Shown here one piece after another: positions 1-64,000 of a DNA stretch of 64,000 nt. The DNA is from Rhizobium leguminosarum bv. viciae USDA 2370 (GTDB lineage: Bacteria > Pseudomonadota > Alphaproteobacteria > Rhizobiales > Rhizobiaceae). The translations under genes were made by a program, and so were the position numbers. The stretch is from assembly GCF_002008365.1 (NCBI RefSeq), contig NZ_MRDL01000037.1:62001-126000 (forward strand), given 5' to 3'. The notes beneath the pieces were generated by a model. That model was not told the origin of the DNA and did not search any database. It was given only the letters and a program-made list of their open reading frames with translations. Position 1 is the first letter of the stretch. The number at the start of each line of letters is the position of its first letter.

Positions 1-148
1 CATCAGCGTCGACCACTAGATGGCTGCCCGCCAAACACGGCGCCGAACCCCAGGTTTCGATCACGGTCGCAATCGAAACATCACGACCAGCTGCTATCCA
101 TTCTTCGGCAGCAAAAAGGGGGTCGGTTGCGTATATTGCGGTTGTCAT
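1..148 (-). CDS. XdhC/CoxI-like molybdenum hydroxylase maturation factor (N-terminal part, cut by window edge)
   Basis: Only the first 49 residues are present; the gene runs off base 1. The residues from about 21 to 49 (IATVIETWGSAP, then AGSHLVVDAD) match the N-terminal signature of the XdhC/CoxI family, which helps insert sulfurated molybdenum cofactor into xanthine-dehydrogenase-type enzymes. The start is the ATG at 148-146, preceded by a purine-rich GAGGG; it follows the beta-glucosidase gene by 13 bases, so the two are probably co-transcribed. The obvious client in this window is the NicAB molybdenum enzyme. Family call is firm; the client is inferred. Confidence 0.8.
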   Translation of the reverse strand, partial: MTTAIYATDPLFAAEEWIAAGRDVSIATVIETWGSAPCLAGSHLVVDAD

Positions 149-161
149 TTCGGCCCTCAGG

Positions 162-2504
162 TCAATGGTCGTTTAGTCCTGCAAAGATCTTGGCGATATC
201 CGTCTCTTTGACGCTATCTCCGACATACCAGCTCAAAGTGTCGTAGAATCCGAGAAAGGACCCCTTCGTTTTTGCAAGAAGCGCCGTAGCTTCTGCACTT
301 GAGATCGAAAGCCTGGCGACGAAGAAACTGACAAGAACAGCCTCAGCCCTAGGGTGGGCAAAGACGAGGGCTGTTGGAGAATTGGGCGAAATCAGTGGCA
401 ACACAGGAGCGGGCAACTTACATGGCAGAGTAACTGACAAGCGGATATCGCGCGAGGATGCCGCAGCTTCGATCACGAAAGCCTCCGCATCGAGAACCCA
501 AGCGGAGCGTGCCGTATCGAAATAGCGGAAATCGCGCTGCCTCAGCGTCAAGCTCACCGTCTTCGTCTCGCCAGGCTGCAGATGCAGCTTGGCGAAGGAC
601 TTGAGTTCGCGGATTGGCCGCTTCAGGCCGGGCGCAAGCGGGCGCACATAAAGCTGGACGACTTCCTTGCCGGCGACCGATCCGCTGTTACGGACAGTAA
701 CACGCACCGTGCAACTCGTATCCGCGCCGATCTCGCTCTTGTCGAGCTCCATATTCTCATACGTAAACGAGGTGTAGCTGAGCCCGTGCCCGAACGGGAA
801 AGCGGGGACGATTTCTTTTAAATCATAGAACCGATACCCGACGAAAATACCCTCGCTATAGACATGCCGCCCGTGCTCGCCCGGGTAGGTGTGCCAGCCT
901 GGAATATCGTTCACGCGCGCGGGCATGCTGGCAGAGAGTTTACCGCAAGGGTTCTGCTCGCCGAACAGAATACGGGCGATCGCTTCGCCGCCGCCCTGCC
1001 CGGCATAGAAGCTGGCAAGCACGGCATCAACATCGTGGAGCCACGGCATCTCGACGGTATCCGGCATCGACAGCACGACGACGATCTTGCGACCGGCTGA
1101 CGCCAGTGCCTTGATGAGGGCGTCGTGGCTGGCGGCGAGCTTCAGTGTGTCGCGGTCATTGCCTTCGCCGTGGCGGCTCTTCTCGTTTTCCGCGAACACC
1201 ACAACGACATCGGCGCGTGACGCAGCCTCAACGATCGCCTCGATCGAGGCCAACAGGTCCCCCTGCGCGGCGCAGGAGAAGGGCTGATGCCGCACCGTCA
1301 AGGTGTCTCCGGCCCGCTTGGCGATCTGAGCCAAGGGACTGTCGACGCGATAAGGATTGGTGGTGGCCGAGCCGGAGCCCTGGATGACCGGAATGACAGC
1401 GCCATCGCCGACGATGAGAAGCTCGCCCGGGCGGCCGGGATCAAGTGGCAGCGCCTTGCCTACGTTGCGCAGCAGCACGATCGACTCCGCCGCGATTTCG
1501 CGTGACAGCGCATGATGCGCGTCGAGATCCGCCGCCGTGCCGCGCTCCTCGTGCATCTTGCACTTGACCACGAACGCCAGAACCCTGGCGCAGGCGGCAT
1601 AGATCAACTCAGTCGGCACGTCGCCGGCTTCGATCGCGGCGTGAAGGCGCGCCTTGCGCGGCTGGCTTTCCGGCATGTCGAGTTCGGTGCCGGCATTGAG
1701 CGCGGCGCCACGATCCTTGATCGCATGCCAGTCGGAGACGACCAGTCCGTCATAACCCCATTCCTCGCGCAGCACGGTGCGGAGCAGCCAATGATGCTCG
1801 GCTGCCTGGATGCCGTTCAGCGGATTGTAGGCGCTCATCACGGTCCACGGCGCGCTCCTTTCGATTGCCCGCTCGAAGCCCGCCAGATAGATTTCGCGCA
1901 GGGCCCGCTCGTCGACGTCAGAACTGGTCGTGGTTCGCTCGATTTCCGAATTGTTGCAGGCGAAATGCTTCAGCGAGGCGCCGACGCCATGATCCTGCAG
2001 GCCTGAGATGACAGCAGCAGCGAGTTCACCACTGATGACGGGATCCTCGGAATAATATTCGTAGGCCCGCCCAGCCAATGGCGTGCGCCGGATGTTGATG
2101 CCGGGGCCAAGTAGCAGATGAACGCCGAAATCCTGGCACTCGGCCGCAAGTGCCGCCCCCATGCGGTAGGCAAGATCGATATCCCAGGAACAGCCAAGCA
2201 GATTGCCGTTTGGAAAGCATGTGGCCGGGCGGGTGGCGCCGAACATGCCGCCTGGCCCATCGCCCTGTTGCCCGACGAGATCGAGGAATGCCTGGAGACT
2301 GTCTTCGTCGTTGTCGCCGGCATCGATCTGGGTGGTCGAATAGCGCACGCCATACGCACCATCGGTCATGACGACCGAAGGGATGCCGAGCCTTTCGATC
2401 GATGCCGTTTTCCACAGCCCGCGTCCGCTCAGTAGAGCGACCTTTTCGCCGACGGTCATTTGGCCAACGAGCGATGGGATTTCGTCTTCGCTGAGCTGGA
2501 ACAT
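162..2504 (-). CDS. GH3 family beta-glucosidase
   Basis: A 780-residue GH3 glycoside hydrolase, probably hydrolysing a beta-glucosidic bond. The N-terminal barrel holds KHFACNNSE (179-187) and the nucleophile motif VVSDWHA with Asp258. The second alpha/beta domain follows, then a C-terminal fibronectin-III-like domain introduced by FPFGHGLSYTSF and containing VAGKEVVQLYV. An extra C-terminal stretch of roughly 90 residues follows. No signal peptide is visible, so it should act in the cytoplasm on an imported glycoside. GGAG lies 8 bases before the ATG. It sits between a NicR-like regulator and the XdhC gene at the end of an ABC importer operon, hence the idea that it deglycosylates that importer's substrate. 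Specificity cannot be read from sequence. Confidence 0.9.
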   Translation of the reverse strand: MFQLSEDEIPSLVGQMTVGEKVALLSGRGLWKTASIERLGIPSVVMTDGAYGVRYSTTQIDAGDNDEDSLQAFLDLVGQQGDGPGGMFGATRPATCFPNGNLLGCSWDIDLAYRMGAALAAECQDFGVHLLLGPGINIRRTPLAGRAYEYYSEDPVISGELAAAVISGLQDHGVGASLKHFACNNSEIERTTTSSDVDERALREIYLAGFERAIERSAPWTVMSAYNPLNGIQAAEHHWLLRTVLREEWGYDGLVVSDWHAIKDRGAALNAGTELDMPESQPRKARLHAAIEAGDVPTELIYAACARVLAFVVKCKMHEERGTAADLDAHHALSREIAAESIVLLRNVGKALPLDPGRPGELLIVGDGAVIPVIQGSGSATTNPYRVDSPLAQIAKRAGDTLTVRHQPFSCAAQGDLLASIEAIVEAASRADVVVVFAENEKSRHGEGNDRDTLKLAASHDALIKALASAGRKIVVVLSMPDTVEMPWLHDVDAVLASFYAGQGGGEAIARILFGEQNPCGKLSASMPARVNDIPGWHTYPGEHGRHVYSEGIFVGYRFYDLKEIVPAFPFGHGLSYTSFTYENMELDKSEIGADTSCTVRVTVRNSGSVAGKEVVQLYVRPLAPGLKRPIRELKSFAKLHLQPGETKTVSLTLRQRDFRYFDTARSAWVLDAEAFVIEAAASSRDIRLSVTLPCKLPAPVLPLISPNSPTALVFAHPRAEAVLVSFFVARLSISSAEATALLAKTKGSFLGFYDTLSWYVGDSVKETDIAKIFAGLNDH

Positions 2505-2536
2505 GGGTAGTCTCCGAGGTTACGGCAGGCGTCGGC

Positions 2537-3016
2537 TCAGCAGATTTTCTGAAGGAGTTCCATTAGCATCATGCGCTCGGCAACCGTCAGGTTACTCAGT
2601 GTTTCCTGCGAAATCTGCAGTGCGACCGACAGGTTGCGAGCCACCGTCGCCTCGCCGTCCGGCGTCAGCGTCAGCACCAACCGCCGTGCGTCGGTTGCGT
2701 CGGGTGCTGTGTGAACCAGCCCGCGCTTCACCAGTCGATCGACGACCCCCTTGATTGTCGCCATGTCCATGGCGGTTTCACGGCCGAGATTGCCCTGCGA
2801 ACAGGGCTGCAGTTCGTTGAGCTTGACCAGCGCTGCCCATTGGGTCGTGGTCAGTTTCTCCGCCATCAGGCTCGCAAAGATCGCCACGTGCCGCTGGTTT
2901 GCCTGCCGCAGATAGAAGCCGATCTGTTCGCCAAGCGCATACTCGGCCTGCTGGCCTTGAACCTTAGGCTGTGCCGCCTTCCTGCGGCCGCCTTTGTCTT
3001 TGAAGGGAACATCCAT
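2537..3016 (-). CDS. MarR family regulator, NicR-like paralogue
   Basis: A 159-residue winged-helix MarR protein. The N-terminal helix (EQIGFYLRQANQRHVAIF) and the wing region (VDRLVKRGLV) closely resemble the NicR-type regulator encoded at 21872-22351, so these are two paralogues at opposite ends of the nicotinate island. MarR proteins usually repress and are released by a small aromatic ligand. I chose the ATG at 3016 because GAGA lies about 7 bases upstream; a TTG at 3028 would add four residues. The gene is inside the ABC/hydrolase operon, 32 bases before the GH3 gene. Its ligand is unknown; a pyridine or a pyridine glycoside is a reasonable guess. Confidence 0.85.
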   Translation of the reverse strand: MDVPFKDKGGRRKAAQPKVQGQQAEYALGEQIGFYLRQANQRHVAIFASLMAEKLTTTQWAALVKLNELQPCSQGNLGRETAMDMATIKGVVDRLVKRGLVHTAPDATDARRLVLTLTPDGEATVARNLSVALQISQETLSNLTVAERMMLMELLQKIC

Positions 3017-3068
3017 CGGATCTCTCAAATCTGCCTGTTCGTCGTGATTGGCAATCGCATTGTCGAAC

Positions 3069-3665
3069 TCAGTCTCGCCATAAATCCAGGATGGCTTCTG
3101 TCGATAAGATTTCGATCTGCTCCGAAAGCCTCGGCACCAAGATCTCGGTTACCATGGCGTGCGCTTTCATGTCACCGCTTCCCAGCGCATCCTCGGCCAG
3201 GATGACCCGGTAGCCGGCGTCCACCGCATCGAGAACGCTCGCGTAGACGCAGACGTCTGTCTCGACGCCTGAGAAAATCAGAGTGTCCGTTCCCGAGTTC
3301 TGCAAGCGGCGGGCGAAACCAGGCGAACCGAAGACGGAATAGGTTTCTTTGTCGACGATGGAGCCAGGACCGGCGATCGCCGCCAGCGGCGCGACCAGAT
3401 CCAGCACGGTCGCGTCGAGCTCATCCAGCGTCACCGATGACCAGCGGCGATAGTAGTTCTTCCAGCGGCCTTTTGCATCTTCCGCGTTCTGCGGAACCAC
3501 AAATCGGACAAAGATCGTGTCGAACGGGCGCGCTTGGCTGAGCGCCAGCACGTTCGGAAGAATGTCGGCGATTGCTGGTGTATGCCACGCCGTTTCCTCG
3601 GCAAACAGACGTTGCATGTCGATGACGACATGCAACGTATTCTTGGAGAGCGGCGCGGTTGCCAT
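3069..3665 (-). CDS. Isochorismatase-fold cysteine hydrolase
   Basis: A 198-residue protein of the isochorismatase-like superfamily with the full catalytic triad: Asp16 in VVIDMQR, Lys106 in VDKETYS and Cys139 in GVETDVCVYAS. Members hydrolyse amides such as N-carbamoylsarcosine, maleamate or nicotinamide. It lacks the DxHxxxH metal site of PncA nicotinamidase, so nicotinamide is not the expected substrate. It begins 2 bases after the ABC ATPase gene ends and is clearly part of that operon, so it probably acts on the imported compound or its product. It is distinct from the maleamate amidase NicF at 20005. Confidence 0.85.
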   Translation of the reverse strand: MATAPLSKNTLHVVIDMQRLFAEETAWHTPAIADILPNVLALSQARPFDTIFVRFVVPQNAEDAKGRWKNYYRRWSSVTLDELDATVLDLVAPLAAIAGPGSIVDKETYSVFGSPGFARRLQNSGTDTLIFSGVETDVCVYASVLDAVDAGYRVILAEDALGSGDMKAHAMVTEILVPRLSEQIEILSTEAILDLWRD

Positions 3666-3667
3666 GA

Positions 3668-4717
3668 TCAGTCGGCCACCGAGACGGTGTGTTCCGGGGC
3701 CCAGCTCAGGGTGATGCTGTCTCCATCGCTCAGAATCTTCCCATCGCGGTTCTGCGCAAACAGCTTCAGCGGCAGGCCATCGGCAGTCTCTAGCAGATAG
3801 GAAAGCACGGGACCTGCATAGATGACCGTGGTGATGCGTGCCGTTAGGCTATTGCCGTCCGTCGGACCAGATACGATCGACATCTTTTCCGGGCGAACCG
3901 CAAGCGTAATTTTGGATCCGCTTGATGGCAACGTCCCAGTTGTCCGGACGACCGTCCCATCGGCCAGACGCACGGCTCCATTATCCACCGTCCCGGTGAG
4001 GAAGTTGGAATCGCCGAGGAATTCCGCTGCAAAGCGCGTCAGTGGCCGTTCGTAGACGGTTTCCGGCTCGCCGATCTGAACGATGCGGCCCTTGTCGAGG
4101 ATGGCCACCTTGTCGGACAGCGTCAGCGCTTCTTCCTGGTCGTGGGTAACGAAGATCGTCGTCAGGCCGCTTTCACGCTGGATGCGCAGCAGTTCGACCT
4201 GCATCTCCTGGCGAAGGCGGCGATCGAGCGCCGACAGCGGCTCGTCGAGAAGAAGTACGCTCGGCTTGATGACGATGGCGCGGGCCAGTGCGACGCGCTG
4301 CTGCTGACCCCCGGACAGTTGCTTGGGCGTGCGGTCGCCGAAGCCGGGAAGACGGACCATCTCAAGAGCCCGATCAACTTCCTTGCGCGCGGCGGCGCCC
4401 TTGATGCCTCGACGTTCGAGACCGAAGGCGACGTTCTGGGCGATCGTCATATGCGGGAAAAGTGCGTAGGACTGGAACATCATGCCAATGTTGCGGCCCC
4501 AGACAGGGATGTCGGTGACATCGTTGTTGCCGATCCTGACGATACCCTGGTCCGGCTTGATGAAGCCCGCGATGATGCGCAGAAGCGTGGTCTTGCCGGA
4601 ACCGGATGGGCCGAGAAGGCTGGTGAAGGAGCCTTCGGGAAACTCGGTGGTGATATCCGACAGGACGGGCGTGGTGCCGTAGGTCTTGGCGACGGAATTG
4701 ACTTTAACGTTTGTCAC
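3668..4717 (-). CDS. ABC importer ATPase, polyamine (PotA) type
   Basis: A 349-residue ATP-binding subunit. Walker A is GPSGSGKTT, the signature is LSGGQQQRVALARA, Walker B is VLLLDEPLSALD and the switch histidine lies in FVTHDQEEA. A C-terminal TOBE-like domain of about 120 residues follows, as in PotA/FbpC proteins. I chose the GTG at 4717 because GGAG sits about 6 bases upstream and the protein then starts just before the first beta strand; it overlaps the permease gene by 14 bases. It energises the permease pair encoded directly upstream (4704-6408). Substrate unknown; context suggests a pyridine derivative or glycoside. Confidence 0.93.
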   Translation of the reverse strand: MTNVKVNSVAKTYGTTPVLSDITTEFPEGSFTSLLGPSGSGKTTLLRIIAGFIKPDQGIVRIGNNDVTDIPVWGRNIGMMFQSYALFPHMTIAQNVAFGLERRGIKGAAARKEVDRALEMVRLPGFGDRTPKQLSGGQQQRVALARAIVIKPSVLLLDEPLSALDRRLRQEMQVELLRIQRESGLTTIFVTHDQEEALTLSDKVAILDKGRIVQIGEPETVYERPLTRFAAEFLGDSNFLTGTVDNGAVRLADGTVVRTTGTLPSSGSKITLAVRPEKMSIVSGPTDGNSLTARITTVIYAGPVLSYLLETADGLPLKLFAQNRDGKILSDGDSITLSWAPEHTVSVAD

Positions 4718-5483
4718 GAGTGTCTCCAGGCTTGGCGAAACGCGCAAAAATCAGGATGATCGTCATCGAGCCGAGCAGAAGTACGGTCGAGATCGCGTTG
4801 ATTTCGGGGGTGAAGCCCTTGCGGATCGAGGAGTAGATTTGCACCGGCAGCGTGGTGTAGCCGGGCGTTGCGAGAAAGTAGGAAATCACGAACTGGTCGA
4901 GCGAAACCGCGAAGGCAAACAGCGCGGCGCCTAGGATGCTCGGATAGAGCAGCGGCAATGTCACCGAGAAAAAGGCGTGAACCGGTGTGGATCCGAGGCT
5001 CATGGCTGCTTCTTCCAGATCGGCACGAATAGTACGGAAGCCGGTCCCGACCACCAGAACCACATAGGGGATTGCGAGTGCGACGTGGCCGATCAGCAGG
5101 GCATGCATGCCACGCCCGATGCCGCTCCAGTAAAAAAAGATCAGCATCGCCGTGCCGGTAATCAGCCACGGAATGGCAATCGGCGGCAGTAGCATTAGCT
5201 GCAGCAGGCTCCTGCCGCGGAATGTCCGTCGCGACAGCGCCACCGAAGCCATGGTCCCAAGCGCCGTCGCCAGCACTGCCGTGATCGTGGCGATGACGAT
5301 GCTGTTCAGGCCAGCCGTCAGAAGCACGGTGTTGCTCGACAGAGCCTGATACCATTGCAACGAGAAGCTGAAGGGCAGTTCATAGAGCGGCGATGCGTTG
5401 AACCCCATTGCCATCATCACGAGAATGGGCGTGTAGAGGAAGATAAGGATCGCAATGAGATAGATACGGCCAAGCGGTTTCAT
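4704..5483 (-). CDS. ABC importer permease, PotC type
   Basis: A 259-residue inner-membrane permease with six predicted hydrophobic segments, starting with YLIAILIFLYTPILVMMAMG. The cytoplasmic EAA loop reads EEAAMSLGSTPVHAFFSVTL, the contact site for the ATPase. It pairs with the permease encoded at 5494 to form the translocation pore. Genes are tightly packed: 10 bases separate the two permeases and this gene overlaps the ATPase gene. Confidence 0.92.
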   Translation of the reverse strand: MKPLGRIYLIAILIFLYTPILVMMAMGFNASPLYELPFSFSLQWYQALSSNTVLLTAGLNSIVIATITAVLATALGTMASVALSRRTFRGRSLLQLMLLPPIAIPWLITGTAMLIFFYWSGIGRGMHALLIGHVALAIPYVVLVVGTGFRTIRADLEEAAMSLGSTPVHAFFSVTLPLLYPSILGAALFAFAVSLDQFVISYFLATPGYTTLPVQIYSSIRKGFTPEINAISTVLLLGSMTIILIFARFAKPGDTRDKR

Positions 5484-5493
5484 GATCCTCTCC

Positions 5494-6408
5494 TCAAGCT
5501 ACCGTGCCACGGCGCAGAGCGCCGGAGAAGGTTGCGAAAATGGCGAGCACGACGGCCAGAAGCGTAAAGGACAAAGATGCGCCCAGCGGCCAGTTGAAGG
5601 CCTGCGTGAACTGGTCTTCGATCACCGTTCCCATGGTGACGCCGACACGTCCGCCCAGGATGCGCGGTTCCATGAAAGAGCCGATCACCGGAATGAAGAT
5701 CAGAACGGAGCCAGAAATCAGGCCGGGTGCGGCGAGCGGCACCAAAATCTTGAACAAAATGGTCCACCAGCGCGCGCCGAGACTCGATGCAGCCTCAATG
5801 ATCGCGTCATCGATAGCCACAAGCGCGATGTAGCAAGTCAGGATCATGTAGGGCAGATAGCCGTGAACAAGACCGACCACGATGGCATAGCGCGTATAAA
5901 GAAAACCGATCGATCCGGCATCGGGCGCGATCATATGCAGGAGATTGTCAAGGAAGCCGTTTTCCCGGAGTACCATGGTCCACGAAAAGACGCGCACAAG
6001 ACCGTTGGTCCAGAATGGCAGGAGAATGAGGATCAACAACATCTCACGCGTCTTGCCGAAGGTCGAGCGGACCAAAGCCACAGCCGCCAGGAAACCCAGC
6101 ACTGCGCAGAACAGCGTCGTCCAGAAACCGATCAGCAGCGACGTGATGCCGATCCCGACCAGATAGGGTTGGTCGATGAACGCGCGGTACTGCTTCAGCG
6201 TAAAGACGATCGGGGCCTTGCCCATCGGTGTCGCGGACATGAAGCTGAACACGAGCATGGTCAGCAGCGGCAGGAAAACGGCAAGTGTCAGCCATCCATA
6301 GGTCGGCAGCAGCAGTGCCGTCGTCGATATCCATGGGGGGAGCGGGCGCCGGCTGCGCGGACCCGAAGGTCCGCGCTCTGACGCTGAAATCACTCGATCA
6401 TTCTGCAT
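5494..6408 (-). CDS. ABC importer permease, PotB type
   Basis: A 304-residue inner-membrane permease. A basic N-terminal tail (RSRRPLPPW) precedes the first membrane helix (GWLTLAVFLPLLTMLVFSF). The EAA loop is EAASSLGARWWTILFKILVP. It overlaps the end of the binding-protein gene by 11 bases, indicating translational coupling. It forms the transmembrane pore with the PotC-type partner. Confidence 0.92.
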   Translation of the reverse strand: MQNDRVISASERGPSGPRSRRPLPPWISTTALLLPTYGWLTLAVFLPLLTMLVFSFMSATPMGKAPIVFTLKQYRAFIDQPYLVGIGITSLLIGFWTTLFCAVLGFLAAVALVRSTFGKTREMLLILILLPFWTNGLVRVFSWTMVLRENGFLDNLLHMIAPDAGSIGFLYTRYAIVVGLVHGYLPYMILTCYIALVAIDDAIIEAASSLGARWWTILFKILVPLAAPGLISGSVLIFIPVIGSFMEPRILGGRVGVTMGTVIEDQFTQAFNWPLGASLSFTLLAVVLAIFATFSGALRRGTVA

Positions 6409-7474
6409 AGAAGGCTTTCACTTCCTGCCAGATATTGTTGAAGGCTTCACGGCGGTCGTCGGGAATGCCCGAGACAAAGGACGTCGTCTTTAAGTACTCG
6501 GTCTTGTGCACCAAACGCGTGAGATCGTCGGCGGGGAGTGCCGAAAGGGCTGCCGAATTCGACGAGGCGGGCGCCCCTATCTTGGTTGCCCACTCGACAT
6601 AAAATGTCGGATCGATCATCCAGTTGATGAAGGCAAGAGCACCTTCTGGATTCGGCGCCGATGACGGAATCCCGAGACCATCGACCCAACCGACGCCGCC
6701 TTCCTTAGGCACTACGAACTGAACCGGAAGTTTGGAAACGCGCTTGGAGCGTACTGAACCGCCCGACCAGAACAGCGACAGGTCGAATTCCTTGGCGGCG
6801 AACGACTTGTTCCACTGGTCTTCCGTCGACCACAGCAACTTGACGTTCGGCTTGATGGACTTCAGTGCGGCCGTGACAGCAGCCAGATCCTTGGGATCGT
6901 TGATGTCCTGCCCGCTCATCAGCGCGCCGACACCGACATTGATGATGGCGTCGTCGTCCATGGCAACACGACCCTTATAGGCCGGGTCTGCGAGGACCGC
7001 ATAACTGTCGGGAACGGTCATGCCTTCACGGATGGCAAGCGAGGTCATGCCCCAGACCCAAGGAACGGCATAGCCCTTGCCGTCCTTGCTGAAGTTCGGG
7101 TTGGCGCGGAGGGTCTCATCGACCGTTGAGGCGTTTGGAACCTTGCTGAAATCGATCGGCTGCAGCAGGTCTTCGGCAACCGCCTGGGCGCAACGCGCAG
7201 CATTGAGGATAACCAGATCATAAGCCCCCGGATTGGTGCGCAGCTTGGTGAGCATTTCCGATTCCGAGCTATAGTAGTCGTGAACGACCGTGATGCCGGT
7301 CTTTGCCGCGAAAGCCTCGACAGACCATTTTTCGTCCGTTCCGTAGCCTTGCCAGTTCAGGACCGTGATGGTGCCCGCCGAAAAAGCCTTGCGCGGGAGG
7401 CTAGAGAAGCTGACGCCAGCGACAAGCGCCGCGGACATTAATTTCATGGTGTTGCGTCTGGTGAGTTCAGTCAT
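6398..7474 (-). CDS. ABC substrate-binding protein, spermidine/putrescine type
   Basis: A 358-residue periplasmic binding protein of the PotD class. The N-terminus TRRNTMKLMSAALVAG carries two arginines before a hydrophobic core and an SxA site (AFSAG), so export may be by Tat or Sec. Family features include TVLNWQGYGTDE and DLVILNAA. The ATG at 7474 is chosen because GAGGGG lies about 8 bases upstream; an upstream in-frame start at 7495 has no comparable site. It is the first gene of the ABC/isochorismatase/MarR/GH3/XdhC operon. PotD-class proteins bind many small cations and organic acids, so the ligand is open. Confidence 0.9.
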   Translation of the reverse strand: MTELTRRNTMKLMSAALVAGVSFSSLPRKAFSAGTITVLNWQGYGTDEKWSVEAFAAKTGITVVHDYYSSESEMLTKLRTNPGAYDLVILNAARCAQAVAEDLLQPIDFSKVPNASTVDETLRANPNFSKDGKGYAVPWVWGMTSLAIREGMTVPDSYAVLADPAYKGRVAMDDDAIINVGVGALMSGQDINDPKDLAAVTAALKSIKPNVKLLWSTEDQWNKSFAAKEFDLSLFWSGGSVRSKRVSKLPVQFVVPKEGGVGWVDGLGIPSSAPNPEGALAFINWMIDPTFYVEWATKIGAPASSNSAALSALPADDLTRLVHKTEYLKTTSFVSGIPDDRREAFNNIWQEVKAFYAE

Positions 7475-7840
7475 TGTGGCACCCCTCTTGAACATACACA
7501 GTTATGGACGATCGTGACCGCGGTCAGCGACCTCAACGGATCGGCAAGGCCGAAAACAGAAGACATGCCAAATGCACATCAACTAATTTGTGTACCAACT
7601 ATAACCAGAGGAGAGCGAAGGCTCGAGGCGCATGATTTCCAGGCGAGCAAAAGCCTGCGCCGCAAAGAGCGGAACATGACTTCATAACCGAGATATCGGT
7701 GCCGTACTTCGATAATGACCCACCTAAATCATTCGATTGTCGGTGGACCTTTAGTTCAAACCCTCTGATCTTTGAAATCAGTCTTTTTATTTTTTTATTT
7801 GCATACAAACTATTAATGACGAAATGACAGGTGTCAAGCG
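7475..7840. promoter_or_regulatory. Intergenic region with promoter of the ABC/GH3 operon and two direct-repeat boxes
   Basis: This 366-base AT-rich gap separates the glycosidase gene at 7841 from the minus-strand ABC operon that starts at 7474, so it should hold that operon's promoter. On the minus strand two similar 16-base boxes appear: AGTTTGTATGCAAATA (7811-7796) and AGTTGGTACACAAATT (7600-7585), matching at 11 of 16 positions. Both resemble TTGTAnnCAA operators of GntR or MarR regulators. No convincing coding sequence is present. Confidence 0.5.
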
Positions 7841-10078
7841 CTACCTTGCGTCTGCAGCGGAAAAATAGATGTCGAGTCGGCGGTCCTGCGCGCTTTCAGC
7901 AATCGTGAGGCGTATGCCTTCTGCGCTTGCAACATAGCCGATCCCCCGCCCATCAAGACGAACAGCAAGGACATCGCCGATATCCAACCGAGGCAGATCG
8001 ATGTAGCCAGCTGCGGCAACAGGCGCGATGGTGCAGGCCAGTCGTCCATCGCTCATGACGATGCGCGACAGCGTCGTTTGCAGGTCCGTCCGCAACATCA
8101 CGCGGCCATTGAGCGTCATCGACAAAGCAGCGGCCTCGACCTGCAGATGCAAAGTCCCCGATGGCGACAACATTGGCCCGAGCGCCAGGTCGCGGCCGGT
8201 GTTGCGCACTGTCCAGCCCGTCCACGGATCAAATTCGACGATTTCGCCGGTTGCCATCAATGGCAGCATGGCGGCCCAGATGTAGAACGGGTCGGTGTCA
8301 CCCTGGTCCAGTGCCTCGCCGGTCACGGCATTGTAGTTTTCGGAGGCGATGCGATCCTCGCGCCAGTTCTTCATGAACAGGTCGTAGCTCTGGCCGGCGA
8401 GCTTGCTCGCTTCGGCCGTGAAACCGTAGCGACGCAGGCCGAGCCAGACCATGTAGTTGACATTCGGCCAGATGCGGCCGCGCCAGTAGACGTTGTCGGC
8501 GAAGGCCGGATCGTCACGCGTCGCGTTCGGCAGCACGAAGTCCCCGCCGAAAGTGGTCTCGTCGCTCAGATGTTTAAGCAGGCGCGACGCCTGAGCCGGC
8601 GTCGCGGCGCCGCAAAGCAGCGGATAGAAGCTGGTCGGCGACAGCGATCGGACAAAACCACCGCGCCGCTGTCGATTGGCAAAGATGCCGCGACTTTCAT
8701 CCCAGAGCGTTTCCGAGATCAGCGTCCGGTGGCGTTCGGCCAAAGCGGCGAATTGGCGGGCATCGTCATGCTTGCCGAGCACGACGGCCATTTTTGAGAG
8801 CATTTCGGCATCGAGAGCGGCCGCGCAGTTGAGGCCGAGGTCGAAGGTCGAGAGCGTCCGGGTGACGGGATCGTAGATCGCTTCGTCATGCGTCGCGGAG
8901 TTGTCCATGCCGGTCTCGTTGCGCGCGCCGAAGGCAGTGCCCTTGTACAGGCCCTCACCTACATCAGAGGTGCCGCAGGACAGCAGGCCGAAACCATCGG
9001 GATCGCGATTGTCCTGCCACCAGCGCCGATTGCGCACCAGCGCGTCGTAGCTTGCCTGGATCATCGACCGTTCGCCGGTCCGCTGGTAGAGCTGCCAGAC
9101 GACGAGCGCGCCGAACGGCAGCTGGGTGCGATCGACCCAGGCATCGTTGGAGGTGACGATGCAGGCGATATTGCCCTGCGGCGTTGCGCCGGCCATGGCG
9201 GTCGCCATGTTTTCGCGCGCCAGATCGGCGTCGAACACGCCGGCGAGAAGGGCCGCGAAAATCTGGTCGTTGAACCAGACGGCAAATTTCCCGAGATTCC
9301 AAATCCGCGTCACCGCCGTATAGGGCCGCGCGTTGGTCTCGTCCCAGATGGTGTTCCAGGCGACCACGTCGCGCATTGCGTCGAGGGCGCCCTCGAACAG
9401 GCCGGTCTGCGCCACGGCGAGCTCAGCCGGCGCGCCGGCCGCAAGGCAGGCCTTCGCCTTTGCGATCGCGAGCTCGGCGCTGTCGGCGACGCCCGCCGCA
9501 TAGGCGCCCTGGCGCATCATCTCAAGATTGAAGCGCAGGGCGATCACCGGCGCTTCGTTTTTGCGCGTGGCGGTGTAGAAATAGCCGTTCTCCTCGAAGT
9601 CCGCCCGCAGCGCGTCGATCGTGTCGTGGCCGGTGACGTGCACCGGCGCCTCGGCGGTCGCGACCGCCACGAATCGCGTGCCAACCTTCAGCAGCGTAAT
9701 GTTGCGTGCCGCATCATGGACCGCCACCTCACCGCCATCGGAGGAGATCGCCAGCGTCACCCAAAATCGCAGCCCCCATTCGGCCGACACCTTGCCGGTC
9801 CACCTGCCGCGTACGGCGAAGGGGTCGGTCTTGGTCGTCGAAAACGAGACCGTCGTACCGCTGAGGTCTGTCTCCAGCTCGATCAACGAGCCGTCAATGG
9901 TGTGACGGCCGAGGCGAACGGCGTCGCGCCGCGGCTCTATCGCGGAGGTCGTCCTGCTACGCGTTGAATACAGAACCGGCGTGATCCGCACGCCGAGCGG
10001 CAGGAAGACCATTTCGGCCGGCCGGCTTGACCAGCTGTTCCAGGCACGCATCAGGGGGATTGTCGAATGTTGTAGCAT
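7841..10078 (-). CDS. Glycoside hydrolase with (alpha/alpha)6 barrel, MGH1/GH63-like
   Basis: A 745-residue protein. A beta-rich N-terminal region of about 240 residues precedes an (alpha/alpha)6 toroid with features of the mannosylglycerate hydrolase MGH1/GH63-like clan, including YWRGRIWPNVNYMVW and SENYNAVTGE near the C-terminal part of the barrel. A final beta domain of about 120 residues ends the protein. No signal peptide is seen. The ATG at 10078 follows the upstream glycosidase gene by 17 bases; the ribosome site (GGAAG) is rather distant, so the start is less sure. It is the last gene of the nicAB-led transcript. The family call is moderate and the substrate is unknown. Confidence 0.72.
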   Translation of the reverse strand: MLQHSTIPLMRAWNSWSSRPAEMVFLPLGVRITPVLYSTRSRTTSAIEPRRDAVRLGRHTIDGSLIELETDLSGTTVSFSTTKTDPFAVRGRWTGKVSAEWGLRFWVTLAISSDGGEVAVHDAARNITLLKVGTRFVAVATAEAPVHVTGHDTIDALRADFEENGYFYTATRKNEAPVIALRFNLEMMRQGAYAAGVADSAELAIAKAKACLAAGAPAELAVAQTGLFEGALDAMRDVVAWNTIWDETNARPYTAVTRIWNLGKFAVWFNDQIFAALLAGVFDADLARENMATAMAGATPQGNIACIVTSNDAWVDRTQLPFGALVVWQLYQRTGERSMIQASYDALVRNRRWWQDNRDPDGFGLLSCGTSDVGEGLYKGTAFGARNETGMDNSATHDEAIYDPVTRTLSTFDLGLNCAAALDAEMLSKMAVVLGKHDDARQFAALAERHRTLISETLWDESRGIFANRQRRGGFVRSLSPTSFYPLLCGAATPAQASRLLKHLSDETTFGGDFVLPNATRDDPAFADNVYWRGRIWPNVNYMVWLGLRRYGFTAEASKLAGQSYDLFMKNWREDRIASENYNAVTGEALDQGDTDPFYIWAAMLPLMATGEIVEFDPWTGWTVRNTGRDLALGPMLSPSGTLHLQVEAAALSMTLNGRVMLRTDLQTTLSRIVMSDGRLACTIAPVAAAGYIDLPRLDIGDVLAVRLDGRGIGYVASAEGIRLTIAESAQDRRLDIYFSAADAR

Positions 10079-10095
10079 GGCTCTGTAACTTCCGG

Positions 10096-12780
10096 TCAGT
10101 GTGTCAGCGGAATAAGTTTCGGTACTGCGGACAGGCCGCTCTTGTCGGCCGTATCGCCGAGATAAGGCGTGTTGGCGTAATATCGGTTTGCCGCCGTGTT
10201 GGCGACGCGCAACTCGAGCGAATGGACGCCAGGACGCAACCGGCCGAGCGCAAAACGATAGGGCCGCCAGCCCCGCCGATCGATCTGCCGGCCGTCCAGG
10301 CTGGCGGCGACCACGGTCGCGACGTCAGGCAACTCGAGAAACCAGTCGGCCTCGTCGCCGATCTCCAGCGCCAGCCGGTAGATCCCGGTGCCGGACAAAT
10401 CGGCAAATCCCTGCGTCTCCCATCCGGTCTCAACCGAAATCGGCACGAATGCCGCATTGGCCGCCGGCGCAAAACTCCAACCATCGACAAGTGAGACGGC
10501 GCGCGCGGGGTCAAGCGCTGGCTGGTTCGAGAGATGGCCATCGCCTGCGCCCCCATGCGTTGTCTGACGCAGGCGGAGGCAGCGCGCTTCCTGCGCTTCG
10601 AGCGTGACGGTCAATTGACTGAAGGCAGCGGCCTCCTCGATCTTGCCTGTCGTGGCGGACCAGACTTCGCAGTCGAAACCGTCATTGAAGAAAATCTCAC
10701 TTTCCAGCGCGGCTTCACCATCGTTGAAGAGAACGATCCGCCACCAGCCATTGTCCTCGTATCCGGCCCATTGCCAGAGCCGGTCCGCGGGATGGCCGGT
10801 GATGACAGGACCGGACGGCGGAAGCCCTGCCAGCAGCGCGTCGATATCGCTGCCGCCGGGCATCCGATCGATATGCGTCGACGCCACCGCAGCCATCGGA
10901 TCGGTGGCATCGCAAACGGTCGACAGGCGATCTCCGGAGGACCAGACGACACCGCCAGCGGCGCGGAAGGTCTCCAGTGCCCGCACCGTTTTTTTCGTCT
11001 CCAGCACGGTCACCGATGGCAGGATCAGGGCATCGAAGACAAGCCCCGAGACCAGCATCTGGCCGTCCTCGATCCTCGCCTTGGCCAGATCGGCCTCGCT
11101 GACGAACATGAAGTCGCAGCGCCTGGCCAGAAGCCCTTCGCACCATGCACCGATGTGGGTGGCATGGCCGTGGCGTGGGCCTTCTGCGAAGGCGGTATGA
11201 AGTGGATAGAGGATTGCGACCGGGGTGCGGGGTGTGGCCGGCTCGATGAAGGCTGAGATACGCGCGGTCTCCTGCGAAAACAGGTCATGATAGCCCCACC
11301 AGGGCTCAAAGTTGATGCCCGGCGCGAAATCGAAACGCGGATTGGTAAAGGGCGTCGGATCGTTGTCGCGCCCATCCGTCTGGTAGACGCCGTGCCATAG
11401 AAACTGGCGAGTGCCGAGGCAATAAAGCCGGATTGCCTGCGCCCGCATCGTCTCCAGCGTCAGTTCCCATTGCCCGGCGGCGCGCACCGGCGTTCGCTCG
11501 GCACTGGCATAGGTTTCGACGACACAGCGGCTGCGGCCATTCGAGCGGGCAACGGAATCGCCGAGCTTGGGCGCCAGCTGTGCGACGAAATTGTTGGAGT
11601 CGACCGTCGTCTCATGCCTGTAGGCATCGATGCCGAAGAAATCCACGGCAAGCGCGACCCTGGGGTCAATGCTGGTGAAGCCCCCGTTCAAGGCCCACGA
11701 ACTGATATGCGGCAGGATTTCGTGCCCCGTGAGTGCGATGCCCTTGCGTTCGGCCCATCGACGCAGCGTGCCCGAGAAGGCATCGTTCATCAGGGCTGAA
11801 TAAGCGGCATAAAATTGCGCGCGCAGCCGCAAGGTGTCAGGCCCGACATTGCGCAGCAGCGCCAGCAGCGTCTTGGCGAACGGCTGGCCCGTGTTTTGCA
11901 AAACGGCATCCGGCAGCGTCGAAGCAAATAGCAGACTGTTGCCAAGACTGCCCGAAATCTGATCCCATTTGTAAAAGCCGGCCGCCGGCTGGTCATAGAA
12001 GACCAAACCGACGGGATCAGGCACGAGATCACCAAGCGCTTCGACGAGCGGATCGAGCCCGACGTCGATAAACCGCTCCGCGGCTTCCGGCAGGAGGTAG
12101 TTGATCAGCCGGGACGTCGTGGAGCGCGCGCTGATGAATACCGTTATCGTCTGGCCGTCTTTAATCTCCCCGTCGAATGCGTAGGTGCAGGAAACACCGT
12201 CGCTTCTAACGACTGATGTCTGCGTGGTCACATCGACAATCTCGTCCAGACTGCCAACCTCACCGGAGGAATGCAGCAGGGCCGACGCGACCATCCATTC
12301 GCACCACTCGACCCGACCGCCTTCATATTGCCACTCGAAAATGTCCGATCCCATCTTCCGAGTGAAAGGCGGATGAATGCCACTGATCTCACCCCGCGGA
12401 TCTCCTGAGGACATCCAGAAAAGATGGCGCTCGCGCAGGTCGTCGCGGTCCACGACTGTCCGGCCGCCGGCGTGCCCGCTGATCCAGTTATAGTCGTCGT
12501 AGATCCCTAGCTTCAGCCCCAGCTTGGCGGCGATGCCGGCCGCGGCGCGATAGGCGACGAGGTAGCCCGGCGACAGGTAGTCGTCGCGCGACATCGCAAG
12601 CCGAGCCTGGATCAGGATCGTGCCGATCCCCTTCTGTTTGAAATCGGCAAGCTGCGCGTGGCAGACCTCCTCTGTCGGGATCGAATGCCAGAACCAGTAG
12701 GCCGACGGCCGGAACGCTGTTGTCGGGTTCTCGAATAAGTCGCGGCGATCGATGTCCTGCCCGGTTCGGATCTGCTCCAA
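10096..12780 (-). CDS. Large glycoside hydrolase, alpha-L-rhamnosidase (GH106)-like
   Basis: An 894-residue protein resembling the glycosyl-hydrolase group that includes GH106 alpha-L-rhamnosidases. The N-terminal barrel begins FRPSAYWFWHSIP and contains LGIYDDYNWISGHAG. The middle region carries GHEILPH and FFGIDAYRHET, and the C-terminus is a beta-sandwich that looks like a carbohydrate-binding or galactose-binding fold. There is no signal peptide. The start is a TTG at 12780 with GGGAG about 7 bases upstream. Only 11 bases separate it from the end of nicB, so it is co-transcribed with nicotinate dehydrogenase. Sugar specificity is uncertain. Confidence 0.65.
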   Translation of the reverse strand: MEQIRTGQDIDRRDLFENPTTAFRPSAYWFWHSIPTEEVCHAQLADFKQKGIGTILIQARLAMSRDDYLSPGYLVAYRAAAGIAAKLGLKLGIYDDYNWISGHAGGRTVVDRDDLRERHLFWMSSGDPRGEISGIHPPFTRKMGSDIFEWQYEGGRVEWCEWMVASALLHSSGEVGSLDEIVDVTTQTSVVRSDGVSCTYAFDGEIKDGQTITVFISARSTTSRLINYLLPEAAERFIDVGLDPLVEALGDLVPDPVGLVFYDQPAAGFYKWDQISGSLGNSLLFASTLPDAVLQNTGQPFAKTLLALLRNVGPDTLRLRAQFYAAYSALMNDAFSGTLRRWAERKGIALTGHEILPHISSWALNGGFTSIDPRVALAVDFFGIDAYRHETTVDSNNFVAQLAPKLGDSVARSNGRSRCVVETYASAERTPVRAAGQWELTLETMRAQAIRLYCLGTRQFLWHGVYQTDGRDNDPTPFTNPRFDFAPGINFEPWWGYHDLFSQETARISAFIEPATPRTPVAILYPLHTAFAEGPRHGHATHIGAWCEGLLARRCDFMFVSEADLAKARIEDGQMLVSGLVFDALILPSVTVLETKKTVRALETFRAAGGVVWSSGDRLSTVCDATDPMAAVASTHIDRMPGGSDIDALLAGLPPSGPVITGHPADRLWQWAGYEDNGWWRIVLFNDGEAALESEIFFNDGFDCEVWSATTGKIEEAAAFSQLTVTLEAQEARCLRLRQTTHGGAGDGHLSNQPALDPARAVSLVDGWSFAPAANAAFVPISVETGWETQGFADLSGTGIYRLALEIGDEADWFLELPDVATVVAASLDGRQIDRRGWRPYRFALGRLRPGVHSLELRVANTAANRYYANTPYLGDTADKSGLSAVPKLIPLTH

Positions 12781-12791
12781 TCGTCTGCTCC

Positions 12792-15700
12792 CTAGTGGGT
12801 TGCCGCCGTCACGCGTTGCATGGCGTTGGTCGTTTCCGTCCAGGCCGGCTTGTCGGGCGCGAAACGCGCTCTCAGATAGTCGGCAAGATCCTTGATCTGG
12901 CTTTCGTTCAGCGTCTGGCGAAAGGCCGGCATCGACATTACTTCCGGGGCCTCACGGCCGGTGGTCTGCGCCAGAATCGCCGGCGCCTCGACACCGTTCA
13001 GGATCGCCTGGATGAGATTGTCCGGCGTCGCCGCATGCAGGTTGCTGTTGAGCGCCAGCGACGACAGGATCGAGTTTCCGGTGTGGCATGTGGCGCAGGC
13101 GCCGTTGAACAGCCGCTCGCCCTTCGGCGAAACCCGAGCGGCGACAGCCTTGGCCGCTTCACTTGCGGCAATGGCGGCCTCGCTTTGTGCGTTGCTATCG
13201 GCGGGGGCCTCGTTGAGGCTGGCGAGATATGTTGCCATGGCACGGATATCGTTATCCGGCAGCGGCTGCATGACTTCGACGACATGCGCCATCGGGCCGG
13301 CGGCACTGCCGTGATCGCGCGAATGTCCGGTGCGCAGATAGTCGTAGAAGGCGTCCGCCGTCCAGCTGACAGGGCCCTTGGCGAAGGCATTGAGAGCCGG
13401 CGCCTCCCAACCATCGGCAAAGCCACCCGAGAGCCGGGCGCTGCCGCTCTTTTCCGCGCCCAGCACATTTCGGTCCGTGTGACAGGCCGAACAGTGACCG
13501 AGCGTCTCGACGAGATAGGCGCCCCTGTTCCATTGCGCACCACGGGTCTCGACGTATTTGAACGGCTCAGCTTTCAGAAACAGCGCATTCCAGCCCGCCA
13601 TCATCGCGCGGATGCTGTAGGGAAATTTGAGCTTTGTCTCCGGCGCCTTTTCGGCGACCGGCGCCTGCGTCATCATGTAGGCGTAGAGTGCCTGAAGATC
13701 GGCTTCCTCGGCGCCCGCGAACGAGGTGTAGGGATGGGCGGGATAGAGGTGATGGCCGTCGCGGCTGACGCCCTCTCGCATGGCCCGTTCGAAGGCTGGA
13801 TACGACCACGCGCCGATGCCGCTTTCAGTGTCCGGGGTGATGTTCGTGGCATAGACGGCGCCGAACGGCGTGTCGAAGCGCCGGCCGCCGGCAAAGCGTG
13901 TGCCGTCATCACCGACATGGCAGACATTGCAGGCGCCGGCCGCGGCCGCAAGCCTGCCGCGTTCGATGGTGGCCGGGCTGTAGACGTTGGCATCGGGTCG
14001 CGGAATAGTGCCGATAGCAGAACGCCAAGGCGAGGCCATTGTGACGATACCGGACAAAGCGGCGACGGCACCGACGGCCGACAGACCGATGTTCCACCAC
14101 TTCCGCTTCTTCGCCACCGGGGCAGCCGGCGCTTCATCCGTCTTGCCGTTCAGCGCGGCGAGTACCAGCTCCGGCGTCAGCGGTAGTTCGCGGAAGCGAA
14201 TGCCGGTGGCATCGTAAACGGCATTGGCGATGGCCGAGGCGCTGGGAACGGAGGCGGATTCTCCGACCCCGAGCGGCGGCTCGTCCTGCCTCGGCACCAT
14301 CAGCACGTCGATATCAGGCACCTCGGGGAAGGTGATCAACGGATAGCCGCCCCATTCCTTCGACTGCACGGCGGTCGAGGAGAATTCGACTTTTTCCTTC
14401 AGCACCCGGCTGGTGGATTGAATGATATTGCCGTGGATCTGGTGGCGCACGCCGTCGGGATTGATCATCATCCCGGAATCCTGCGCGCAGGTCACTTTGG
14501 TGACCGCGATCTCTCCGGTCTTCTTGTTGACGGCGACATCGGCGACCCAGGCGGCCCAGGCGGCGGCCTTGCCCGGAAACGGTCCATGGACGTAAACGGC
14601 ATAGGCAAACCCGCGCCCGTAGAGCAGGTCGCCCTCACCACCCAGCGTGCCCCATGTCGTATGCGGCACCCATTTCGCCCGCTCGGCCAGCGCATGCACC
14701 AGGTCGACGGCGCGCGGATCGTGGAGGTAGCGAAGCCGGTACTCGACCGGATCGACGCCGGCGGCGGCTGCCAGTTCGTCGATGTAGCATTCGTGCGCAA
14801 AGGTGTTGGGCATTGCCGACACGCCACGGAACCAGGAAGCACGCGCGATCGGCGGCATATCGTGCACGGTGACGCGGAGGTTCCCGTAGGCATAGGGCGG
14901 GATGGCGGTGCGATCGCCCATCTGCACGACGTCGGAAACTGGCGGCATCTTGCCGGTGAGGATCAAGGGAAGGGTCGGCGCCAGATTGGAGGGATAGCGG
15001 GTTTCGAAATCATAGGCGGACGGACCGCCCTCCAGGTCGATACCGCCGCGCACATCCATGACCTGGGCGGCGCCCTTCGGCTCCCAGGCATGTTCCTGCT
15101 CGCGCGTCAGCTGCACCCGGACAGGTGCCTTGACGGCGCGCGACAGCAGGGCGGCGTCGGCCGTGACGTCATCGGCGCAATTGCGGCCATAGCAGCCAGC
15201 CGCCTCCAACCGCTCGACCCGGATCAGCTCTTCCGGCATGTCGAGCAGCAGCGCCAGATCGCGGCGCATTGGAAACGGGTTCTGCGTCCCCGACCAGACG
15301 GTCAGCCCTGCGTCACTGTAATCGGCTACCGCGCAGGACGGCCCGATCGAGCCGTGCATCTGGTAGGGCCAGACATAGGTGCGGTTCATCGGCTGGGCAC
15401 TGCCGGCCAGGGCCATATCGACATTGCCGAGATCGGCAAGCTTGCGCGCAGTCGACGGATTGGCGCGCAGCGCCTTTTCCGGCGCGTTGAGATCCGGCCA
15501 CTCGGGCGGCGCGCGCCACACGACCTTCAGGCTCTTGGCCGCCTCGATGGCGTTTTCCTCGCGGGTCGCGACCACGCCGACGAAATCGCCGAGGGCGACG
15601 ACGCCGACCAGCCCGTTGATGTGCGCAATCGATGTTTCGTCGATGGAGATCAGGCTGTTTCCGACATGATCGCCGTGATCGAACCCCGCATAAGGCGGGC

Positions 15701-16334
15701 GAACGACGCGGCCATGCAGCATGCCCGGCACGCGCACATCATGCACATAAGTCCAGCGCCCCGTAGCCTTCTCGGGGATATCGACGCGCGGCCGCGACGA
15801 GCCGACCAGTCTATAGTCCGAGGCCGGCTTAAGGGCCGCGTATTTATCGATCGACAGCCTGACATGGCTGCCGGCGACGATGTCGCCGAAGCTGAGCTGC
15901 CAGTTCTCGCCGCCATCGGCACGGATGATGCCGTCTTCCAGTCGCAGCCGCTCAAGCGGCACGCCGCCCTTCTCAGCCGCCTTGGCGAGCAAATGATGGC
16001 GGGCGGTGGCGGCGGCCTGGCGCAGCGGCACTGCGGTGATCTGGATCGTTTCGCTGGCGATGGTCGCGCCCTGGTTGGGCGCGGCGGAGGTCGTGCCGAG
16101 CACCATGTCCACCTGCTCGAACGGCATGCTGAGCTCTTCGGCAACGATTTGCGCCAGAGAGGTGCGGATGCCCGTCCCTAGATCAACATGGCCGTTGAAC
16201 GCAGTCACACGGCTATCGGCGCCCACCGCGATGTAGAGTTCCGCACCGTCGCCAAGCCTTGTATCGTTGACAACAAGCAGCATGTCGGCGGCCGACATAT
16301 AGGCGGATTTCGGCATTTGGCGGTGGTCGGTCAC
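12792..16334 (-). CDS. nicB: Nicotinate dehydrogenase large subunit: molybdenum domain fused to three-haem cytochrome c
   Basis: An 1180-residue subunit that hydroxylates nicotinate at C6. Residues 1 to about 735 form the molybdopterin domain typical of IorB/NicB-type enzymes, ending in VYDATGIRFRELPLTPEL. A basic stretch (KKRKWW) and one hydrophobic helix follow at about 746-766. The remainder is cytochrome c with haem sites CNVCH (Cys802), CSACH (Cys948) and CATCH (Cys1080). This layout matches Pseudomonas NicB, which passes electrons to the respiratory chain rather than to NAD. The GTG at 16334 overlaps the nicA stop as GTGA, with GGAGG just upstream. The in-frame extension toward 16568 lies inside nicA and is not used. 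Haem attachment needs periplasmic Ccm machinery, so the helix probably places the haem domain outside. Confidence 0.92.
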   Translation of the reverse strand: MTDHRQMPKSAYMSAADMLLVVNDTRLGDGAELYIAVGADSRVTAFNGHVDLGTGIRTSLAQIVAEELSMPFEQVDMVLGTTSAAPNQGATIASETIQITAVPLRQAAATARHHLLAKAAEKGGVPLERLRLEDGIIRADGGENWQLSFGDIVAGSHVRLSIDKYAALKPASDYRLVGSSRPRVDIPEKATGRWTYVHDVRVPGMLHGRVVRPPYAGFDHGDHVGNSLISIDETSIAHINGLVGVVALGDFVGVVATREENAIEAAKSLKVVWRAPPEWPDLNAPEKALRANPSTARKLADLGNVDMALAGSAQPMNRTYVWPYQMHGSIGPSCAVADYSDAGLTVWSGTQNPFPMRRDLALLLDMPEELIRVERLEAAGCYGRNCADDVTADAALLSRAVKAPVRVQLTREQEHAWEPKGAAQVMDVRGGIDLEGGPSAYDFETRYPSNLAPTLPLILTGKMPPVSDVVQMGDRTAIPPYAYGNLRVTVHDMPPIARASWFRGVSAMPNTFAHECYIDELAAAAGVDPVEYRLRYLHDPRAVDLVHALAERAKWVPHTTWGTLGGEGDLLYGRGFAYAVYVHGPFPGKAAAWAAWVADVAVNKKTGEIAVTKVTCAQDSGMMINPDGVRHQIHGNIIQSTSRVLKEKVEFSSTAVQSKEWGGYPLITFPEVPDIDVLMVPRQDEPPLGVGESASVPSASAIANAVYDATGIRFRELPLTPELVLAALNGKTDEAPAAPVAKKRKWWNIGLSAVGAVAALSGIVTMASPWRSAIGTIPRPDANVYSPATIERGRLAAAAGACNVCHVGDDGTRFAGGRRFDTPFGAVYATNITPDTESGIGAWSYPAFERAMREGVSRDGHHLYPAHPYTSFAGAEEADLQALYAYMMTQAPVAEKAPETKLKFPYSIRAMMAGWNALFLKAEPFKYVETRGAQWNRGAYLVETLGHCSACHTDRNVLGAEKSGSARLSGGFADGWEAPALNAFAKGPVSWTADAFYDYLRTGHSRDHGSAAGPMAHVVEVMQPLPDNDIRAMATYLASLNEAPADSNAQSEAAIAASEAAKAVAARVSPKGERLFNGACATCHTGNSILSSLALNSNLHAATPDNLIQAILNGVEAPAILAQTTGREAPEVMSMPAFRQTLNESQIKDLADYLRARFAPDKPAWTETTNAMQRVTAATH

Positions 16335-16870
16335 GGGGAGACCTCCTTCGCAGCTTTTGATGAGATATCGTCCGGCGTGGATCGTCGCGTCCGTTCGGCC
16401 CTGGAATAGGCGACCGCCCGCCTGGCCGCGGCAAGTATTTCCATGTGCGTTCCACAACGGCACAGATGATGGCGCAACGCCTCGCGGATCGCGTCCTCGT
16501 CGGGATCGGCATTGCGATTGAGCAGGGCTGTGGTGGCGATGATCATGCCGTTCAGGCAATATCCGCATTGAGCGGCGGCCTCGTCGATAAACGCCGCCTG
16601 GACTGGATGCAGATGCTCGGGCGTGCCGAGACCCTCAAGCGTAGTGACGCGGCGAGTGCCGACGGCACCCAGAGGCACGGTGCAGGAGCGCACGGAGCGA
16701 CCATCGACGAGAACGGCGCAAGCGCCGCATTCACCGAGCCCGCAACCGTATTTCGGGCCATTGAGGGAGAGATCGTTTCTGAGGATATAGAGGAGTGGTG
16801 TTTCCGGGCTTGCTTCGACGCTCTCGACGGCATCGTTCACATTCAAACTGAAGCAAACTGGCAGTGTCAA
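16331..16870 (-). CDS. nicA: Nicotinate dehydrogenase small subunit, two [2Fe-2S] clusters
   Basis: A 179-residue iron-sulfur subunit that carries electrons from the molybdenum site. The plant-ferredoxin-type cluster uses Cys43, Cys48, Cys51 and Cys63 (CGLGECGAC, then RSC). The second cluster uses Cys102, Cys105, Cys137 and Cys139 (QCGYC and CRC). The start is a TTG at 16870 with GGAGG seven bases before it, which is better supported than any internal ATG. The stop overlaps the nicB GTG start. Transcription is divergent from nicC, and probable operators lie in the shared upstream region. About 20 residues longer than Pseudomonas NicA, the excess being a C-terminal tail. Confidence 0.93.
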   Translation of the reverse strand: MTLPVCFSLNVNDAVESVEASPETPLLYILRNDLSLNGPKYGCGLGECGACAVLVDGRSVRSCTVPLGAVGTRRVTTLEGLGTPEHLHPVQAAFIDEAAAQCGYCLNGMIIATTALLNRNADPDEDAIREALRHHLCRCGTHMEILAAARRAVAYSRAERTRRSTPDDISSKAAKEVSP

Positions 16871-17020
16871 AGCAGGCCCTCCGCCCCGGAGAACGAAACA
16901 CAGACCTCGCCTCTTTCCATCGGCCGTACCGCTACGCAGCAGACATCACTCGGACGTCCGCAAACCATAACGATGCGACAGTCACCGACTCTTCGCATCT
17001 ATTGCCCCTTTTATTATTAA

Positions 17021-19161
<2,141 letters not shown>

Positions 19162-19168
19162 TTGAAGC

Positions 19169-19193
19169 GGCGGTGGGGCGATGATCCACCGCC
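19169..19193 (+). other. Intra-operon hairpin between nicD and nicE
   Basis: GGCGGTGG (19169-19176) pairs perfectly with CCACCGCC (19186-19193) around a 9-base loop, followed by GTTTGTTTG. The T-run is interrupted, so this could be a leaky attenuator or an mRNA-stabilising structure rather than a full terminator. Confidence 0.6.
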
Positions 19194-19238
19194 GTTTGTT
19201 TGAGAGCCGTTTTTTTTGCGAAGCAAAGGATTTCACCC

Positions 19239-19991
19239 GTGCAGAAGTATTACCGTATCGGCCAGATCGTTCCGAGCTCCAACACGACGATGGAGACCGA
19301 AATTCCCGCCATGCTGACGGCACGCCAGTCCATCCGGCCCGAGCGCTTCACTTTCCACTCCAGCCGCATGCGGATGAAGAAAGTGGTGAAGGAAGAACTG
19401 GCGGCAATGGACGCTGAATCCGACCGTTGCGCCGTCGAGCTCTCCGACGCCCGCGTCGATGTTCTCGGATACGCGTGCCTGGTCGCCATCATGGCGATGG
19501 GCCTCGGCTATCACCGCCAGTCGGAGAAGCGCCTGATGGGTCGCACCCAGGAGAATGGCACTGACATTCCCGTCGTGACCAGTGCCGGCGCCCTGATCGA
19601 GGGCCTGAAGGTGATGAAGGCGAGGAAGATCGCCGTCGTCGCGCCTTATATGAAACCGCTGACGGAGCTGGTCGTGGACTACATTCGCGAGGAAGGCTTC
19701 GAGGTCGTGGACTGGCGGGCACTCGAGATCCCCGACAATCTGGATGTGGCGCGCCACGACCCGGAAAATCTTCCGGCGATCGTAGAGACGCTCGACCTGA
19801 CCGATGTGGACGTGATCGTGCTATCGGCCTGCGTGCAGATGCCATCGCTGCCCGTCATCGCCAAGGTCGAAGCCATGACAGGCAAACCGGTACTGACCGC
19901 CGCCGTCGCGACCACTTATTGCATGCTCAAGAAGCTCGGTCTGGAAGCCGTCGCGCCAGGCGCCGGCGCACTTCTGTCGGGCGCATACTGA
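19239..19991 (+). CDS. nicE: Maleate cis-trans isomerase
   Basis: A 250-residue member of the Asp/Glu racemase superfamily that isomerises maleate to fumarate, the last step of the nicotinate pathway. The two catalytic cysteines are Cys80 (LGYACLVAIM) and Cys198 (VLSACVQMPS). The N-terminal VPSSNTTMETEIPAML is typical of maleate isomerases. The GTG at 19239 has AAAGGA about 8 bases upstream and begins at the conserved first strand; an ATG-less extension to 19200 has no ribosome site. It lies 77 bases after nicD, the gap holding the hairpin. Confidence 0.94.
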   Translation: MQKYYRIGQIVPSSNTTMETEIPAMLTARQSIRPERFTFHSSRMRMKKVVKEELAAMDAESDRCAVELSDARVDVLGYACLVAIMAMGLGYHRQSEKRLMGRTQENGTDIPVVTSAGALIEGLKVMKARKIAVVAPYMKPLTELVVDYIREEGFEVVDWRALEIPDNLDVARHDPENLPAIVETLDLTDVDVIVLSACVQMPSLPVIAKVEAMTGKPVLTAAVATTYCMLKKLGLEAVAPGAGALLSGAY

Positions 19992-20004
19992 AGAGGGGCC
20001 GATC

Positions 20005-20646
20005 ATGCAGAGCGCGCAAAGCAATTATCAGGGCGTCTGGGGCAACCGCATCGGCTTCGGCCAGCGCCCTGCCCTCCTCGTCATCGATTTCCTAAAGGGG
20101 TACACCACCGAGGGCGCGCCTCTCTACGCCCCTGGCGTGGTTGACGCGGTCGCGCAGACGCCGGCGCTCATCGATGCCGCCCGCGAAGCCGGCATCCCGA
20201 TCATCCATACGCGCATCCTCTATCTTGCGGAAGACTGCGCCGATGGCGGGATGTGGGTGAAGAAGTCGCCTGTCATGAAAGGAATGGTCGAAGGCAACGT
20301 GCTGGCCGAATTCTGCGACGGCGTCGAGCCTGCCAGCGGCGAACTCGTCATCGTCAAGCAATATGCCAGCGCCTTCTTCGGCACCAGTCTTGCCTCCCAG
20401 TTGCATGCGCAGGGGATCGACACCGTGATCATGGCCGGCTGTTCGACCAGCGGCTGCATTCGCGCCACCGCCGTGGATGCGGTCCAGCATGGATTCCGCG
20501 GCATCGTGGTGCGCGAGTGCGTCGGCGACCGGCACCCAGATCCGCACAATGCCAATCTCTTCGACATCGACAGCAAATATGGCGATGTCGTTTCGAGGGA
20601 GGAGGCGATCGCGGAAATCGCCAAAGTCAGGTCCGACCGCGCATAA
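20005..20646 (+). CDS. nicF: Maleamate amidohydrolase
   Basis: A 213-residue isochorismatase-fold cysteine hydrolase that converts maleamate to maleate and ammonia. The triad is Asp28 (LLVIDFLKGY), Lys118 (VIVKQYASAFFGT) and Cys151 (MAGCSTSGCIRA). The order nicE-nicF-nicX supports the assignment. This step releases the pyridine nitrogen. It starts 13 bases after nicE. Confidence 0.95.
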   Translation: MQSAQSNYQGVWGNRIGFGQRPALLVIDFLKGYTTEGAPLYAPGVVDAVAQTPALIDAAREAGIPIIHTRILYLAEDCADGGMWVKKSPVMKGMVEGNVLAEFCDGVEPASGELVIVKQYASAFFGTSLASQLHAQGIDTVIMAGCSTSGCIRATAVDAVQHGFRGIVVRECVGDRHPDPHNANLFDIDSKYGDVVSREEAIAEIAKVRSDRA

Positions 20647-20705
20647 TTTGGGGGAAACGCCCCAGACTTCAAACCTAAGCCTTCAAACAAGATAGGGGAA
20701 CGAGC

Positions 20706-21737
20706 ATGGATCAATTCAGCTTCACGGAAATTTGCCTGCATCAGTTGAAGATGTCGGGTGTCCACGAGGGCGAAAAACTCATCGTCCTGACCCAGGGCAG
20801 CGAGCGCCTCGATTACGCCGACGCCTTCATGGCGGCAGGCATTCGTCTTGGCGCCAAGATGTATCACATGCGTTTGCCGCCGGTGCCACCGGCAGGTGCC
20901 TGGGCGGTCGGCCAGACGGGACTCGCCGCCATGCCGGAAGCGGTGGAGGCCCTGAAGGCTGCCGACATGCTGATCGACTGCATCTTCCTGCTCTTCAGCC
21001 CGGAGCAGATGGCGATCCAGGCGGCCGGCACGCGTATCCTGACCGCCGTCGAACCGCCAGAAATTCTGGCACGCATGCTGCCGACCAAGGAACTGCGCGA
21101 GCGCGTCGAATTTGCCGGAGACCTGCTGTCCAAGGCGAAGGTGATGCGGATCACCTCTCCGCACGGCACGGACGTCACCTACAAGCTCAACACCTATCCC
21201 GCCATTACCGAATATGCGTGCACGGACGAGCCGGGCCGCTGGGATCATTGGCCGTCCGGCTTTGTCTTCACCGGCGGTGACGACGATGGCGTCGACGGGA
21301 CAATCGTCGTTGCTCCGGGCGACATCCTGCTGCCGCAGAACATCTACGTGCGCGACCCGATCATCTACACGATTGAAAACGGATGGATCACCGATATTCG
21401 CGGCGGCCTCGATGCCGAGCTGGTCAAGTCCTACATGGATGGTTTCAACGACCCGCGTGGCATGGGCATGAGCCATGTCGGCTGGGGTCTCAATCAGAAC
21501 GCCAAGTGGCATCGCATGGTACCGGGCGAATTCCCCGGTGGCATGGGAATGGAGGCACGCTCCTTCTACGGCAACGTGATGTTTTCAACCGGCCCCAACA
21601 ACGAGCTCGGCGGCCCGAACGACACCGCGTGCCATCTGGATATCCCGATGCGCGGTTGCTCGCTGTTCCTCGATGATGAGCCAATGGTTCTGGATGGCGA
21701 CATCGCCGTGAAGGAAATGAAGCACAACTTCAAATAA
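20706..21737 (+). CDS. nicX: 2,5-dihydroxypyridine 5,6-dioxygenase
   Basis: A 343-residue non-haem Fe(II) ring-opening dioxygenase of the M29-leucyl-aminopeptidase-like fold, producing N-formylmaleamate from 2,5-dihydroxypyridine. The expected iron ligands are His257 (GMSHVGWGLN), His310 and Asp312 (ACHLDIPMRG). They are all shifted by eight from the positions I recall for Pseudomonas NicX (265, 318, 320), which supports correct alignment. It lies 59 bases after nicF and closes the catabolic operon. A strong GC hairpin follows the gene. Confidence 0.95.
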   Translation: MDQFSFTEICLHQLKMSGVHEGEKLIVLTQGSERLDYADAFMAAGIRLGAKMYHMRLPPVPPAGAWAVGQTGLAAMPEAVEALKAADMLIDCIFLLFSPEQMAIQAAGTRILTAVEPPEILARMLPTKELRERVEFAGDLLSKAKVMRITSPHGTDVTYKLNTYPAITEYACTDEPGRWDHWPSGFVFTGGDDDGVDGTIVVAPGDILLPQNIYVRDPIIYTIENGWITDIRGGLDAELVKSYMDGFNDPRGMGMSHVGWGLNQNAKWHRMVPGEFPGGMGMEARSFYGNVMFSTGPNNELGGPNDTACHLDIPMRGCSLFLDDEPMVLDGDIAVKEMKHNFK

Positions 21738-21750
21738 CCGGGCTTGCCAG

Positions 21751-21778
21751 CCGCTCCGCGTGAAATCGCGCGGAGCGG
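21751..21778 (+). terminator. GC-rich hairpin after nicX
   Basis: CCGCTCCGCG (21751-21760) pairs perfectly with CGCGGAGCGG (21769-21778) around an 8-base loop; outer bases GCCA/TGGC can extend the stem. There is no T-run on the plus strand, so it is a terminator-like or mRNA end-protecting structure. Confidence 0.5.
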
Positions 21779-21871
21779 GTTGGCGGTGTGCCACGCCTTG
21801 ACCGTCGCAACATGCTGTGGTGTTTCCTGCATTCCCGCCAAAGACGCCGTAACTGATGGACCACATCGACG

Positions 21872-22351
21872 ATGACCGCAAAAGAGACCGAACAGCTGCC
21901 AGAAGCTCCGGCGCCTCAAAATGGCTACCAAGTGACGGAGCAAGTCGGGCATCTCCTGCGCAAGGCCTATCAGCGCCATCTGTCGATTTTCCAGACCAAT
22001 GCCAGCGATCCGGACTTGACGTCGGTGCAGTTCGTGACGCTGTGCGCGCTGCACGATCTCGGTCCCAGCTCGCAGGTCGAGCTCGTGAAGGCAACGTCCG
22101 TCGACCAGGCGACCATCCGTGGCATCGTCGAGCGGCTGAAGGCCCGCGGACTGATCGATCTCTCCAAGGACGAGGCTGACGGCCGCAAGGTGGTGATCTC
22201 TTTGCTGCCCAAGGGGGAAGCCCTGCTGCAGGACATGTATCCGCAAGCCTACCTCATCAGTGAAAAGACTGTCGCGCGTCTCAATCCGGCGGAACGCATC
22301 GCGTTGTTGTATCTCTTGCGCAAAATCGCCGACGATGAGACTGATCAGTAG
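21872..22351 (+). CDS. nicR: MarR family regulator of the nic genes
   Basis: A 159-residue MarR protein related to Pseudomonas NicR, which represses nic genes until 6-hydroxynicotinate appears. The N-terminal helix (VTEQVGHLLRKAYQRHLSIF) and DNA-binding region (SVDQATIRGIVERLKARGLI) are characteristic. It follows nicX by 134 bases in the same direction. The probable operators are the twin 12-base near-palindromes in the nicA/nicC interval. The ATG at 21872 has only a weak ribosome site. Confidence 0.88.
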   Translation: MTAKETEQLPEAPAPQNGYQVTEQVGHLLRKAYQRHLSIFQTNASDPDLTSVQFVTLCALHDLGPSSQVELVKATSVDQATIRGIVERLKARGLIDLSKDEADGRKVVISLLPKGEALLQDMYPQAYLISEKTVARLNPAERIALLYLLRKIADDETDQ

Positions 22352-22705
22352 GTGTTGATTGGGGTCCCTGCTCTTGAAGGGATTCGAACTACCGCCCCGC
22401 TCCTCGAAAGCGAATTTTTCTGGAGGTTGATCGATACAGCGCAATCAAGTCGCTCTCGCAATTACGAAAATATTTCGATCGAGAGGCGCTTCGGTCGGCA
22501 ACGCTGCACTATCGCGATGACAGGCGCTGCGATGCTGCTTGAGGATGCAAGCCGATAGCCGCGCACGGCCTTTCGTTCCGCTATTGTCACCCGACAAAGA
22601 AACTGCCATCATGGACTGGCAGGCTCCAATGGGCCGCTGATATTCCATGAGCAGGGTAGCTCTCGACCGGAAACGGGCGGGAGCTTTTTTATTTTTTGGT
22701 GGACG
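22352..22705 (+). promoter_or_regulatory. Long leader region upstream of amiC
   Basis: A 354-base non-coding stretch between nicR and the AmiC gene. Its end is an intrinsic terminator (22658-22697) that finishes only 8 bases before the amiC start. It should hold the amiCR promoter and an attenuator that an AmiR-type protein can relieve. An earlier short stem CTGCCA/TGGCAG spans about 22603-22622. No gene is seen. Confidence 0.6.
22658..22697 (+). terminator. Intrinsic terminator/attenuator before amiC
   Basis: AGCTCTCG (22658-22665) pairs with CGGGAGCT (22678-22685) with one G-U pair. The inner CCG/CGG stem closes a GAAA tetraloop (22670-22673). T6-A-T6 follows (22685-22697). The ribosome site GGTGG lies just after the T-run, so the hairpin attenuates amiC itself rather than ending nicR. 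Confidence 0.8.
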
Positions 22706-23857
22706 ATGATGCATTCAGAAAGCTGGCGTGTCGGTGTGCTGTTCTCCGAAACGGGTGTGACCGGAGCGGTGGAAAAAACCCAAAGGGCGGCAACGTTGCT
22801 GGCGATCGACGAAATCAACGCGGCGGGAGGCGTGCTCGGGCGGGCTATCGAGCCCATTGTGTACGATCCGCAATCGACGCCCAATCTCTACAAGGAACTT
22901 GCAGTCAGGCTTTGCGACGAAGATCGCGTCCGGGTCGTATTCGGTTGCCATATGTCGAGCACCCGCAAAGCCGTCCTTCCCGTCATCGAGGCCCGTGACG
23001 CTTTGCTGTTTTATCCGACGCTGTACGAGGGGTTCGAATATTCCCGGCACTGCATCTATACGGGGGCGGCCCCCAACCAAAACTCGGTCCAGTTGGTCGA
23101 CTTCCTGACCAGGCATTATGGAAAGCGGGTTTTCCTCGTGGGCTCGAACTACGTCTATCCTTATGAATCCAACCGGACGATCAGCGACCTTTTTCTTCAG
23201 GTCGGCGGACAGGTGCTGGACGAGATGTATGTTCCCCTGAACCTCAAAACCGAAGACGTCGCCAAAATCATCCGGCATATTCACGCGGCAAAGCCGGACG
23301 TCATCTATTCGACCATTGTCGGTGACGGTATCATCCCCTTCTACACAGCATTCAAGGAGGCCGGATTCGATGCGGCGACGATGCCGATCTCGAGCCAGTC
23401 GACCAGCGAGGCCGACGTGATCCGCATGCGGCCGGAGGTGGCCGCAGGGCACATTACCGCCGCCCCCTTCTTTGCGTCTCTGGATACGCCACGCGCCCGC
23501 GCCTTCGTCTCCGCTTACGAACGGCGCTATGGCTTGCAGATGCCGCCCACAGCACCAGCCGAAGCCGCCTACTTCCAGGTTTATCTCTATGCGGCGGCTT
23601 TGCAGCACGCCGGCAGCGACAGGCTCGAGGAGCTTCTGCCGGCTCTTTCTGAAGTCGAGTACGATGCACCGCAGGGGGCGGTTAAGATAGACCGGCTGAC
23701 GAACCACACGCATCTGTGGCCGAGAGTGGCAAGGGTGAATGCGCAGGGCAGCTACGACATCGTCTACGATCCGTCGCTCCGGGTCGCGCCTGATCCGTTC
23801 ATGCGCGAATATCGCCCGGACTTCACGCAGTCTTCCCCGCATAGCGTCCCGGTTTGA
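22706..23857 (+). CDS. amiC: AmiC-like cytoplasmic amide sensor (periplasmic-binding-protein fold)
   Basis: A 383-residue protein of the Leu/Ile/Val-type binding fold with no signal peptide, as in Pseudomonas AmiC, which binds short amides and holds AmiR inactive. The sequence begins WRVGVLFSETGVTGAVE and contains VFGCHMSSTRKAVLPV and FLVGSNYVYPYESNRT, shared with the exported binding protein at 24724, so sensor and importer probably see the same ligand. It is followed after 11 bases by the ANTAR protein gene. Start at 22706, with a second ATG three bases on. Confidence 0.88.
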   Translation: MMHSESWRVGVLFSETGVTGAVEKTQRAATLLAIDEINAAGGVLGRAIEPIVYDPQSTPNLYKELAVRLCDEDRVRVVFGCHMSSTRKAVLPVIEARDALLFYPTLYEGFEYSRHCIYTGAAPNQNSVQLVDFLTRHYGKRVFLVGSNYVYPYESNRTISDLFLQVGGQVLDEMYVPLNLKTEDVAKIIRHIHAAKPDVIYSTIVGDGIIPFYTAFKEAGFDAATMPISSQSTSEADVIRMRPEVAAGHITAAPFFASLDTPRARAFVSAYERRYGLQMPPTAPAEAAYFQVYLYAAALQHAGSDRLEELLPALSEVEYDAPQGAVKIDRLTNHTHLWPRVARVNAQGSYDIVYDPSLRVAPDPFMREYRPDFTQSSPHSVPV

Positions 23858-23868
23858 GAGGGAGCGAG

Positions 23869-24477
23869 ATGTCATTCGCCCTTCTCAGGGATCTGCGGGA
23901 TCTCAAAGTTGTGGTCATCCACCCTCGGACATCCGAGGGAGATTTTCTCGTGGATCATCTGCGCCGTATCGGTTGCATGGTCAATTGTCTCTGGCCGGTG
24001 CCGGCCGAATTGCCGCATGGCACGGATGTCGTCTTCCTTGCCATGGAAGACGAGGCGAGACCGGAAATCGAGCGTCTGCTGAAGTCCTTTCCCAACCCGG
24101 CCCCGACCATGCTTGCCATTGTCGGTTACGAAAACCCCTCAACGTTGCAGATCGTACTGGAAAGCGGCGCGCTTGCCATCGTCGAAAGACCGATCAAACC
24201 CTTCGGCCTCCTCACCAATCTGGCCATCGCCCGCAACCTGTGGCTCGAACGCCAGAAGCTCGTCAAGGAGGCACGCAAGTACAAGCGCAAGGTTCTAGGT
24301 GACCAGAAACTGGCACGGGCAAAAGCGATTCTGATGGCCAACCGCGGCACCAGCGAGACCGAGGCCTACCGCGAAATGCGCGAGCAGGCGATGGCCCGGC
24401 GCGTGCCCATCGATGAAATCGCCAATTCGATTATCAACGCCGAACAACTCTTGCGCCCAGCCCAGAAACATGATTAG
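23869..24477 (+). CDS. amiR: AmiR-like ANTAR RNA-binding antiterminator
   Basis: A 202-residue protein with an N-terminal degenerate receiver domain (LKVVVIHPRTSEGDFLVDHL, lacking an obvious phosphoacceptor pocket), a coiled linker (ARNLWLERQKLVKEARKYKR) and a C-terminal ANTAR helix bundle (KLARAKAILMANRGTSETEA, MARRVPIDEIANSII). AmiR binds leader RNA and prevents terminator formation when AmiC releases it. The ATG at 23869 has GAGAGGGAGCG just upstream. Both flanking leaders contain terminators, its expected targets. Confidence 0.92.
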   Translation: MSFALLRDLRDLKVVVIHPRTSEGDFLVDHLRRIGCMVNCLWPVPAELPHGTDVVFLAMEDEARPEIERLLKSFPNPAPTMLAIVGYENPSTLQIVLESGALAIVERPIKPFGLLTNLAIARNLWLERQKLVKEARKYKRKVLGDQKLARAKAILMANRGTSETEAYREMREQAMARRVPIDEIANSIINAEQLLRPAQKHD

Positions 24478-24723
24478 TTTTTCATGTGTTTCGAACGAAA
24501 CGCCTCCGGCACATCCCTTCGCTTGACGAAGCCATGTGCCGCTGTTGCACACGGCGCAGCCGTGATGCGGTGATGGCAAGGGTGCCCGCAGGCTGTGACA
24601 AGCCTCGCGGGTTTTTTGTTGTCTGCTGACAGTGACGTCAGTTCTCTACCCATTTCCGGCATGAAAGCCTCGCCGTTCGGCGGGCCGTGCCGTCGTGCGC
24701 CAATCAAAAAAAGGGGAACCAAG
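24478..24723 (+). promoter_or_regulatory. Structured leader RNA of the amide/urea-type importer operon
   Basis: This 246-base leader holds two strong hairpins and an intrinsic terminator. Hairpin 1 (24508-24540) is GGCACAT/ATGTGCC, a symmetric CC/CC internal loop, then CTTCG/CGAAG. Hairpin 2 (24550-24564) is CACGG/CCGTG around CGCAG. The terminator is at 24585-24617. Position right after an ANTAR-protein gene argues for AmiR-dependent antitermination. I could not confirm the A1/G4 hexaloop consensus of ANTAR targets. Confidence 0.7.
24585..24617 (+). terminator. Attenuator terminator before the importer operon
   Basis: CCCGC-A-GGCT (24585-24594), hexaloop GTGACA, then AGCC-TC-GCGGG (24601-24611) and six T residues (24612-24617). 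It lies 106 bases before the binding-protein start, so it attenuates that operon. Confidence 0.82.
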
Positions 24724-25974
24724 ATGGTGTTCAACAGACGTGAATTTTTGAAAACCGCAGCCACCGCTTCTGCCGCGATCGCCCTGCCGGCTCTGGGCAG
24801 CCGCGCCTTCGCAGCCGATCCTATCAAGGTCGGTGCGCTCTATTCGCAAACGGGCGGGCTTTCGGTTGCAGAAAAGCTTCTGGCAAACGGCGTCACGATG
24901 GCCGTTGCCGAAATCAACGCGGCCGGCGGTGTTCTCGGCCGTCCGGTCGAGGTGGTCGTCGAAGATGGAGCTTCCGATCCGAAGACCTTCAGCGAGAAAG
25001 CTTCGAAGCTGATCCTCAAGGACAAGATCTCCACCGTGTTCGGCTGCCATACCTCGGCCAGCCGCAAGGCCGTGCTGCCGATCTTCGAGCGACGGGGCGC
25101 GATGCTGTTCTACCAGACACATTACGAAGGCTTCGAGTGCTCGCGCAACGTCGTCTATTCCGGTGCCGTTCCGAACCAACAGCTCTCCAACTACATCCCC
25201 TGGATCGTCGAGAAACTGGGCAAGAAGAAATTCTTCATCGTCGGCTCGAACTATGTCTATCCGCGCGAGATGGCCAAGGTTTCCAAGAAGCTGATCGAGG
25301 CAGCCGGCGCCGAATGGGTGGCGGACGAATATCTGGAGCTTGGCCATTCGGAATGGGCCGTCATGGTCAGCAAGATCAAGGAATCGGGCGCCGACGTGGT
25401 CCTGTCCAACGTGGTCGGCGACTCCATCATCGCCTTCTATCGTGAGTTCAAGAACCAGGGGCTTTCACAGGAGGTTCTGCCGATCTGCGCGACGGTCACC
25501 TCCGAAATCGAAATCGCGGCGATGGGCGCCGAATATGCGGCAGGAAGCTATACCTCCTTCCCCTATTTCATGTCGATCGACACACCGGCAAACAAGAGCT
25601 TCATCGACCGCTTCAGGACGTTCGTCAACGATCCAAAAGCCGTTACTTACCATTCACTCGAAGCCGCCTATTTCCAGGTCTTCCTGTGGAAGCAGGCCGT
25701 CGAAAAATCCGGCGATCTTTCTGCGGAGGCGATCAGGGCCGGCATTCGCGGCCAAACCTACGAAGCACCCGGCGGCAAGGTGACCACCGATCCCGATAAC
25801 CTGCATTGCTGGCTGACGCCGCGCATCGGGCAATGGCAGGCGGACGGCCAGAGCAAGGTGGTGAACGCCTACCCGGCCCCGATCAAGCCCCTGCCCTATT
25901 CGGCCTATGGCGAGACGGAGAGCAATCTATTCTGCACCAGCAACGGTCTCGACGCCGCAAAGCTCAAGGGCTGA
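24724..25974 (+). CDS. ABC substrate-binding protein, urea/short-chain amide type
   Basis: A 416-residue periplasmic binding protein of the UrtA/FmdD group. The Tat-like signal begins VFNRREFLKTAATASAAIAL with cleavage after AFA. Family features include VFGCHTSASRKAVLPIF, AMLFYQTHYEGFECSRNVVY and a SNVVGDSIIAFYREF segment. The ATG at 24724 has AAAAGGGGA upstream; the in-frame extension to 24595 crosses the terminator and is rejected. It heads a five-gene importer followed by hydrolase genes. Urea, formamide-type amides or a nitrile-derived amide are plausible ligands. Confidence 0.9.
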   Translation: MVFNRREFLKTAATASAAIALPALGSRAFAADPIKVGALYSQTGGLSVAEKLLANGVTMAVAEINAAGGVLGRPVEVVVEDGASDPKTFSEKASKLILKDKISTVFGCHTSASRKAVLPIFERRGAMLFYQTHYEGFECSRNVVYSGAVPNQQLSNYIPWIVEKLGKKKFFIVGSNYVYPREMAKVSKKLIEAAGAEWVADEYLELGHSEWAVMVSKIKESGADVVLSNVVGDSIIAFYREFKNQGLSQEVLPICATVTSEIEIAAMGAEYAAGSYTSFPYFMSIDTPANKSFIDRFRTFVNDPKAVTYHSLEAAYFQVFLWKQAVEKSGDLSAEAIRAGIRGQTYEAPGGKVTTDPDNLHCWLTPRIGQWQADGQSKVVNAYPAPIKPLPYSAYGETESNLFCTSNGLDAAKLKG

Positions 25975-25991
25975 CCCCTTCCCCGCGACGT

Positions 25992-26013
25992 CCCGCCATC
26001 CATGGATGGCGGG
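25992..26013. repeat. Perfect 22-base palindrome between binding-protein and permease genes
   Basis: The arms CCCGCCATCCA and TGGATGGCGGG form an uninterrupted palindrome with no T-run. Such hairpins after binding-protein genes often stabilise the upstream mRNA so that the binding protein is made in excess of the membrane parts. Confidence 0.7.
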
Positions 26014-26118
26014 ATCATCTCTCGGTAAGGCCGGCCTCCCCTCTTCTTCCGCAAGCTGCCATCCGGATGGGCAAGGCGCAGGAGAGTTCGGCCCGCCCTT
26101 CTCACGAACGGTGGCGTT

Positions 26119-27012
26119 ATGCTCGACATTCTCTTTATCGGCCTCAGTCTCGCCTCGATCCTTCTTTTGGTCGCGCTTGGCCTTGCCATCACCTACGGCG
26201 CCATGGGCGTCATCAACATGGCCCATGGCGAAATGGTCATGATCGGCGCCTATGTCGCCGTCCTCTCCGGCATCTGGCTAAAAGCAAGCCTTCTCTTCGC
26301 GATCCCTCTGGCCTTCGTCGTCACGGCCCTGCTCGGCCTGCTGATCGAGCGGGTGGTCGTCCGGCGACTCTACGGCCGTCTGCTGGACACGCTTCTCGCC
26401 ACCTGGGGAATAGCCATCCTTTTGCAGCAGGCCGTGCGGCTCGAGTTCGGCCTGTCCTTTTTCGACATTCACGTCGAAGGCCTGGGGGCCGGCCTGCAGA
26501 ACGTCGCCGTGCCTGTCTACCTGCAGGGCACGTTCAGGCTCGCCGGCGCTGATATCAACGCCTACCGCGCCTTCATCATCGCCGTTGCCGCCGCGCTGAC
26601 ACTGGCGACATGGTTCATCCTCTACCGGACGGCGGCCGGCATGCAGGTCCGCGCCATCATCCGGAACCCGAAAATGGCCGCAGCCTGCGGCATCGACGTG
26701 AAACGCGTCAACGCCATGACCTTCGCGTTCGGGTCGGGCCTTGCCGGCGTCGCCGGCGTGATGATGTCCGGCTTCAAGACCGTCTTTCCCGACATGGGCA
26801 CGACGATGGTCGTCGACGGCTTCATGGTCGTGGTGACCGGCGGGGTCGGCAGCCTTTTCGGCACCATCCTCTCCTCAGGCCTGCTCGGCGAGATCAATGC
26901 CCTGGTGGCCATCGGTACGAACGACATCCTGGCGCGCGCCGTCGTGTTCGGCGTCGTCATCTTCGTCATCCTCGTCAAGCCCAGCGGGCTGTTCTCGTTC
27001 AAGGGACGCTGA
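26119..27012 (+). CDS. Branched-chain/urea-type ABC permease (LivH/UrtB)
   Basis: A 297-residue inner-membrane permease. The N-terminal helices (LDILFIGLSLASILLLVALG, then GVINMAHGEMVMIGAY) and C-terminal GVVIFVILVKPSGLF are the LivH/UrtB signature. It forms the pore with the LivM-type partner encoded one base after its stop. It follows the palindrome that separates it from the binding-protein gene. Confidence 0.93.
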   Translation: MLDILFIGLSLASILLLVALGLAITYGAMGVINMAHGEMVMIGAYVAVLSGIWLKASLLFAIPLAFVVTALLGLLIERVVVRRLYGRLLDTLLATWGIAILLQQAVRLEFGLSFFDIHVEGLGAGLQNVAVPVYLQGTFRLAGADINAYRAFIIAVAAALTLATWFILYRTAAGMQVRAIIRNPKMAAACGIDVKRVNAMTFAFGSGLAGVAGVMMSGFKTVFPDMGTTMVVDGFMVVVTGGVGSLFGTILSSGLLGEINALVAIGTNDILARAVVFGVVIFVILVKPSGLFSFKGR

Positions 27013-27013
27013 C

Positions 27014-28153
27014 ATGAGAATTGAACGGAAATTCCAGATCGCGGCTTATGTGCTTTTCATCGCGGTGATCTTTGCAGCCCCCGTTTTCGGCGACGAATTC
27101 TGGCTGAATCGCATTTCGAAATACCTGGTCTACGGAATGCTGGGCGTCGCCATCGCGCTCACATGGGGATATGCCGGTATTCTCAATCTCGGCCAGGGAC
27201 TGTTTTTCGGCCTGGGCGCCTACATGCTGGCCATGTCGTTGAAGCTGTCGAGCCTGACCAGTCTCCAACAGGGTTCCGACAAGCCGGTTCCGGATTTCAT
27301 GCTCTGGAATGCCGAGCCCGGCGCGCCGACGGAACTTTGCTGCATCAACAAGGGCTCATTCCTCTGGCTTCCCTTTCAAAGCCAGTCGGTGGGTCTTGTG
27401 CTCGGCATCGCGCTTCCGGTGGTGATTGCCGGCGCACTCGGTATGCTGGTTTTCCGCAAGCGCATTTCCGGCGTTTTCGTCTCGATCATCACGCTGGCGC
27501 TCGTTCTGCTCGTCCGCCTCGTCATGGTCGATGCGCAGCCGGTGACGAACGGCTTCAACGGCCTGACGGATCTCGGCTGGCTCACGATCGGCGGCGTCGA
27601 ATTCGATCCCTACAGCCGGGCGACCTATTATCTATGCGCCGTAAGCCTGTCGCTGACACTCATCTGTGCGCGTCTTATCGTGGAAACCAGAGCGGGCATG
27701 ATCCTGCAGGCGATCCGCGATGACCAGGTGCGCGCCCGGTATCTCGGCTTCGACGTCTCGCTCTACCAGGTCTTCTTCTTTGTCATTTCGGCAGGGATCG
27801 CCGGCGTTGCCGGCATGCTCTACGTCGTCGTCGCGGAGTTTGCCTCTCCGACCTTCATGGATCTGTCCTTCTCCGTGACGATGGTCGTCTGGGCTGCCGT
27901 CGGCGGCCGCTCGTCTCTGCTTGGCGCCTGCATCGGCGCAATTCTGATCAACATGATCGAAGCGGAGGTCAGCGAGACCGAGGCGCTGGTCGAGGCGTGG
28001 AAAGCGATCATCGGTCTGATCTTCGTGCTGGTCGTTCTGTTCATGCCGCGCGGCCTTGGCGGCGTCGCGCATGACGTGCTGCGGTGGTTCGTCCGCCGGC
28101 GCAAACCAGCTGAGGCCCTTCCGGCCCTGCCGCGGCAAAGCGAGGCATTGTGA
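27014..28153 (+). CDS. Branched-chain/urea-type ABC permease (LivM/UrtC)
   Basis: A 379-residue inner-membrane permease. Features of the UrtC/LivM group are WGYAGILNLGQGLFFGLGAY, SVTMVVWAAVGGRSSLLGA and the C-terminal LVVLFMPRGLGG. A periplasmic loop of about 50 residues between early helices includes a Cys-Cys pair (ELCCINKG), unusual for this family but typical of some amide-type versions. Start at the ATG 27014, directly after the LivH-type gene. Confidence 0.93.
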   Translation: MRIERKFQIAAYVLFIAVIFAAPVFGDEFWLNRISKYLVYGMLGVAIALTWGYAGILNLGQGLFFGLGAYMLAMSLKLSSLTSLQQGSDKPVPDFMLWNAEPGAPTELCCINKGSFLWLPFQSQSVGLVLGIALPVVIAGALGMLVFRKRISGVFVSIITLALVLLVRLVMVDAQPVTNGFNGLTDLGWLTIGGVEFDPYSRATYYLCAVSLSLTLICARLIVETRAGMILQAIRDDQVRARYLGFDVSLYQVFFFVISAGIAGVAGMLYVVVAEFASPTFMDLSFSVTMVVWAAVGGRSSLLGACIGAILINMIEAEVSETEALVEAWKAIIGLIFVLVVLFMPRGLGGVAHDVLRWFVRRRKPAEALPALPRQSEAL

Positions 28154-28154
28154 T

Positions 28155-28904
28155 ATGAGTGCCATTGCATTGACCATCGACGGTCTCGGCGTCGATTTCG
28201 GCGGTTTCCGCGCCGTCAACAATGTCAGCATCACCGTCTTCGACGGCGAGTTACGTGTGCTGCTTGGCGCAAACGGCGCCGGTAAGACGACCTTGATGGA
28301 TCTGGTGAGCGGCAAGACGCGCAGCACCCAGGGCAGGGTCTTCGTCTACGACACCGACATCACCAACTGGCCCGAACACCGCATCGCACGCGCCGGCATA
28401 GGCCGGAAATTCCAGATCCCCAGCGTCTTTCGGGACCTTACCGTGCGACAGAATCTGGAGGTCGCCAATTGCCGCAATCCTTCGGTACTCGCCAATCTTC
28501 GGTTCGGCTTTTCGCGTGCAGAGGCGAACCGCGTCGACGACGTCATTGCCCTCATCGGCCTCGATGCCGAACACGATGTGATGGCCGCCTATCTCAGCCA
28601 TGGCCAGACGCAGTGGCTGGAGCTCGGCATGCTCATCGTCCAGGATCCCAAGGTGGTTCTGCTTGACGAGCCGACAGCCGGGATGACCCAGGCCGAAACC
28701 CGCAAGACCGCCGAGATCATCAACAATCTCAAAGGCCGCCATACGATCCTCGTCGTCGAACACGACATGGGATTCGTCCGCGAGATCGCCGAACGCATCA
28801 CCGTTCTCCATCTCGGAGAGGTTCTGGCGGAGGGAAGCGTCGAAGATATCGAACGCAATCCGAAAGTCCGTGAAGCCTATCTCGGTTCGAAAGGAATATC
28901 CTGA
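28155..28904 (+). CDS. ABC ATPase (LivG/UrtD)
   Basis: A 249-residue ATPase. Walker A is GANGAGKTT, Walker B is VVLLDEPTAGM and the H-loop is LVVEHDMGFVREIA. The signature region reads AYLSHGQTQWLELGM, the divergent form usual for UrtD-type subunits. It overlaps the next ATPase gene by one base (TGATG). Confidence 0.93.
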   Translation: MSAIALTIDGLGVDFGGFRAVNNVSITVFDGELRVLLGANGAGKTTLMDLVSGKTRSTQGRVFVYDTDITNWPEHRIARAGIGRKFQIPSVFRDLTVRQNLEVANCRNPSVLANLRFGFSRAEANRVDDVIALIGLDAEHDVMAAYLSHGQTQWLELGMLIVQDPKVVLLDEPTAGMTQAETRKTAEIINNLKGRHTILVVEHDMGFVREIAERITVLHLGEVLAEGSVEDIERNPKVREAYLGSKGIS

Positions 28905-29599
28905 TGCTGTCGTTGAAAGACGTGCACAGCTATTACGGCCGCAGCCATGTCCTGCACGGCGTCACCCTCGATGTTCCGGCCGGCAAGGTGACGAGCATCC
29001 TCGGCCGCAACGGCACCGGCAAGACAACGCTGTTGAAAACCTTGATGGCATTGACCGACCGCATGACGGGCGAGATGCTTCTGCAGGGAAAGGACATGGC
29101 CGCATCCCCGACACATGAAAGGGCAAGGGCCGGCATCGCCTACGTCCCCCAGGGCAGAGAGATCATTCCCGATTTTACCATCCGCGAGAACATCCTGATG
29201 GGCGCCTTTGCCCGCACCGATGGCAAACGCGAGATTCCAGCGCTGGTGCCAGAGCTTTTTCCATACCTGATGGCCAATCTCGATCGGCCGGGTGGCGTGC
29301 TTTCGGGCGGCCAGCAGCAGCAGCTCGCCATCGCCCGCGCGCTGGCCGCAGATCCGAAAGTGCTGCTTCTCGATGAACCTAACGAAGGCATCCAGCCCTC
29401 CATCGTCGAGGAGATTGAAAAGATCATCATCCGGCTCAATCGCGAAATCGGCATGACGATCATCCTCGTCGAGCAAAACGTCGCATTTGCGCGGCACGCG
29501 TCTCACCGGTTCGCGATGCTTGAGAAGGGGCGCGTGGTCGCGGTCGGCGCCATCGATGCTCTCTCCGACGCGCTTGTTCACCGGCATATGGCTGTCTGA
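28904..29599 (+). CDS. ABC ATPase (LivF/UrtE)
   Basis: A 231-residue ATPase. Walker A is GRNGTGKTT, the signature LSGGQQQQLAIARAL, Walker B VLLLDEPNEGIQPSIVEEI and the H-loop VEQNVAFA. It completes the importer (binding protein, two permeases, two ATPases). The hydrolase gene follows after 39 bases. Confidence 0.93.
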   Translation: MLSLKDVHSYYGRSHVLHGVTLDVPAGKVTSILGRNGTGKTTLLKTLMALTDRMTGEMLLQGKDMAASPTHERARAGIAYVPQGREIIPDFTIRENILMGAFARTDGKREIPALVPELFPYLMANLDRPGGVLSGGQQQQLAIARALAADPKVLLLDEPNEGIQPSIVEEIEKIIIRLNREIGMTIILVEQNVAFARHASHRFAMLEKGRVVAVGAIDALSDALVHRHMAV

Positions 29600-29638
29600 A
29601 ACAGCCGGCTATCCTCCACAAAGACAATGGGAACGACA

Positions 29639-31378
29639 ATGACATCCACACAAAACTACACCGCCGCCACCATCCAGTTCGAACCCACCATGTTCGAGAA
29701 GGCGCGCAATATCAGCCGGCTGGCAGCCCTTTGCGAGGAGGCAGCGGAGGCAGGCGCGCGCCTGATCGTCACTCCCGAAATGGGAACGACCGGCTATTGC
29801 TGGTTCGACAGAGCCGAAGTGAAACCTTTCGTCGAGACTATCCCCGGACCGACCACGGATGTTTTCCAGGCCATTGCCAGCAAACACCGCTGCCATATCG
29901 TCGTCGGCATGCCGGAAGTCGACCCGGCGAGCGAACTCTACTACAATACCGCCGTGCTGATCGGCCCTGAGGGCGTCGTTGGCCGGCATCGCAAATCACA
30001 TCCCTATATTGCGGAGCCGAAATGGGCTGCCAACGGTGACATCGTCCACGAGGTATTCGAAACGGAAATCGGCCGGATCTCGATGCTGGTCTGCATGGAT
30101 CTGCACTTCTTCGAGACGGCGCGTCTGGAGGCGCTCGCGGGTGCCGACATCATCTGCCATATCTCCAACTGGCTGCAGGAGCGCACGCCGGCACCCTACT
30201 GGATCAATCGCGCCTTCGAAAACGCCTGCTATGTCATCGAGAGCAACCGTTGGGGACTCGAGAGAACCGTGCAGTTTTCCGGCGGAAGCTGCGTGATCGA
30301 TCCCGACGGCACGGTCGCCGCATCCATCGATACGGGCGACGGGATCGCCTATGGCACTATCGATCTCGCTCTTGCCCGCCGCCGCGAGGTCCTGTGCGAA
30401 CCGGTGTTTGAGTCCCGCCGGCCCGAACTCTACATGAACATGATGACCAACAGCTTCACCTGGAACCCGGGCGACTACTTCCGTCTCTATGGCTACCAGC
30501 CGATCCCGCGCGGACGCGCATCGCGTGCCGCAGTCGCCCAGTTCGCCCCCTCCTCCGTCGTCGCAGACAATCTCGCCCGCATCGCCCATCTGGCAGCCGA
30601 GGCGAAGGCAACAACAGCGCCGGACATTCTGGTTTTCCCGGAACTGTCGCTGACCGGACTGGAGGCGCCGCAAAGCCGGGCGGAGCTGCTCTCGGGCCCG
30701 ACGGTATCGGCCTTCGTTCGTCTGGCGATGAAGCTCGGTTTCTATCTTGTCGCCGGATTTGCCGAGGCGGATGGGGACAAGGTTTATAACAGTGCGGTTC
30801 TCGCTGGCCCCGAGGGGCTTGTGGGAAGCTACCGCAAGACGCATCTCGGCATTTCCGACATCTGGGCGACGGCCGGCGACGAATGGAAAGTCTACGATCT
30901 AGCGATCGGCCGCGTCGGTCTGGCGATCGGCCACGACGCGCTCTATCCGGAAGCCATCCGTTCGCTCGCGCTGTTGGGATGCGACGTGGTCGCTTGCCCA
31001 TCAGCCATAGCTGGCACTTTCACCGGCGGCCACAACGGCACGAAAATTCCGCATAACTATCCGATCCCCAAGGGCGCCGATCCCTACCACTGGCATGCGT
31101 TGCGCGTGCGCGGCGGCGAGAACAATGTCTATTTCGCCTTCGCCAATGTCCTGGATGCGGCGCGGGGATACCTGGGCAAGAGTGCGGTGTTCGGGCCGGA
31201 TTCCTTTGCCTTTCCGCGCCAGGAATCGGCAATCCTGGACGAGGACGGGATTGCGGCAGCAACCGTCGACACCACCAATCTCGAAACGCCGTATCCGACG
31301 AACATCGTGCGGCGAAAGGATCTTGTCGTCATGCGCCAGCCGCATCACTATCAGCCGCTCGTCAAATGGCATCAGTGA
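29639..31378 (+). CDS. Tandem-domain nitrilase-superfamily hydrolase, second domain without catalytic Cys
   Basis: A 579-residue protein made of two carbon-nitrogen hydrolase domains. Domain 1 (about 6-255) has the full triad Glu47 (VTPEMGTTG), Lys119 (RHRKSHPY) and Cys152 (SMLVCMDLHF). Domain 2 (about 295-575) keeps Glu335 (VFPELSLTG) and Lys400 (SYRKTHLG), but the nucleophile site reads LAIGHDALYPE, so Gly431 replaces Cys. Domain 1 should hydrolyse an amide or nitrile; domain 2 is probably structural or regulatory. The start at 29639 has GGGA upstream; an ATG at 29627 would add four residues. It follows the importer genes and AmiC/AmiR, replacing the AmiE amidase of Pseudomonas. Confidence 0.88.
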   Translation: MTSTQNYTAATIQFEPTMFEKARNISRLAALCEEAAEAGARLIVTPEMGTTGYCWFDRAEVKPFVETIPGPTTDVFQAIASKHRCHIVVGMPEVDPASELYYNTAVLIGPEGVVGRHRKSHPYIAEPKWAANGDIVHEVFETEIGRISMLVCMDLHFFETARLEALAGADIICHISNWLQERTPAPYWINRAFENACYVIESNRWGLERTVQFSGGSCVIDPDGTVAASIDTGDGIAYGTIDLALARRREVLCEPVFESRRPELYMNMMTNSFTWNPGDYFRLYGYQPIPRGRASRAAVAQFAPSSVVADNLARIAHLAAEAKATTAPDILVFPELSLTGLEAPQSRAELLSGPTVSAFVRLAMKLGFYLVAGFAEADGDKVYNSAVLAGPEGLVGSYRKTHLGISDIWATAGDEWKVYDLAIGRVGLAIGHDALYPEAIRSLALLGCDVVACPSAIAGTFTGGHNGTKIPHNYPIPKGADPYHWHALRVRGGENNVYFAFANVLDAARGYLGKSAVFGPDSFAFPRQESAILDEDGIAAATVDTTNLETPYPTNIVRRKDLVVMRQPHHYQPLVKWHQ

Positions 31379-31390
31379 GAGACCGGCAAG

Positions 31391-32548
31391 ATGTCCACAT
31401 TCACATTCGCGACCGTCCCGCAGATCATCGCGGGACCGGGTTGCATCACGAGGCTTTCGGAGCTGACGAAAACCCGGCTTGGACCGCGCGTCATGGTGAT
31501 TTCGGACGATGGGGTCGTCAAAGCGGGGCTCGTTCAGCCGGCCCTGACAAGCCTTGCGGACGGCGGCGCTGAAATATCGATCTTCACCGGTGTTGTCGCC
31601 GACCCGCCGGACGCCATCATTCATGCGGCTGTGGCGCAGGCGATCGGTTTCGGCGCCACGGGTGTACTTGGCATCGGCGGCGGCTCGTCGCTTGATGTCG
31701 CAAAACTTGTGGCTCTGCTCTGCAAAAGCGACGAAGCGCTCGATGATATCTATGGAGTGGGCAAAGTCAGCGGGCAGCGCTTGCCGCTGGTGCTTGTGCC
31801 CACAACGGCAGGCACCGGCTCCGAAGTCACACCGATTTCCATCGTCACCACGGGCGCATACGAGAAAAAAGGCGTCGTATCGCCAGTCCTGCTGCCGGAT
31901 GCGGCGCTTCTCGACGCGGAGTTGACCCTCGGCCTGCCTCCAGCCGTGACGGCTGCAACGGGGATTGACGCCATGGTGCACGCCATCGAGGCTTTCACCT
32001 CCGCGAGTGCAAACAACAATCCGGTTTCCCGTTCCCTTGCCAAGGAGGCCCTTCGGCTTCTCGGGGCGAATTTAGAGATCGCAGTGATGAGAGGAACCGA
32101 TCTGGCCGCCCGGCAGGCGATGCTGCTCGGCGCGATGCTGGCCGGTCAGGCCTTTGCCAATTCGCCGGTCGCTGCCGTCCATGCTCTCGCCTACCCGATC
32201 GGTGGCCGCTATCACGTTGCGCACGGCCTTTCCAACAGCCTGGTCCTTCCGCATGTCCTGCGCTTCAACGCGACGGTGTGCGGTGATGCCTATGCGGAAC
32301 TGGCACCTTGCCTTTTTCCTCATCTTGGGCCCGCCGGTCTGGCTGAGCGGCTTTCCGGTTTTGTCGAAGGATTGGCAATACTGCCTGTGCGCCTCAACCT
32401 GCCCGTACGCCTGCGCGATGTCGGAATTCCCAAGGACGGGCTTCCCCTGCTAGCGGAAAGTGCGATGGAACAGACCCGCTTGCTGGTCAACAATCCGCGC
32501 ACGGTGTCGCTGTGGGACGCCACTCAGATCTATGAGGCGGCTTGGTAA
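31391..32548 (+). CDS. Iron-dependent alcohol dehydrogenase
   Basis: A 385-residue group III alcohol dehydrogenase. The NAD-binding motif is GIGGGSSLDVAK (94-105), then VPTTAGTGSEVTP. Metal ligands are Asp193, His197, His264 and His278 (GIDAMVHAIEAF, AAVHALAYPIGG, HVAHG). It probably oxidises an alcohol or reduces an aldehyde or keto acid released from the imported amide or nitrile. It follows the nitrilase gene by 12 bases and is the last gene of this operon. Substrate unknown. Confidence 0.9.
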   Translation: MSTFTFATVPQIIAGPGCITRLSELTKTRLGPRVMVISDDGVVKAGLVQPALTSLADGGAEISIFTGVVADPPDAIIHAAVAQAIGFGATGVLGIGGGSSLDVAKLVALLCKSDEALDDIYGVGKVSGQRLPLVLVPTTAGTGSEVTPISIVTTGAYEKKGVVSPVLLPDAALLDAELTLGLPPAVTAATGIDAMVHAIEAFTSASANNNPVSRSLAKEALRLLGANLEIAVMRGTDLAARQAMLLGAMLAGQAFANSPVAAVHALAYPIGGRYHVAHGLSNSLVLPHVLRFNATVCGDAYAELAPCLFPHLGPAGLAERLSGFVEGLAILPVRLNLPVRLRDVGIPKDGLPLLAESAMEQTRLLVNNPRTVSLWDATQIYEAAW

Positions 32549-32761
32549 GAAGATGCCCTGCTGTCACGATCGCGCCATAGTTGAGGATACGGATCGGACG
32601 AAAAGATGTGGAGCAAATTTCCTATCGTCAGAAAAGCGCGGCTACGAAAAGCCGCCGTCCCACAATGTTTCACAAAGGGAGGCAGCGTTGCCCACTGCCG
32701 GTCTCGGCTCGAAAGCCGATCGACATGACCCGGACGTGCGGATACCGGGTCCCTAACGCAC

Positions 32762-33730
32762 TCATGTCAGAGGCATTGCCACGGGCCGCATCGGTGCGCC
32801 GGTTGCGCCGCGCAGCTTGATGCAGGCCCCGAAAAAGGCGAATTCGTAGAGTCTTTCGGCGGCCAGCTCCTCAAGAAAAGCCATCTCAAGGATTGGCACG
32901 CCTGCTTCCGCCAACAGGTAGGTATGGACGGGGAAGAAATTGAGCTCGTGTGCCGATGGCGTCTGCTCCAGCGTCAGATTGTCGGCGCCGATCATGAGCG
33001 CGCCGTGCTTGGCGATATACTCCGCACCCTCGCGGTTGAGGCCGGGCGTGTTTCGGGTGAAGGCCATATCCGGCCACAGGAGCATCTGGCCGGTGCGCAG
33101 CAGCACCACGTCGCCGGGCAGGATCTTCAATCCCTGCTTCTTCAGGCATCCCGCGATGTCGGCCTTGCCGATCGCATGGCTCGGCGGCAACGTGTCGACG
33201 CCATGCATGGCCGCGATATCGAGGAGAATGCCGCGCGCGAAAATCGGCGGATATTTTTCCGGGCCGCAAATATCCCAGGCGCGGCTGCCGAGGTGATCAC
33301 GCGCCGTGAAGCCATTGAATATCTCGCCGTTATAGCCGAAGTGGTTGAACGTATCGATATGCGTGCCACAATGGGTGTACATCGAAATACTGTCGCCGGA
33401 ATAGCCGACGAGTTCGTTCTGTTGGCGCGTCACGCCCATGGTGTTTGCGACGATCTCGCCCTGCGGCGTGTGGGTCATCCAGATCTGATAGGGCTGGTCA
33501 CCGGCGCCGAACCAGCCGGGCATGCCGACGAAATGGTCGACCGAAAGGTCGAAGACTTTCGACGCATCGGTGCGGCCGATGATTGCGGAACGCGACTTGG
33601 CGTCGATCAGGTTCAGCATGCCGATCTCGTCGTCGCTGCCATAGGGGCTCTTCGTCACCTTATGGAATTCGGCATTGTAGGCGATGATCTTGCTCTTGGT
33701 CGCTTCGTCGACATAACACGCCATGCACAT
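32762..33730 (-). CDS. Cyclase-family metal-dependent hydrolase (PF04199, kynurenine-formamidase-like)
   Basis: A 322-residue protein with the cyclase/KynB-type metal motif: His120, His124, Asp126 and His130 in THCGTHIDTFNHF. Family members hydrolyse amide or lactam bonds (for example formylkynurenine, isatin). A second family segment is VHTYLLAEAGVPILE. It is the last gene of the long minus-strand imide/amide operon, 45 bases after the amidase, and converges with the alcohol dehydrogenase gene. It likely opens or trims a cyclic amide made in this pathway. Confidence 0.85.
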   Translation of the reverse strand: MCMACYVDEATKSKIIAYNAEFHKVTKSPYGSDDEIGMLNLIDAKSRSAIIGRTDASKVFDLSVDHFVGMPGWFGAGDQPYQIWMTHTPQGEIVANTMGVTRQQNELVGYSGDSISMYTHCGTHIDTFNHFGYNGEIFNGFTARDHLGSRAWDICGPEKYPPIFARGILLDIAAMHGVDTLPPSHAIGKADIAGCLKKQGLKILPGDVVLLRTGQMLLWPDMAFTRNTPGLNREGAEYIAKHGALMIGADNLTLEQTPSAHELNFFPVHTYLLAEAGVPILEMAFLEELAAERLYEFAFFGACIKLRGATGAPMRPVAMPLT

Positions 33731-33775
33731 TGCAAGTCTCCTTGTTGACCGTCGCAGCCGCCGCAGCCGCCACCT

Positions 33776-35149
33776 TCAGATCGTTTCGCCGCGAATGACC
33801 GGTTCGGCGACGAGCGCCATCGACAATAGCCGCTCGTCGCGGCGTGCCAGCCCCGATAGCAGGAAGCCAACCGGCATGCCGGCTTCACCCGTGCCGCAGG
33901 GGATCGACACCCCGCACCAGTCGAGAAAATTGCCGAGCAGCGTGTTGCGCAGTGTCTTGCCGTTGGTGGCGATGAAGAGCTGGTCGTCGGTCTTCAACGG
34001 CTCGAGCAGCGGTGCCACATGCGCGACAGTCGGGAAGGCAATCAGCCGGTCGCCGACCAGCCGGTCCACCGCCTCGATCAGCCGCGTGCGGGCAGAGAGA
34101 ATGTCGAGGTAGTGCGAAAGGGTGATCTTTTCACCGAAGCTGGTGCGCGAGACCACACGCGGGTCGATCAGTCCGGCATCCGGCCCGGTGATCCGCGCCC
34201 GGTGCAGCCAGTAGGCCTCCGCCGTTACCAGGGCTCCATGGCTTGCCATCAGATGCAGAATTTCCGCAAAGGCCGGGATTTCCAGTGGCGTGCAGATGAC
34301 GCCGGCGGCGGACAAACGCGCGACGGCCGCCTCAAAGGCCGCAACAACACCCGGCTCGGCCTCGTCGAAGACGACGTTGGTGGGAATGACGAGTTCGAGC
34401 CCGGCAAGCGGACGGTGGCTGGCCGTCGGGGCTGTCAACCCACGCATCGCCGCATCGACCCAGACGGCATCCTGTACCGAGCGGCAGAGCGGCCCGAGCG
34501 AATCCAGGCTGCCGGCAAGCGGAAAGACGCCCGTCATCGGATAACGCCCGCGCGTCGCCTTGTAGCCGACGATACCGTTCAGCGCCGCTGGAATACGCAC
34601 CGAGCCGCCCGTGTCGGAGCCGATCGAGACCGGCACGAGACCGGCTGCCACCGCAACACCCGAACCGGAGGACGAGCCGCCGGGAATGCGGGCGACATCA
34701 GTACCGCGGGGGTTTTTCGGCGTGCCGAAATGCGGATTGATGCCGAGGCCGGAGAAGGCGAACTCGCTCATGTTGACCCGGCCGGCTGCGACCATGCCGG
34801 CGCCAGCCAGCGCGGAGACGACGGCAGCGTCGACCGCAGCCGGTGCCTGATCACGAAGAAGCAGCCTCGACCCCGCCGCCGTGACACTGCCGGCAACATC
34901 GAAGAGATCCTTCCAGGCGACCGGAATGCCCTCGAGCAAGCCGCGCGAACGACCATCTTTCAGCCGCTTCGATGAAGCTTCGGCCTCCGCCATTGCCCGC
35001 TCACGCGTCAGCGAAATGAAGATCGCCTTGTCGTCATGGCTTTCTATCGCGGCAAAGACCTGTTCGGCCACAGCGACCGGATCGACGCTGCCAGCCTGGA
35101 TGAGGGCGGAGAGCTGGGCGATCGAGAGAGAGCCGTAAGGGTGTGCCAT
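33776..35149 (-). CDS. Amidase signature family hydrolase
   Basis: A 457-residue amidase with the Ser-cisSer-Lys triad: Lys80 (VAWKDLFDV), Ser159 (PGGSSSGSG) and Ser183 (SDTGGSVRIP); the 24-residue Ser-Ser spacing matches fatty-acid amide hydrolase. I chose the ATG at 35149 because the conserved N-terminus (LSIAQLSALIQ) starts just after it; the longer frame to 35287 overlaps the preceding gene. It probably cleaves the half-amide formed by an upstream ring-opening hydrolase, releasing ammonia. A role like allophanate hydrolase is an alternative. Confidence 0.9.
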   Translation of the reverse strand: MAHPYGSLSIAQLSALIQAGSVDPVAVAEQVFAAIESHDDKAIFISLTRERAMAEAEASSKRLKDGRSRGLLEGIPVAWKDLFDVAGSVTAAGSRLLLRDQAPAAVDAAVVSALAGAGMVAAGRVNMSEFAFSGLGINPHFGTPKNPRGTDVARIPGGSSSGSGVAVAAGLVPVSIGSDTGGSVRIPAALNGIVGYKATRGRYPMTGVFPLAGSLDSLGPLCRSVQDAVWVDAAMRGLTAPTASHRPLAGLELVIPTNVVFDEAEPGVVAAFEAAVARLSAAGVICTPLEIPAFAEILHLMASHGALVTAEAYWLHRARITGPDAGLIDPRVVSRTSFGEKITLSHYLDILSARTRLIEAVDRLVGDRLIAFPTVAHVAPLLEPLKTDDQLFIATNGKTLRNTLLGNFLDWCGVSIPCGTGEAGMPVGFLLSGLARRDERLLSMALVAEPVIRGETI

Positions 35150-35168
35150 TCTGTCTTTCCCGCTTTGC

Positions 35169-36383
35169 TCACGCCGCCACGAACTGCATCCAGCGGCGCA
35201 CCAGATAATTGTGTTCATCCATGGTCGTGTTCCACACGGCGATCGAATTGGCGCGCTGCCAATAGGAGCCGCCGCTGCGCACCGCACCGGCCTTGATGCG
35301 GAGGAGCCCGTCGGGCCCCGGCAGGTCCGTCGCAGCCGGCAGGCCCTCGTACCAATAGTCCCACTCGGCCGGTGTCATGTGCGGGCGCGAGCGTCCCGGC
35401 GTCGACATGTAATAGCCCTGCCGGGCCACCACCGCGCCGGGCCAGCCCGAAATCCACCAGTTGAGATAGTCGTAGGCCGCGTCGAGCATCCGGCCGGAGA
35501 GCCGTTTCGAAAGGCAGAGCCCGCCATGCCAGGCGCGATAACCCTCGGCGGGATTGGCGAGTTCGACTGGGAAGCCGCGCAGGTTCAGCTTGCTGATGCC
35601 AAGCGACCACATCGACTGGATCTGCGTGTCGCTCTTCGTCATCAGGTTCGCCGCGTCCTCGGCCGAACGCCAGAAGCCGCGGAAGAAGCCGGCCTTCTTG
35701 CGCTCTTCCAGAATATCCAGCAGCCGGTCGATTTCCTCGATGCTCATGTTGCCGAGATTGTCGAAGGTCATCAGCCCGGCCGACTGCGCCGCAAGTGCTG
35801 CGTCGAAGATGCCGATCGCCGGCTCGTTGACGAGTGCAGCGCGCCCGTGCCAGCGCGGATCGAGCAGTGCTGCCCAGGAGCTCATCTGGTTGGAATTTGC
35901 CGCATCCGTCCGGTAGGCGAAGCTGTCGAAATTATGGGTCGTCGGCAGCATCGAAATGCGCTGCGAGGGCGTTTCGGCAAGCGCCAGGTTCGGCTGCACG
36001 AAAAGCTTGGTCACCGGCGCATCGCCCTGCCCGATCCGCGCATTCGGCCCGATGCGGCCCGTTTTCGTCAGATCGGTGATCTCGTCCCAAAGCGTGATCC
36101 GCTCGATCTCGATCGGCTGCACGGCGCGCCAGTACCAGACGATGTCGAGGTTGTGGAAGCACTGGTCGTAGATGTCGTAGGTCATCGGCTCCAGCGCCGC
36201 CTTGTGCTGGGCGGTCATGAAGTCCTGATTGTCGAATTCGATATCCATGCCCAGATCGCGCTCGGCACCGAGCCGGAGTTCTTCCAGCAGCGAAATCGCC
36301 GTGCCGAGGATGCGCAGCTTGATCCGGCCCTCTGTATGGAGGGCGGGTGTCGGAAAGCTCTTCGGCGTCGGCATTTTTCTCAT
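35169..36383 (-). CDS. PotD-type solute-binding protein without signal peptide
   Basis: A 404-residue protein homologous over its length to the exported binding protein at 39908-41143 (compare MLPTTHNFDSFAYR with MVPSVFNFDSVGY, and QRANSIAVWNTTMDEHNYLV with the other's TRAANVAYWHQWPDEYDHLI). Its N-terminus MRKMPTPKSFPTPALHTEG has no hydrophobic segment or lipobox and moves straight into the first strand (KLRILGTAISLLEEL). The start overlaps the CobW stop (ATGA), leaving no room for a leader. Either it works in the cytoplasm as a sensor or ligand buffer, or it leaves the cell by another route. Being inside the operon and intact, it is not a casual remnant. Confidence 0.85.
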   Translation of the reverse strand: MRKMPTPKSFPTPALHTEGRIKLRILGTAISLLEELRLGAERDLGMDIEFDNQDFMTAQHKAALEPMTYDIYDQCFHNLDIVWYWRAVQPIEIERITLWDEITDLTKTGRIGPNARIGQGDAPVTKLFVQPNLALAETPSQRISMLPTTHNFDSFAYRTDAANSNQMSSWAALLDPRWHGRAALVNEPAIGIFDAALAAQSAGLMTFDNLGNMSIEEIDRLLDILEERKKAGFFRGFWRSAEDAANLMTKSDTQIQSMWSLGISKLNLRGFPVELANPAEGYRAWHGGLCLSKRLSGRMLDAAYDYLNWWISGWPGAVVARQGYYMSTPGRSRPHMTPAEWDYWYEGLPAATDLPGPDGLLRIKAGAVRSGGSYWQRANSIAVWNTTMDEHNYLVRRWMQFVAA

Positions 36384-37420
36384 GGCTGCATTTCCTCGAT
36401 CCGCCGCGGTGCGACTTGTGTCACGCCGAGCCCGTTGAAGGCGTCAAACGATCGCTCGATTGCCGCGGGCTCGATGCCGTCGACGATGAAGACGATGCGG
36501 GACCGCCGGTCCCCGCCGGACCAGGATTGCATATGAACGGGCGTGTGGACCAGATGCTGCACCCCGTGGATCGCCACGGGAAAGTCCTCGCCCTCGATGT
36601 TGAGAATCCCCTTGACCCGAAGGATACGGTCGCCGTGCCGGTTGAGCAGCATGGTCAGCCAGATGCCGAAGGCTGTCCAGTCGATCGTGCCTTCGCTCAC
36701 CAGCACGAAGGACCGGATGCGGCCGGAATGTTCGCCTGCAAGAACAGGCCCGGGATCGTCGCAATAGAAGCCGCCTGGCGATTGCATCGCCTCGGCGCGG
36801 CAGGTTGTGGTATCTTCCAGCAGACTGATGACATCATCCGACGCCAGGACGATCGGCGCATCAGGATTGATCTGCCGGATCATCGCTGTGATCCGCGCGA
36901 CTTGGCCGGCTTCAGCGATATCGGCCTTGGTCAGCACCAGAAGGTCGGCCACCGCCACCTGCCGCATCGGCTCGCGGTAGGCGGCAAGCTGCGTCCCGGC
37001 ATTGACGGTATCGACGGTGGCAATCACGCCCGAGGATCGGAAATGATGCCGCAGAACCGGATCAGCCTTCAACGTCGAAAGAACGGGGAAAGGATCGGCA
37101 AGCCCGGTGCTCTCGATGATGATCCGGTCGAAGGGCGGGACGATGCCGCGCTCGCGCTTCGAATGCAGGTCGCGGATCGCATCGACCAATTCGCCCCGCA
37201 CCGTGCAGCAAAGGCAACCGGATTGCAGCAACACCATGTTCTCGTCGATGCGCTCGAGCAGGTGATGGTCGAGGCCGACCTCGCCGAATTCGTTGATCAG
37301 CACCGCGGCGTTGCAGAGCGCCGGGTCGGCCAGCAACCGGCGTAGCAGCGTCGTCTTGCCGGATCCGAGAAAACCGGTCAGCAACGTGACGGGCGTGAAG
37401 GCCGGAAACGCATCAGCCAT
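36380..37420 (-). CDS. CobW/COG0523-type metal-chaperone GTPase
   Basis: A 346-residue G3E GTPase. Walker A is GFLGSGKTT (16-24), the metal motif GCLCC has Cys69, Cys71 and Cys72, and INEFGEVGLD, ESTGLADP and TKADIAE complete the GTPase signature. A C-terminal CobW domain follows. Such proteins deliver Zn, Co, Fe or Ni to client enzymes. The likely clients are the metal hydrolases of this operon (38639 and 33730). The ATG at 37420 overlaps the preceding small gene's stop by 8 bases. Confidence 0.92.
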   Translation of the reverse strand: MADAFPAFTPVTLLTGFLGSGKTTLLRRLLADPALCNAAVLINEFGEVGLDHHLLERIDENMVLLQSGCLCCTVRGELVDAIRDLHSKRERGIVPPFDRIIIESTGLADPFPVLSTLKADPVLRHHFRSSGVIATVDTVNAGTQLAAYREPMRQVAVADLLVLTKADIAEAGQVARITAMIRQINPDAPIVLASDDVISLLEDTTTCRAEAMQSPGGFYCDDPGPVLAGEHSGRIRSFVLVSEGTIDWTAFGIWLTMLLNRHGDRILRVKGILNIEGEDFPVAIHGVQHLVHTPVHMQSWSGGDRRSRIVFIVDGIEPAAIERSFDAFNGLGVTQVAPRRIEEMQP

Positions 37421-37745
37421 GGCGGTTCGCCTCCAGCCGGTCGAGAAGCGTCTCGGCCAGCGGATCGAGCGGCCGGCCCGCAAGCCGCTCGGCCGCCGGC
37501 CACAGGTGTCCGAGATCTTCGATGATCTCGGTCTTTCCGGTGCGGGTCGACAGCAGGAAGGAGGATCCCTGCCAGTCGGACATGGAGAGACCAAAGGCGT
37601 CGAGGACGCGGTTGGCAATCGCAACACGGCGGGCGCGCTCGCGCCGGCGGTCGATCCGCTCGGCGGTGCGGGTATAGACCCCGGGTCGCGCGACCGCGTC
37701 GGCCCAGTGCTCGTTACCACCCAGAATACCGCAGAGCGAACACAT
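37413..37745 (-). CDS. Small conserved protein beginning MCSLCG
   Basis: A 110-residue basic protein of unknown function. The N-terminal CSLCG (Cys2, Cys5) looks like half of a metal site, followed by an arginine-rich helix (AERIDRRRERARRVAIANRV) and a C-terminal helical part. I recall similar short proteins next to CobW genes in rhizobia, but no function. It overlaps the CobW gene by 8 bases, implying joint action, possibly as an adaptor or metal donor. Confidence 0.7.
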   Translation of the reverse strand: MCSLCGILGGNEHWADAVARPGVYTRTAERIDRRRERARRVAIANRVLDAFGLSMSDWQGSSFLLSTRTGKTEIIEDLGHLWPAAERLAGRPLDPLAETLLDRLEANRHG

Positions 37746-37757
37746 CGCCTTTACCTC

Positions 37758-38639
37758 TTACTTCTTGCGGGGGAACCGTTTGGCGAAGTCGTCGGCGATC
37801 TCGTTCATCGTCACGAACTTGACGCCGGGATGCTTGATCATGTGGGCGTAGAGACGCTCCAGCATCATCAGAACCTGCGGCCGGCCGGCGACATCAGGGT
37901 GAATCGTGATCGGGAAGACGGCGTAGTCCATTTCGCGATAGACCCAGTCGAACTGGTCGCGCCACATCTGCTCTATGTCGTGCGGGTTGACGAAGCCGTG
38001 GCTGTTTGGCGCCTTCTTGATAAACATCATCGGCGGCAGGTCGTCGAGATACCAAGACGCCGGGATCTCGATGAGATCGGTCTCGTGACCACGCTTCAGC
38101 GGCACCATCCACTCCGACGGCTTCTTCGAATAGTCGATCTTGGTCCAGCTGTCGCCCACGCGGACATAGTAAGGCGTGAAGTCGTTGTGCATGAGCGAAT
38201 GGTCGTATTTGATGCCACGCTCGAGCAGGAGTTCGTTGGTGACGTTGGAGAATTCCCACCAGGGTGCCACATAGCCGGTCGGCCGCTTGCCGGAAAGCTT
38301 GGCGACGAGCTCGATGCACTTGTCGAGCACCTCCGTCTCCTGCTCGCGCGTCATGGCGATCGGGTTTTCATGGGTGTAGCCATGGATGCCGATCTCGTGA
38401 CCGGCATCGGCGACGGCCTGCATCTGCTCCGGAAACGTCTCGATCGAGTGGCCGGGGATGAACCAGGTGGTCTTGATGCCGAAGCGCTCGAAAAGCTTCA
38501 ACAGCCGTGGGCTGCCGACTTCGCCGGAAAACAGGCCCCGCGAGATATCGTCCGGGGAATCCTCGCCGCCATACGAGCCGAGCCAGCCGGCAACGGCGTC
38601 CACGTCGATGCCGAAGCTGCAGAAGATTTCTTTTGCCAT
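37758..38639 (-). CDS. Polysaccharide-deacetylase-fold hydrolase, cyclic imide hydrolase/HpPgdA type
   Basis: A 293-residue NodB-fold metal hydrolase. The metal triad is Asp14 ([13 protein letters not shown]), His86 and His90 ([10 protein letters not shown]), as in Helicobacter PgdA. Other family features are [19 protein letters not shown] and [11 protein letters not shown]. From memory, a Pseudomonas cyclic imide hydrolase of the same length belongs to this subfamily. The absence of a signal peptide, and neighbours that are an amidase, a cyclase-family hydrolase and an importer, favour imide ring opening over peptidoglycan deacetylation. It starts 53 bases after the ATPase gene. Confidence 0.82.
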
Positions 38640-38692
38640 TGCGAGGTCTCCTTGTGATGTTCTCGTTGGTCCGGCTTTGATCGGCCGGCTTT

Positions 38693-39802
38693 TCAGTGGG
38701 CGGGAATGACGGTGGCGTTTTCCGGCTTGAAGGCGAGCGCAACCAGCGCATCGACGGCAAAAGCGCCGGGCGGATACTTGTCGACATGGGCTTCGAGCGC
38801 CAGCATGCGTCCGTCCGGCAGGGCGACCGAAAGATGCGAGATATGCCCGACGACGTCGAAGCGGCGGATCCTGGCGTCGATGACATTGCCGCTGCAGGCC
38901 TCAGCGATCGCATCGCGGCCGCCCTTGTCGAGCGCATGCACCTCGACTGCCTCGGCAGGGATCACGACGCTCACCGCGTCTCCGTTCGCGACCGCGCCAT
39001 TGGCATCGCCGGCGAGAAGGCCAAGCGGCGTGTCGACCACGACATGTCCCTTTTCGTGGCCCTTGACTGCACCCTTGAAGATCGTATTGCGGCCGATGAA
39101 CTGCGCGACAAAAGGCGTGTTTGGCCGCGTATAAAGCTGATGCGGCGGGCTGATCTGTTCGATCCGGCCTTGGTTCATCACGACGATCCGGTCGGAAAGC
39201 GCCAGCGCCTCGGACTGGGCGTGCGTCACGAAAACGAACGTCACGCCAAGCTCGCGTTGCAACAGTTTCAATTCGCTCTGGATCGTCTTGCGCAGGTTGG
39301 CGTCCAAAGCGCCGAGCGGTTCGTCGAGCAGCAGAATATCAGGCTCGACCACGAGACCGCGCGCAAGCGCGATGCGCTGTCGCTGGCCGCCGGAAAGCTT
39401 GTCGCAGCGCTTGTCGGCGACGTCCTCGAGACCCAGCTTTTCGAGAATGCGATCGACCTTTGCATTGCGCTGGACCTTCTCCATGCGCTTCACGTCGAGG
39501 CCGTAGCCGATATTGTTGCGCACAGTCATGTGCGGGAAGAGCGCATAATTCTGGAAGATCATCGAGGTCGGCCGCTGCGCCGGGCCGATATCGTTGATCC
39601 GCTCGCCCCTGACCATCAGATTGCCGGACGAGATACTTTCGAATCCGGCGATCATCCGCAGCGTCGTCGTTTTGCCGCAGCCGGACGGGCCGAGGAACGC
39701 GATGAACTCGCCCTTGTCGACGGCAAGGTTGAAATCGATCACGGCCGGCGTTCCGTTATCGTAGACCTTTCCGATCTGGTAGAGTTCGAGGTCATGTATC
39801 AT
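38693..39802 (-). CDS. ABC importer ATPase, PotA type (second of the operon)
   Basis: A 369-residue ATPase with Walker [10 protein letters not shown], signature [15 protein letters not shown], Walker [13 protein letters not shown]-loop [11 protein letters not shown] and a long C-terminal TOBE region. It is one of two ATPases in an operon with only one permease pair; the other is at 44555. They may form a mixed dimer or serve alternative permeases. It lies 105 bases after the binding-protein gene. Confidence 0.92.
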
Positions 39803-39907
39803 GTCGGTCGTTCCGTTGCGGGTTAAAGGACAGGCGACCGCAGCCGCCTGCCAGGTGGCCCCTTCTCCGCATCGCAGATGGGATGAAGGGGCGCTGGGAG
39901 TAACGCA

Positions 39908-41143
39908 TCAGGCGTTGAGGAACTCGTCCCACTTCTGGATGAGGTGGTCGTATTCATCCGGCCACTGGTGCCAGTAGGCGACGTTTGCCGCGCGGGTCTC
40001 GAGCGAACCGCCGTCGCGAAGATCGCCCTCCTTGATGCCGCGCTCTGGCGCGCCGACCCACGGCTTGCCTTCGTACCAGAAGGCATATTTTTCCGGCGCC
40101 ATCTTCTCCTTGATGTTGGTGGTCGGCGAATAGTAACCCTGCTCGGAAACCGTGATGCCCGGTTCGCCCGACAGCCAATAGTCCGCATAGGCGACGACGG
40201 CTTCCTTGTTCGGCGTGCCCTTCAGCATGGTGTTGCCGATGGACCAGGCGCGATAGCCTTCCTTCGGAATGGCGTATTTGCAAGGCTTTCCCTGCGCCTT
40301 GACGGCCATAACCGCCGGCTGCCAGGCGTCGCAGACGACGATTTCGCCGGATGCCAGGAAGTTGACGAGTTCGCCGAAATCGCCCCAGAGCGCCCGGAAC
40401 TGGCCTTCCTTCTTTTTCGAGATCAGGAACTTCGCGGCTTCGTCGATTTCCGCGGCGGTCGGATTGCCGGGGTTCTTGACATTGGAAAGGCCAAGCGTGT
40501 TCATCGCCATGACCGCCTGGCCGAAGGCCGTCAGCGGGTCGGTGTTGAGGCCGGACTTGCCCTTGTACTTGCTGTCGAAGATCGCCGTCCAGCTGTTGGC
40601 TTCCTCGTCGGAGAGCACGTCCGGATTATAGCCGACGGAGTCGAAGTTGAAGACCGAAGGCACCATCCAGAGCGCCGTCTGCGTCTCGTCCGTCCAGATC
40701 TGACCGACGATCTGCGCCTTGGGGTCGAACTTCGGATCAGGCTTGGTGAAGATCTCGCGGATATTCGACCAGCTCTTCAGGCCCGCGGTCTCGATCGGGT
40801 CGGCATTATCGGTCATGACGACGGAGGGAAGGCGCTCGCCGATCGTTTCCCAGACGTCATAATCCTTCGAACCGGAGAGGATCCGGGTCTGCGCGTCCGG
40901 GAAGGTTGCCGCCGTGCCGGACGTCGTGCCGACGCCGCTTGCCGTCTTGAAGTCGGCCAGGATGCGTTCCTGTACGGTGACCGAAAGGCCGATCGTGCGC
41001 AGTTGCTCGCCGGCGAGGCTGGCGGCCTGCGCATAAGCTGCCCGCGAAGAGAGGAAGTGTGTGCCGCCGCCGATGGCAAGCGCCATCGCGCCTGCGGATC
41101 GCTTCAGCAGTGAACGTCGATTCATGTCCATCGAAATTGTCAT
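39908..41143 (-). CDS. ABC substrate-binding protein, PotD type (exported)
   Basis: A 411-residue periplasmic binding protein. The N-terminus has a twin-arginine signal (MNRRSLLKRSAGAMALAIGG), cleaved probably after AYAQA. The mature part has spermidine-type features (DYDVWETIGERLPSV, PKEGYRAW). The ATG at 41143 has GGAG about 8 bases upstream; internal ATGs at 41131 and 41125 are possible. It feeds the permease pair at 42771-44517. Confidence 0.92.
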   Translation of the reverse strand: MTISMDMNRRSLLKRSAGAMALAIGGGTHFLSSRAAYAQAASLAGEQLRTIGLSVTVQERILADFKTASGVGTTSGTAATFPDAQTRILSGSKDYDVWETIGERLPSVVMTDNADPIETAGLKSWSNIREIFTKPDPKFDPKAQIVGQIWTDETQTALWMVPSVFNFDSVGYNPDVLSDEEANSWTAIFDSKYKGKSGLNTDPLTAFGQAVMAMNTLGLSNVKNPGNPTAAEIDEAAKFLISKKKEGQFRALWGDFGELVNFLASGEIVVCDAWQPAVMAVKAQGKPCKYAIPKEGYRAWSIGNTMLKGTPNKEAVVAYADYWLSGEPGITVSEQGYYSPTTNIKEKMAPEKYAFWYEGKPWVGAPERGIKEGDLRDGGSLETRAANVAYWHQWPDEYDHLIQKWDEFLNA

Positions 41144-41246
41144 TGTCGTTCTCCGGTTTTTTGTTCCCCGGGATGGCCTTCATGACCACCCATCGTTCTC
41201 GTCCGGCATCGGCGTCAGGATGGGATCGGTCCCGACGCGCCAGCCG

Positions 41247-42020
41247 TCAGTATCGGCCCACGAGGAGCCCTCCATCCACGACCAGCGTCTGGCCGGTCAT
41301 GTATCTTGCGCTGTTCGACGCCAGGAAGACGATCACGTCGGCGATGTCTTCCGGTTCGCCGAGCCGCCCCATCGGGATGAAGGCGCTTGCCGCTTCCGCG
41401 CCCTTCGGTCCGAGCGAGTTTTCTTCCGAAAGAAGCTGTGCGGTGCGGATGTAACCGGGCGCCATGCCGTTGACGCGGATGCCGTCGCGGGCAAGTTCGA
41501 CTGCCAGCCCGCGCACGAGGCCGACGACACCGGCCTTGGCGGCGGAATAATGCACGTGCTCGTCCCAGCCGTAGGCGACTCCCATGATCGAGGAGAGCGC
41601 CACCACCGTGCCTGATTTGCGCGCCTTCATGCCGGGTGCGGCTGCACGGACCACGCGGAAGATGCCCTTGAGGTCGATGTCGAAGGTCAGCTCCCACCTG
41701 TCGTCATCGAGCACATCGAGGGGTGCCTTGTGGGCGATGCCGGCATTGGCGATGATCACGTCGAGGCGGCCGTGACGTTTCTCCACGTCGGCGACCAGGG
41801 CATCGACGGCGGACGTCGAGCGGACGTCGAGTGCGATGAATTCGGCCGAACCGCCCGCATCCTCAATCTCCGCCACGGCGGCGCGCCCTTCGACCTTGAG
41901 GACATCCGTGACGATCACGTGGTCGCCGAGCGCGGCAAATGCCTTGGCGGTCGCCTTGCCGATGCCGATGCCGGCGCCGGTGATCAGCACGATGCGGGGT
42001 ATCGAGGAGATCGTGGTCAT
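41247..42020 (-). CDS. Short-chain dehydrogenase/reductase (SDR), first copy
   Basis: A 257-residue classical SDR. The cofactor motif is TGAGIGIGKATA, with NAG in IIANAGIA, the catalytic Ser in ALSSIMGV and Tyr-Lys in HYSAAKAG. The C-terminal MTGQTLVVDGG is typical. The ATG at 42020 is chosen because the Rossmann strand begins just after it; longer frames run into the neighbouring gene. It lies 13 bases after the second SDR gene. Substrate unknown, presumably a hydroxy acid or alcohol intermediate. Confidence 0.9.
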   Translation of the reverse strand: MTTISSIPRIVLITGAGIGIGKATAKAFAALGDHVIVTDVLKVEGRAAVAEIEDAGGSAEFIALDVRSTSAVDALVADVEKRHGRLDVIIANAGIAHKAPLDVLDDDRWELTFDIDLKGIFRVVRAAAPGMKARKSGTVVALSSIMGVAYGWDEHVHYSAAKAGVVGLVRGLAVELARDGIRVNGMAPGYIRTAQLLSEENSLGPKGAEAASAFIPMGRLGEPEDIADVIVFLASNSARYMTGQTLVVDGGLLVGRY

Positions 42021-42033
42021 TCTGTTTTCCTGA

Positions 42034-42771
42034 CTAGAGCATGACGTCGCCGGAGTTCGGGCCAAGCGTTTGGCCGACGAACAGGCTGGCGGCGGGCGAT
42101 GCGAGAAACGAAACGGTGGCGGCAACCTCTTCCGGCTCGCCGAAGCGACCGAGCGGCAGTTCGGCGGCCTTGCGGACGCGCCACTCCTGCGAGAGCTCGC
42201 GCACCAGCGGCGTGTTGATCGGCCCTGGAGCGACGGCATTGACACGCACGCCGCGGTTCGAGACCTCGCGGGCGAGCGATTTCGTCATGCCGATGATCGC
42301 CGCCTTGGCACCGGCATAATGGACGAGTTCGATGCCGCCGATCTGGCCGAGCTGCGAGGCGACGTTGACGATGACACCATCCCCGGCAGCAAGCATCGAT
42401 GGCAGAGCGAGCTTGGTCATGAGAAAGGTACCGCGCACATGGATCGCGAACATCCGGTCGAAATCCGCAACCTCAAGGTTTTCAAACAGCGCCTGATGGA
42501 CGATGCCGGCACAGTTGACGAGCAACTGCGGGTGGCCGAAGGCCGAAACTGCGACCTCGTAGACCTTCGCCGTATCTGTCTCGGAAGAAACGTCCCCGGC
42601 AACCGCGACGGCCTTGCCGCCAGCCGCTGCGATCTCGTCGGCAACCGCCTGCGCCCGGTCGAGGTGGAGATCGTTGACGAGTATGGCATAGCCGTCCTGC
42701 GACAGCCGGATGGCGATGGCACGACCGATGCCGGAACCGGCGCCCGTCACGATGGCTGAAGGTACCGGCAT
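42034..42771 (-). CDS. Short-chain dehydrogenase/reductase (SDR), second copy
   Basis: A 245-residue classical SDR. The cofactor motif is VTGAGSGIGRAIA, LLVNCAGI replaces the usual NNAG, and Tyr-Lys is in HYAGAKAAI. It is clearly homologous to the SDR at 41247 but not a recent duplicate. The ATG at 42771 overlaps the permease stop by one base (TGATG) with AGGAGG about 7 bases upstream. Paired SDRs may catalyse consecutive oxidations. Confidence 0.9.
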   Translation of the reverse strand: MPVPSAIVTGAGSGIGRAIAIRLSQDGYAILVNDLHLDRAQAVADEIAAAGGKAVAVAGDVSSETDTAKVYEVAVSAFGHPQLLVNCAGIVHQALFENLEVADFDRMFAIHVRGTFLMTKLALPSMLAAGDGVIVNVASQLGQIGGIELVHYAGAKAAIIGMTKSLAREVSNRGVRVNAVAPGPINTPLVRELSQEWRVRKAAELPLGRFGEPEEVAATVSFLASPAASLFVGQTLGPNSGDVML

Positions 42772-43616
42772 CACGCCTCCTCCTGGATCGCGACGCGCTT
42801 GGCGCGCCTGATGGAAAGCACCATCAAGATGGCGTAGACGCCGAGCAGCGCGAAGGAGAAGATCGTCGTCAGCACCCCGAAAGCGAAGACGTTCGGATGC
42901 ACCTCCACCGAGAAGGTCCCGTAGATGGCAAGCGGCAGCGTCAAGTCGCGGCCGGATGCAAACAGGGTGCGCGAGAATTCGTCATAAGACAGCGTGAAGG
43001 CAAAGAGCATGGCCGAGAGCACGCCCGGAAAGATCAGCGGGAACGTCACCTTGCGGAAGGTGCGTGCCGGCGACACGCCGAGCGACCACGACGCCTCCTC
43101 CACACTCTGGTCAAAGCGGTTGAGGATCGCCAGCATGACGAGAAAGGCGAAAGGATAGGTGTAGACAACGTGCAGCACGAAGGCCGTACTCCACCAATGC
43201 CGGTCGATGCCCAGCGCATTGGCGACGAGCGCCATGCCGAGGCCGACCAGAACGCCAGGAACCATCATGCCGAGAACGATCAGGTAGAAGACGACGCCCG
43301 AGCCATGGAACCGGCGACGGAAGGCCTGCGCCGAGGTGACGCCGAGCACGGTGGAGGCGATCATCGTCATTACCGAAAGCACCAGCGAGCGGACCAAGGC
43401 CTCGTTGATCGGCAGCGGCGCGATGCGCGATGGCGGCGTCAGGCCGAAGAGATGCTTGTACCAGTAGGTCGACCACTCGATGATCGGGAACTGCGGTCCG
43501 CCTTCCGGCCCTGTCTGGAAGGACAGAATGGCCAGCACCACCATTGGCGCGTAGAGGAAGATCAGGAAGACCGCCGTATAGATGCCGAGTGATAGCTTGA
43601 TGCCGCCAGCCTGCAT
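42771..43616 (-). CDS. ABC importer permease, PotC type
   Basis: A 281-residue inner-membrane permease. The first helix is LSLGIYTAVFLIFLYAPMVV and the EAA loop is EEASWSLGVSPARTFRKVTF. It starts one base after the companion permease ends. The C-terminal tail is basic (RRAKRVAIQEEA). Confidence 0.92.
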   Translation of the reverse strand: MQAGGIKLSLGIYTAVFLIFLYAPMVVLAILSFQTGPEGGPQFPIIEWSTYWYKHLFGLTPPSRIAPLPINEALVRSLVLSVMTMIASTVLGVTSAQAFRRRFHGSGVVFYLIVLGMMVPGVLVGLGMALVANALGIDRHWWSTAFVLHVVYTYPFAFLVMLAILNRFDQSVEEASWSLGVSPARTFRKVTFPLIFPGVLSAMLFAFTLSYDEFSRTLFASGRDLTLPLAIYGTFSVEVHPNVFAFGVLTTIFSFALLGVYAILMVLSIRRAKRVAIQEEA

Positions 43617-43617
43617 G

Positions 43618-44517
43618 TCAGAGCTCCTTCCTGAGGTCGACGACGCGCAAGAGTGCCGCGACGACGACGCCCATGAGCACGGTAAGCACGACGCCGACGA
43701 CAGCGGCGAAGGCCCATTTCAGCGATCCGACCTGGGTGACGATGATATTGCCGAGAAGGTTCACCTTGCGGCCGGAGAGCGCGGCGGCAGTTGCGAATTC
43801 ACCAAGCACCATGACGGAGACGAAAATCGCGCCGACCACCACGCCCGGCATGGTGAGCGGCAGGATGATGGTGCGGAAAATGCGCCAGAAGCCCGCGCCG
43901 AGATCCTGCGCTGCTTCGATGACGCTCTGGTCGATGCGGCCCATCATGAAGGCGATCGGCCCGACCATGAAGACGCAATAGATCTGCGTCATGCCGATGA
44001 TAACCGAGAGTTCGGAGAAGAGCAGCACCTCGATCGGCTGGTTGATGATGCCGAGACCCTGCAGGATGAGATTGATCGCCCCCTCCTTGCCCAACATCGG
44101 TCGCCAGGCGAGCACGCGGATCAGGAAAGAGGTCCAGAAAGGGATGACGCAGAGGACGAGAAGCGCCGTCTGGATCGTCTTGTTCTTGACGAAGAGGCCG
44201 ACGTAGAGGGCCGCCGGATAGCCGACGACCAGCGTCGAGGCGAGCACGATCAACCAGATCCTGACCGTCGTCCAAAGAGCGCTGAGATAGGTGTCCGTGG
44301 TGAAGAAGGTCACCCAGCTCTTGACGGTGAGATCAGGCGTGATCTTGAACGTCGTCTGCGTCCAGAAGGACACGTAGATCATCATCAGGATGGGTGTTAC
44401 CAGAAAAAGCAACATCCAGATGACGCCCGGCGCCAACAGCCAGAGCGTCTTGCTGGATGCCTTCTTGACCGGTTCCACGGTGGTTTCGGTCTCGGCTGTT
44501 GTGGCACTTATCGACAT
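43618..44517 (-). CDS. ABC importer permease, PotB type
   Basis: A 299-residue inner-membrane permease. A polar N-terminal tail rich in Thr/Glu precedes the first helix (LWLLAPGVIWMLLFLVTPIL). The EAA loop is EAAQDLGAGFWRIFRTIILP. The ATG at 44517 has GGGAG about 8 bases upstream. Confidence 0.92.
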   Translation of the reverse strand: MSISATTAETETTVEPVKKASSKTLWLLAPGVIWMLLFLVTPILMMIYVSFWTQTTFKITPDLTVKSWVTFFTTDTYLSALWTTVRIWLIVLASTLVVGYPAALYVGLFVKNKTIQTALLVLCVIPFWTSFLIRVLAWRPMLGKEGAINLILQGLGIINQPIEVLLFSELSVIIGMTQIYCVFMVGPIAFMMGRIDQSVIEAAQDLGAGFWRIFRTIILPLTMPGVVVGAIFVSVMVLGEFATAAALSGRKVNLLGNIIVTQVGSLKWAFAAVVGVVLTVLMGVVVAALLRVVDLRKEL

Positions 44518-44554
44518 CAATCAGTCTCCCGTCCCGCGCTATGCGGTAAGAGTA

Positions 44555-45643
44555 TCAGGCGTAAACGAGGGCATCCCGGCGCTTCCAGACGAGCGTGTAG
44601 CGCGACTGCGGCGTACAGGCGGGCGGCATGCTCTGGCTCAGATGAGATTCCACTTCGAAGACGCGGCCGTCATCGAGCGAGAAAAAGGAGTTGATCGCGG
44701 CGCCCGAATATTCGTCGGCGACGAAGGTCGCCTCGAGCCTCACCTCGTCGTCGGCGGCGGGCACTTCGGCCGGGCGGATCGCAACACGGTCGTAGCGGAT
44801 CGCGTAACCGGTGCGGTCGTCGCGGAACTGCATTTGGTCGCCGAGCGGGAAAGCACCATAGGGGCTGAGGAAGCTCTCCCCGGCGAGCCGGCCTTCGAAA
44901 AGATTGTAGCAGTTGAGGAAGCTCGCGACCGACAGCGATTTTGGCCGGTTATAGATCGTGTCGGCGTCTGCTGCCTGCGCGATCCGGCCGCTGTCGAGCA
45001 CCAGCACCATGTCGCCCATGGCAAGCGCCTCGCTCTCGCTGCCGGTGACGTGCAGGAAGGTGACGCCGCAGCGCTCGCGGATCAACCTGAGCTCGCTGCG
45101 CATGCGGGCGCGAAGATTGGCGTCGAGCGCGCCAAGCGGCTCGTCGAGCAGCACCAGCGACGGCTCCGTCACCAGCGTGCGCGCCAACGCCACGCGCTGC
45201 CGCTGACCGCCGGAGATCTGCCCGACGCCGCGATCTTCCAGGCCCGAAAGGCCGACGAGCGCAATCATCTCCTTGACCCTGACCTGCACGATATCAGGAT
45301 CGGTCACGGAGTTCTCGGCACGGTTTTCCAGCCCGAAAGCGATGTTCCTGGAGACCGACAGATGCGGAAAAAGGGCAAAATTCTGAAAGACGAAACCGAT
45401 GTCGCGCCGGTGCGGCGGTACCGTCTCGATACGCTGACCCTTGAAGATCACCGTGCCGAGGTCCGGCTGCTCGAAACCGGCGATGACGCGCAGAAGCGTC
45501 GTCTTTCCAGATCCGCTCGGCCCCAGAAGCGAGACGTAGCTGTCGTTCGGCAGCGACAGGTCGATGCCGTCGAGCGCGTTCAGCGTACCATAAGCCTTGG
45601 TGACACCTGCGAGCTTGAGAACCGAAGACAAGAGCCTCTCCAT
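44555..45643 (-). CDS. ABC importer ATPase, PotA type (first of the operon)
   Basis: A 362-residue ATPase, the first gene of the long minus-strand operon. Walker A is GPSGSGKTT, signature ISGGQRQRVALARTL, Walker [12 protein letters not shown]. The H-loop region reads FLHVTGSESEALAMG, with Gly-Ser-Glu where most relatives have His-Asp-Gln, so the switch histidine appears to be missing (the only His is three residues earlier). A TOBE region follows. The ATG at 45643 is the best start, but a TTG 12 bases downstream has its own AGAGG. The atypical H-loop may explain why the operon carries a second ATPase. Confidence 0.88.
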   Translation of the reverse strand: MERLLSSVLKLAGVTKAYGTLNALDGIDLSLPNDSYVSLLGPSGSGKTTLLRVIAGFEQPDLGTVIFKGQRIETVPPHRRDIGFVFQNFALFPHLSVSRNIAFGLENRAENSVTDPDIVQVRVKEMIALVGLSGLEDRGVGQISGGQRQRVALARTLVTEPSLVLLDEPLGALDANLRARMRSELRLIRERCGVTFLHVTGSESEALAMGDMVLVLDSGRIAQAADADTIYNRPKSLSVASFLNCYNLFEGRLAGESFLSPYGAFPLGDQMQFRDDRTGYAIRYDRVAIRPAEVPAADDEVRLEATFVADEYSGAAINSFFSLDDGRVFEVESHLSQSMPPACTPQSRYTLVWKRRDALVYA

Positions 45644-46214
45644 TTTGCACCAGCACGGATCGCTCCTAGGCCGCCGCGCGCCTTGCGAAACGGCAGCCGA
45701 AACCGTTCGTGGGCGGCAAGGCACACGGCGGAAGATCGATCGGCAGTCTGACGTTTTTTGTCGTTCACCCTCGGAATGCTTCTACCGGCATCCCTGTGCA
45801 GAATTGATGACATAAATGATTTTTGTATTCAATAGGCTTTTTCATGAAACGGTCGACATTTTGTGCAGAGCAACACAGAGTCACAAAACCGCAGTATGGA
45901 AGCAGGGATTCCGGAAAAACGAGATACGGGCATTCCGGACGATTATGCGCAGCTTTTCGGCAATGCTTCGCCAGAAATCACGCATTTCTGCATCATCCGA
46001 GCTCTCTCCGCGAGCGCTATCCGCCCGTCTGACCATCTGCGGGGCAAAATGGCCTAGACGACGACCAAACGCCGCCTCAAGCGACGCTCAGCGAAATAAT
46101 GCAATTTTGGTATGCAAAAGACATTTATTTTGACATAGTCCGGAACGGCAAAATACACTAAAGAGAATTCCGACTTTGTTGCCATCCGCGATTGGATGGA
46201 GGATGCCCCGCCCG
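45644..46214. promoter_or_regulatory. Divergent control region between the imide/ABC operon and its GntR regulator
   Basis: A 571-base non-coding interval. Two candidate FCD/GntR boxes lie in it: TTTTTGTATTCAATA (about 45820-45834) and TTTTGGTATGCAAAA (46105-46119), both of the TTxGTATxCAA type. An imperfect leader hairpin lies at 45680-45722. The middle part holds only small unsupported frames. Confidence 0.5.
45680..45722 (-). other. 5' leader hairpin of the ABC/imide operon
   Basis: On the minus strand GCCTTGC (45722-45716) pairs with GCAAGGC (45686-45680), and an inner CGAACGG pairs with CCGTTTCG allowing one bulge. It lies 37-79 bases before the ATPase start and has no T-run, so it could influence translation or transcript stability. 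Confidence 0.4.
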
Positions 46215-47222
46215 ATGATACGCAATCTCCCAGCACAGACGGCCCAGCGTCGGTACGAGATTGCCGAGCATATCCTGCGCGACAATATCGTCGGCGGACA
46301 GCTGCCGGTGGGTCTGGTCCTGCTCGAGGGGCCGATCGCCGATATCCTCCAAACGTCGCGCGCGCCGGTGCAGCGCGCCCTGCTTCGCCTGGAGGCCGAT
46401 GGCCTTGTCCACCGTTTCCAGGGACGTGGCTTCCTGGTCGGACCTCAGGATGCAGGGCTCACACCAAACCGCACGGACATCAAGTCCTTCGGGCTGGTCA
46501 TAGCCCAGCATGCCGACGAGGCGCTGCAGAGCCGGTCGTCCTGGGCGCGCATCTACAACACGGTCGAGCGCGACGTGGCCGGCTGCGTCGTCTTCGGCCA
46601 GTACCGCATCATCGAGATCGAACTCGCCAATCATTTCAAGGTCAGCCGCACGGTGGTGCGCGACGTCCTCAGCCGGTTGCAGGAACGCGGCCTCGTCCGG
46701 AAGAACCAGAGTTCCCACTGGATCGCCGGCCCGTTGACGGCCCAGACGATCAAGGATCACTTCACGCTTCGACGCATGCTGGAGCCCGCCGCGCTCAAGG
46801 CCGGCGCTGCCGCAGTCGACCGCGAACGCCTGACCGAGCTCTTCACTCGCCTGGCCGGCCTCGAAGCTTCGCAACCGGTCGACCACCTCGAAAAACTCGA
46901 GGAACTTCAGGAGCAGATGATCGACATTTGCGTGCTGACGACGACAAACGAGAAGACGCGGGAACTGATCCGCAACAACCTGTTGCCCGTCAACGCCGCC
47001 GAGCGGCTGCTGCGTCATCTCGGCCTGCCTGACGATCCGACCGCCATCACCGAGATGCGGCTGATCGTCGAGCTTTTGATGCGCGGCGCCGTCGATGCGG
47101 CCGCCGCGATGCTGGAGACCCATCTCGACGCCTCGATGAAACGCATGATCGCCCAGATGAAGATCGTTGCCATCATCCCCGGCCCGAGCGTGACGGCCGA
47201 TTACCTGACGCACGTCGAGTGA
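46215..47222 (+). CDS. GntR/FCD regulator with two winged-helix domains
   Basis: A 335-residue regulator. Winged helix 1 (about 12-76) reads YEIAEHILRDNIVGGQLPVG, with recognition helix TSRAPVQRALLRLEADGL and wing RGFLVG. Winged helix 2 (about 112-172) has a recognition helix VSRTVVRDVLSRLQERGLV. An all-helical FCD ligand domain follows (about 180-315) with HFTLRRMLEPAALKAGA. Two DNA-binding domains in one GntR protein is unusual. Start: ATG 46215 has GGAGG 12 bases upstream; an ATG at 46203 adds four residues but abuts GGAGG. It is divergent from the imide operon and probably controls it. Confidence 0.85.
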   Translation: MIRNLPAQTAQRRYEIAEHILRDNIVGGQLPVGLVLLEGPIADILQTSRAPVQRALLRLEADGLVHRFQGRGFLVGPQDAGLTPNRTDIKSFGLVIAQHADEALQSRSSWARIYNTVERDVAGCVVFGQYRIIEIELANHFKVSRTVVRDVLSRLQERGLVRKNQSSHWIAGPLTAQTIKDHFTLRRMLEPAALKAGAAAVDRERLTELFTRLAGLEASQPVDHLEKLEELQEQMIDICVLTTTNEKTRELIRNNLLPVNAAERLLRHLGLPDDPTAITEMRLIVELLMRGAVDAAAAMLETHLDASMKRMIAQMKIVAIIPGPSVTADYLTHVE

Positions 47223-47244
47223 GCGGCCGGCCATCGGCGTCACC

Positions 47245-48216
47245 TCACGACAGGCTTTGGCGGAGGCGGTCGAGCAGTGCTGCCCGATCGGCCCTCGCCT
47301 TCAGCGCTTCGTCCATCGTCACCTCGACGAAGCGCGCCGGCGTATGCGGCTGCAACTGGCCGATGAGGTCCATGTCGGCCGAGATCACCGTGCCGACCAT
47401 GAAATAGCCGCCGCCGGAGACCGCGTCGCGATGGAGGATGATCGGCTCCGTCCCGCCCGGTACCTGGATCGAGCCGTAGGGATAGCAGCTGTCGACGATG
47501 TTCGACGGATCCGAACCGGCGCCGAAGGGCTGCTTGCGGTCGATAAATTCGAGCCTGCGCCCGCCGCGGAAGCGGTAGCCCATGCGGTCGGCCTCAGGCG
47601 CCACCTTCCACTCGTCGGCAAAGAAGCTCGCCTTGGCGGCATCCGTCAGCCGGTCCCAGTAGAGCCCCGGCAGCACGCGCAGCGCTGCCGGCGTTCCGGG
47701 CTTGCGCCGCAGCTCTTCGGCGACGCTTTCTCCTTCCTCGGCAAGGTCGGCCTTTCCGACGGGCAGTTCGTCGCCGGCTGCCAGCGCCCGCCCTTTGTAG
47801 CCGCCGAGCGCGCCGATCGGATAGGTGGAGCGGCTGCCGAGCGCTTCCGGCACGTCGATGCCGCCCGCGACCGCGATCAGGATACGCGCGCCGGATTTCA
47901 GGAAGTCGAAGCTCAGCACCTGGCCGGCCTTGACCTTGAAAGCGGTCCAGCCAGGCTGCCCCACGCCGTCGACCTTGGCCGGCATGTCGGCACCTGTGAC
48001 GGCCACGAGCCTGTCCTCGGCGAATTCGAGCTTCGGCCCCATGAAGACCGCCTCGAGACCCGCCGCCCCTTCGTCGTTGCCGACGAGCAGATTGGCAGCA
48101 CGCATGGCGTAGCGGTCCATGGCGCCGCCGATCGGGATGCCGAGGTGGAAATAGCCGGGACGGCCGAGATCCTGGACGCTCGTCGATAGTCCAGGGTGCA
48201 ACACTTTAATGGCCAT
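47245..48216 (-). CDS. pxpC: 5-oxoprolinase subunit C-like (KipA/AHS2, carboxyltransferase domain)
   Basis: A 323-residue protein of the KipA/AHS2 family, beginning KVLHPGLSTSVQDLGRPGY and containing GLEAVFMGPKLEF and the C-terminal RFVEVTMDEAL. This fold is half of the carboxyltransferase part of urea carboxylase. The ATG at 48216 has GGAGGG about 8 bases upstream and overlaps the pxpB end by 11 bases. It is the last gene of the biotin-dependent oxoprolinase-like operon and converges with the GntR gene 22 bases away. Confidence 0.9.
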   Translation of the reverse strand: MAIKVLHPGLSTSVQDLGRPGYFHLGIPIGGAMDRYAMRAANLLVGNDEGAAGLEAVFMGPKLEFAEDRLVAVTGADMPAKVDGVGQPGWTAFKVKAGQVLSFDFLKSGARILIAVAGGIDVPEALGSRSTYPIGALGGYKGRALAAGDELPVGKADLAEEGESVAEELRRKPGTPAALRVLPGLYWDRLTDAAKASFFADEWKVAPEADRMGYRFRGGRRLEFIDRKQPFGAGSDPSNIVDSCYPYGSIQVPGGTEPIILHRDAVSGGGYFMVGTVISADMDLIGQLQPHTPARFVEVTMDEALKARADRAALLDRLRQSLS

Positions 48217-49081
48217 TGAGAATACCCTCCAGCGCGGCGTTGTAACCGTCAATGTCCTTGCTGAATTCGCGAAGATCGAAGCGGACCTGGCGGATCGGCG
48301 GGCTGAAGAGCCTCTTGTCGACCTCTTCGACCGCCGTGTCGTATCCGTCGCGATCGACGGGCTTGAACTTGACGATATCGCCAGGACGGAAGAACACCAT
48401 GAAATCGCGCAGGTAACTCGTTTGCTGCGTCGGGTCGAAGATCGGCATCGGCGTGACGCCGAACATCTGGTAGCCGCCGGCGCCGCGCACCGAATAGATG
48501 CAGCCGAAGCAGCCGCCATGGCCGACTGTCAGTTTGGGCGTATCGGTGCGTGGTCTCAGATATTTCGGCACTTCGATCTGCCGCTGTCGATCGACCATCT
48601 GGTACATGAAGGGAAGCCCGGCCACGAAACCGACCATCGACACGAACCAGGGCGACCCCGCATGCGCGGCGACAAAATCCTCTACACCGCCGTAGCCGTT
48701 GACCCGCGCAGCATAATCGAGGTCGGTTCCGCCAGGTTCCTGATGCCGCTCGCGAAAGCGCATCAGCGTCTCGTGCGTCCATGGATCATTGTAGAAGACC
48801 GGGATCTCGATGATGCGGGTCTTCAGGACCGGCTCGGATTTTTCCGCCACGCCCTCGATTGCCCGCACCTCCCGCAGGATGTCGTCAGGCTTGATGAGAT
48901 CGGGATTGAACTTCACCTGGAAGGAGGCGTTGGCCGGGCAGATCTCGGTGACGCCCCTGATCTGGCTTTCCCGAACCGCTGTCGCCATCGACAGGCTCTT
49001 GAAGAAGGCTTCCAGCGACATCTCGCTGCTGCATTCGACGAAGAGGTGTTCGTCACCTCCGAACGTATATCGCGCAGGCAT
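48206..49081 (-). CDS. pxpB: 5-oxoprolinase subunit B-like (KipI/AHS1)
   Basis: A 291-residue KipI/AHS1 family protein. The hallmark segments are YNDPWTHETLMRF, FVSMVGFVAGLPFMY and GGCFGCIYSVRGAGGYQMFG. It is longer than the common 220-240 residue KipI, the extra length lying at the N-terminus and C-terminus. The ATG at 49081 overlaps the biotin carboxylase stop (TGATG). With PxpC it forms the carboxyltransferase-like pair. Confidence 0.9.
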   Translation of the reverse strand: MPARYTFGGDEHLFVECSSEMSLEAFFKSLSMATAVRESQIRGVTEICPANASFQVKFNPDLIKPDDILREVRAIEGVAEKSEPVLKTRIIEIPVFYNDPWTHETLMRFRERHQEPGGTDLDYAARVNGYGGVEDFVAAHAGSPWFVSMVGFVAGLPFMYQMVDRQRQIEVPKYLRPRTDTPKLTVGHGGCFGCIYSVRGAGGYQMFGVTPMPIFDPTQQTSYLRDFMVFFRPGDIVKFKPVDRDGYDTAVEEVDKRLFSPPIRQVRFDLREFSKDIDGYNAALEGILNGH

Positions 49082-50466
49082 CAGGCAACCTCCTGGGTCC
49101 GGCCGGCCAAAGCGGGAAAATCGTGCTCCAGCCATTGTTCGAGAAAGCGGGTATGGAAGGCGCCCGCGCCGACGCTTGCATCGCGGGCAAGCGCCAGATG
49201 CAGCGGCACCGTCGTCGGCACGCCTTCGATCGCGAGAGCCGTCAGCGCCGCGGCAAGCTTTTCGAGGCAGGCCTTGCGGGTTTCGGCGTGCACGATCAGC
49301 TTGCCGAGCAGGGAATCATAAAAGGGCGGGATCGTGTAGCCCTCGTAAAGCATCGTGTCGAACCGGATGCCCTCGCCTTCCGGAACAGACAGCGACGCGA
49401 TCGTACCTGGCGACGGCTGGAAGGCTTTGAACGGATCCTCGGCATTGATGCGGCACTCAATCGCATGGCCGCTGGCCACGATATCTCGCTGGGCGACCGA
49501 AAGGGATGCACCGCCCGCGACCTTGAACATCTCCTGCACCAGGTCGAACCCGGTAATCATCTCGGTAACGGGATGCTCGACCTGGATGCGGGTGTTGACT
49601 TCGATGAAGTAGAAGTCGCCCGTATCGTCGTCGTAGAGATACTCGACCGTGCCGGCCCCGCGATAACCGACCTCGCGTGCAAGCGCCACGGCGCTCATGC
49701 AGAGTCGTTCGCGCACGGCGGCAGGCAGCAGGAAGGCGGGCGCCTCTTCCCACACCTTCTGGCGCCGCCGCTGCAGCGAGCATTCGCGTTCGAAGAAATG
49801 CACGAAATTCCGCCCGTCGCCGAAAACCTGCACCTCGACGTGTCGGGCGCGGCCGATGACCTTTTCCATATAAAGCCCGCCGTCGCCGAAGGCGGCCAGC
49901 GCCTCGGCCGTGGCCAGCGGAAACTGCTGCTCCAGCTCAGCGATGCTATCGACAATGCGGATACCACGTCCGCCGCCACCGGCCGCGGCCTTGATCATCA
50001 CAGGAAAACCGATCTCGATCGCGAGCAAGCGGGCGTCATCGAGCCCTGTGACACGCCCTTCGCTGCCAGGCACCGTCGGTACGCCTGCGCGTTTTGCCAC
50101 CTGCCGCGCCGCCACTTTGTCGCCGAGCGTGCGGATTGCATCGCCCGAGGGGCCGACAAAGATCATGCCGGCGTCACGAACCGCATCGGCAAAATCGCCG
50201 TTTTCGGACAGAAAGCCGTAGCCCGGATGCACGGCATCGACACCGGCCTCCTTGGCGGCAGCGATCACTGCCGCAATGTCGAGATAGGATTTCTTCGCCG
50301 CCGGCGGGCCGATGTTCACCGCCTCGTCGGCAAGCCGCACCGCCAGCATATCTGCGTCTGCTGCGCTGTACACCTGCACGGTGCGGATGCCGAGCGCCTT
50401 CGCCGCCTTGATGACGCGAACGGCGATCTCCCCGCGATTGGCGACGAGCACCGAGCCGATCGTCAT
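49081..50466 (-). CDS. Biotin carboxylase of the oxoprolinase-like complex
   Basis: A 461-residue ATP-grasp biotin carboxylase that carboxylates the biotin carrier using ATP and bicarbonate. Features are VHPGYGFLSENGDFA, KAAAGGGGRGIRI, ERECSLQRRRQKVWEEAPA and EVNTRIQVEHPVTEMITG. It overlaps the carrier gene by four bases. Its place between the carrier and PxpB shows it is dedicated to this complex rather than to fatty-acid synthesis; the usual accB-accC pair of the cell would lie elsewhere. Confidence 0.95.
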   Translation of the reverse strand: MTIGSVLVANRGEIAVRVIKAAKALGIRTVQVYSAADADMLAVRLADEAVNIGPPAAKKSYLDIAAVIAAAKEAGVDAVHPGYGFLSENGDFADAVRDAGMIFVGPSGDAIRTLGDKVAARQVAKRAGVPTVPGSEGRVTGLDDARLLAIEIGFPVMIKAAAGGGGRGIRIVDSIAELEQQFPLATAEALAAFGDGGLYMEKVIGRARHVEVQVFGDGRNFVHFFERECSLQRRRQKVWEEAPAFLLPAAVRERLCMSAVALAREVGYRGAGTVEYLYDDDTGDFYFIEVNTRIQVEHPVTEMITGFDLVQEMFKVAGGASLSVAQRDIVASGHAIECRINAEDPFKAFQPSPGTIASLSVPEGEGIRFDTMLYEGYTIPPFYDSLLGKLIVHAETRKACLEKLAAALTALAIEGVPTTVPLHLALARDASVGAGAFHTRFLEQWLEHDFPALAGRTQEVA

Positions 50467-50705
50467 GCTTCGACCTCCGCAATGACCTGCCCGGCCATGA
50501 CAGGCTCTTCATTGTCGACGAGGAAGGTGATCGCCTTGCCGGTAACGCCGGCCGTAACTTCCTGGAATGTCTTCATCACCTCGATCACGCCGATCGTCTC
50601 GGCCTCGGAGACGTCATCACCATCCGTCTTGAACGGCGGAGCATCGGGAGCCGAAGCCCGATAGAAGGTGCCCGGCAGGGGCGAACGGATTTCAATCTTG
50701 CTCAC
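50463..50705 (-). CDS. Biotin carboxyl carrier protein (short, single domain)
   Basis: An 80-residue biotinyl domain with the attachment site GVIEVMKTFQEV, Lys45. Relative to the classic AMKM it reads VMKT, a variant common in carriers of KipI/KipA clusters. No N-terminal extension or Pro/Ala linker is present. It shuttles carboxybiotin between the carboxylase and PxpB/PxpC. 18 bases separate it from pxpA. Confidence 0.92.
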   Translation of the reverse strand: MSKIEIRSPLPGTFYRASAPDAPPFKTDGDDVSEAETIGVIEVMKTFQEVTAGVTGKAITFLVDNEEPVMAGQVIAEVEA

Positions 50706-50723
50706 TGGTCGATCTCCACAAAT

Positions 50724-51500
50724 CTATTGGCCAAGGATCTGCGACACCGGCGCGATCCGAATTCCCGCACCGATCAGAAGCTCGCGCATGCTCAAAACGA
50801 TATCGAGCGCGCCGAGCGTATCGGAATGAAAGCAGATGGATTCAAATTCGATGTCGATGTCGTTGCCTGAGACCGTGCGGACCTTGCCTTCCTGGCAGGC
50901 GCGCAGCACTTTCTGCGCCAGCACCATCGGGTCCGGACGGCCGGCATCGCGGGTAAAGACGATCGAACCGCTGTCGTCGTAGTCGCGGTCTGCGTAGAAC
51001 TCGCGCACGACAGGCTGTCCGGCATCAAGTGCTGCCCGGTGCGTCGCCGAGCCGCCCATGCAGAAGACAAAAGCGTTGGGCGAGACTGTGCGCAGATACT
51101 GGACGAAGATCTGGGCGAAATCCGAATTGACCGCCATCTCCATGTAAAGCGCGCCATGCGGCTTCACATGCTGCACCGGCACGCTGTGACGGCGGGCGAA
51201 CTCGCGCAGCGCCCCCACCTGGTAGATGATGTCGTTGACCAGCTCTTTGCTGTTGCCGAGAATCTTGCGGCGGCCGAAGCCCTGAAGGTCATTATAGCCA
51301 GGATGCGCGCCGACCCCGACCCCGTGAGCCGCGGCAAGTGCCACGGTCTCGTCGATGAGGTTCGGGTCGCCGGCGTGAAAGCCTGTGGCGATATTGGCCG
51401 AGCTGATGTGGGAGATGAGCAAGGCATCCTGCGTGTCGCCGATCCGCCAGCGACCGAAGGCCTCTCCCATATCGCAGTTGATATCGACGATATTTTTCAA
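50724..51500 (-). CDS. pxpA: 5-oxoprolinase subunit A-like (LamB/YcsF family)
   Basis: A 258-residue LamB/YcsF protein. The N-terminus [14 protein letters not shown] and segments [13 protein letters not shown] and [16 protein letters not shown] are diagnostic. In bacterial PxpABC the A subunit works with B and C to open 5-oxoproline to glutamate with ATP. Here it heads an operon that also encodes biotin carboxylase and carrier, so a carboxylated intermediate may replace phosphorylation. The promoter faces a divergent LysR gene across a 251-base gap. Confidence 0.92.
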
Positions 51501-51751
51501 ACTGTCTTTCCGCGGTTGTCATCTGGCGAAGACGCTACGTGACAAAACAGGATTTGAAAAATTCAATTTTTGCGCCATCATTATCGAGAAAAGAGATACC
51601 TGCGCTCAAATCAAAGGCAAAAACTTTATGTTGATTTCCAATGATCTAGTTCGATTCCACCACCAATTCACAACGCGCGCGCATAAATCATATGCAGCCA
51701 ATCGAATTTATTGACGCTGAGTTCAGATAATTCGATGGGACATACGGAACC

Positions 51752-52660
51752 ATGAGCCTCAGTTTCCGACAACTCCGCTATTTCGTCGCAACTGCCGAGC
51801 AGGGGCAGATTTCCTATGCGGCTGCACAACTCTCGATCTCGCAATCGGCAGTGACGACCGCAATTAAGGAGCTGGAAAAATCAATCGGGGTCGCACTGTT
51901 TACCCGCATGCCGCAGGGCATGGAACTGACCGCCGCCGGTCGGCAATTTCTTTCCTACGCCTACGAGATCCTCGCCAAGGTCGATGAGGCAACGCATCTG
52001 AACTATGTCAGCAGCGACATCGAGGGCGATCTGACTGTCGCGGCGACCTACACGGTCATCGGCTACTTTCTGCCGCTCCACATCGAGCGCATGCGGCGGC
52101 TTTATCCGAAGCTCCGCATCCAGCTTTACGAGGTGAACCGTGAGTCGATCGAGGAAGGCCTGCTGGTCAATCGCTACGACATTTCGGTGCTGCTGACTTC
52201 GAATATCCTGAATAACGCACTTACCACGGAGACGCTTTTGCGTTCCGTCCGCAGGCTCTGGGTGTCCGCGCAGCATCCGCTGCTGAAGCGTGCGGACGTC
52301 GGCCTGCAGGATATCGCCGAGGAGCCCTACATCATGCTGACGGTGGACGAGGCGGCATATTCGTCATTGAAGTACTGGAGCACGACGCCTTACCAGCCGC
52401 GGGTGATTCTGCGCACCTCGTCGATCGAGGCGGTACGTTCCATGGTCGCCAACAACCTCGGCGTCGCGATCCTCTCCGATATGGTGCACCGCCCCTGGTC
52501 GCTGGAAGGCCGGCGGATCGAGACGATCAACATCACGGATCCGGTGCCACCGATGGATGTCGGCCTCGCCTGGCGCGCCAAAACCGACTTCACCCCGGCC
52601 ATGCACGCCTTTCGCCGATATTTTCAGCAGGCGTTCGGCCTGCCGGGCACCAATGCATGA
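51752..52660 (+). CDS. LysR family regulator, divergent from the oxoprolinase-like operon
   Basis: A 302-residue LysR protein. The N-terminal helix-turn-helix is FRQLRYFVATAEQGQISYAA, followed by LSISQSAVTTAIKELEKSIG. The remainder is the periplasmic-binding-like effector domain (GDLTVAATYTVIGYFLPLHI). Divergent placement beside pxpA, with a shared AT-rich upstream region, suggests it controls that operon. The effector could be the lactam substrate. Confidence 0.92.
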   Translation: MSLSFRQLRYFVATAEQGQISYAAAQLSISQSAVTTAIKELEKSIGVALFTRMPQGMELTAAGRQFLSYAYEILAKVDEATHLNYVSSDIEGDLTVAATYTVIGYFLPLHIERMRRLYPKLRIQLYEVNRESIEEGLLVNRYDISVLLTSNILNNALTTETLLRSVRRLWVSAQHPLLKRADVGLQDIAEEPYIMLTVDEAAYSSLKYWSTTPYQPRVILRTSSIEAVRSMVANNLGVAILSDMVHRPWSLEGRRIETINITDPVPPMDVGLAWRAKTDFTPAMHAFRRYFQQAFGLPGTNA

Positions 52661-53094
52661 ATTCGTCTTCGAAACTCGGCGTGCCAGGAATGGCTGCCGG
52701 CGCGCCCAGTTGATGATACAACGCGCTCCCGCGGCTATTCGTCGGCGCCTGGCAAGGAGGACGCCGGGAGGATTTGCCGCCAACGTGAAATGGAATGATT
52801 TTCGCGCCAAGTCTTGTGGTGCCGACGCTGCTGCCGCAGGCAAAGCCAACCACCGCTATACAGCCATCGTCGCGCCCCTTTGCGCGCCTCAGATCATTAA
52901 GATAGTCGATACCGAGCTCATCGATGATTATGTCGAGATTCTTCGCACGTCTGATGGTTCTCTCCGTCGCCCCTTTGTGGCCAGAGAGCGTCATCCCCTG
53001 ACCAGGCGACATCGTGCGAGTCGGACGGATCTTCCTTGTTCCAGGCAACGCCAGCCTGATTTCTTACGCCTGTTTCACAGGCTATAAGCTGATA

Positions 53095-53140
53095 TTATCG
53101 ATATAAATCAGATTACGGCATGAATTGTGCATATCGATAA
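53095..53140. repeat. Inverted repeat around ATCGAT
   Basis: TTATCGATAT (53095-53104) and ATATCGATAA (53131-53140) are perfect inverted copies, 26 bases apart, in AT-rich DNA. Could be an operator pair or a relic of a mobile-element end. Confidence 0.6.
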
Positions 53141-53589
53141 TCAGTCTGTATGCTGATAGAGATTGCATAGATCAGTCTGCAGCCTAAGGCATCGAAAAGG
53201 CGAACTCCAAGGCGTGGCGTCGGCTTGATTAGCTTTCCTCAAGTCCCGTGTATCTATCGTTCGCAGAGGCTTGGACGACTGACGGTAGCAATCCAAGTAT
53301 ACGTCACTTTGAGATGGTACAAAGACCGCTTAAGGCTCCAAGCTAACACTTTTACCGCATTTTACTTCAGGTCAAGGACTCGGTTAAGGCGCCGCCTGGA
53401 TCGCCGCGATCACAAGGCTTATTGCCCGAAAAGCAATCGAGGCGCCGGCCGCAGAAACGTCTGACGACCATCCTTCCAGCCCGTCACCGCCGGTGAAAGC
53501 CTGGCTACGGCGTCAGCGCGGGATACCCTATCAAACAGAACGAGCGGGGCGGGACCGCCGACTTCAAGCGAGTATTGTTTCACGGCAAA

Positions 53590-53757
53590 GCGACCTTTCT
53601 ACACGCTCAATCCGGGGCTGGGGCTGAGAGACGGTAAACCTGTCCTGATCTACGGAACGCAAGGGCCGGCATCATTGCGCGGCAGACGGATGGTTCACTT
53701 GCGGGCGCCCATGACCCGCGTGGGGGACGGGGTCGCATTGCTCGTAGAATCGATGTG
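53590..53757 (+). pseudogene. Fragment of a gamma-glutamyltransferase-like gene
   Basis: In one frame the sequence reads AKRPFYTLNPGLGLRDGKP followed by VLIYGTQG, close to the conserved GKRPFHTLNPxL and AYGTMGG region near the C-terminus of gamma-glutamyltransferases. The glycine-rich GDGQPQ segment that should follow is disrupted, and no open frame extends upstream or downstream. I take it as a decayed remnant. The match is by eye only. Confidence 0.45.
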
Positions 53758-54075
53758 ATGACTTCGTTCGGGTAGCGCGCGACACGGCAGGTCAGGGCCA
53801 ATTCCTCGCGTCAGAATATATCCGCATCGAACGAACCCATGCCCCGACCACTTTCATTGTGAGCCCTATATCGCCACCCGCTCAAAACCCGCGCTCACCT
53901 TACCCAGACGACGACCGTCGTGATTGCGGGGTCATATTCGAATGTCTGGCGGCTGGCTTTCGACGCCCTTAACTGCAACGACTACACATAACGGCATGAC
54001 CAGCGACCTCGTCGGTTGGCATGAAATATGCCTCTTTTCAAGCTTGTTGCACCGTTCGACAAGGGAAGGCTGATC

Positions 54076-55068
54076 ATGATGCGACAGGCGAATGGGATGA
54101 TGGATGTGCGTCTGATGCGCACGCTCCTGACCTTGCTGACGGAATGCAGCGTTTCGAAAACCGCCGACATTCTGGGGCAGGCCCAGCCAACGGTCAGCCT
54201 GACGCTGAAACGGTTGCGGGAAATGCTGGACGACCCGCTTCTGGTCAGGTCAGGAGGGGCGCTGGTACCCACGGAGCGAGGTCTCGCCCTGAAGGAGACG
54301 TTGCGCGACATTCTCGGCCAGATCGACGCGCATCTGTCGCCTCACGCCACCTTCGACCCGGACAATGCGACGCGAAACTTCCGCATTATCGCAGACAATT
54401 GCCTCGGAGCCGTGTTTCTGCCTCAGCTGGTCGGAAAAATTGCACAAAAGGCACCCAATGTCGGTGTCGATGCGTCCCACATGCCGAGCTATGATGATCT
54501 TATCAGCCAGCTTGCGGACGGGTCCATCGATGCGGTCATCGGCAATTGGCCGCATCCGCCGGAGTACCTGCGGATGTCCCCCCTGTTAACCACCGACATT
54601 GTCTGCGTCGTCCGCCCGAACCATAGACTGGCAAGGCAACGTGAACCGATCTCGATGGGCGAGTTCCTGAAGGAAAAACATCTTTCTCCGACTTCCGACA
54701 AGCGGGCCCATCTCAGCCCGATCGACGGGCGGCTGATCGAACTCGGGCTCAAGCGCAACATCGCTGTATCCGTGCCAGAATATGCGATCACGCCCTACGT
54801 GCTCACACAATCGGACCTCGTGTTCACGACGGGGCGGATTTTTGCCGAGCAAATCGCTCAGGCCTTTCCACTCGTCGTTCTGGAGGCGCCGCGCGAACTC
54901 GGGCAGATGCAGTTCTACATGCTCTGGCATGAGTGCAAGCACCAGTCTCCCGATCACGTCTGGCTCCGGCAGATGATCAAGTCGGTTGCGGCCGGCGTCC
55001 GCGTCTGCGATCCGACGGAGTCCGTACCGATCACATTCCTGCGGTCCGGAGCGCAGGTCTTCGTTTAG
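54076..55068 (+). CDS. LysR family regulator of the terminal catabolic operon
   Basis: A 330-residue LysR protein of the NodD/NahR-like branch. The helix-turn-helix is VRLMRTLLTLLTECSVSKTA, then QPTVSLTLKRLREMLDDPLL. The effector domain starts FRIIADNCLGAVFLPQLV. The ATG at 54076 has GGAAGG about 6 bases upstream; the longer frame from 54028 lacks a ribosome site. It lies 137 bases before, and in the same direction as, the ABC operon it probably controls; a CTAT-N12-ATAG element sits in that gap (55126-55145). Confidence 0.9.
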   Translation: MMRQANGMMDVRLMRTLLTLLTECSVSKTADILGQAQPTVSLTLKRLREMLDDPLLVRSGGALVPTERGLALKETLRDILGQIDAHLSPHATFDPDNATRNFRIIADNCLGAVFLPQLVGKIAQKAPNVGVDASHMPSYDDLISQLADGSIDAVIGNWPHPPEYLRMSPLLTTDIVCVVRPNHRLARQREPISMGEFLKEKHLSPTSDKRAHLSPIDGRLIELGLKRNIAVSVPEYAITPYVLTQSDLVFTTGRIFAEQIAQAFPLVVLEAPRELGQMQFYMLWHECKHQSPDHVWLRQMIKSVAAGVRVCDPTESVPITFLRSGAQVFV

Positions 55069-55205
55069 ACCAATCTCGCGGGATCGCGGCAGAGGTCGTC
55101 CGGCTTTTGCGCAGTGCAATATAGTCTATTTGGGTTCTGTTATAGGCTTTCTTGTCCAAACAAACGACATTGGTCGCAGTTCACTCGCAACCAGATGAGG
55201 GCATG

Positions 55206-56288
55206 ATGGCAGGTTCAGGAATTAGCCGACGCGAAGTGCTTGCAGGGATCGCCGCCGGGGCGGCGGCGGGGATGTTCGGTTCACTGAGCAGTGCCAAAGC
55301 TGCCGTTTCCGAAATGGTCTGGGCGACCTGGGATTCCAATGGGCATCCTGAATACATTGCGGCCTTCGAGGCGCAAACCGGCGTCAAGGTGAAGCTGTCT
55401 TATCTTTCCAGCGAGGACGCGCAGTTCGCGGCGCTGAAAACCGGCACGGCTTCCGACTGGGACATGATCAATCCGTCGCTGAATGGAAGCTGGCGCTATA
55501 TCAAGGCAGGCCTGCTCGAAGAAATCGACATGGCGAAGATCCCCAACGCCGCCAAGATGTACGACGTCTTCAAGACCACGCCCAAGGTTCTCGATGCCGC
55601 CGGCAAGCAGTTCGCGGTTCCCTATCTCTGGGGCCTCAATCCAATCGTATACCGAAAGGACAAGTTCGAGAGCGAGCCTGACTACACGACGTTGTTCAAC
55701 GAGAAATACAAGGGCCAGCTCGCCATGCGCGACTATGCGCTGGAATCCATTGGCATCGCCGGTCTGGTCGCCGGCGTGCCGCGCGACAAGGTCTTTCTCA
55801 TGGAGACCAAGGAGCTGGCGGAAGCCAAGAAGCTTTTGGTTGCGCAGAAGCCGCTGCTGCGCACCTATTGGCAGACGATCGGCGATCTCACCAATCTGTT
55901 TGCCACCGGCGAGGTTTCCTGCGCGTTTTCGTGGCGGGTTCCCTATGATGCGTTGAAAGACAAGCTGGCGATGGGGATGGCCAAGCCGAAAGCCGGCATT
56001 ATGGGCTGGTGCGACTGCTTTGCCATGCCGGCCACCCTGTCTGCGGAAAAGAGCGAGATCGGCTACAAGTTTATCGATTATCTGCTTGGGGCGGAATTCG
56101 CGACCCAGATCGCTAAGATCGGCAACTATGCGACCACATCCTCGATCATCCGCGACGAATTGTCGAAGCAGCAGCAGGAAGCGATATTCGTCGACGACAT
56201 GGATGTGATGAAGTCGTTCATGTGGCCGGTCGCCCCGGAGAATTATTCCGAGTGGCTGAAGATCTGGAATGAAGTCAAGGCAAGCTGA
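55206..56288 (+). CDS. ABC substrate-binding protein, PotD type (third importer)
   Basis: A 360-residue periplasmic binding protein. The Tat-like signal is SGISRREVLAGIAAGAAAG with cleavage near SAKAA. Mature features are MVWATWDSNGHPEYIAAFE and FAVPYLWGLNPIVYRKD. ATGs at 55203 and 55206 are both possible; GAGG spacing favours the latter. It is the first gene of the final operon, 2 bases before the ATPase gene. Confidence 0.9.
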   Translation: MAGSGISRREVLAGIAAGAAAGMFGSLSSAKAAVSEMVWATWDSNGHPEYIAAFEAQTGVKVKLSYLSSEDAQFAALKTGTASDWDMINPSLNGSWRYIKAGLLEEIDMAKIPNAAKMYDVFKTTPKVLDAAGKQFAVPYLWGLNPIVYRKDKFESEPDYTTLFNEKYKGQLAMRDYALESIGIAGLVAGVPRDKVFLMETKELAEAKKLLVAQKPLLRTYWQTIGDLTNLFATGEVSCAFSWRVPYDALKDKLAMGMAKPKAGIMGWCDCFAMPATLSAEKSEIGYKFIDYLLGAEFATQIAKIGNYATTSSIIRDELSKQQQEAIFVDDMDVMKSFMWPVAPENYSEWLKIWNEVKAS

Positions 56289-56290
56289 TC

Positions 56291-57376
56291 ATGACGACGA
56301 CGCCTGACATGGCGGCCGATCCGTCAAGATCCGGGCTTTTGCTTTCGGCGCGCGGTCTGACCAAGAATTACGGCAGGGACCGCGCGGTCGATAGCGTCGA
56401 TCTCGATATTCCGGAAAGGGCTTTCACCACCTTTCTCGGCCCTTCCGGATGCGGCAAGACCACGATCTTGCGCATGATCGCCGGCTTCGAGACGCCGGAC
56501 GCGGGATCGCTCGTGCTTGACGGACGGTCGCTTTCCGGCGTTCCGCCGGAGCGTCGTCCGGTCAACACCGTATTCCAGAGCTACGCGCTGTTTCCCCACC
56601 TCACCGTCTTCGGAAATGTCGCGTTCTCGCTGACACTGCGGCGCCACAGCAATGTCGACGTGGCAGCGCGCGTCAAAAGGGCTCTGGATGCCGTACATAT
56701 GGCGGAGTTCGGCGATCGGTATCCACACCAGCTCTCAGGCGGCCAGCAGCAGCGGGTCGCGGTGGCACGCGCCATCATCGCCGAGCCGCATCTGCTGCTT
56801 CTCGACGAACCCTTGTCTGCACTGGACAAAAAGATGCGCGGACATTTGCAAATCGAACTGAAGGATTTGCAGCGGCGTCTCGGTATTGCATTCGTCTACG
56901 TCACGCACGATCAGGAGGAGGCCTTCGCGCTCTCCGACATCGTCGTCGTCATGAACAAGGGGCGCATCGTTCAAAAGGCGGCGCCGCTGACAATCTATGC
57001 CCGTCCTGCCAACACTTTCGTTGCCGACTTTATCGGCGCGGCGACACTCATTCCAGGCGAAATCGTCGATGCCGGCGAGGCCTCCGGATCGGCTGCGATC
57101 GATACGGCCACCGGTATCATGCAATGCCCGGCAGTGGAGGGATTGGCGAAAGGGGATAAGGCCGTGCTCGCCATTCGGCCGGAGCATGTCCGTATTGGGA
57201 CTGATGGCCTGAACGCGACGATCCGGCATGTGGTGTTCAAAGGAGATCGCTACCTTGTCGAGGCAGAGGTTAACGGTGTCATTTTGCGGTTCATGGCGGC
57301 TAATCCGCTGACGCCTGGCGCGAATGTCGGGCTCGTCGTCGATCAGGACCGCGCCTTCATCACGAGGATCGACTGA
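56291..57376 (+). CDS. ABC importer ATPase, PotA type (third importer)
   Basis: A 361-residue ATPase. Walker A is GPSGCGKTT, signature LSGGQQQRVAVARAI, Walker B LLLLDEPLSALD, H-loop YVTHDQEEAFA, then a TOBE domain. Its stop overlaps the permease start by one base (TGATG). Confidence 0.94.
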   Translation: MTTTPDMAADPSRSGLLLSARGLTKNYGRDRAVDSVDLDIPERAFTTFLGPSGCGKTTILRMIAGFETPDAGSLVLDGRSLSGVPPERRPVNTVFQSYALFPHLTVFGNVAFSLTLRRHSNVDVAARVKRALDAVHMAEFGDRYPHQLSGGQQQRVAVARAIIAEPHLLLLDEPLSALDKKMRGHLQIELKDLQRRLGIAFVYVTHDQEEAFALSDIVVVMNKGRIVQKAAPLTIYARPANTFVADFIGAATLIPGEIVDAGEASGSAAIDTATGIMQCPAVEGLAKGDKAVLAIRPEHVRIGTDGLNATIRHVVFKGDRYLVEAEVNGVILRFMAANPLTPGANVGLVVDQDRAFITRID

Positions 57377-58254
57377 TGGCGTCGGTTTTTCACCGGGCAC
57401 AGCTCGCGGTGCCAGTCGCCTTTATTTTAATCCTCGGATGCGTTCTACCGCTTGCCGTGCTCTTGGTTTTCAGCGTCTTTGAGGTGGATCCCGATGCGTT
57501 CACGCTCGTTCCGGCCTTTTCCGGACAGAGTTGGGCTCAGATGTTTACCAATCCGGTCTTCGCCTTTCTGATCGGCAAGTCGGTCGTCTCGGGCGCGGGC
57601 ACGGCTTTACTGGCAGCTTTGATCGGATACCCGATCGCCGTTTCGATGACGCGCCTTCCCGTTCTCTGGAAAGGCATCGGCAGCATCGTCCTTTTGACGC
57701 CCCTCTATACCGGCGAGATCGTCCGGATTTATGCCTGGCGGGTCGTTCTCGGCTCCGAAGGGCTGGTCAACGCTGCTCTGAAATGGTTGAGCGTGATCGA
57801 TGAGCCGTTGAAGTTCCTGCTGTTTTCGCCGTTCACCACGCATCTCGTGCTTCTCTACAACAATCTGCCCTTCATGGTGCTGGCCATCTGGATCTCGGCG
57901 GAATTGATCGATAAGCGGTTGATCGAAGCCGCACGGGATCTCGGGGCTCGCCCGATAGACGCGTTCTTCAAGGTCATCTTGCCTTTGACCACACCCGGAC
58001 TGGCTGTCGGCGTCTTTACGGTCTTTGCACTCGCCGCCGGCGACATGATGACGCCGAGCCTTTTGGGCGGGACGTCGGGTGCGACGCCGATGGCCATGAT
58101 CGACAACCTGTTCGGGACGGCGTTCGATTGGCCGCTGGCTTCCGCGCTGTCGCTCAGCCTCCTTGTCGTCCTGATCGCCTTTGCCACCGGGTTCGTGACC
58201 ATCCTTCTTCGGTTCGATGGCGCCCGCGCGGTCTTTCGACGGGGGGCACGATGA
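57376..58254 (+). CDS. ABC importer permease, PotB type (third importer)
   Basis: A 292-residue inner-membrane permease. The first helix is LAVPVAFILILGCVLPLAVL and the EAA loop EAARDLGARPIDAFFKVILP. It overlaps the next permease by four bases (ATGA). Confidence 0.93.
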   Translation: MASVFHRAQLAVPVAFILILGCVLPLAVLLVFSVFEVDPDAFTLVPAFSGQSWAQMFTNPVFAFLIGKSVVSGAGTALLAALIGYPIAVSMTRLPVLWKGIGSIVLLTPLYTGEIVRIYAWRVVLGSEGLVNAALKWLSVIDEPLKFLLFSPFTTHLVLLYNNLPFMVLAIWISAELIDKRLIEAARDLGARPIDAFFKVILPLTTPGLAVGVFTVFALAAGDMMTPSLLGGTSGATPMAMIDNLFGTAFDWPLASALSLSLLVVLIAFATGFVTILLRFDGARAVFRRGAR

Positions 58255-59048
58255 GCCGCCTGGTCATTCTCACGCTCGGTCTTGCCGTGTGTTTCTTCTA
58301 TTTGCCGATCGTCGTTCTCGGAATTTTTTCCTTCAACGCCGCAAGCACGATGGCCTTCCCGTTGAGTGGATTTACGTTCACCTGGTATGCCGATCTTTTC
58401 GGCAACGAAGCATTTCTGGGTGGCTTCGTCACCAGTTTTCTGATTGCGCAGCCCGTCGGTCTGCTCGGCGCGCTGATCGGGCTGATGGCCGCATTGGCCG
58501 TGACGTCGCCACGCATGAAGTTCCGGGCAGCATTCGCCATCCTGGTCCTCGTGCCCTTTCTGGTGCCGAAGACGGTGCTTTCCATTGCGCAGGCCATGCT
58601 TATGAGCTGGGTGGGATTGGGCCGTGGGGCAACCGCGCTCATATTGGCGCAGACTTTGGTCGTCATTCCCTTCACCACCACAATCCTTGCCGCCGTGATG
58701 GTCCGGCTCGACCCCAGGCTTGAAGAAGCGGCGCGGGATCTCGGCGCCACCCCGTGGCAGAGCTTCCGGCGTGTTCTGCTACCACAGTTGAGCGTCGCGC
58801 TGAGTGCCGCCTATTCCATCGGGGTCATCCTGTCGCTGGCCGATCTGACCATCTCCATGTTCCTCGCCGGCCGCACGCAGCCCCTGTCGCTGATCGTCGC
58901 ATCGGAATTCCGGCGCGAGCTGAAGCCCGACCTCAATGCCATGCAGGTGGCCGTCCTCGTGTTGACGGCCCTGATCGTGGCGCTGACCGAAATCAATCGC
59001 CGACGCCGCCTGCGCGGACGGTTGGCCCATATAAGAGATTACCTATGA
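58251..59048 (+). CDS. ABC importer permease, PotC type (third importer)
   Basis: A 265-residue inner-membrane permease. The first helix is VILTLGLAVCFFYLPIVVLG and the EAA loop EEAARDLGATPWQSFRRVLL. The ATG at 58251 overlaps the partner permease; the longer frame from 58128 lies inside that gene. It overlaps the monooxygenase gene by four bases, linking importer and catabolic genes in one operon. Confidence 0.93.
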   Translation: MSRLVILTLGLAVCFFYLPIVVLGIFSFNAASTMAFPLSGFTFTWYADLFGNEAFLGGFVTSFLIAQPVGLLGALIGLMAALAVTSPRMKFRAAFAILVLVPFLVPKTVLSIAQAMLMSWVGLGRGATALILAQTLVVIPFTTTILAAVMVRLDPRLEEAARDLGATPWQSFRRVLLPQLSVALSAAYSIGVILSLADLTISMFLAGRTQPLSLIVASEFRRELKPDLNAMQVAVLVLTALIVALTEINRRRRLRGRLAHIRDYL

Positions 59049-60559
59049 TGATTGCCCCAATCGATGCGCCGCGCGGGACGCTTGATGACCTGAAGCAGGC
59101 AGCGCTTGCCGATCTTGCCGCCCTCGGCTACCCGAGCGCAGCATGGCTCAGCGACCTGCCGAGACCAGACGCGGCTGATATCGCCGATGCGATCATCGTC
59201 GGCGGTGGCCAGTCAGGCGTCACGATCGCAGCAGCCCTGAAATGGGACGGGCTCCGGCGCATCTGCGTCTTGGACAGCGGAGCGCCGGGCGCTGAGGGGC
59301 CATGGCTGACCTTTGCGCGCATGGAGGAATTGCGTACCCCGAAGACCCAGGTCGGCAACGAGTTCAACGTCGTCAATCTCTCCATCCGCCGCTGGTTCGA
59401 AACGCGCTATGGGCAGCAGGCCTGGACGGATCTGTCCCGCATTCCGCGAACAGACTGGAAGGCCTATCTCGACTGGTATGCCGACGTTTTCGAGATCGCC
59501 ATCACCAATCATTGCGACGTCCTGGACGTCGCGCCGGAGGGCGATCTGATTGCGGTTACGACCCGCATCGGAGGCCGGATTGAAAAATCTCTGGCGCGAA
59601 CCGTGGTGCTCGCCACCGGGTATGACGGCGCCGGCGCATGGCGGGTGCCGCCATTTGTATCAGAAGCATTGGCGGCCGAAAAGTTCGATCACACGAACGG
59701 TCCCGTCGATTTCGACGCTTTGAAGGGATTGCGCGTCGGCGTGCTCGGTCATGGCGCCTCTGCGTTCGACAATGCGATCAAGGCGCTGGAAGCCGGTGCT
59801 GCCTCCGTCGATCTCTGCTTCCGGCGCGCGCGCCTGCCGCGCACCAATCCCCACCGCGCGGTCGAGACGCCCGGCATGATGACGCATTACCCTGACCTTT
59901 CCGAGACCACACGCTGGGATATCGCCCGGTTCTTTCGCAGCGTCGATCAGCCGCCGCCGGTGCGCAGTTTCGAGACCGCAATGCGCCTTGAAAATTTCAA
60001 GCTTCGTCCCGCAACACCATGGCTGGAGGTCTCTCAACAGCCAGATGCGATCCGCGTCACCACCCCGGACGGTATTCTGGAGTTCGATCACCTGCTTCTT
60101 GCAACGGGGATGGATGTCGATCTCGCCGCCAGGCCTGAACTCAAAACCATTCACGACAAGATCGCGCTTTGGGGCGAACGTTACACGCCGCAAGACGGCC
60201 GCGCGGACGCCCGGCTGGCACGGTTTCCCTATCTCGACGGATTCTACGGGTTCATCCCGAAAGATCCGGATGAGACGTGGGTCAGCCGGGTATTTGCCTT
60301 CAACAGCAGCAGTTTCGTCAGTCACGGTCCGCACTCGACGTCGATCAGTGGGCACAAGCATGCCGTTCCACGGCTCGTGCGCGGCGTCCTGCGCCGGCTG
60401 CTGCTCGATCGGGAAGCGGTCATCCTGCCGGAACTGGCATCTTACGTCTCACCGGATCTGCCGATCCCCGACGACTTCGAGATCGTGATAGCCGAGGCCA
60501 ATCGGCAATCGGCAAGCTCGCCCGATACCGGCAAGTCGGCCATGCGGAGTGGCGCATGA
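59045..60559 (+). CDS. FAD/NAD(P)-binding monooxygenase-like protein
   Basis: A 504-residue flavoprotein. The FAD-binding fold carries AIIVGGGQSGVT (GGGQSG at 53-58), and a second nucleotide-binding fold has VGVLGHGASAFDNAIKALEA. An ATG motif (LLLATGMDVDLA) near the C-terminal third links the two. The layout fits flavin-containing or N-hydroxylating monooxygenases. About 48 residues precede the FAD fold. It is coupled to the permease upstream (ATGA) and to the creatininase gene downstream (ATGA). It probably oxygenates the imported compound before hydrolysis; substrate unknown. Confidence 0.82.
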   Translation: MMIAPIDAPRGTLDDLKQAALADLAALGYPSAAWLSDLPRPDAADIADAIIVGGGQSGVTIAAALKWDGLRRICVLDSGAPGAEGPWLTFARMEELRTPKTQVGNEFNVVNLSIRRWFETRYGQQAWTDLSRIPRTDWKAYLDWYADVFEIAITNHCDVLDVAPEGDLIAVTTRIGGRIEKSLARTVVLATGYDGAGAWRVPPFVSEALAAEKFDHTNGPVDFDALKGLRVGVLGHGASAFDNAIKALEAGAASVDLCFRRARLPRTNPHRAVETPGMMTHYPDLSETTRWDIARFFRSVDQPPPVRSFETAMRLENFKLRPATPWLEVSQQPDAIRVTTPDGILEFDHLLLATGMDVDLAARPELKTIHDKIALWGERYTPQDGRADARLARFPYLDGFYGFIPKDPDETWVSRVFAFNSSSFVSHGPHSTSISGHKHAVPRLVRGVLRRLLLDREAVILPELASYVSPDLPIPDDFEIVIAEANRQSASSPDTGKSAMRSGA

Positions 60560-61374
60560 CGCATTCCTTTTACTGGGCCGATTATTCGACCGCGGATTTT
60601 GCGTCCCGCGATCTGAGCGAAACCGTCGTCATCCTGCCGATTGCGGCTGTCGAGCAGCATGGCCCCCATCTTCCCGTACAGGTTGACGCCGCCATCAACG
60701 CCGCCATCATCGATCGGATGGTGCCGTTGCTTGACGCAAACGCGGACGTCCTCATCCTGCCGGCATTCGGTGTCGGCAAGTCGGATGAGCACCTCGCCTA
60801 TCCGGGGACGCTGACCATATCGGCGCAAACCCTGCGGCTCGTCTGGCTCGATATGGCCAGAAGCGTCAAGCGTGCCGGCGTCCGAAAGATGATCCTATTC
60901 AATTCTCATGGCGGGCAGATCTCGCTGATGGAGATGACCTGCCGCGATATCCGTGTCGAACTTGACATGCTGGCGGTCGCCTGCTCCTGGTTCAGGATCG
61001 CGCCGGTCGACGATCTGTTTTCGTCCGCGGAAATCGTTCACGGCATTCACGGCGGCGATATCGAAACCAGCATGATGCTGGCCATCGCGCCGGAACTGGT
61101 CGCCATGGACAAGGCCGAAGATTTCGTGCCGCTGACCGTCGACATCGAGCAGTCGGGCAGTCCTTTGACGGCGGAAGGCGCGGTCGGCTTCGGCTGGCAG
61201 GCGCAGGATCTTCACCCCGCAGGCGTTAGCGGAAATGCCGCCAATGCCGATGCCGTCAAAGGCGCGATCGTGCTTGAGCGGGCAGCGACCGGGTTGGTGC
61301 GCTTGATCGAGGCGACGCGCAAATTTGACATGGCGAGGCTCACCTCCGAAACCCGCTTTTCGGTCATGAGATAA
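60556..61374 (+). CDS. Creatininase-family amidohydrolase
   Basis: A 272-residue creatininase-fold metal hydrolase. The metal site motif is AAVEQHGPHLPVQVDA with Glu33, His35 and Asp44; a second motif is ILFNSHGGQISLM, and HGGDIETSMMLAI supplies later ligands. Relatives open cyclic amides such as creatinine or cleave formamides. The ATG at 60556 overlaps the flavoprotein stop. Order in the operon suggests it hydrolyses the oxygenated product. Confidence 0.9.
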   Translation: MTHSFYWADYSTADFASRDLSETVVILPIAAVEQHGPHLPVQVDAAINAAIIDRMVPLLDANADVLILPAFGVGKSDEHLAYPGTLTISAQTLRLVWLDMARSVKRAGVRKMILFNSHGGQISLMEMTCRDIRVELDMLAVACSWFRIAPVDDLFSSAEIVHGIHGGDIETSMMLAIAPELVAMDKAEDFVPLTVDIEQSGSPLTAEGAVGFGWQAQDLHPAGVSGNAANADAVKGAIVLERAATGLVRLIEATRKFDMARLTSETRFSVMR

Positions 61375-61376
61375 GC

Positions 61377-63065
61377 ATGCTGGCACTCCGCGACATCGAA
61401 ACTCTTCGGATGCGCATGGCGGACGGCGTTCATCTCGCGGCCGACGTCTATCGTCCCGTCGGCCCGGAGCGCTATCCCATTCTGGTGATGCGCCTGCCCT
61501 ATGGGCGAAAGGTCGCCTCGACGGTCGTTCTGGCCCATCCCGCATGGTATGCGGCGCAGGGTTACGTGGTGCTGGTGCAGGATGTTCGTGGCCGTGGAGA
61601 TTCGGAAGGGATCTTCAGGATTCTCGAGGACGATGTCGCAGACGGCGCGCAGACATTGTCGCTGGCGGCCGATCTTGCCGGCGGCAACGGCATGGTGGCA
61701 AGCTATGGCTTCAGCTACCACGGCATGAACCAGTTCCTGGCCCTTGCCGGCGCTCGAAAATCCGGCGGGAAAGTGCCCGATGCGATGGCAATCGCCATGG
61801 CGGCTTTTGATGTGCGCAACCACTGGGCCTTCGAAGGCGACGGGTTCCGTCTGCAGTCCAACCAGATGTGGGCGTGCCAGATGGCCGTCGAAAATGCCCG
61901 GCTGGCCGGCGACCTCGATGCCGCCCACATGTTGCATGCCGCTTTGCCTTCTCTGCATTCGGGCGCGGTTTCGGCACGGCCGGACGGGTTGGAGCAGGCA
62001 TCGCGATACACGCATTATCACGACTGGCTTGCCGATGATCCGTCCTATTGGCGGACAAGGTCGCCGCAATTACTACTTGAGGGCGTGACACTCGACGTCC
62101 CCGTCCTGCATGTCGGCGGATGGAACGACATTATGCTTGAGGGCACGTTCGCCGCCTTCGAAGCATTTTCCGCGGGCAGCAATCTGCAGCGGCTCTCCAT
62201 CGGACCATGGTCGCATATCCCCTGGGGGCGACGGGTCGGGGCATTGCATGCCGGAGCCGACGCTGCAGACGGCATCGACCGCGAGATCGTCGCATTCTTC
62301 GACGAGGCGCTCAAAGGCCGCGAAAATCCTTACCCGAAGGTCCGGCTCTACGATGTCGTCAAAGAGGCCTGGGCCGGTTTCGAAAGCCTGCCCACAGCCG
62401 AGATGCTGGTGCTTCATCTCTCATCGGGCGGCCGGGCGGCCGCGACGAGCATCGATGGAACGCTTGCCGAGATGCCAGAGCTTGCGAGCGCCGATTATCT
62501 CGTCCACGATCCATGGCGGCCGGCCCCGAGCGTCGGGCTGCATCTCGGCACACCGCCGGATTTTGCCGACAGGGCGGCCATCGACGACAGGGCCGACGTG
62601 TTGGTCTACACCTCCGATCCGCTCGACCGGCCGCTCCTGCTGACCGGAGCCCCGAAAGTGGACCTCTTCGTCACCGCCGACAGGCCGAGTTTCGACCTGG
62701 ATTGCACCTTGAGCACGCTCACCTCTGATGGAGCCGCCATCAGCGTGACGTCGGGACATAAAACCGTAAAGGCCGACGACGCAGGATCGCCGGTTTCCGT
62801 CGCGCTGCGGCCCGTCCACGTAACGGTGCGGGCGGGGCATTGCCTGCGTCTATCGATACAGGCGGCGTCGTTTCCCGCTTTCCCCGTCAATCCGGGCACC
62901 GGCGCACGACCGCAGGACGCGGCCGTAACGGATCGGCTGGTCACGACCCTCGTGCTCCAGTCAGGCGATGGCTACCCCTCCACCCTGCGATTGCCCGTGA
63001 TGCGGCAGGCCGATGCGAAAGACAGCCAATCGCATACGGTAGAGGAGAACGGACATGAGCCTTGA
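61377..63065 (+). CDS. CocE/NonD-type alpha/beta hydrolase (X-Pro dipeptidyl-peptidase S15 family)
   Basis: A 562-residue serine hydrolase. An N-terminal alpha/beta domain has VQDVRGRGDSEG and the nucleophile elbow YGFSYHG with Ser113. Later LHVGGWNDIMLEG supplies the acid and SIGPWSHIPWG the catalytic His. A C-terminal jelly-roll domain follows, with DRPLLLTGAPKVDLFV. Members hydrolyse esters (cocaine), acyl-prolyl or ketone-ester bonds. It starts two bases after the creatininase gene and overlaps the next gene by 11 bases. Confidence 0.9.
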   Translation: MLALRDIETLRMRMADGVHLAADVYRPVGPERYPILVMRLPYGRKVASTVVLAHPAWYAAQGYVVLVQDVRGRGDSEGIFRILEDDVADGAQTLSLAADLAGGNGMVASYGFSYHGMNQFLALAGARKSGGKVPDAMAIAMAAFDVRNHWAFEGDGFRLQSNQMWACQMAVENARLAGDLDAAHMLHAALPSLHSGAVSARPDGLEQASRYTHYHDWLADDPSYWRTRSPQLLLEGVTLDVPVLHVGGWNDIMLEGTFAAFEAFSAGSNLQRLSIGPWSHIPWGRRVGALHAGADAADGIDREIVAFFDEALKGRENPYPKVRLYDVVKEAWAGFESLPTAEMLVLHLSSGGRAAATSIDGTLAEMPELASADYLVHDPWRPAPSVGLHLGTPPDFADRAAIDDRADVLVYTSDPLDRPLLLTGAPKVDLFVTADRPSFDLDCTLSTLTSDGAAISVTSGHKTVKADDAGSPVSVALRPVHVTVRAGHCLRLSIQAASFPAFPVNPGTGARPQDAAVTDRLVTTLVLQSGDGYPSTLRLPVMRQADAKDSQSHTVEENGHEP

Positions 63066-63478
63066 TCACGAAAGCCTTCTCAGATTGACCTTCGAGATTG
63101 CGCACCGAGCCAAAGCGCATGGCAATATGCCCTTCGGCGCGCTTCTGGCCGGTCCCGGCGGTGAAATTCTTCTTGAGGAAGAAAACGAATATTTCCCCGA
63201 CCTCGATGCAACGGCCCATGCCGAGCGCCTGTTGGCGACGCGTGCCTCGAAGCTCTATCGCGAGCCGTTTCTGGCGCAGTGTTATCGGCCGGGTCGTCTA
63301 TGGCCTTTCCGAACATCGGCTGAAGGCCATGACAGGGGATCACCCGGACAACTCGACAATGGACTTGCCATGCCGCGATGTGTTTTCGGCGGGCCAGAAA
63401 AGCGTCGAGGTCATCGGACGCTTGATTGAGACGGAAGCGGAAGCTGTTCACCGGGACGCCTGGCAACCAACGGTGTGA
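63055..63478 (+). pseudogene. Nucleoside/cytidine-deaminase-like gene inactivated by internal deletion
   Basis: The first frame gives LTFEIAHRAKAHGNMPFGAL and the zinc/proton-shuttle motif ATAHAERLL, then LYREPFLAQC, after which it goes out of frame. A second frame from about 63292 continues with IGRVVYGLSEHRLKAM, PCRDVFSAGQKSVEVIG and EAEAVHRDAW to the stop at 63478. Intact relatives have about 20 residues in between, including the zinc motif PCxMC; here they are missing and the frame is broken. The product cannot be an active deaminase. The start (ATG 63055, GGAG upstream) and both flanks are otherwise well kept, so the lesion is recent or a sequencing error. Confidence 0.85.
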
Positions 63479-63519
63479 ATGCAAGCGGGCATTCCGTTTT
63501 CAACGAGGAGTTTAGATCC

Positions 63520-64000
63520 ATGGTACCAAAAGAAAGCACTTCGGACGAACTGAGAACGCTGCTAGCCGACATGCCGGCATGGGGTTCTGAATTTTCGCGC
63601 ACATTTGCCAATCATGCGCCGATGGTCCTCGTCGCGCTGGACCGGATCGGCGGCGGATCGGCTCAGCTTCGACGGTTCTTCCATCACTACAGAGACGCCA
63701 AGCAGCTTTTACCCTTCGCCCAGCCATTGAAGAGCCTGGATAGTAAAAACTGGAAAACCGCGATCGGGATGCGTGAGCGCGAACCTGATCTGCGCCATTT
63801 TTTTGCCGGGGAGTTGGCGCGACTCGGGATACATGAGGCTCTTCAGCTTTATCTTCCAGATCTTGCCGACGGCATAACTGCCAGCGCCTTTCATGCGCTG
63901 ATGCGAACGGCCTACGGGGTGCTTCGTTCTGACGAGACCGATGTCGCCATTGCGCTCGCCTATTGGGCCGCCACCTATCTGCCGCTTCCCCAAGCCAAAG
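63520..64000 (+). CDS. Questin-oxidase-like protein (N-terminal part, cut by window edge)
   Basis: The first 160 residues are present and the frame stays open to the end. The sequence FSRTFANHAPMVLVALDRIG and RRFFHHYRDAKQLL resembles the questin oxidase-like family (DUF4243), known from fungal Baeyer-Villiger-type ring cleavage and present in bacteria with unknown roles. Start at ATG 63520 with CGAGGAG about 9 bases upstream, 41 bases after the broken deaminase gene, hence likely the same operon. Family call by eye. Confidence 0.65.
   Translation, partial: MVPKESTSDELRTLLADMPAWGSEFSRTFANHAPMVLVALDRIGGGSAQLRRFFHHYRDAKQLLPFAQPLKSLDSKNWKTAIGMREREPDLRHFFAGELARLGIHEALQLYLPDLADGITASAFHALMRTAYGVLRSDETDVAIALAYWAATYLPLPQAK

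Follow-up and report, generated by a model that had tools for sequence, protein, structure and literature searches.

The window, by which we mean the whole stretch of 64,000 nucleotides that was analysed, carries on its forward strand an operon in which AmiC-like and AmiR-like genes, a Urt-type ABC transporter and a tandem gene of the nitrilase superfamily follow one another. The two halves of the tandem protein are referred to below as D1 and D2. The features of the operon, with the matches on which their assignments rest, are as follows.

22706-23857 (+): AmiC-like amide/urea-binding protein (Peripla_BP_5, E 1.1e-143)
23854-24477 (+): AmiR-like antiterminator, start approximate (AmiR_N E 9.2e-40 and ANTAR E 9.4e-13, on 23878-24474)
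24585-24617 (+): intrinsic-terminator-like hairpin plus T-run, between the AmiR and binding-protein genes (-17.9 kcal/mol plus T6)
24625-24642 (+): hexaloop hairpin with A1/G4 loop, ANTAR-target-like (motif search without chance control)
24724-25974 (+): UrtA-like substrate-binding protein, start chosen by reading the sequence (TIGR03407, 402.3 bits on a longer frame from 24595, below the cut-off of 492.75)
26119-27012 (+): UrtB-like permease (TIGR03409, 361.3 bits, cut-off 250.3)
27008-28153 (+): UrtC-like permease, start approximate (BPD_transp_2, E 2.9e-39)
28155-28904 (+): UrtD-like ATPase (ABC_tran E 3.5e-28, BCA_ABC_TP_C)
28904-29599 (+): UrtE-like ATPase (TIGR03410, 311.8 bits, cut-off 285.8)
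29639-30448 (+): D1 (residues 1-270), nitrilase-superfamily domain with Glu47, Lys119, Glu126 and Cys152 (PF00795, 170.6 bits; fold match to 6ypa_D)
30449-30523 (+): interdomain linker (residues 271-295; low pLDDT)
30524-31273 (+): D2 (residues 296-545), predicted pseudoenzyme domain with Gly431 in place of Cys (PF00795, 106.3 bits; fold match to 3ivz_A)
31274-31375 (+): C-terminal tail (residues 546-579), conserved (entropy; R558/R559 conservation)
31391-32548 (+): iron-containing alcohol dehydrogenase, 12 bases 3' of the tandem gene (Fe-ADH, E 7.4e-43)

The first-pass annotation had assigned the tandem gene to an amide-type operon, and the AmiC-like and AmiR_N+ANTAR genes upstream of it bear this out. 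No signal sequence was seen by eye in the AmiC-like protein, which is read as a regulator because it is placed before AmiR. By Pfam, an AmiC-type sensor adjoins an AmiR_N+ANTAR protein both in the window and in L097, and further records carry such a sensor/antiterminator pair annotated as substrate-binding and ANTAR proteins. A separate cluster on the opposite strand, at 32762-41143 (-), encodes a cyclase-family protein, an amidase (above the NF004766 cut-off), two SBP_bac_8 proteins, a CobW-like GTPase, a polysaccharide-deacetylase-like protein and an ABC ATPase; from its gene content it looks like another cluster for the uptake and hydrolysis of nitrogen compounds.

Hairpins followed by T-runs occupy the gap between AmiR and the UrtA-like gene in nine of ten further loci of the window's operon type, several of which are near-copies. 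The reading of this leader as a terminator is weakened by a consensus scan of 22300-31450, which returned a near-chance 9 sites versus 7.5 expected, and by four loci of Bradyrhizobium/Ancylobacter type (L066, L087, L047 and L059) that have no T5 run in the AmiR-UrtA gap. The excerpted text of PMC3369931 gives an A1/G4 hexaloop rule for ANTAR targets. The A1/G4 hexaloop of the window sits downstream, not upstream, of the terminator-like hairpin, and in L026, L028, L029, L032, L036, L038, L041, L056 and L102 a comparable hexaloop follows the T-run. The search required A1 and G4, and the other loop letters differ between loci; no such hexaloop was found in L066, L087, L047, L059 or L124. An Rfam search of window positions 20000-42000 gave one match only, to a microRNA family at E 0.6, far below the cut-off.

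To describe the company of the tandem gene, neighbours were identified at 80 loci by tblastn within the stored flanks, some of which are cut by contig ends. AmiR-like genes were found at 63 of the 80 loci, a count that misses weak copies such as the one that Pfam detects in L097, and UrtB, UrtC and UrtD/E-like genes at 68. The formamidase FmdA was present at 44 and an alcohol dehydrogenase match at 15; gene calls at the compared loci include some antisense frames. The commonest company of the tandem gene is an importer together with the AmiC-AmiR pair, which supports a small amide as the substrate. Gene order varies: in L066, L087, L046 and L047 the tandem gene is separated from UrtE by FmdA, the order on a Klebsiella grimontii plasmid is UrtABCDE-FmdA-AmiC-AmiR-tandem, and the tandem-AmiC-AmiR genes of Pantoea and Alloalcanivorax have a cytosine/purine-type permease beside them. 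Terrilactibacillus (Bacillota, L090) has Urt-like genes without an AmiR-like match, and a PucR-type regulator follows. At seven of the 80 loci (L039, L040, L058, L065, L083, L093 and L105) neither AmiC/AmiR nor Urt-like genes occur in the stored flanks.

The tandem form had been supposed to be uncommon, and matches at E 1e-60 were indeed confined to 20 of 397 genomes of the order, 17 of them at 62% identity or more (the window included) and three at no more than 35%. Five other genomes of the same genus are listed among the 397 and none of these has a match, though other Rhizobium in the 80-locus set do; in R. johnstonii 3841 it lies on pRL12. A search of 72,556 plasmid records gave 105 matches that cover 80% of the query or more; 75 of these have 90% identity or higher and 30 lie below 60%. 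The latter include Klebsiella copies (58%) and Priestia (35%), and 25 of the 105 matching records are from Klebsiella. The genome samples of the separate searches overlap.

Layout and modelled structure of the tandem protein

The tandem gene at 29639-31378 (+) is a single open frame of 579 amino acids, running from an ATG at 29639 to a stop at 31376-31378. The RefSeq start of the R. johnstonii 3841 orthologue corresponds to window position 29627, four codons upstream, so that all residue numbers given here could shift by +4. Both halves, searched separately, score above the curated Pfam PF00795 (CN_hydrolase) cut-off of 23.2 bits, and on this basis the protein is clearly assigned to the nitrilase (CN hydrolase) superfamily. 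Aligned with each other, D1 and D2 share 31% identity across 260 columns (E 7e-25). The two-domain frame is not a product of chance, since it recurs in 93 distinct family sequences, the window's included. The protein had been described as a nitrilase fusion with Glu47, Lys119 and Cys152 in its first domain and Glu335, Lys400 and Gly431 in its second; the match of each half to PF00795 on its own agrees with that description, and all six residue positions are correct.

An AlphaFold2 model of the whole chain reached a pLDDT of 88.9 and a pTM of 0.90, the latter of which we read as a defined, fixed arrangement of D1 and D2 in the model; D2 modelled alone reached 86.2. The nearest solved fold to D1 is the PH0642 amidase 6ypa_D (Z 38.1, rmsd 1.5, 261 aligned), and the D2 model aligns with PaNit 3ivz_A at Z 34.1 and rmsd 2.4 over 231 residues. 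The linker was modelled with a pLDDT of 51 in block 271-280 and 63 in block 281-290, and its family entropy is 1.03 bits versus 1.23 for D2 (40 sequences). In the same 40 sequences the entropy of the tail is only 0.80 bits versus that 1.23; R558 is found in 97 of 100 rows and R559 in 96, and the tail motif RRKDL resembles RRPEL at the end of D1. The tail was modelled poorly (pLDDT 45-69 for residues 551-579). Some VIA alignments span D1 to residue 574, as judged by their end points only, a hint that the tail of D2 may pack on D1.

Conservation and descent of the second domain

The family alignment comprised the window's protein and homologues from the 80 loci and from genomes of the order Rhizobiales, 103 rows in all. 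After removal of L001 (a copy of the window), L002 (a single-domain paralogue) and L099 (a broken frame), 100 rows were kept, 93 of them distinct. Because some genomes entered twice through two collections, most counts are given over distinct sequences. A diverse set of 24 tandem proteins was also compiled, which includes L022/L023, Priestia L126 and the divergent L024, L115, L132, L133, L136 and L137.

The Glu-Lys-Cys triad is complete in D1 and incomplete in D2. Cys152 is present in 93 of 93 distinct sequences and Glu47 and Lys119 in 92 each, with one gap apiece; in the diverse tandems all three are kept in 24 of 24. The corresponding Cys position of D2, residue 431, is occupied by Gly in all 93 distinct sequences, which confirms the claim that D2 lacks the catalytic Cys. 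Close homologues with Cys at 431 would have pointed to a local mutation only, and none was found among the 93; a family search for tandems with the same loss gave Gly in 23 of the 24 diverse proteins and Ala in one, L132. The uniform Gly at 431 argues that the loss is not a local mutation, and by sequence the tandem protein with a dead D2 is a conserved family rather than a singular oddity. No tandem with Cys in both domains was seen among the PF00795 matches listed for 58 genomes; by eye, only two same-frame pairs of PF00795 domains stood out among those matches, the one in the window and G777:C7, and both belong to the tandem family described here.

Two candidates for a substitute nucleophile in D2 were considered and rejected. 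His432, beside the vacant position, is His in 90 of 100 rows, and the remaining ten have T, Y, E, G or F there. Cys448 is invariant in 40 family members and is replaced by Ala in L022-L024.

Several individual copies deserve mention. In L063 (Ancylobacter) the tandem copy looks interrupted, with a stop inside the matched stretch, and those of L092 and L099 (both Bradyrhizobium) look interrupted as well, with split or partial matches. The related tandem nitrilases at L132:1351-3270 and L022:1432-3369 have a signal-like N-terminus by eye, as do L023 and Priestia L126. The signal-like N-termini of L132 and L022 suggest a possible exported branch of tandem nitrilases.

To trace the origin of D2 we built a maximum-likelihood tree of 51 rows, unrooted, from which four long-branch single-domain rows and the near-copies L130 and L131 were left out. 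All 22 D2 domains, some of them on long branches, lie to the same side of one split (96/91), which 94% of 200 bootstrap trees recover. This placement fits one old loss of the Cys and makes a single origin of D2 likely on the sequence data. The D1 domains do not form one group: those of L024, L115, L136 and L137 join single-domain enzymes (92/81), and D1 was united in 6% of the 200 bootstrap trees, which counts against a single origin of the tandem fusion.

Local mutation or ongoing decay was considered as an explanation of the missing Cys, and in its favour D2 does evolve faster than D1: mean pairwise identity among 40 sequences is 0.581 for D2 and 0.746 for D1. However, the ratio dN/dS in nine pairs with close relatives ranges from 0.063 to 0.123 for D2 (0.031 to 0.071 for D1), indicating that D2 is under purifying selection, and its fold is modelled as complete. 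The low dN/dS and the complete modelled fold together suggest that D2 is a maintained nitrilase fold. Set beside the uniform Gly431, they leave decay an exceedingly improbable explanation, and as far as sequence goes the invariant Gly and the dN/dS values rule it out.

Structural and regulatory readings of the second domain

Conservation within D2 is uneven. The elbow helix 431-445 (0.66 bits) and helix 486-496 (0.61 bits) are well conserved, and helices 308-325 (1.86 bits) and 354-366 (1.84 bits) poorly, a gradient that D1 shows as well; the two well conserved helices lie on what we take to be the A-surface side. Excerpts of PMC4700190 describe members of the nitrilase superfamily as A-surface dimers and name one structural exception, and in beta-ureidopropionase a C-terminal helix mediates the hugging of subunits, according to excerpts of PMC10741476. 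The conserved elbow helix, helix 486-496 and tail, together with the pTM, favour an internal pseudo-dimer. We therefore prefer, at a probability of roughly 55%, the reading that the tandem protein is an amide-utilisation enzyme in which the superfamily dimer has been fused into one chain, D1 being the amidase and D2 a structural pseudo-protomer. Against this, the conservation gradient of the D2 helices would also arise from a retained pocket or from a fold core.

In an enzyme of this kind, D2 would pack on D1 across the A-surface in place of a second protomer and would keep the catalytic loops of D1 active with no need for a homodimer, so that a catalytic half and a structural half would do the work of two catalytic subunits. 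The transporter would import the substrate, a small amide or an omega-amide. On binding an amide AmiC would release AmiR, hydrolysis by D1 would yield ammonia and an acid, and the formamidase or dehydrogenase neighbours of some lineages may act on related compounds or products.

The former active site of D2 has nonetheless kept more than a purely structural domain should need. Without a nucleophile, Glu335 persists in 92 of 93 distinct sequences, Lys400 in 87, an acidic residue at 407 (Asp in the window) in 91 and Trp409 in 93, and Glu335 and Trp409 are each found in 24 of 24 diverse tandems. Within the superfamily, beta-ureidopropionase is a known case in which substrate and product exert allosteric control through the oligomer (PMC10741476, in part). 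These observations are consistent with D2 as a regulatory pseudoenzyme, whose ex-active site would bind an amide, an acid or an ammonia-related ligand without hydrolysis and gate D1 allosterically. We hold this to be possible though rather unlikely, because the pocket is not uniformly kept: Lys400 is replaced in six of the 93 distinct sequences (Gln in five, Ser in one) and in seven of the 24 diverse tandems (Gln in five, Ala in two), and Ala456, the equivalent of D1 Asn177, is Ala in 91 of 93. A more specific form of the idea, in which D2 is an ancient nitrilase-fold amide sensor that binds amide or acid in its ex-active site and switches the fused D1 on and off, is more tentative still. If true, it would mean that amide-uptake operons have conserved a single-chain allosteric pair across a range of bacteria reaching from Rhizobium to Bacillota.

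D2 might also have gained a different catalytic or chemical role through other residues. An insert specific to D2 and absent from D1 carries conserved residues (H465 in 97, H484 in 97 and W485 in 99 of 100 rows), and the frequent His432 beside Gly431 could be read in the same way. But residue 432 varies, as described above, and the shorter D2 of L024 and L116 has a gap where H465 and H484 would be, so we consider such a role improbable. The roles of structural pseudo-protomer and ligand sensor are not mutually exclusive; taken together, conservation and models lean toward the pseudo-protomer.

Relation to known enzymes and operons

The archaeal nitrilase-amidase PaNit/PH0642 (3ivz, 1j31, 6ypa; NF040852) is the top-ranked solved relative of both halves, with Z 37.4-38.1 for D1 and Z 34.0-34.2 and rmsd 2.4-4.6 for D2, and its triad is the same as that of D1. 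PaNit/PH0642 is single-domain, however, and the tandem protein scores 259.7 bits against nitrile_Arch NF040852, below the cut-off of 500. Scores are likewise below the cut-offs for the single-domain AmiE (NF009802, 80.6 versus 427 bits) and for formamidase AmiF (NF009803, 102.1 versus 406), and by these scores the protein is placed outside the AmiE, AmiF and nitrile_Arch equivalogs.

The CDD entries nitrilase_1_R1/R2 (cd07578, cd07579) cover, as we understand them, the first and second nitrilase domain of an uncharacterised tandem subgroup, which may be the tandem family described here; the entries are not known to mention a loss of the Cys. These names occur in no paper of the literature searched, and among the matches listed no papers on tandem or inactive nitrilase domains were found; the tandem with a dead half is apparently an undescribed variant of a known superfamily. 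Records label the protein only "nitrilase-related carbon-nitrogen hydrolase" or "amidohydrolase". The present assignment turns this vaguely labelled protein into an enzyme that can be tested, belonging to an operon of AmiC-AmiR type that rhizobial and enterobacterial plasmids carry. A live and a dead half in one chain also let the part of the second protomer in catalysis be probed, since mutations can be confined to the partner half and leave the active half unaltered.

At the level of the operon, the closest likeness to the Pseudomonas ami operon lies in the AmiC-like sensor and AmiR_N+ANTAR antiterminator beside a nitrilase-superfamily gene, with a candidate terminator-like leader. The Pseudomonas operon includes AmiB/AmiS, in the place of which the window has a Urt-type ABC transporter, and where AmiE has one domain the enzyme here is a tandem. 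The excerpted text of PMC13209695 describes a Klebsiella plasmid operon with acetamidase activity in cell lysates; on that account it shares amiC, amiR, an ABC transporter and an amidase with the operon of the window.
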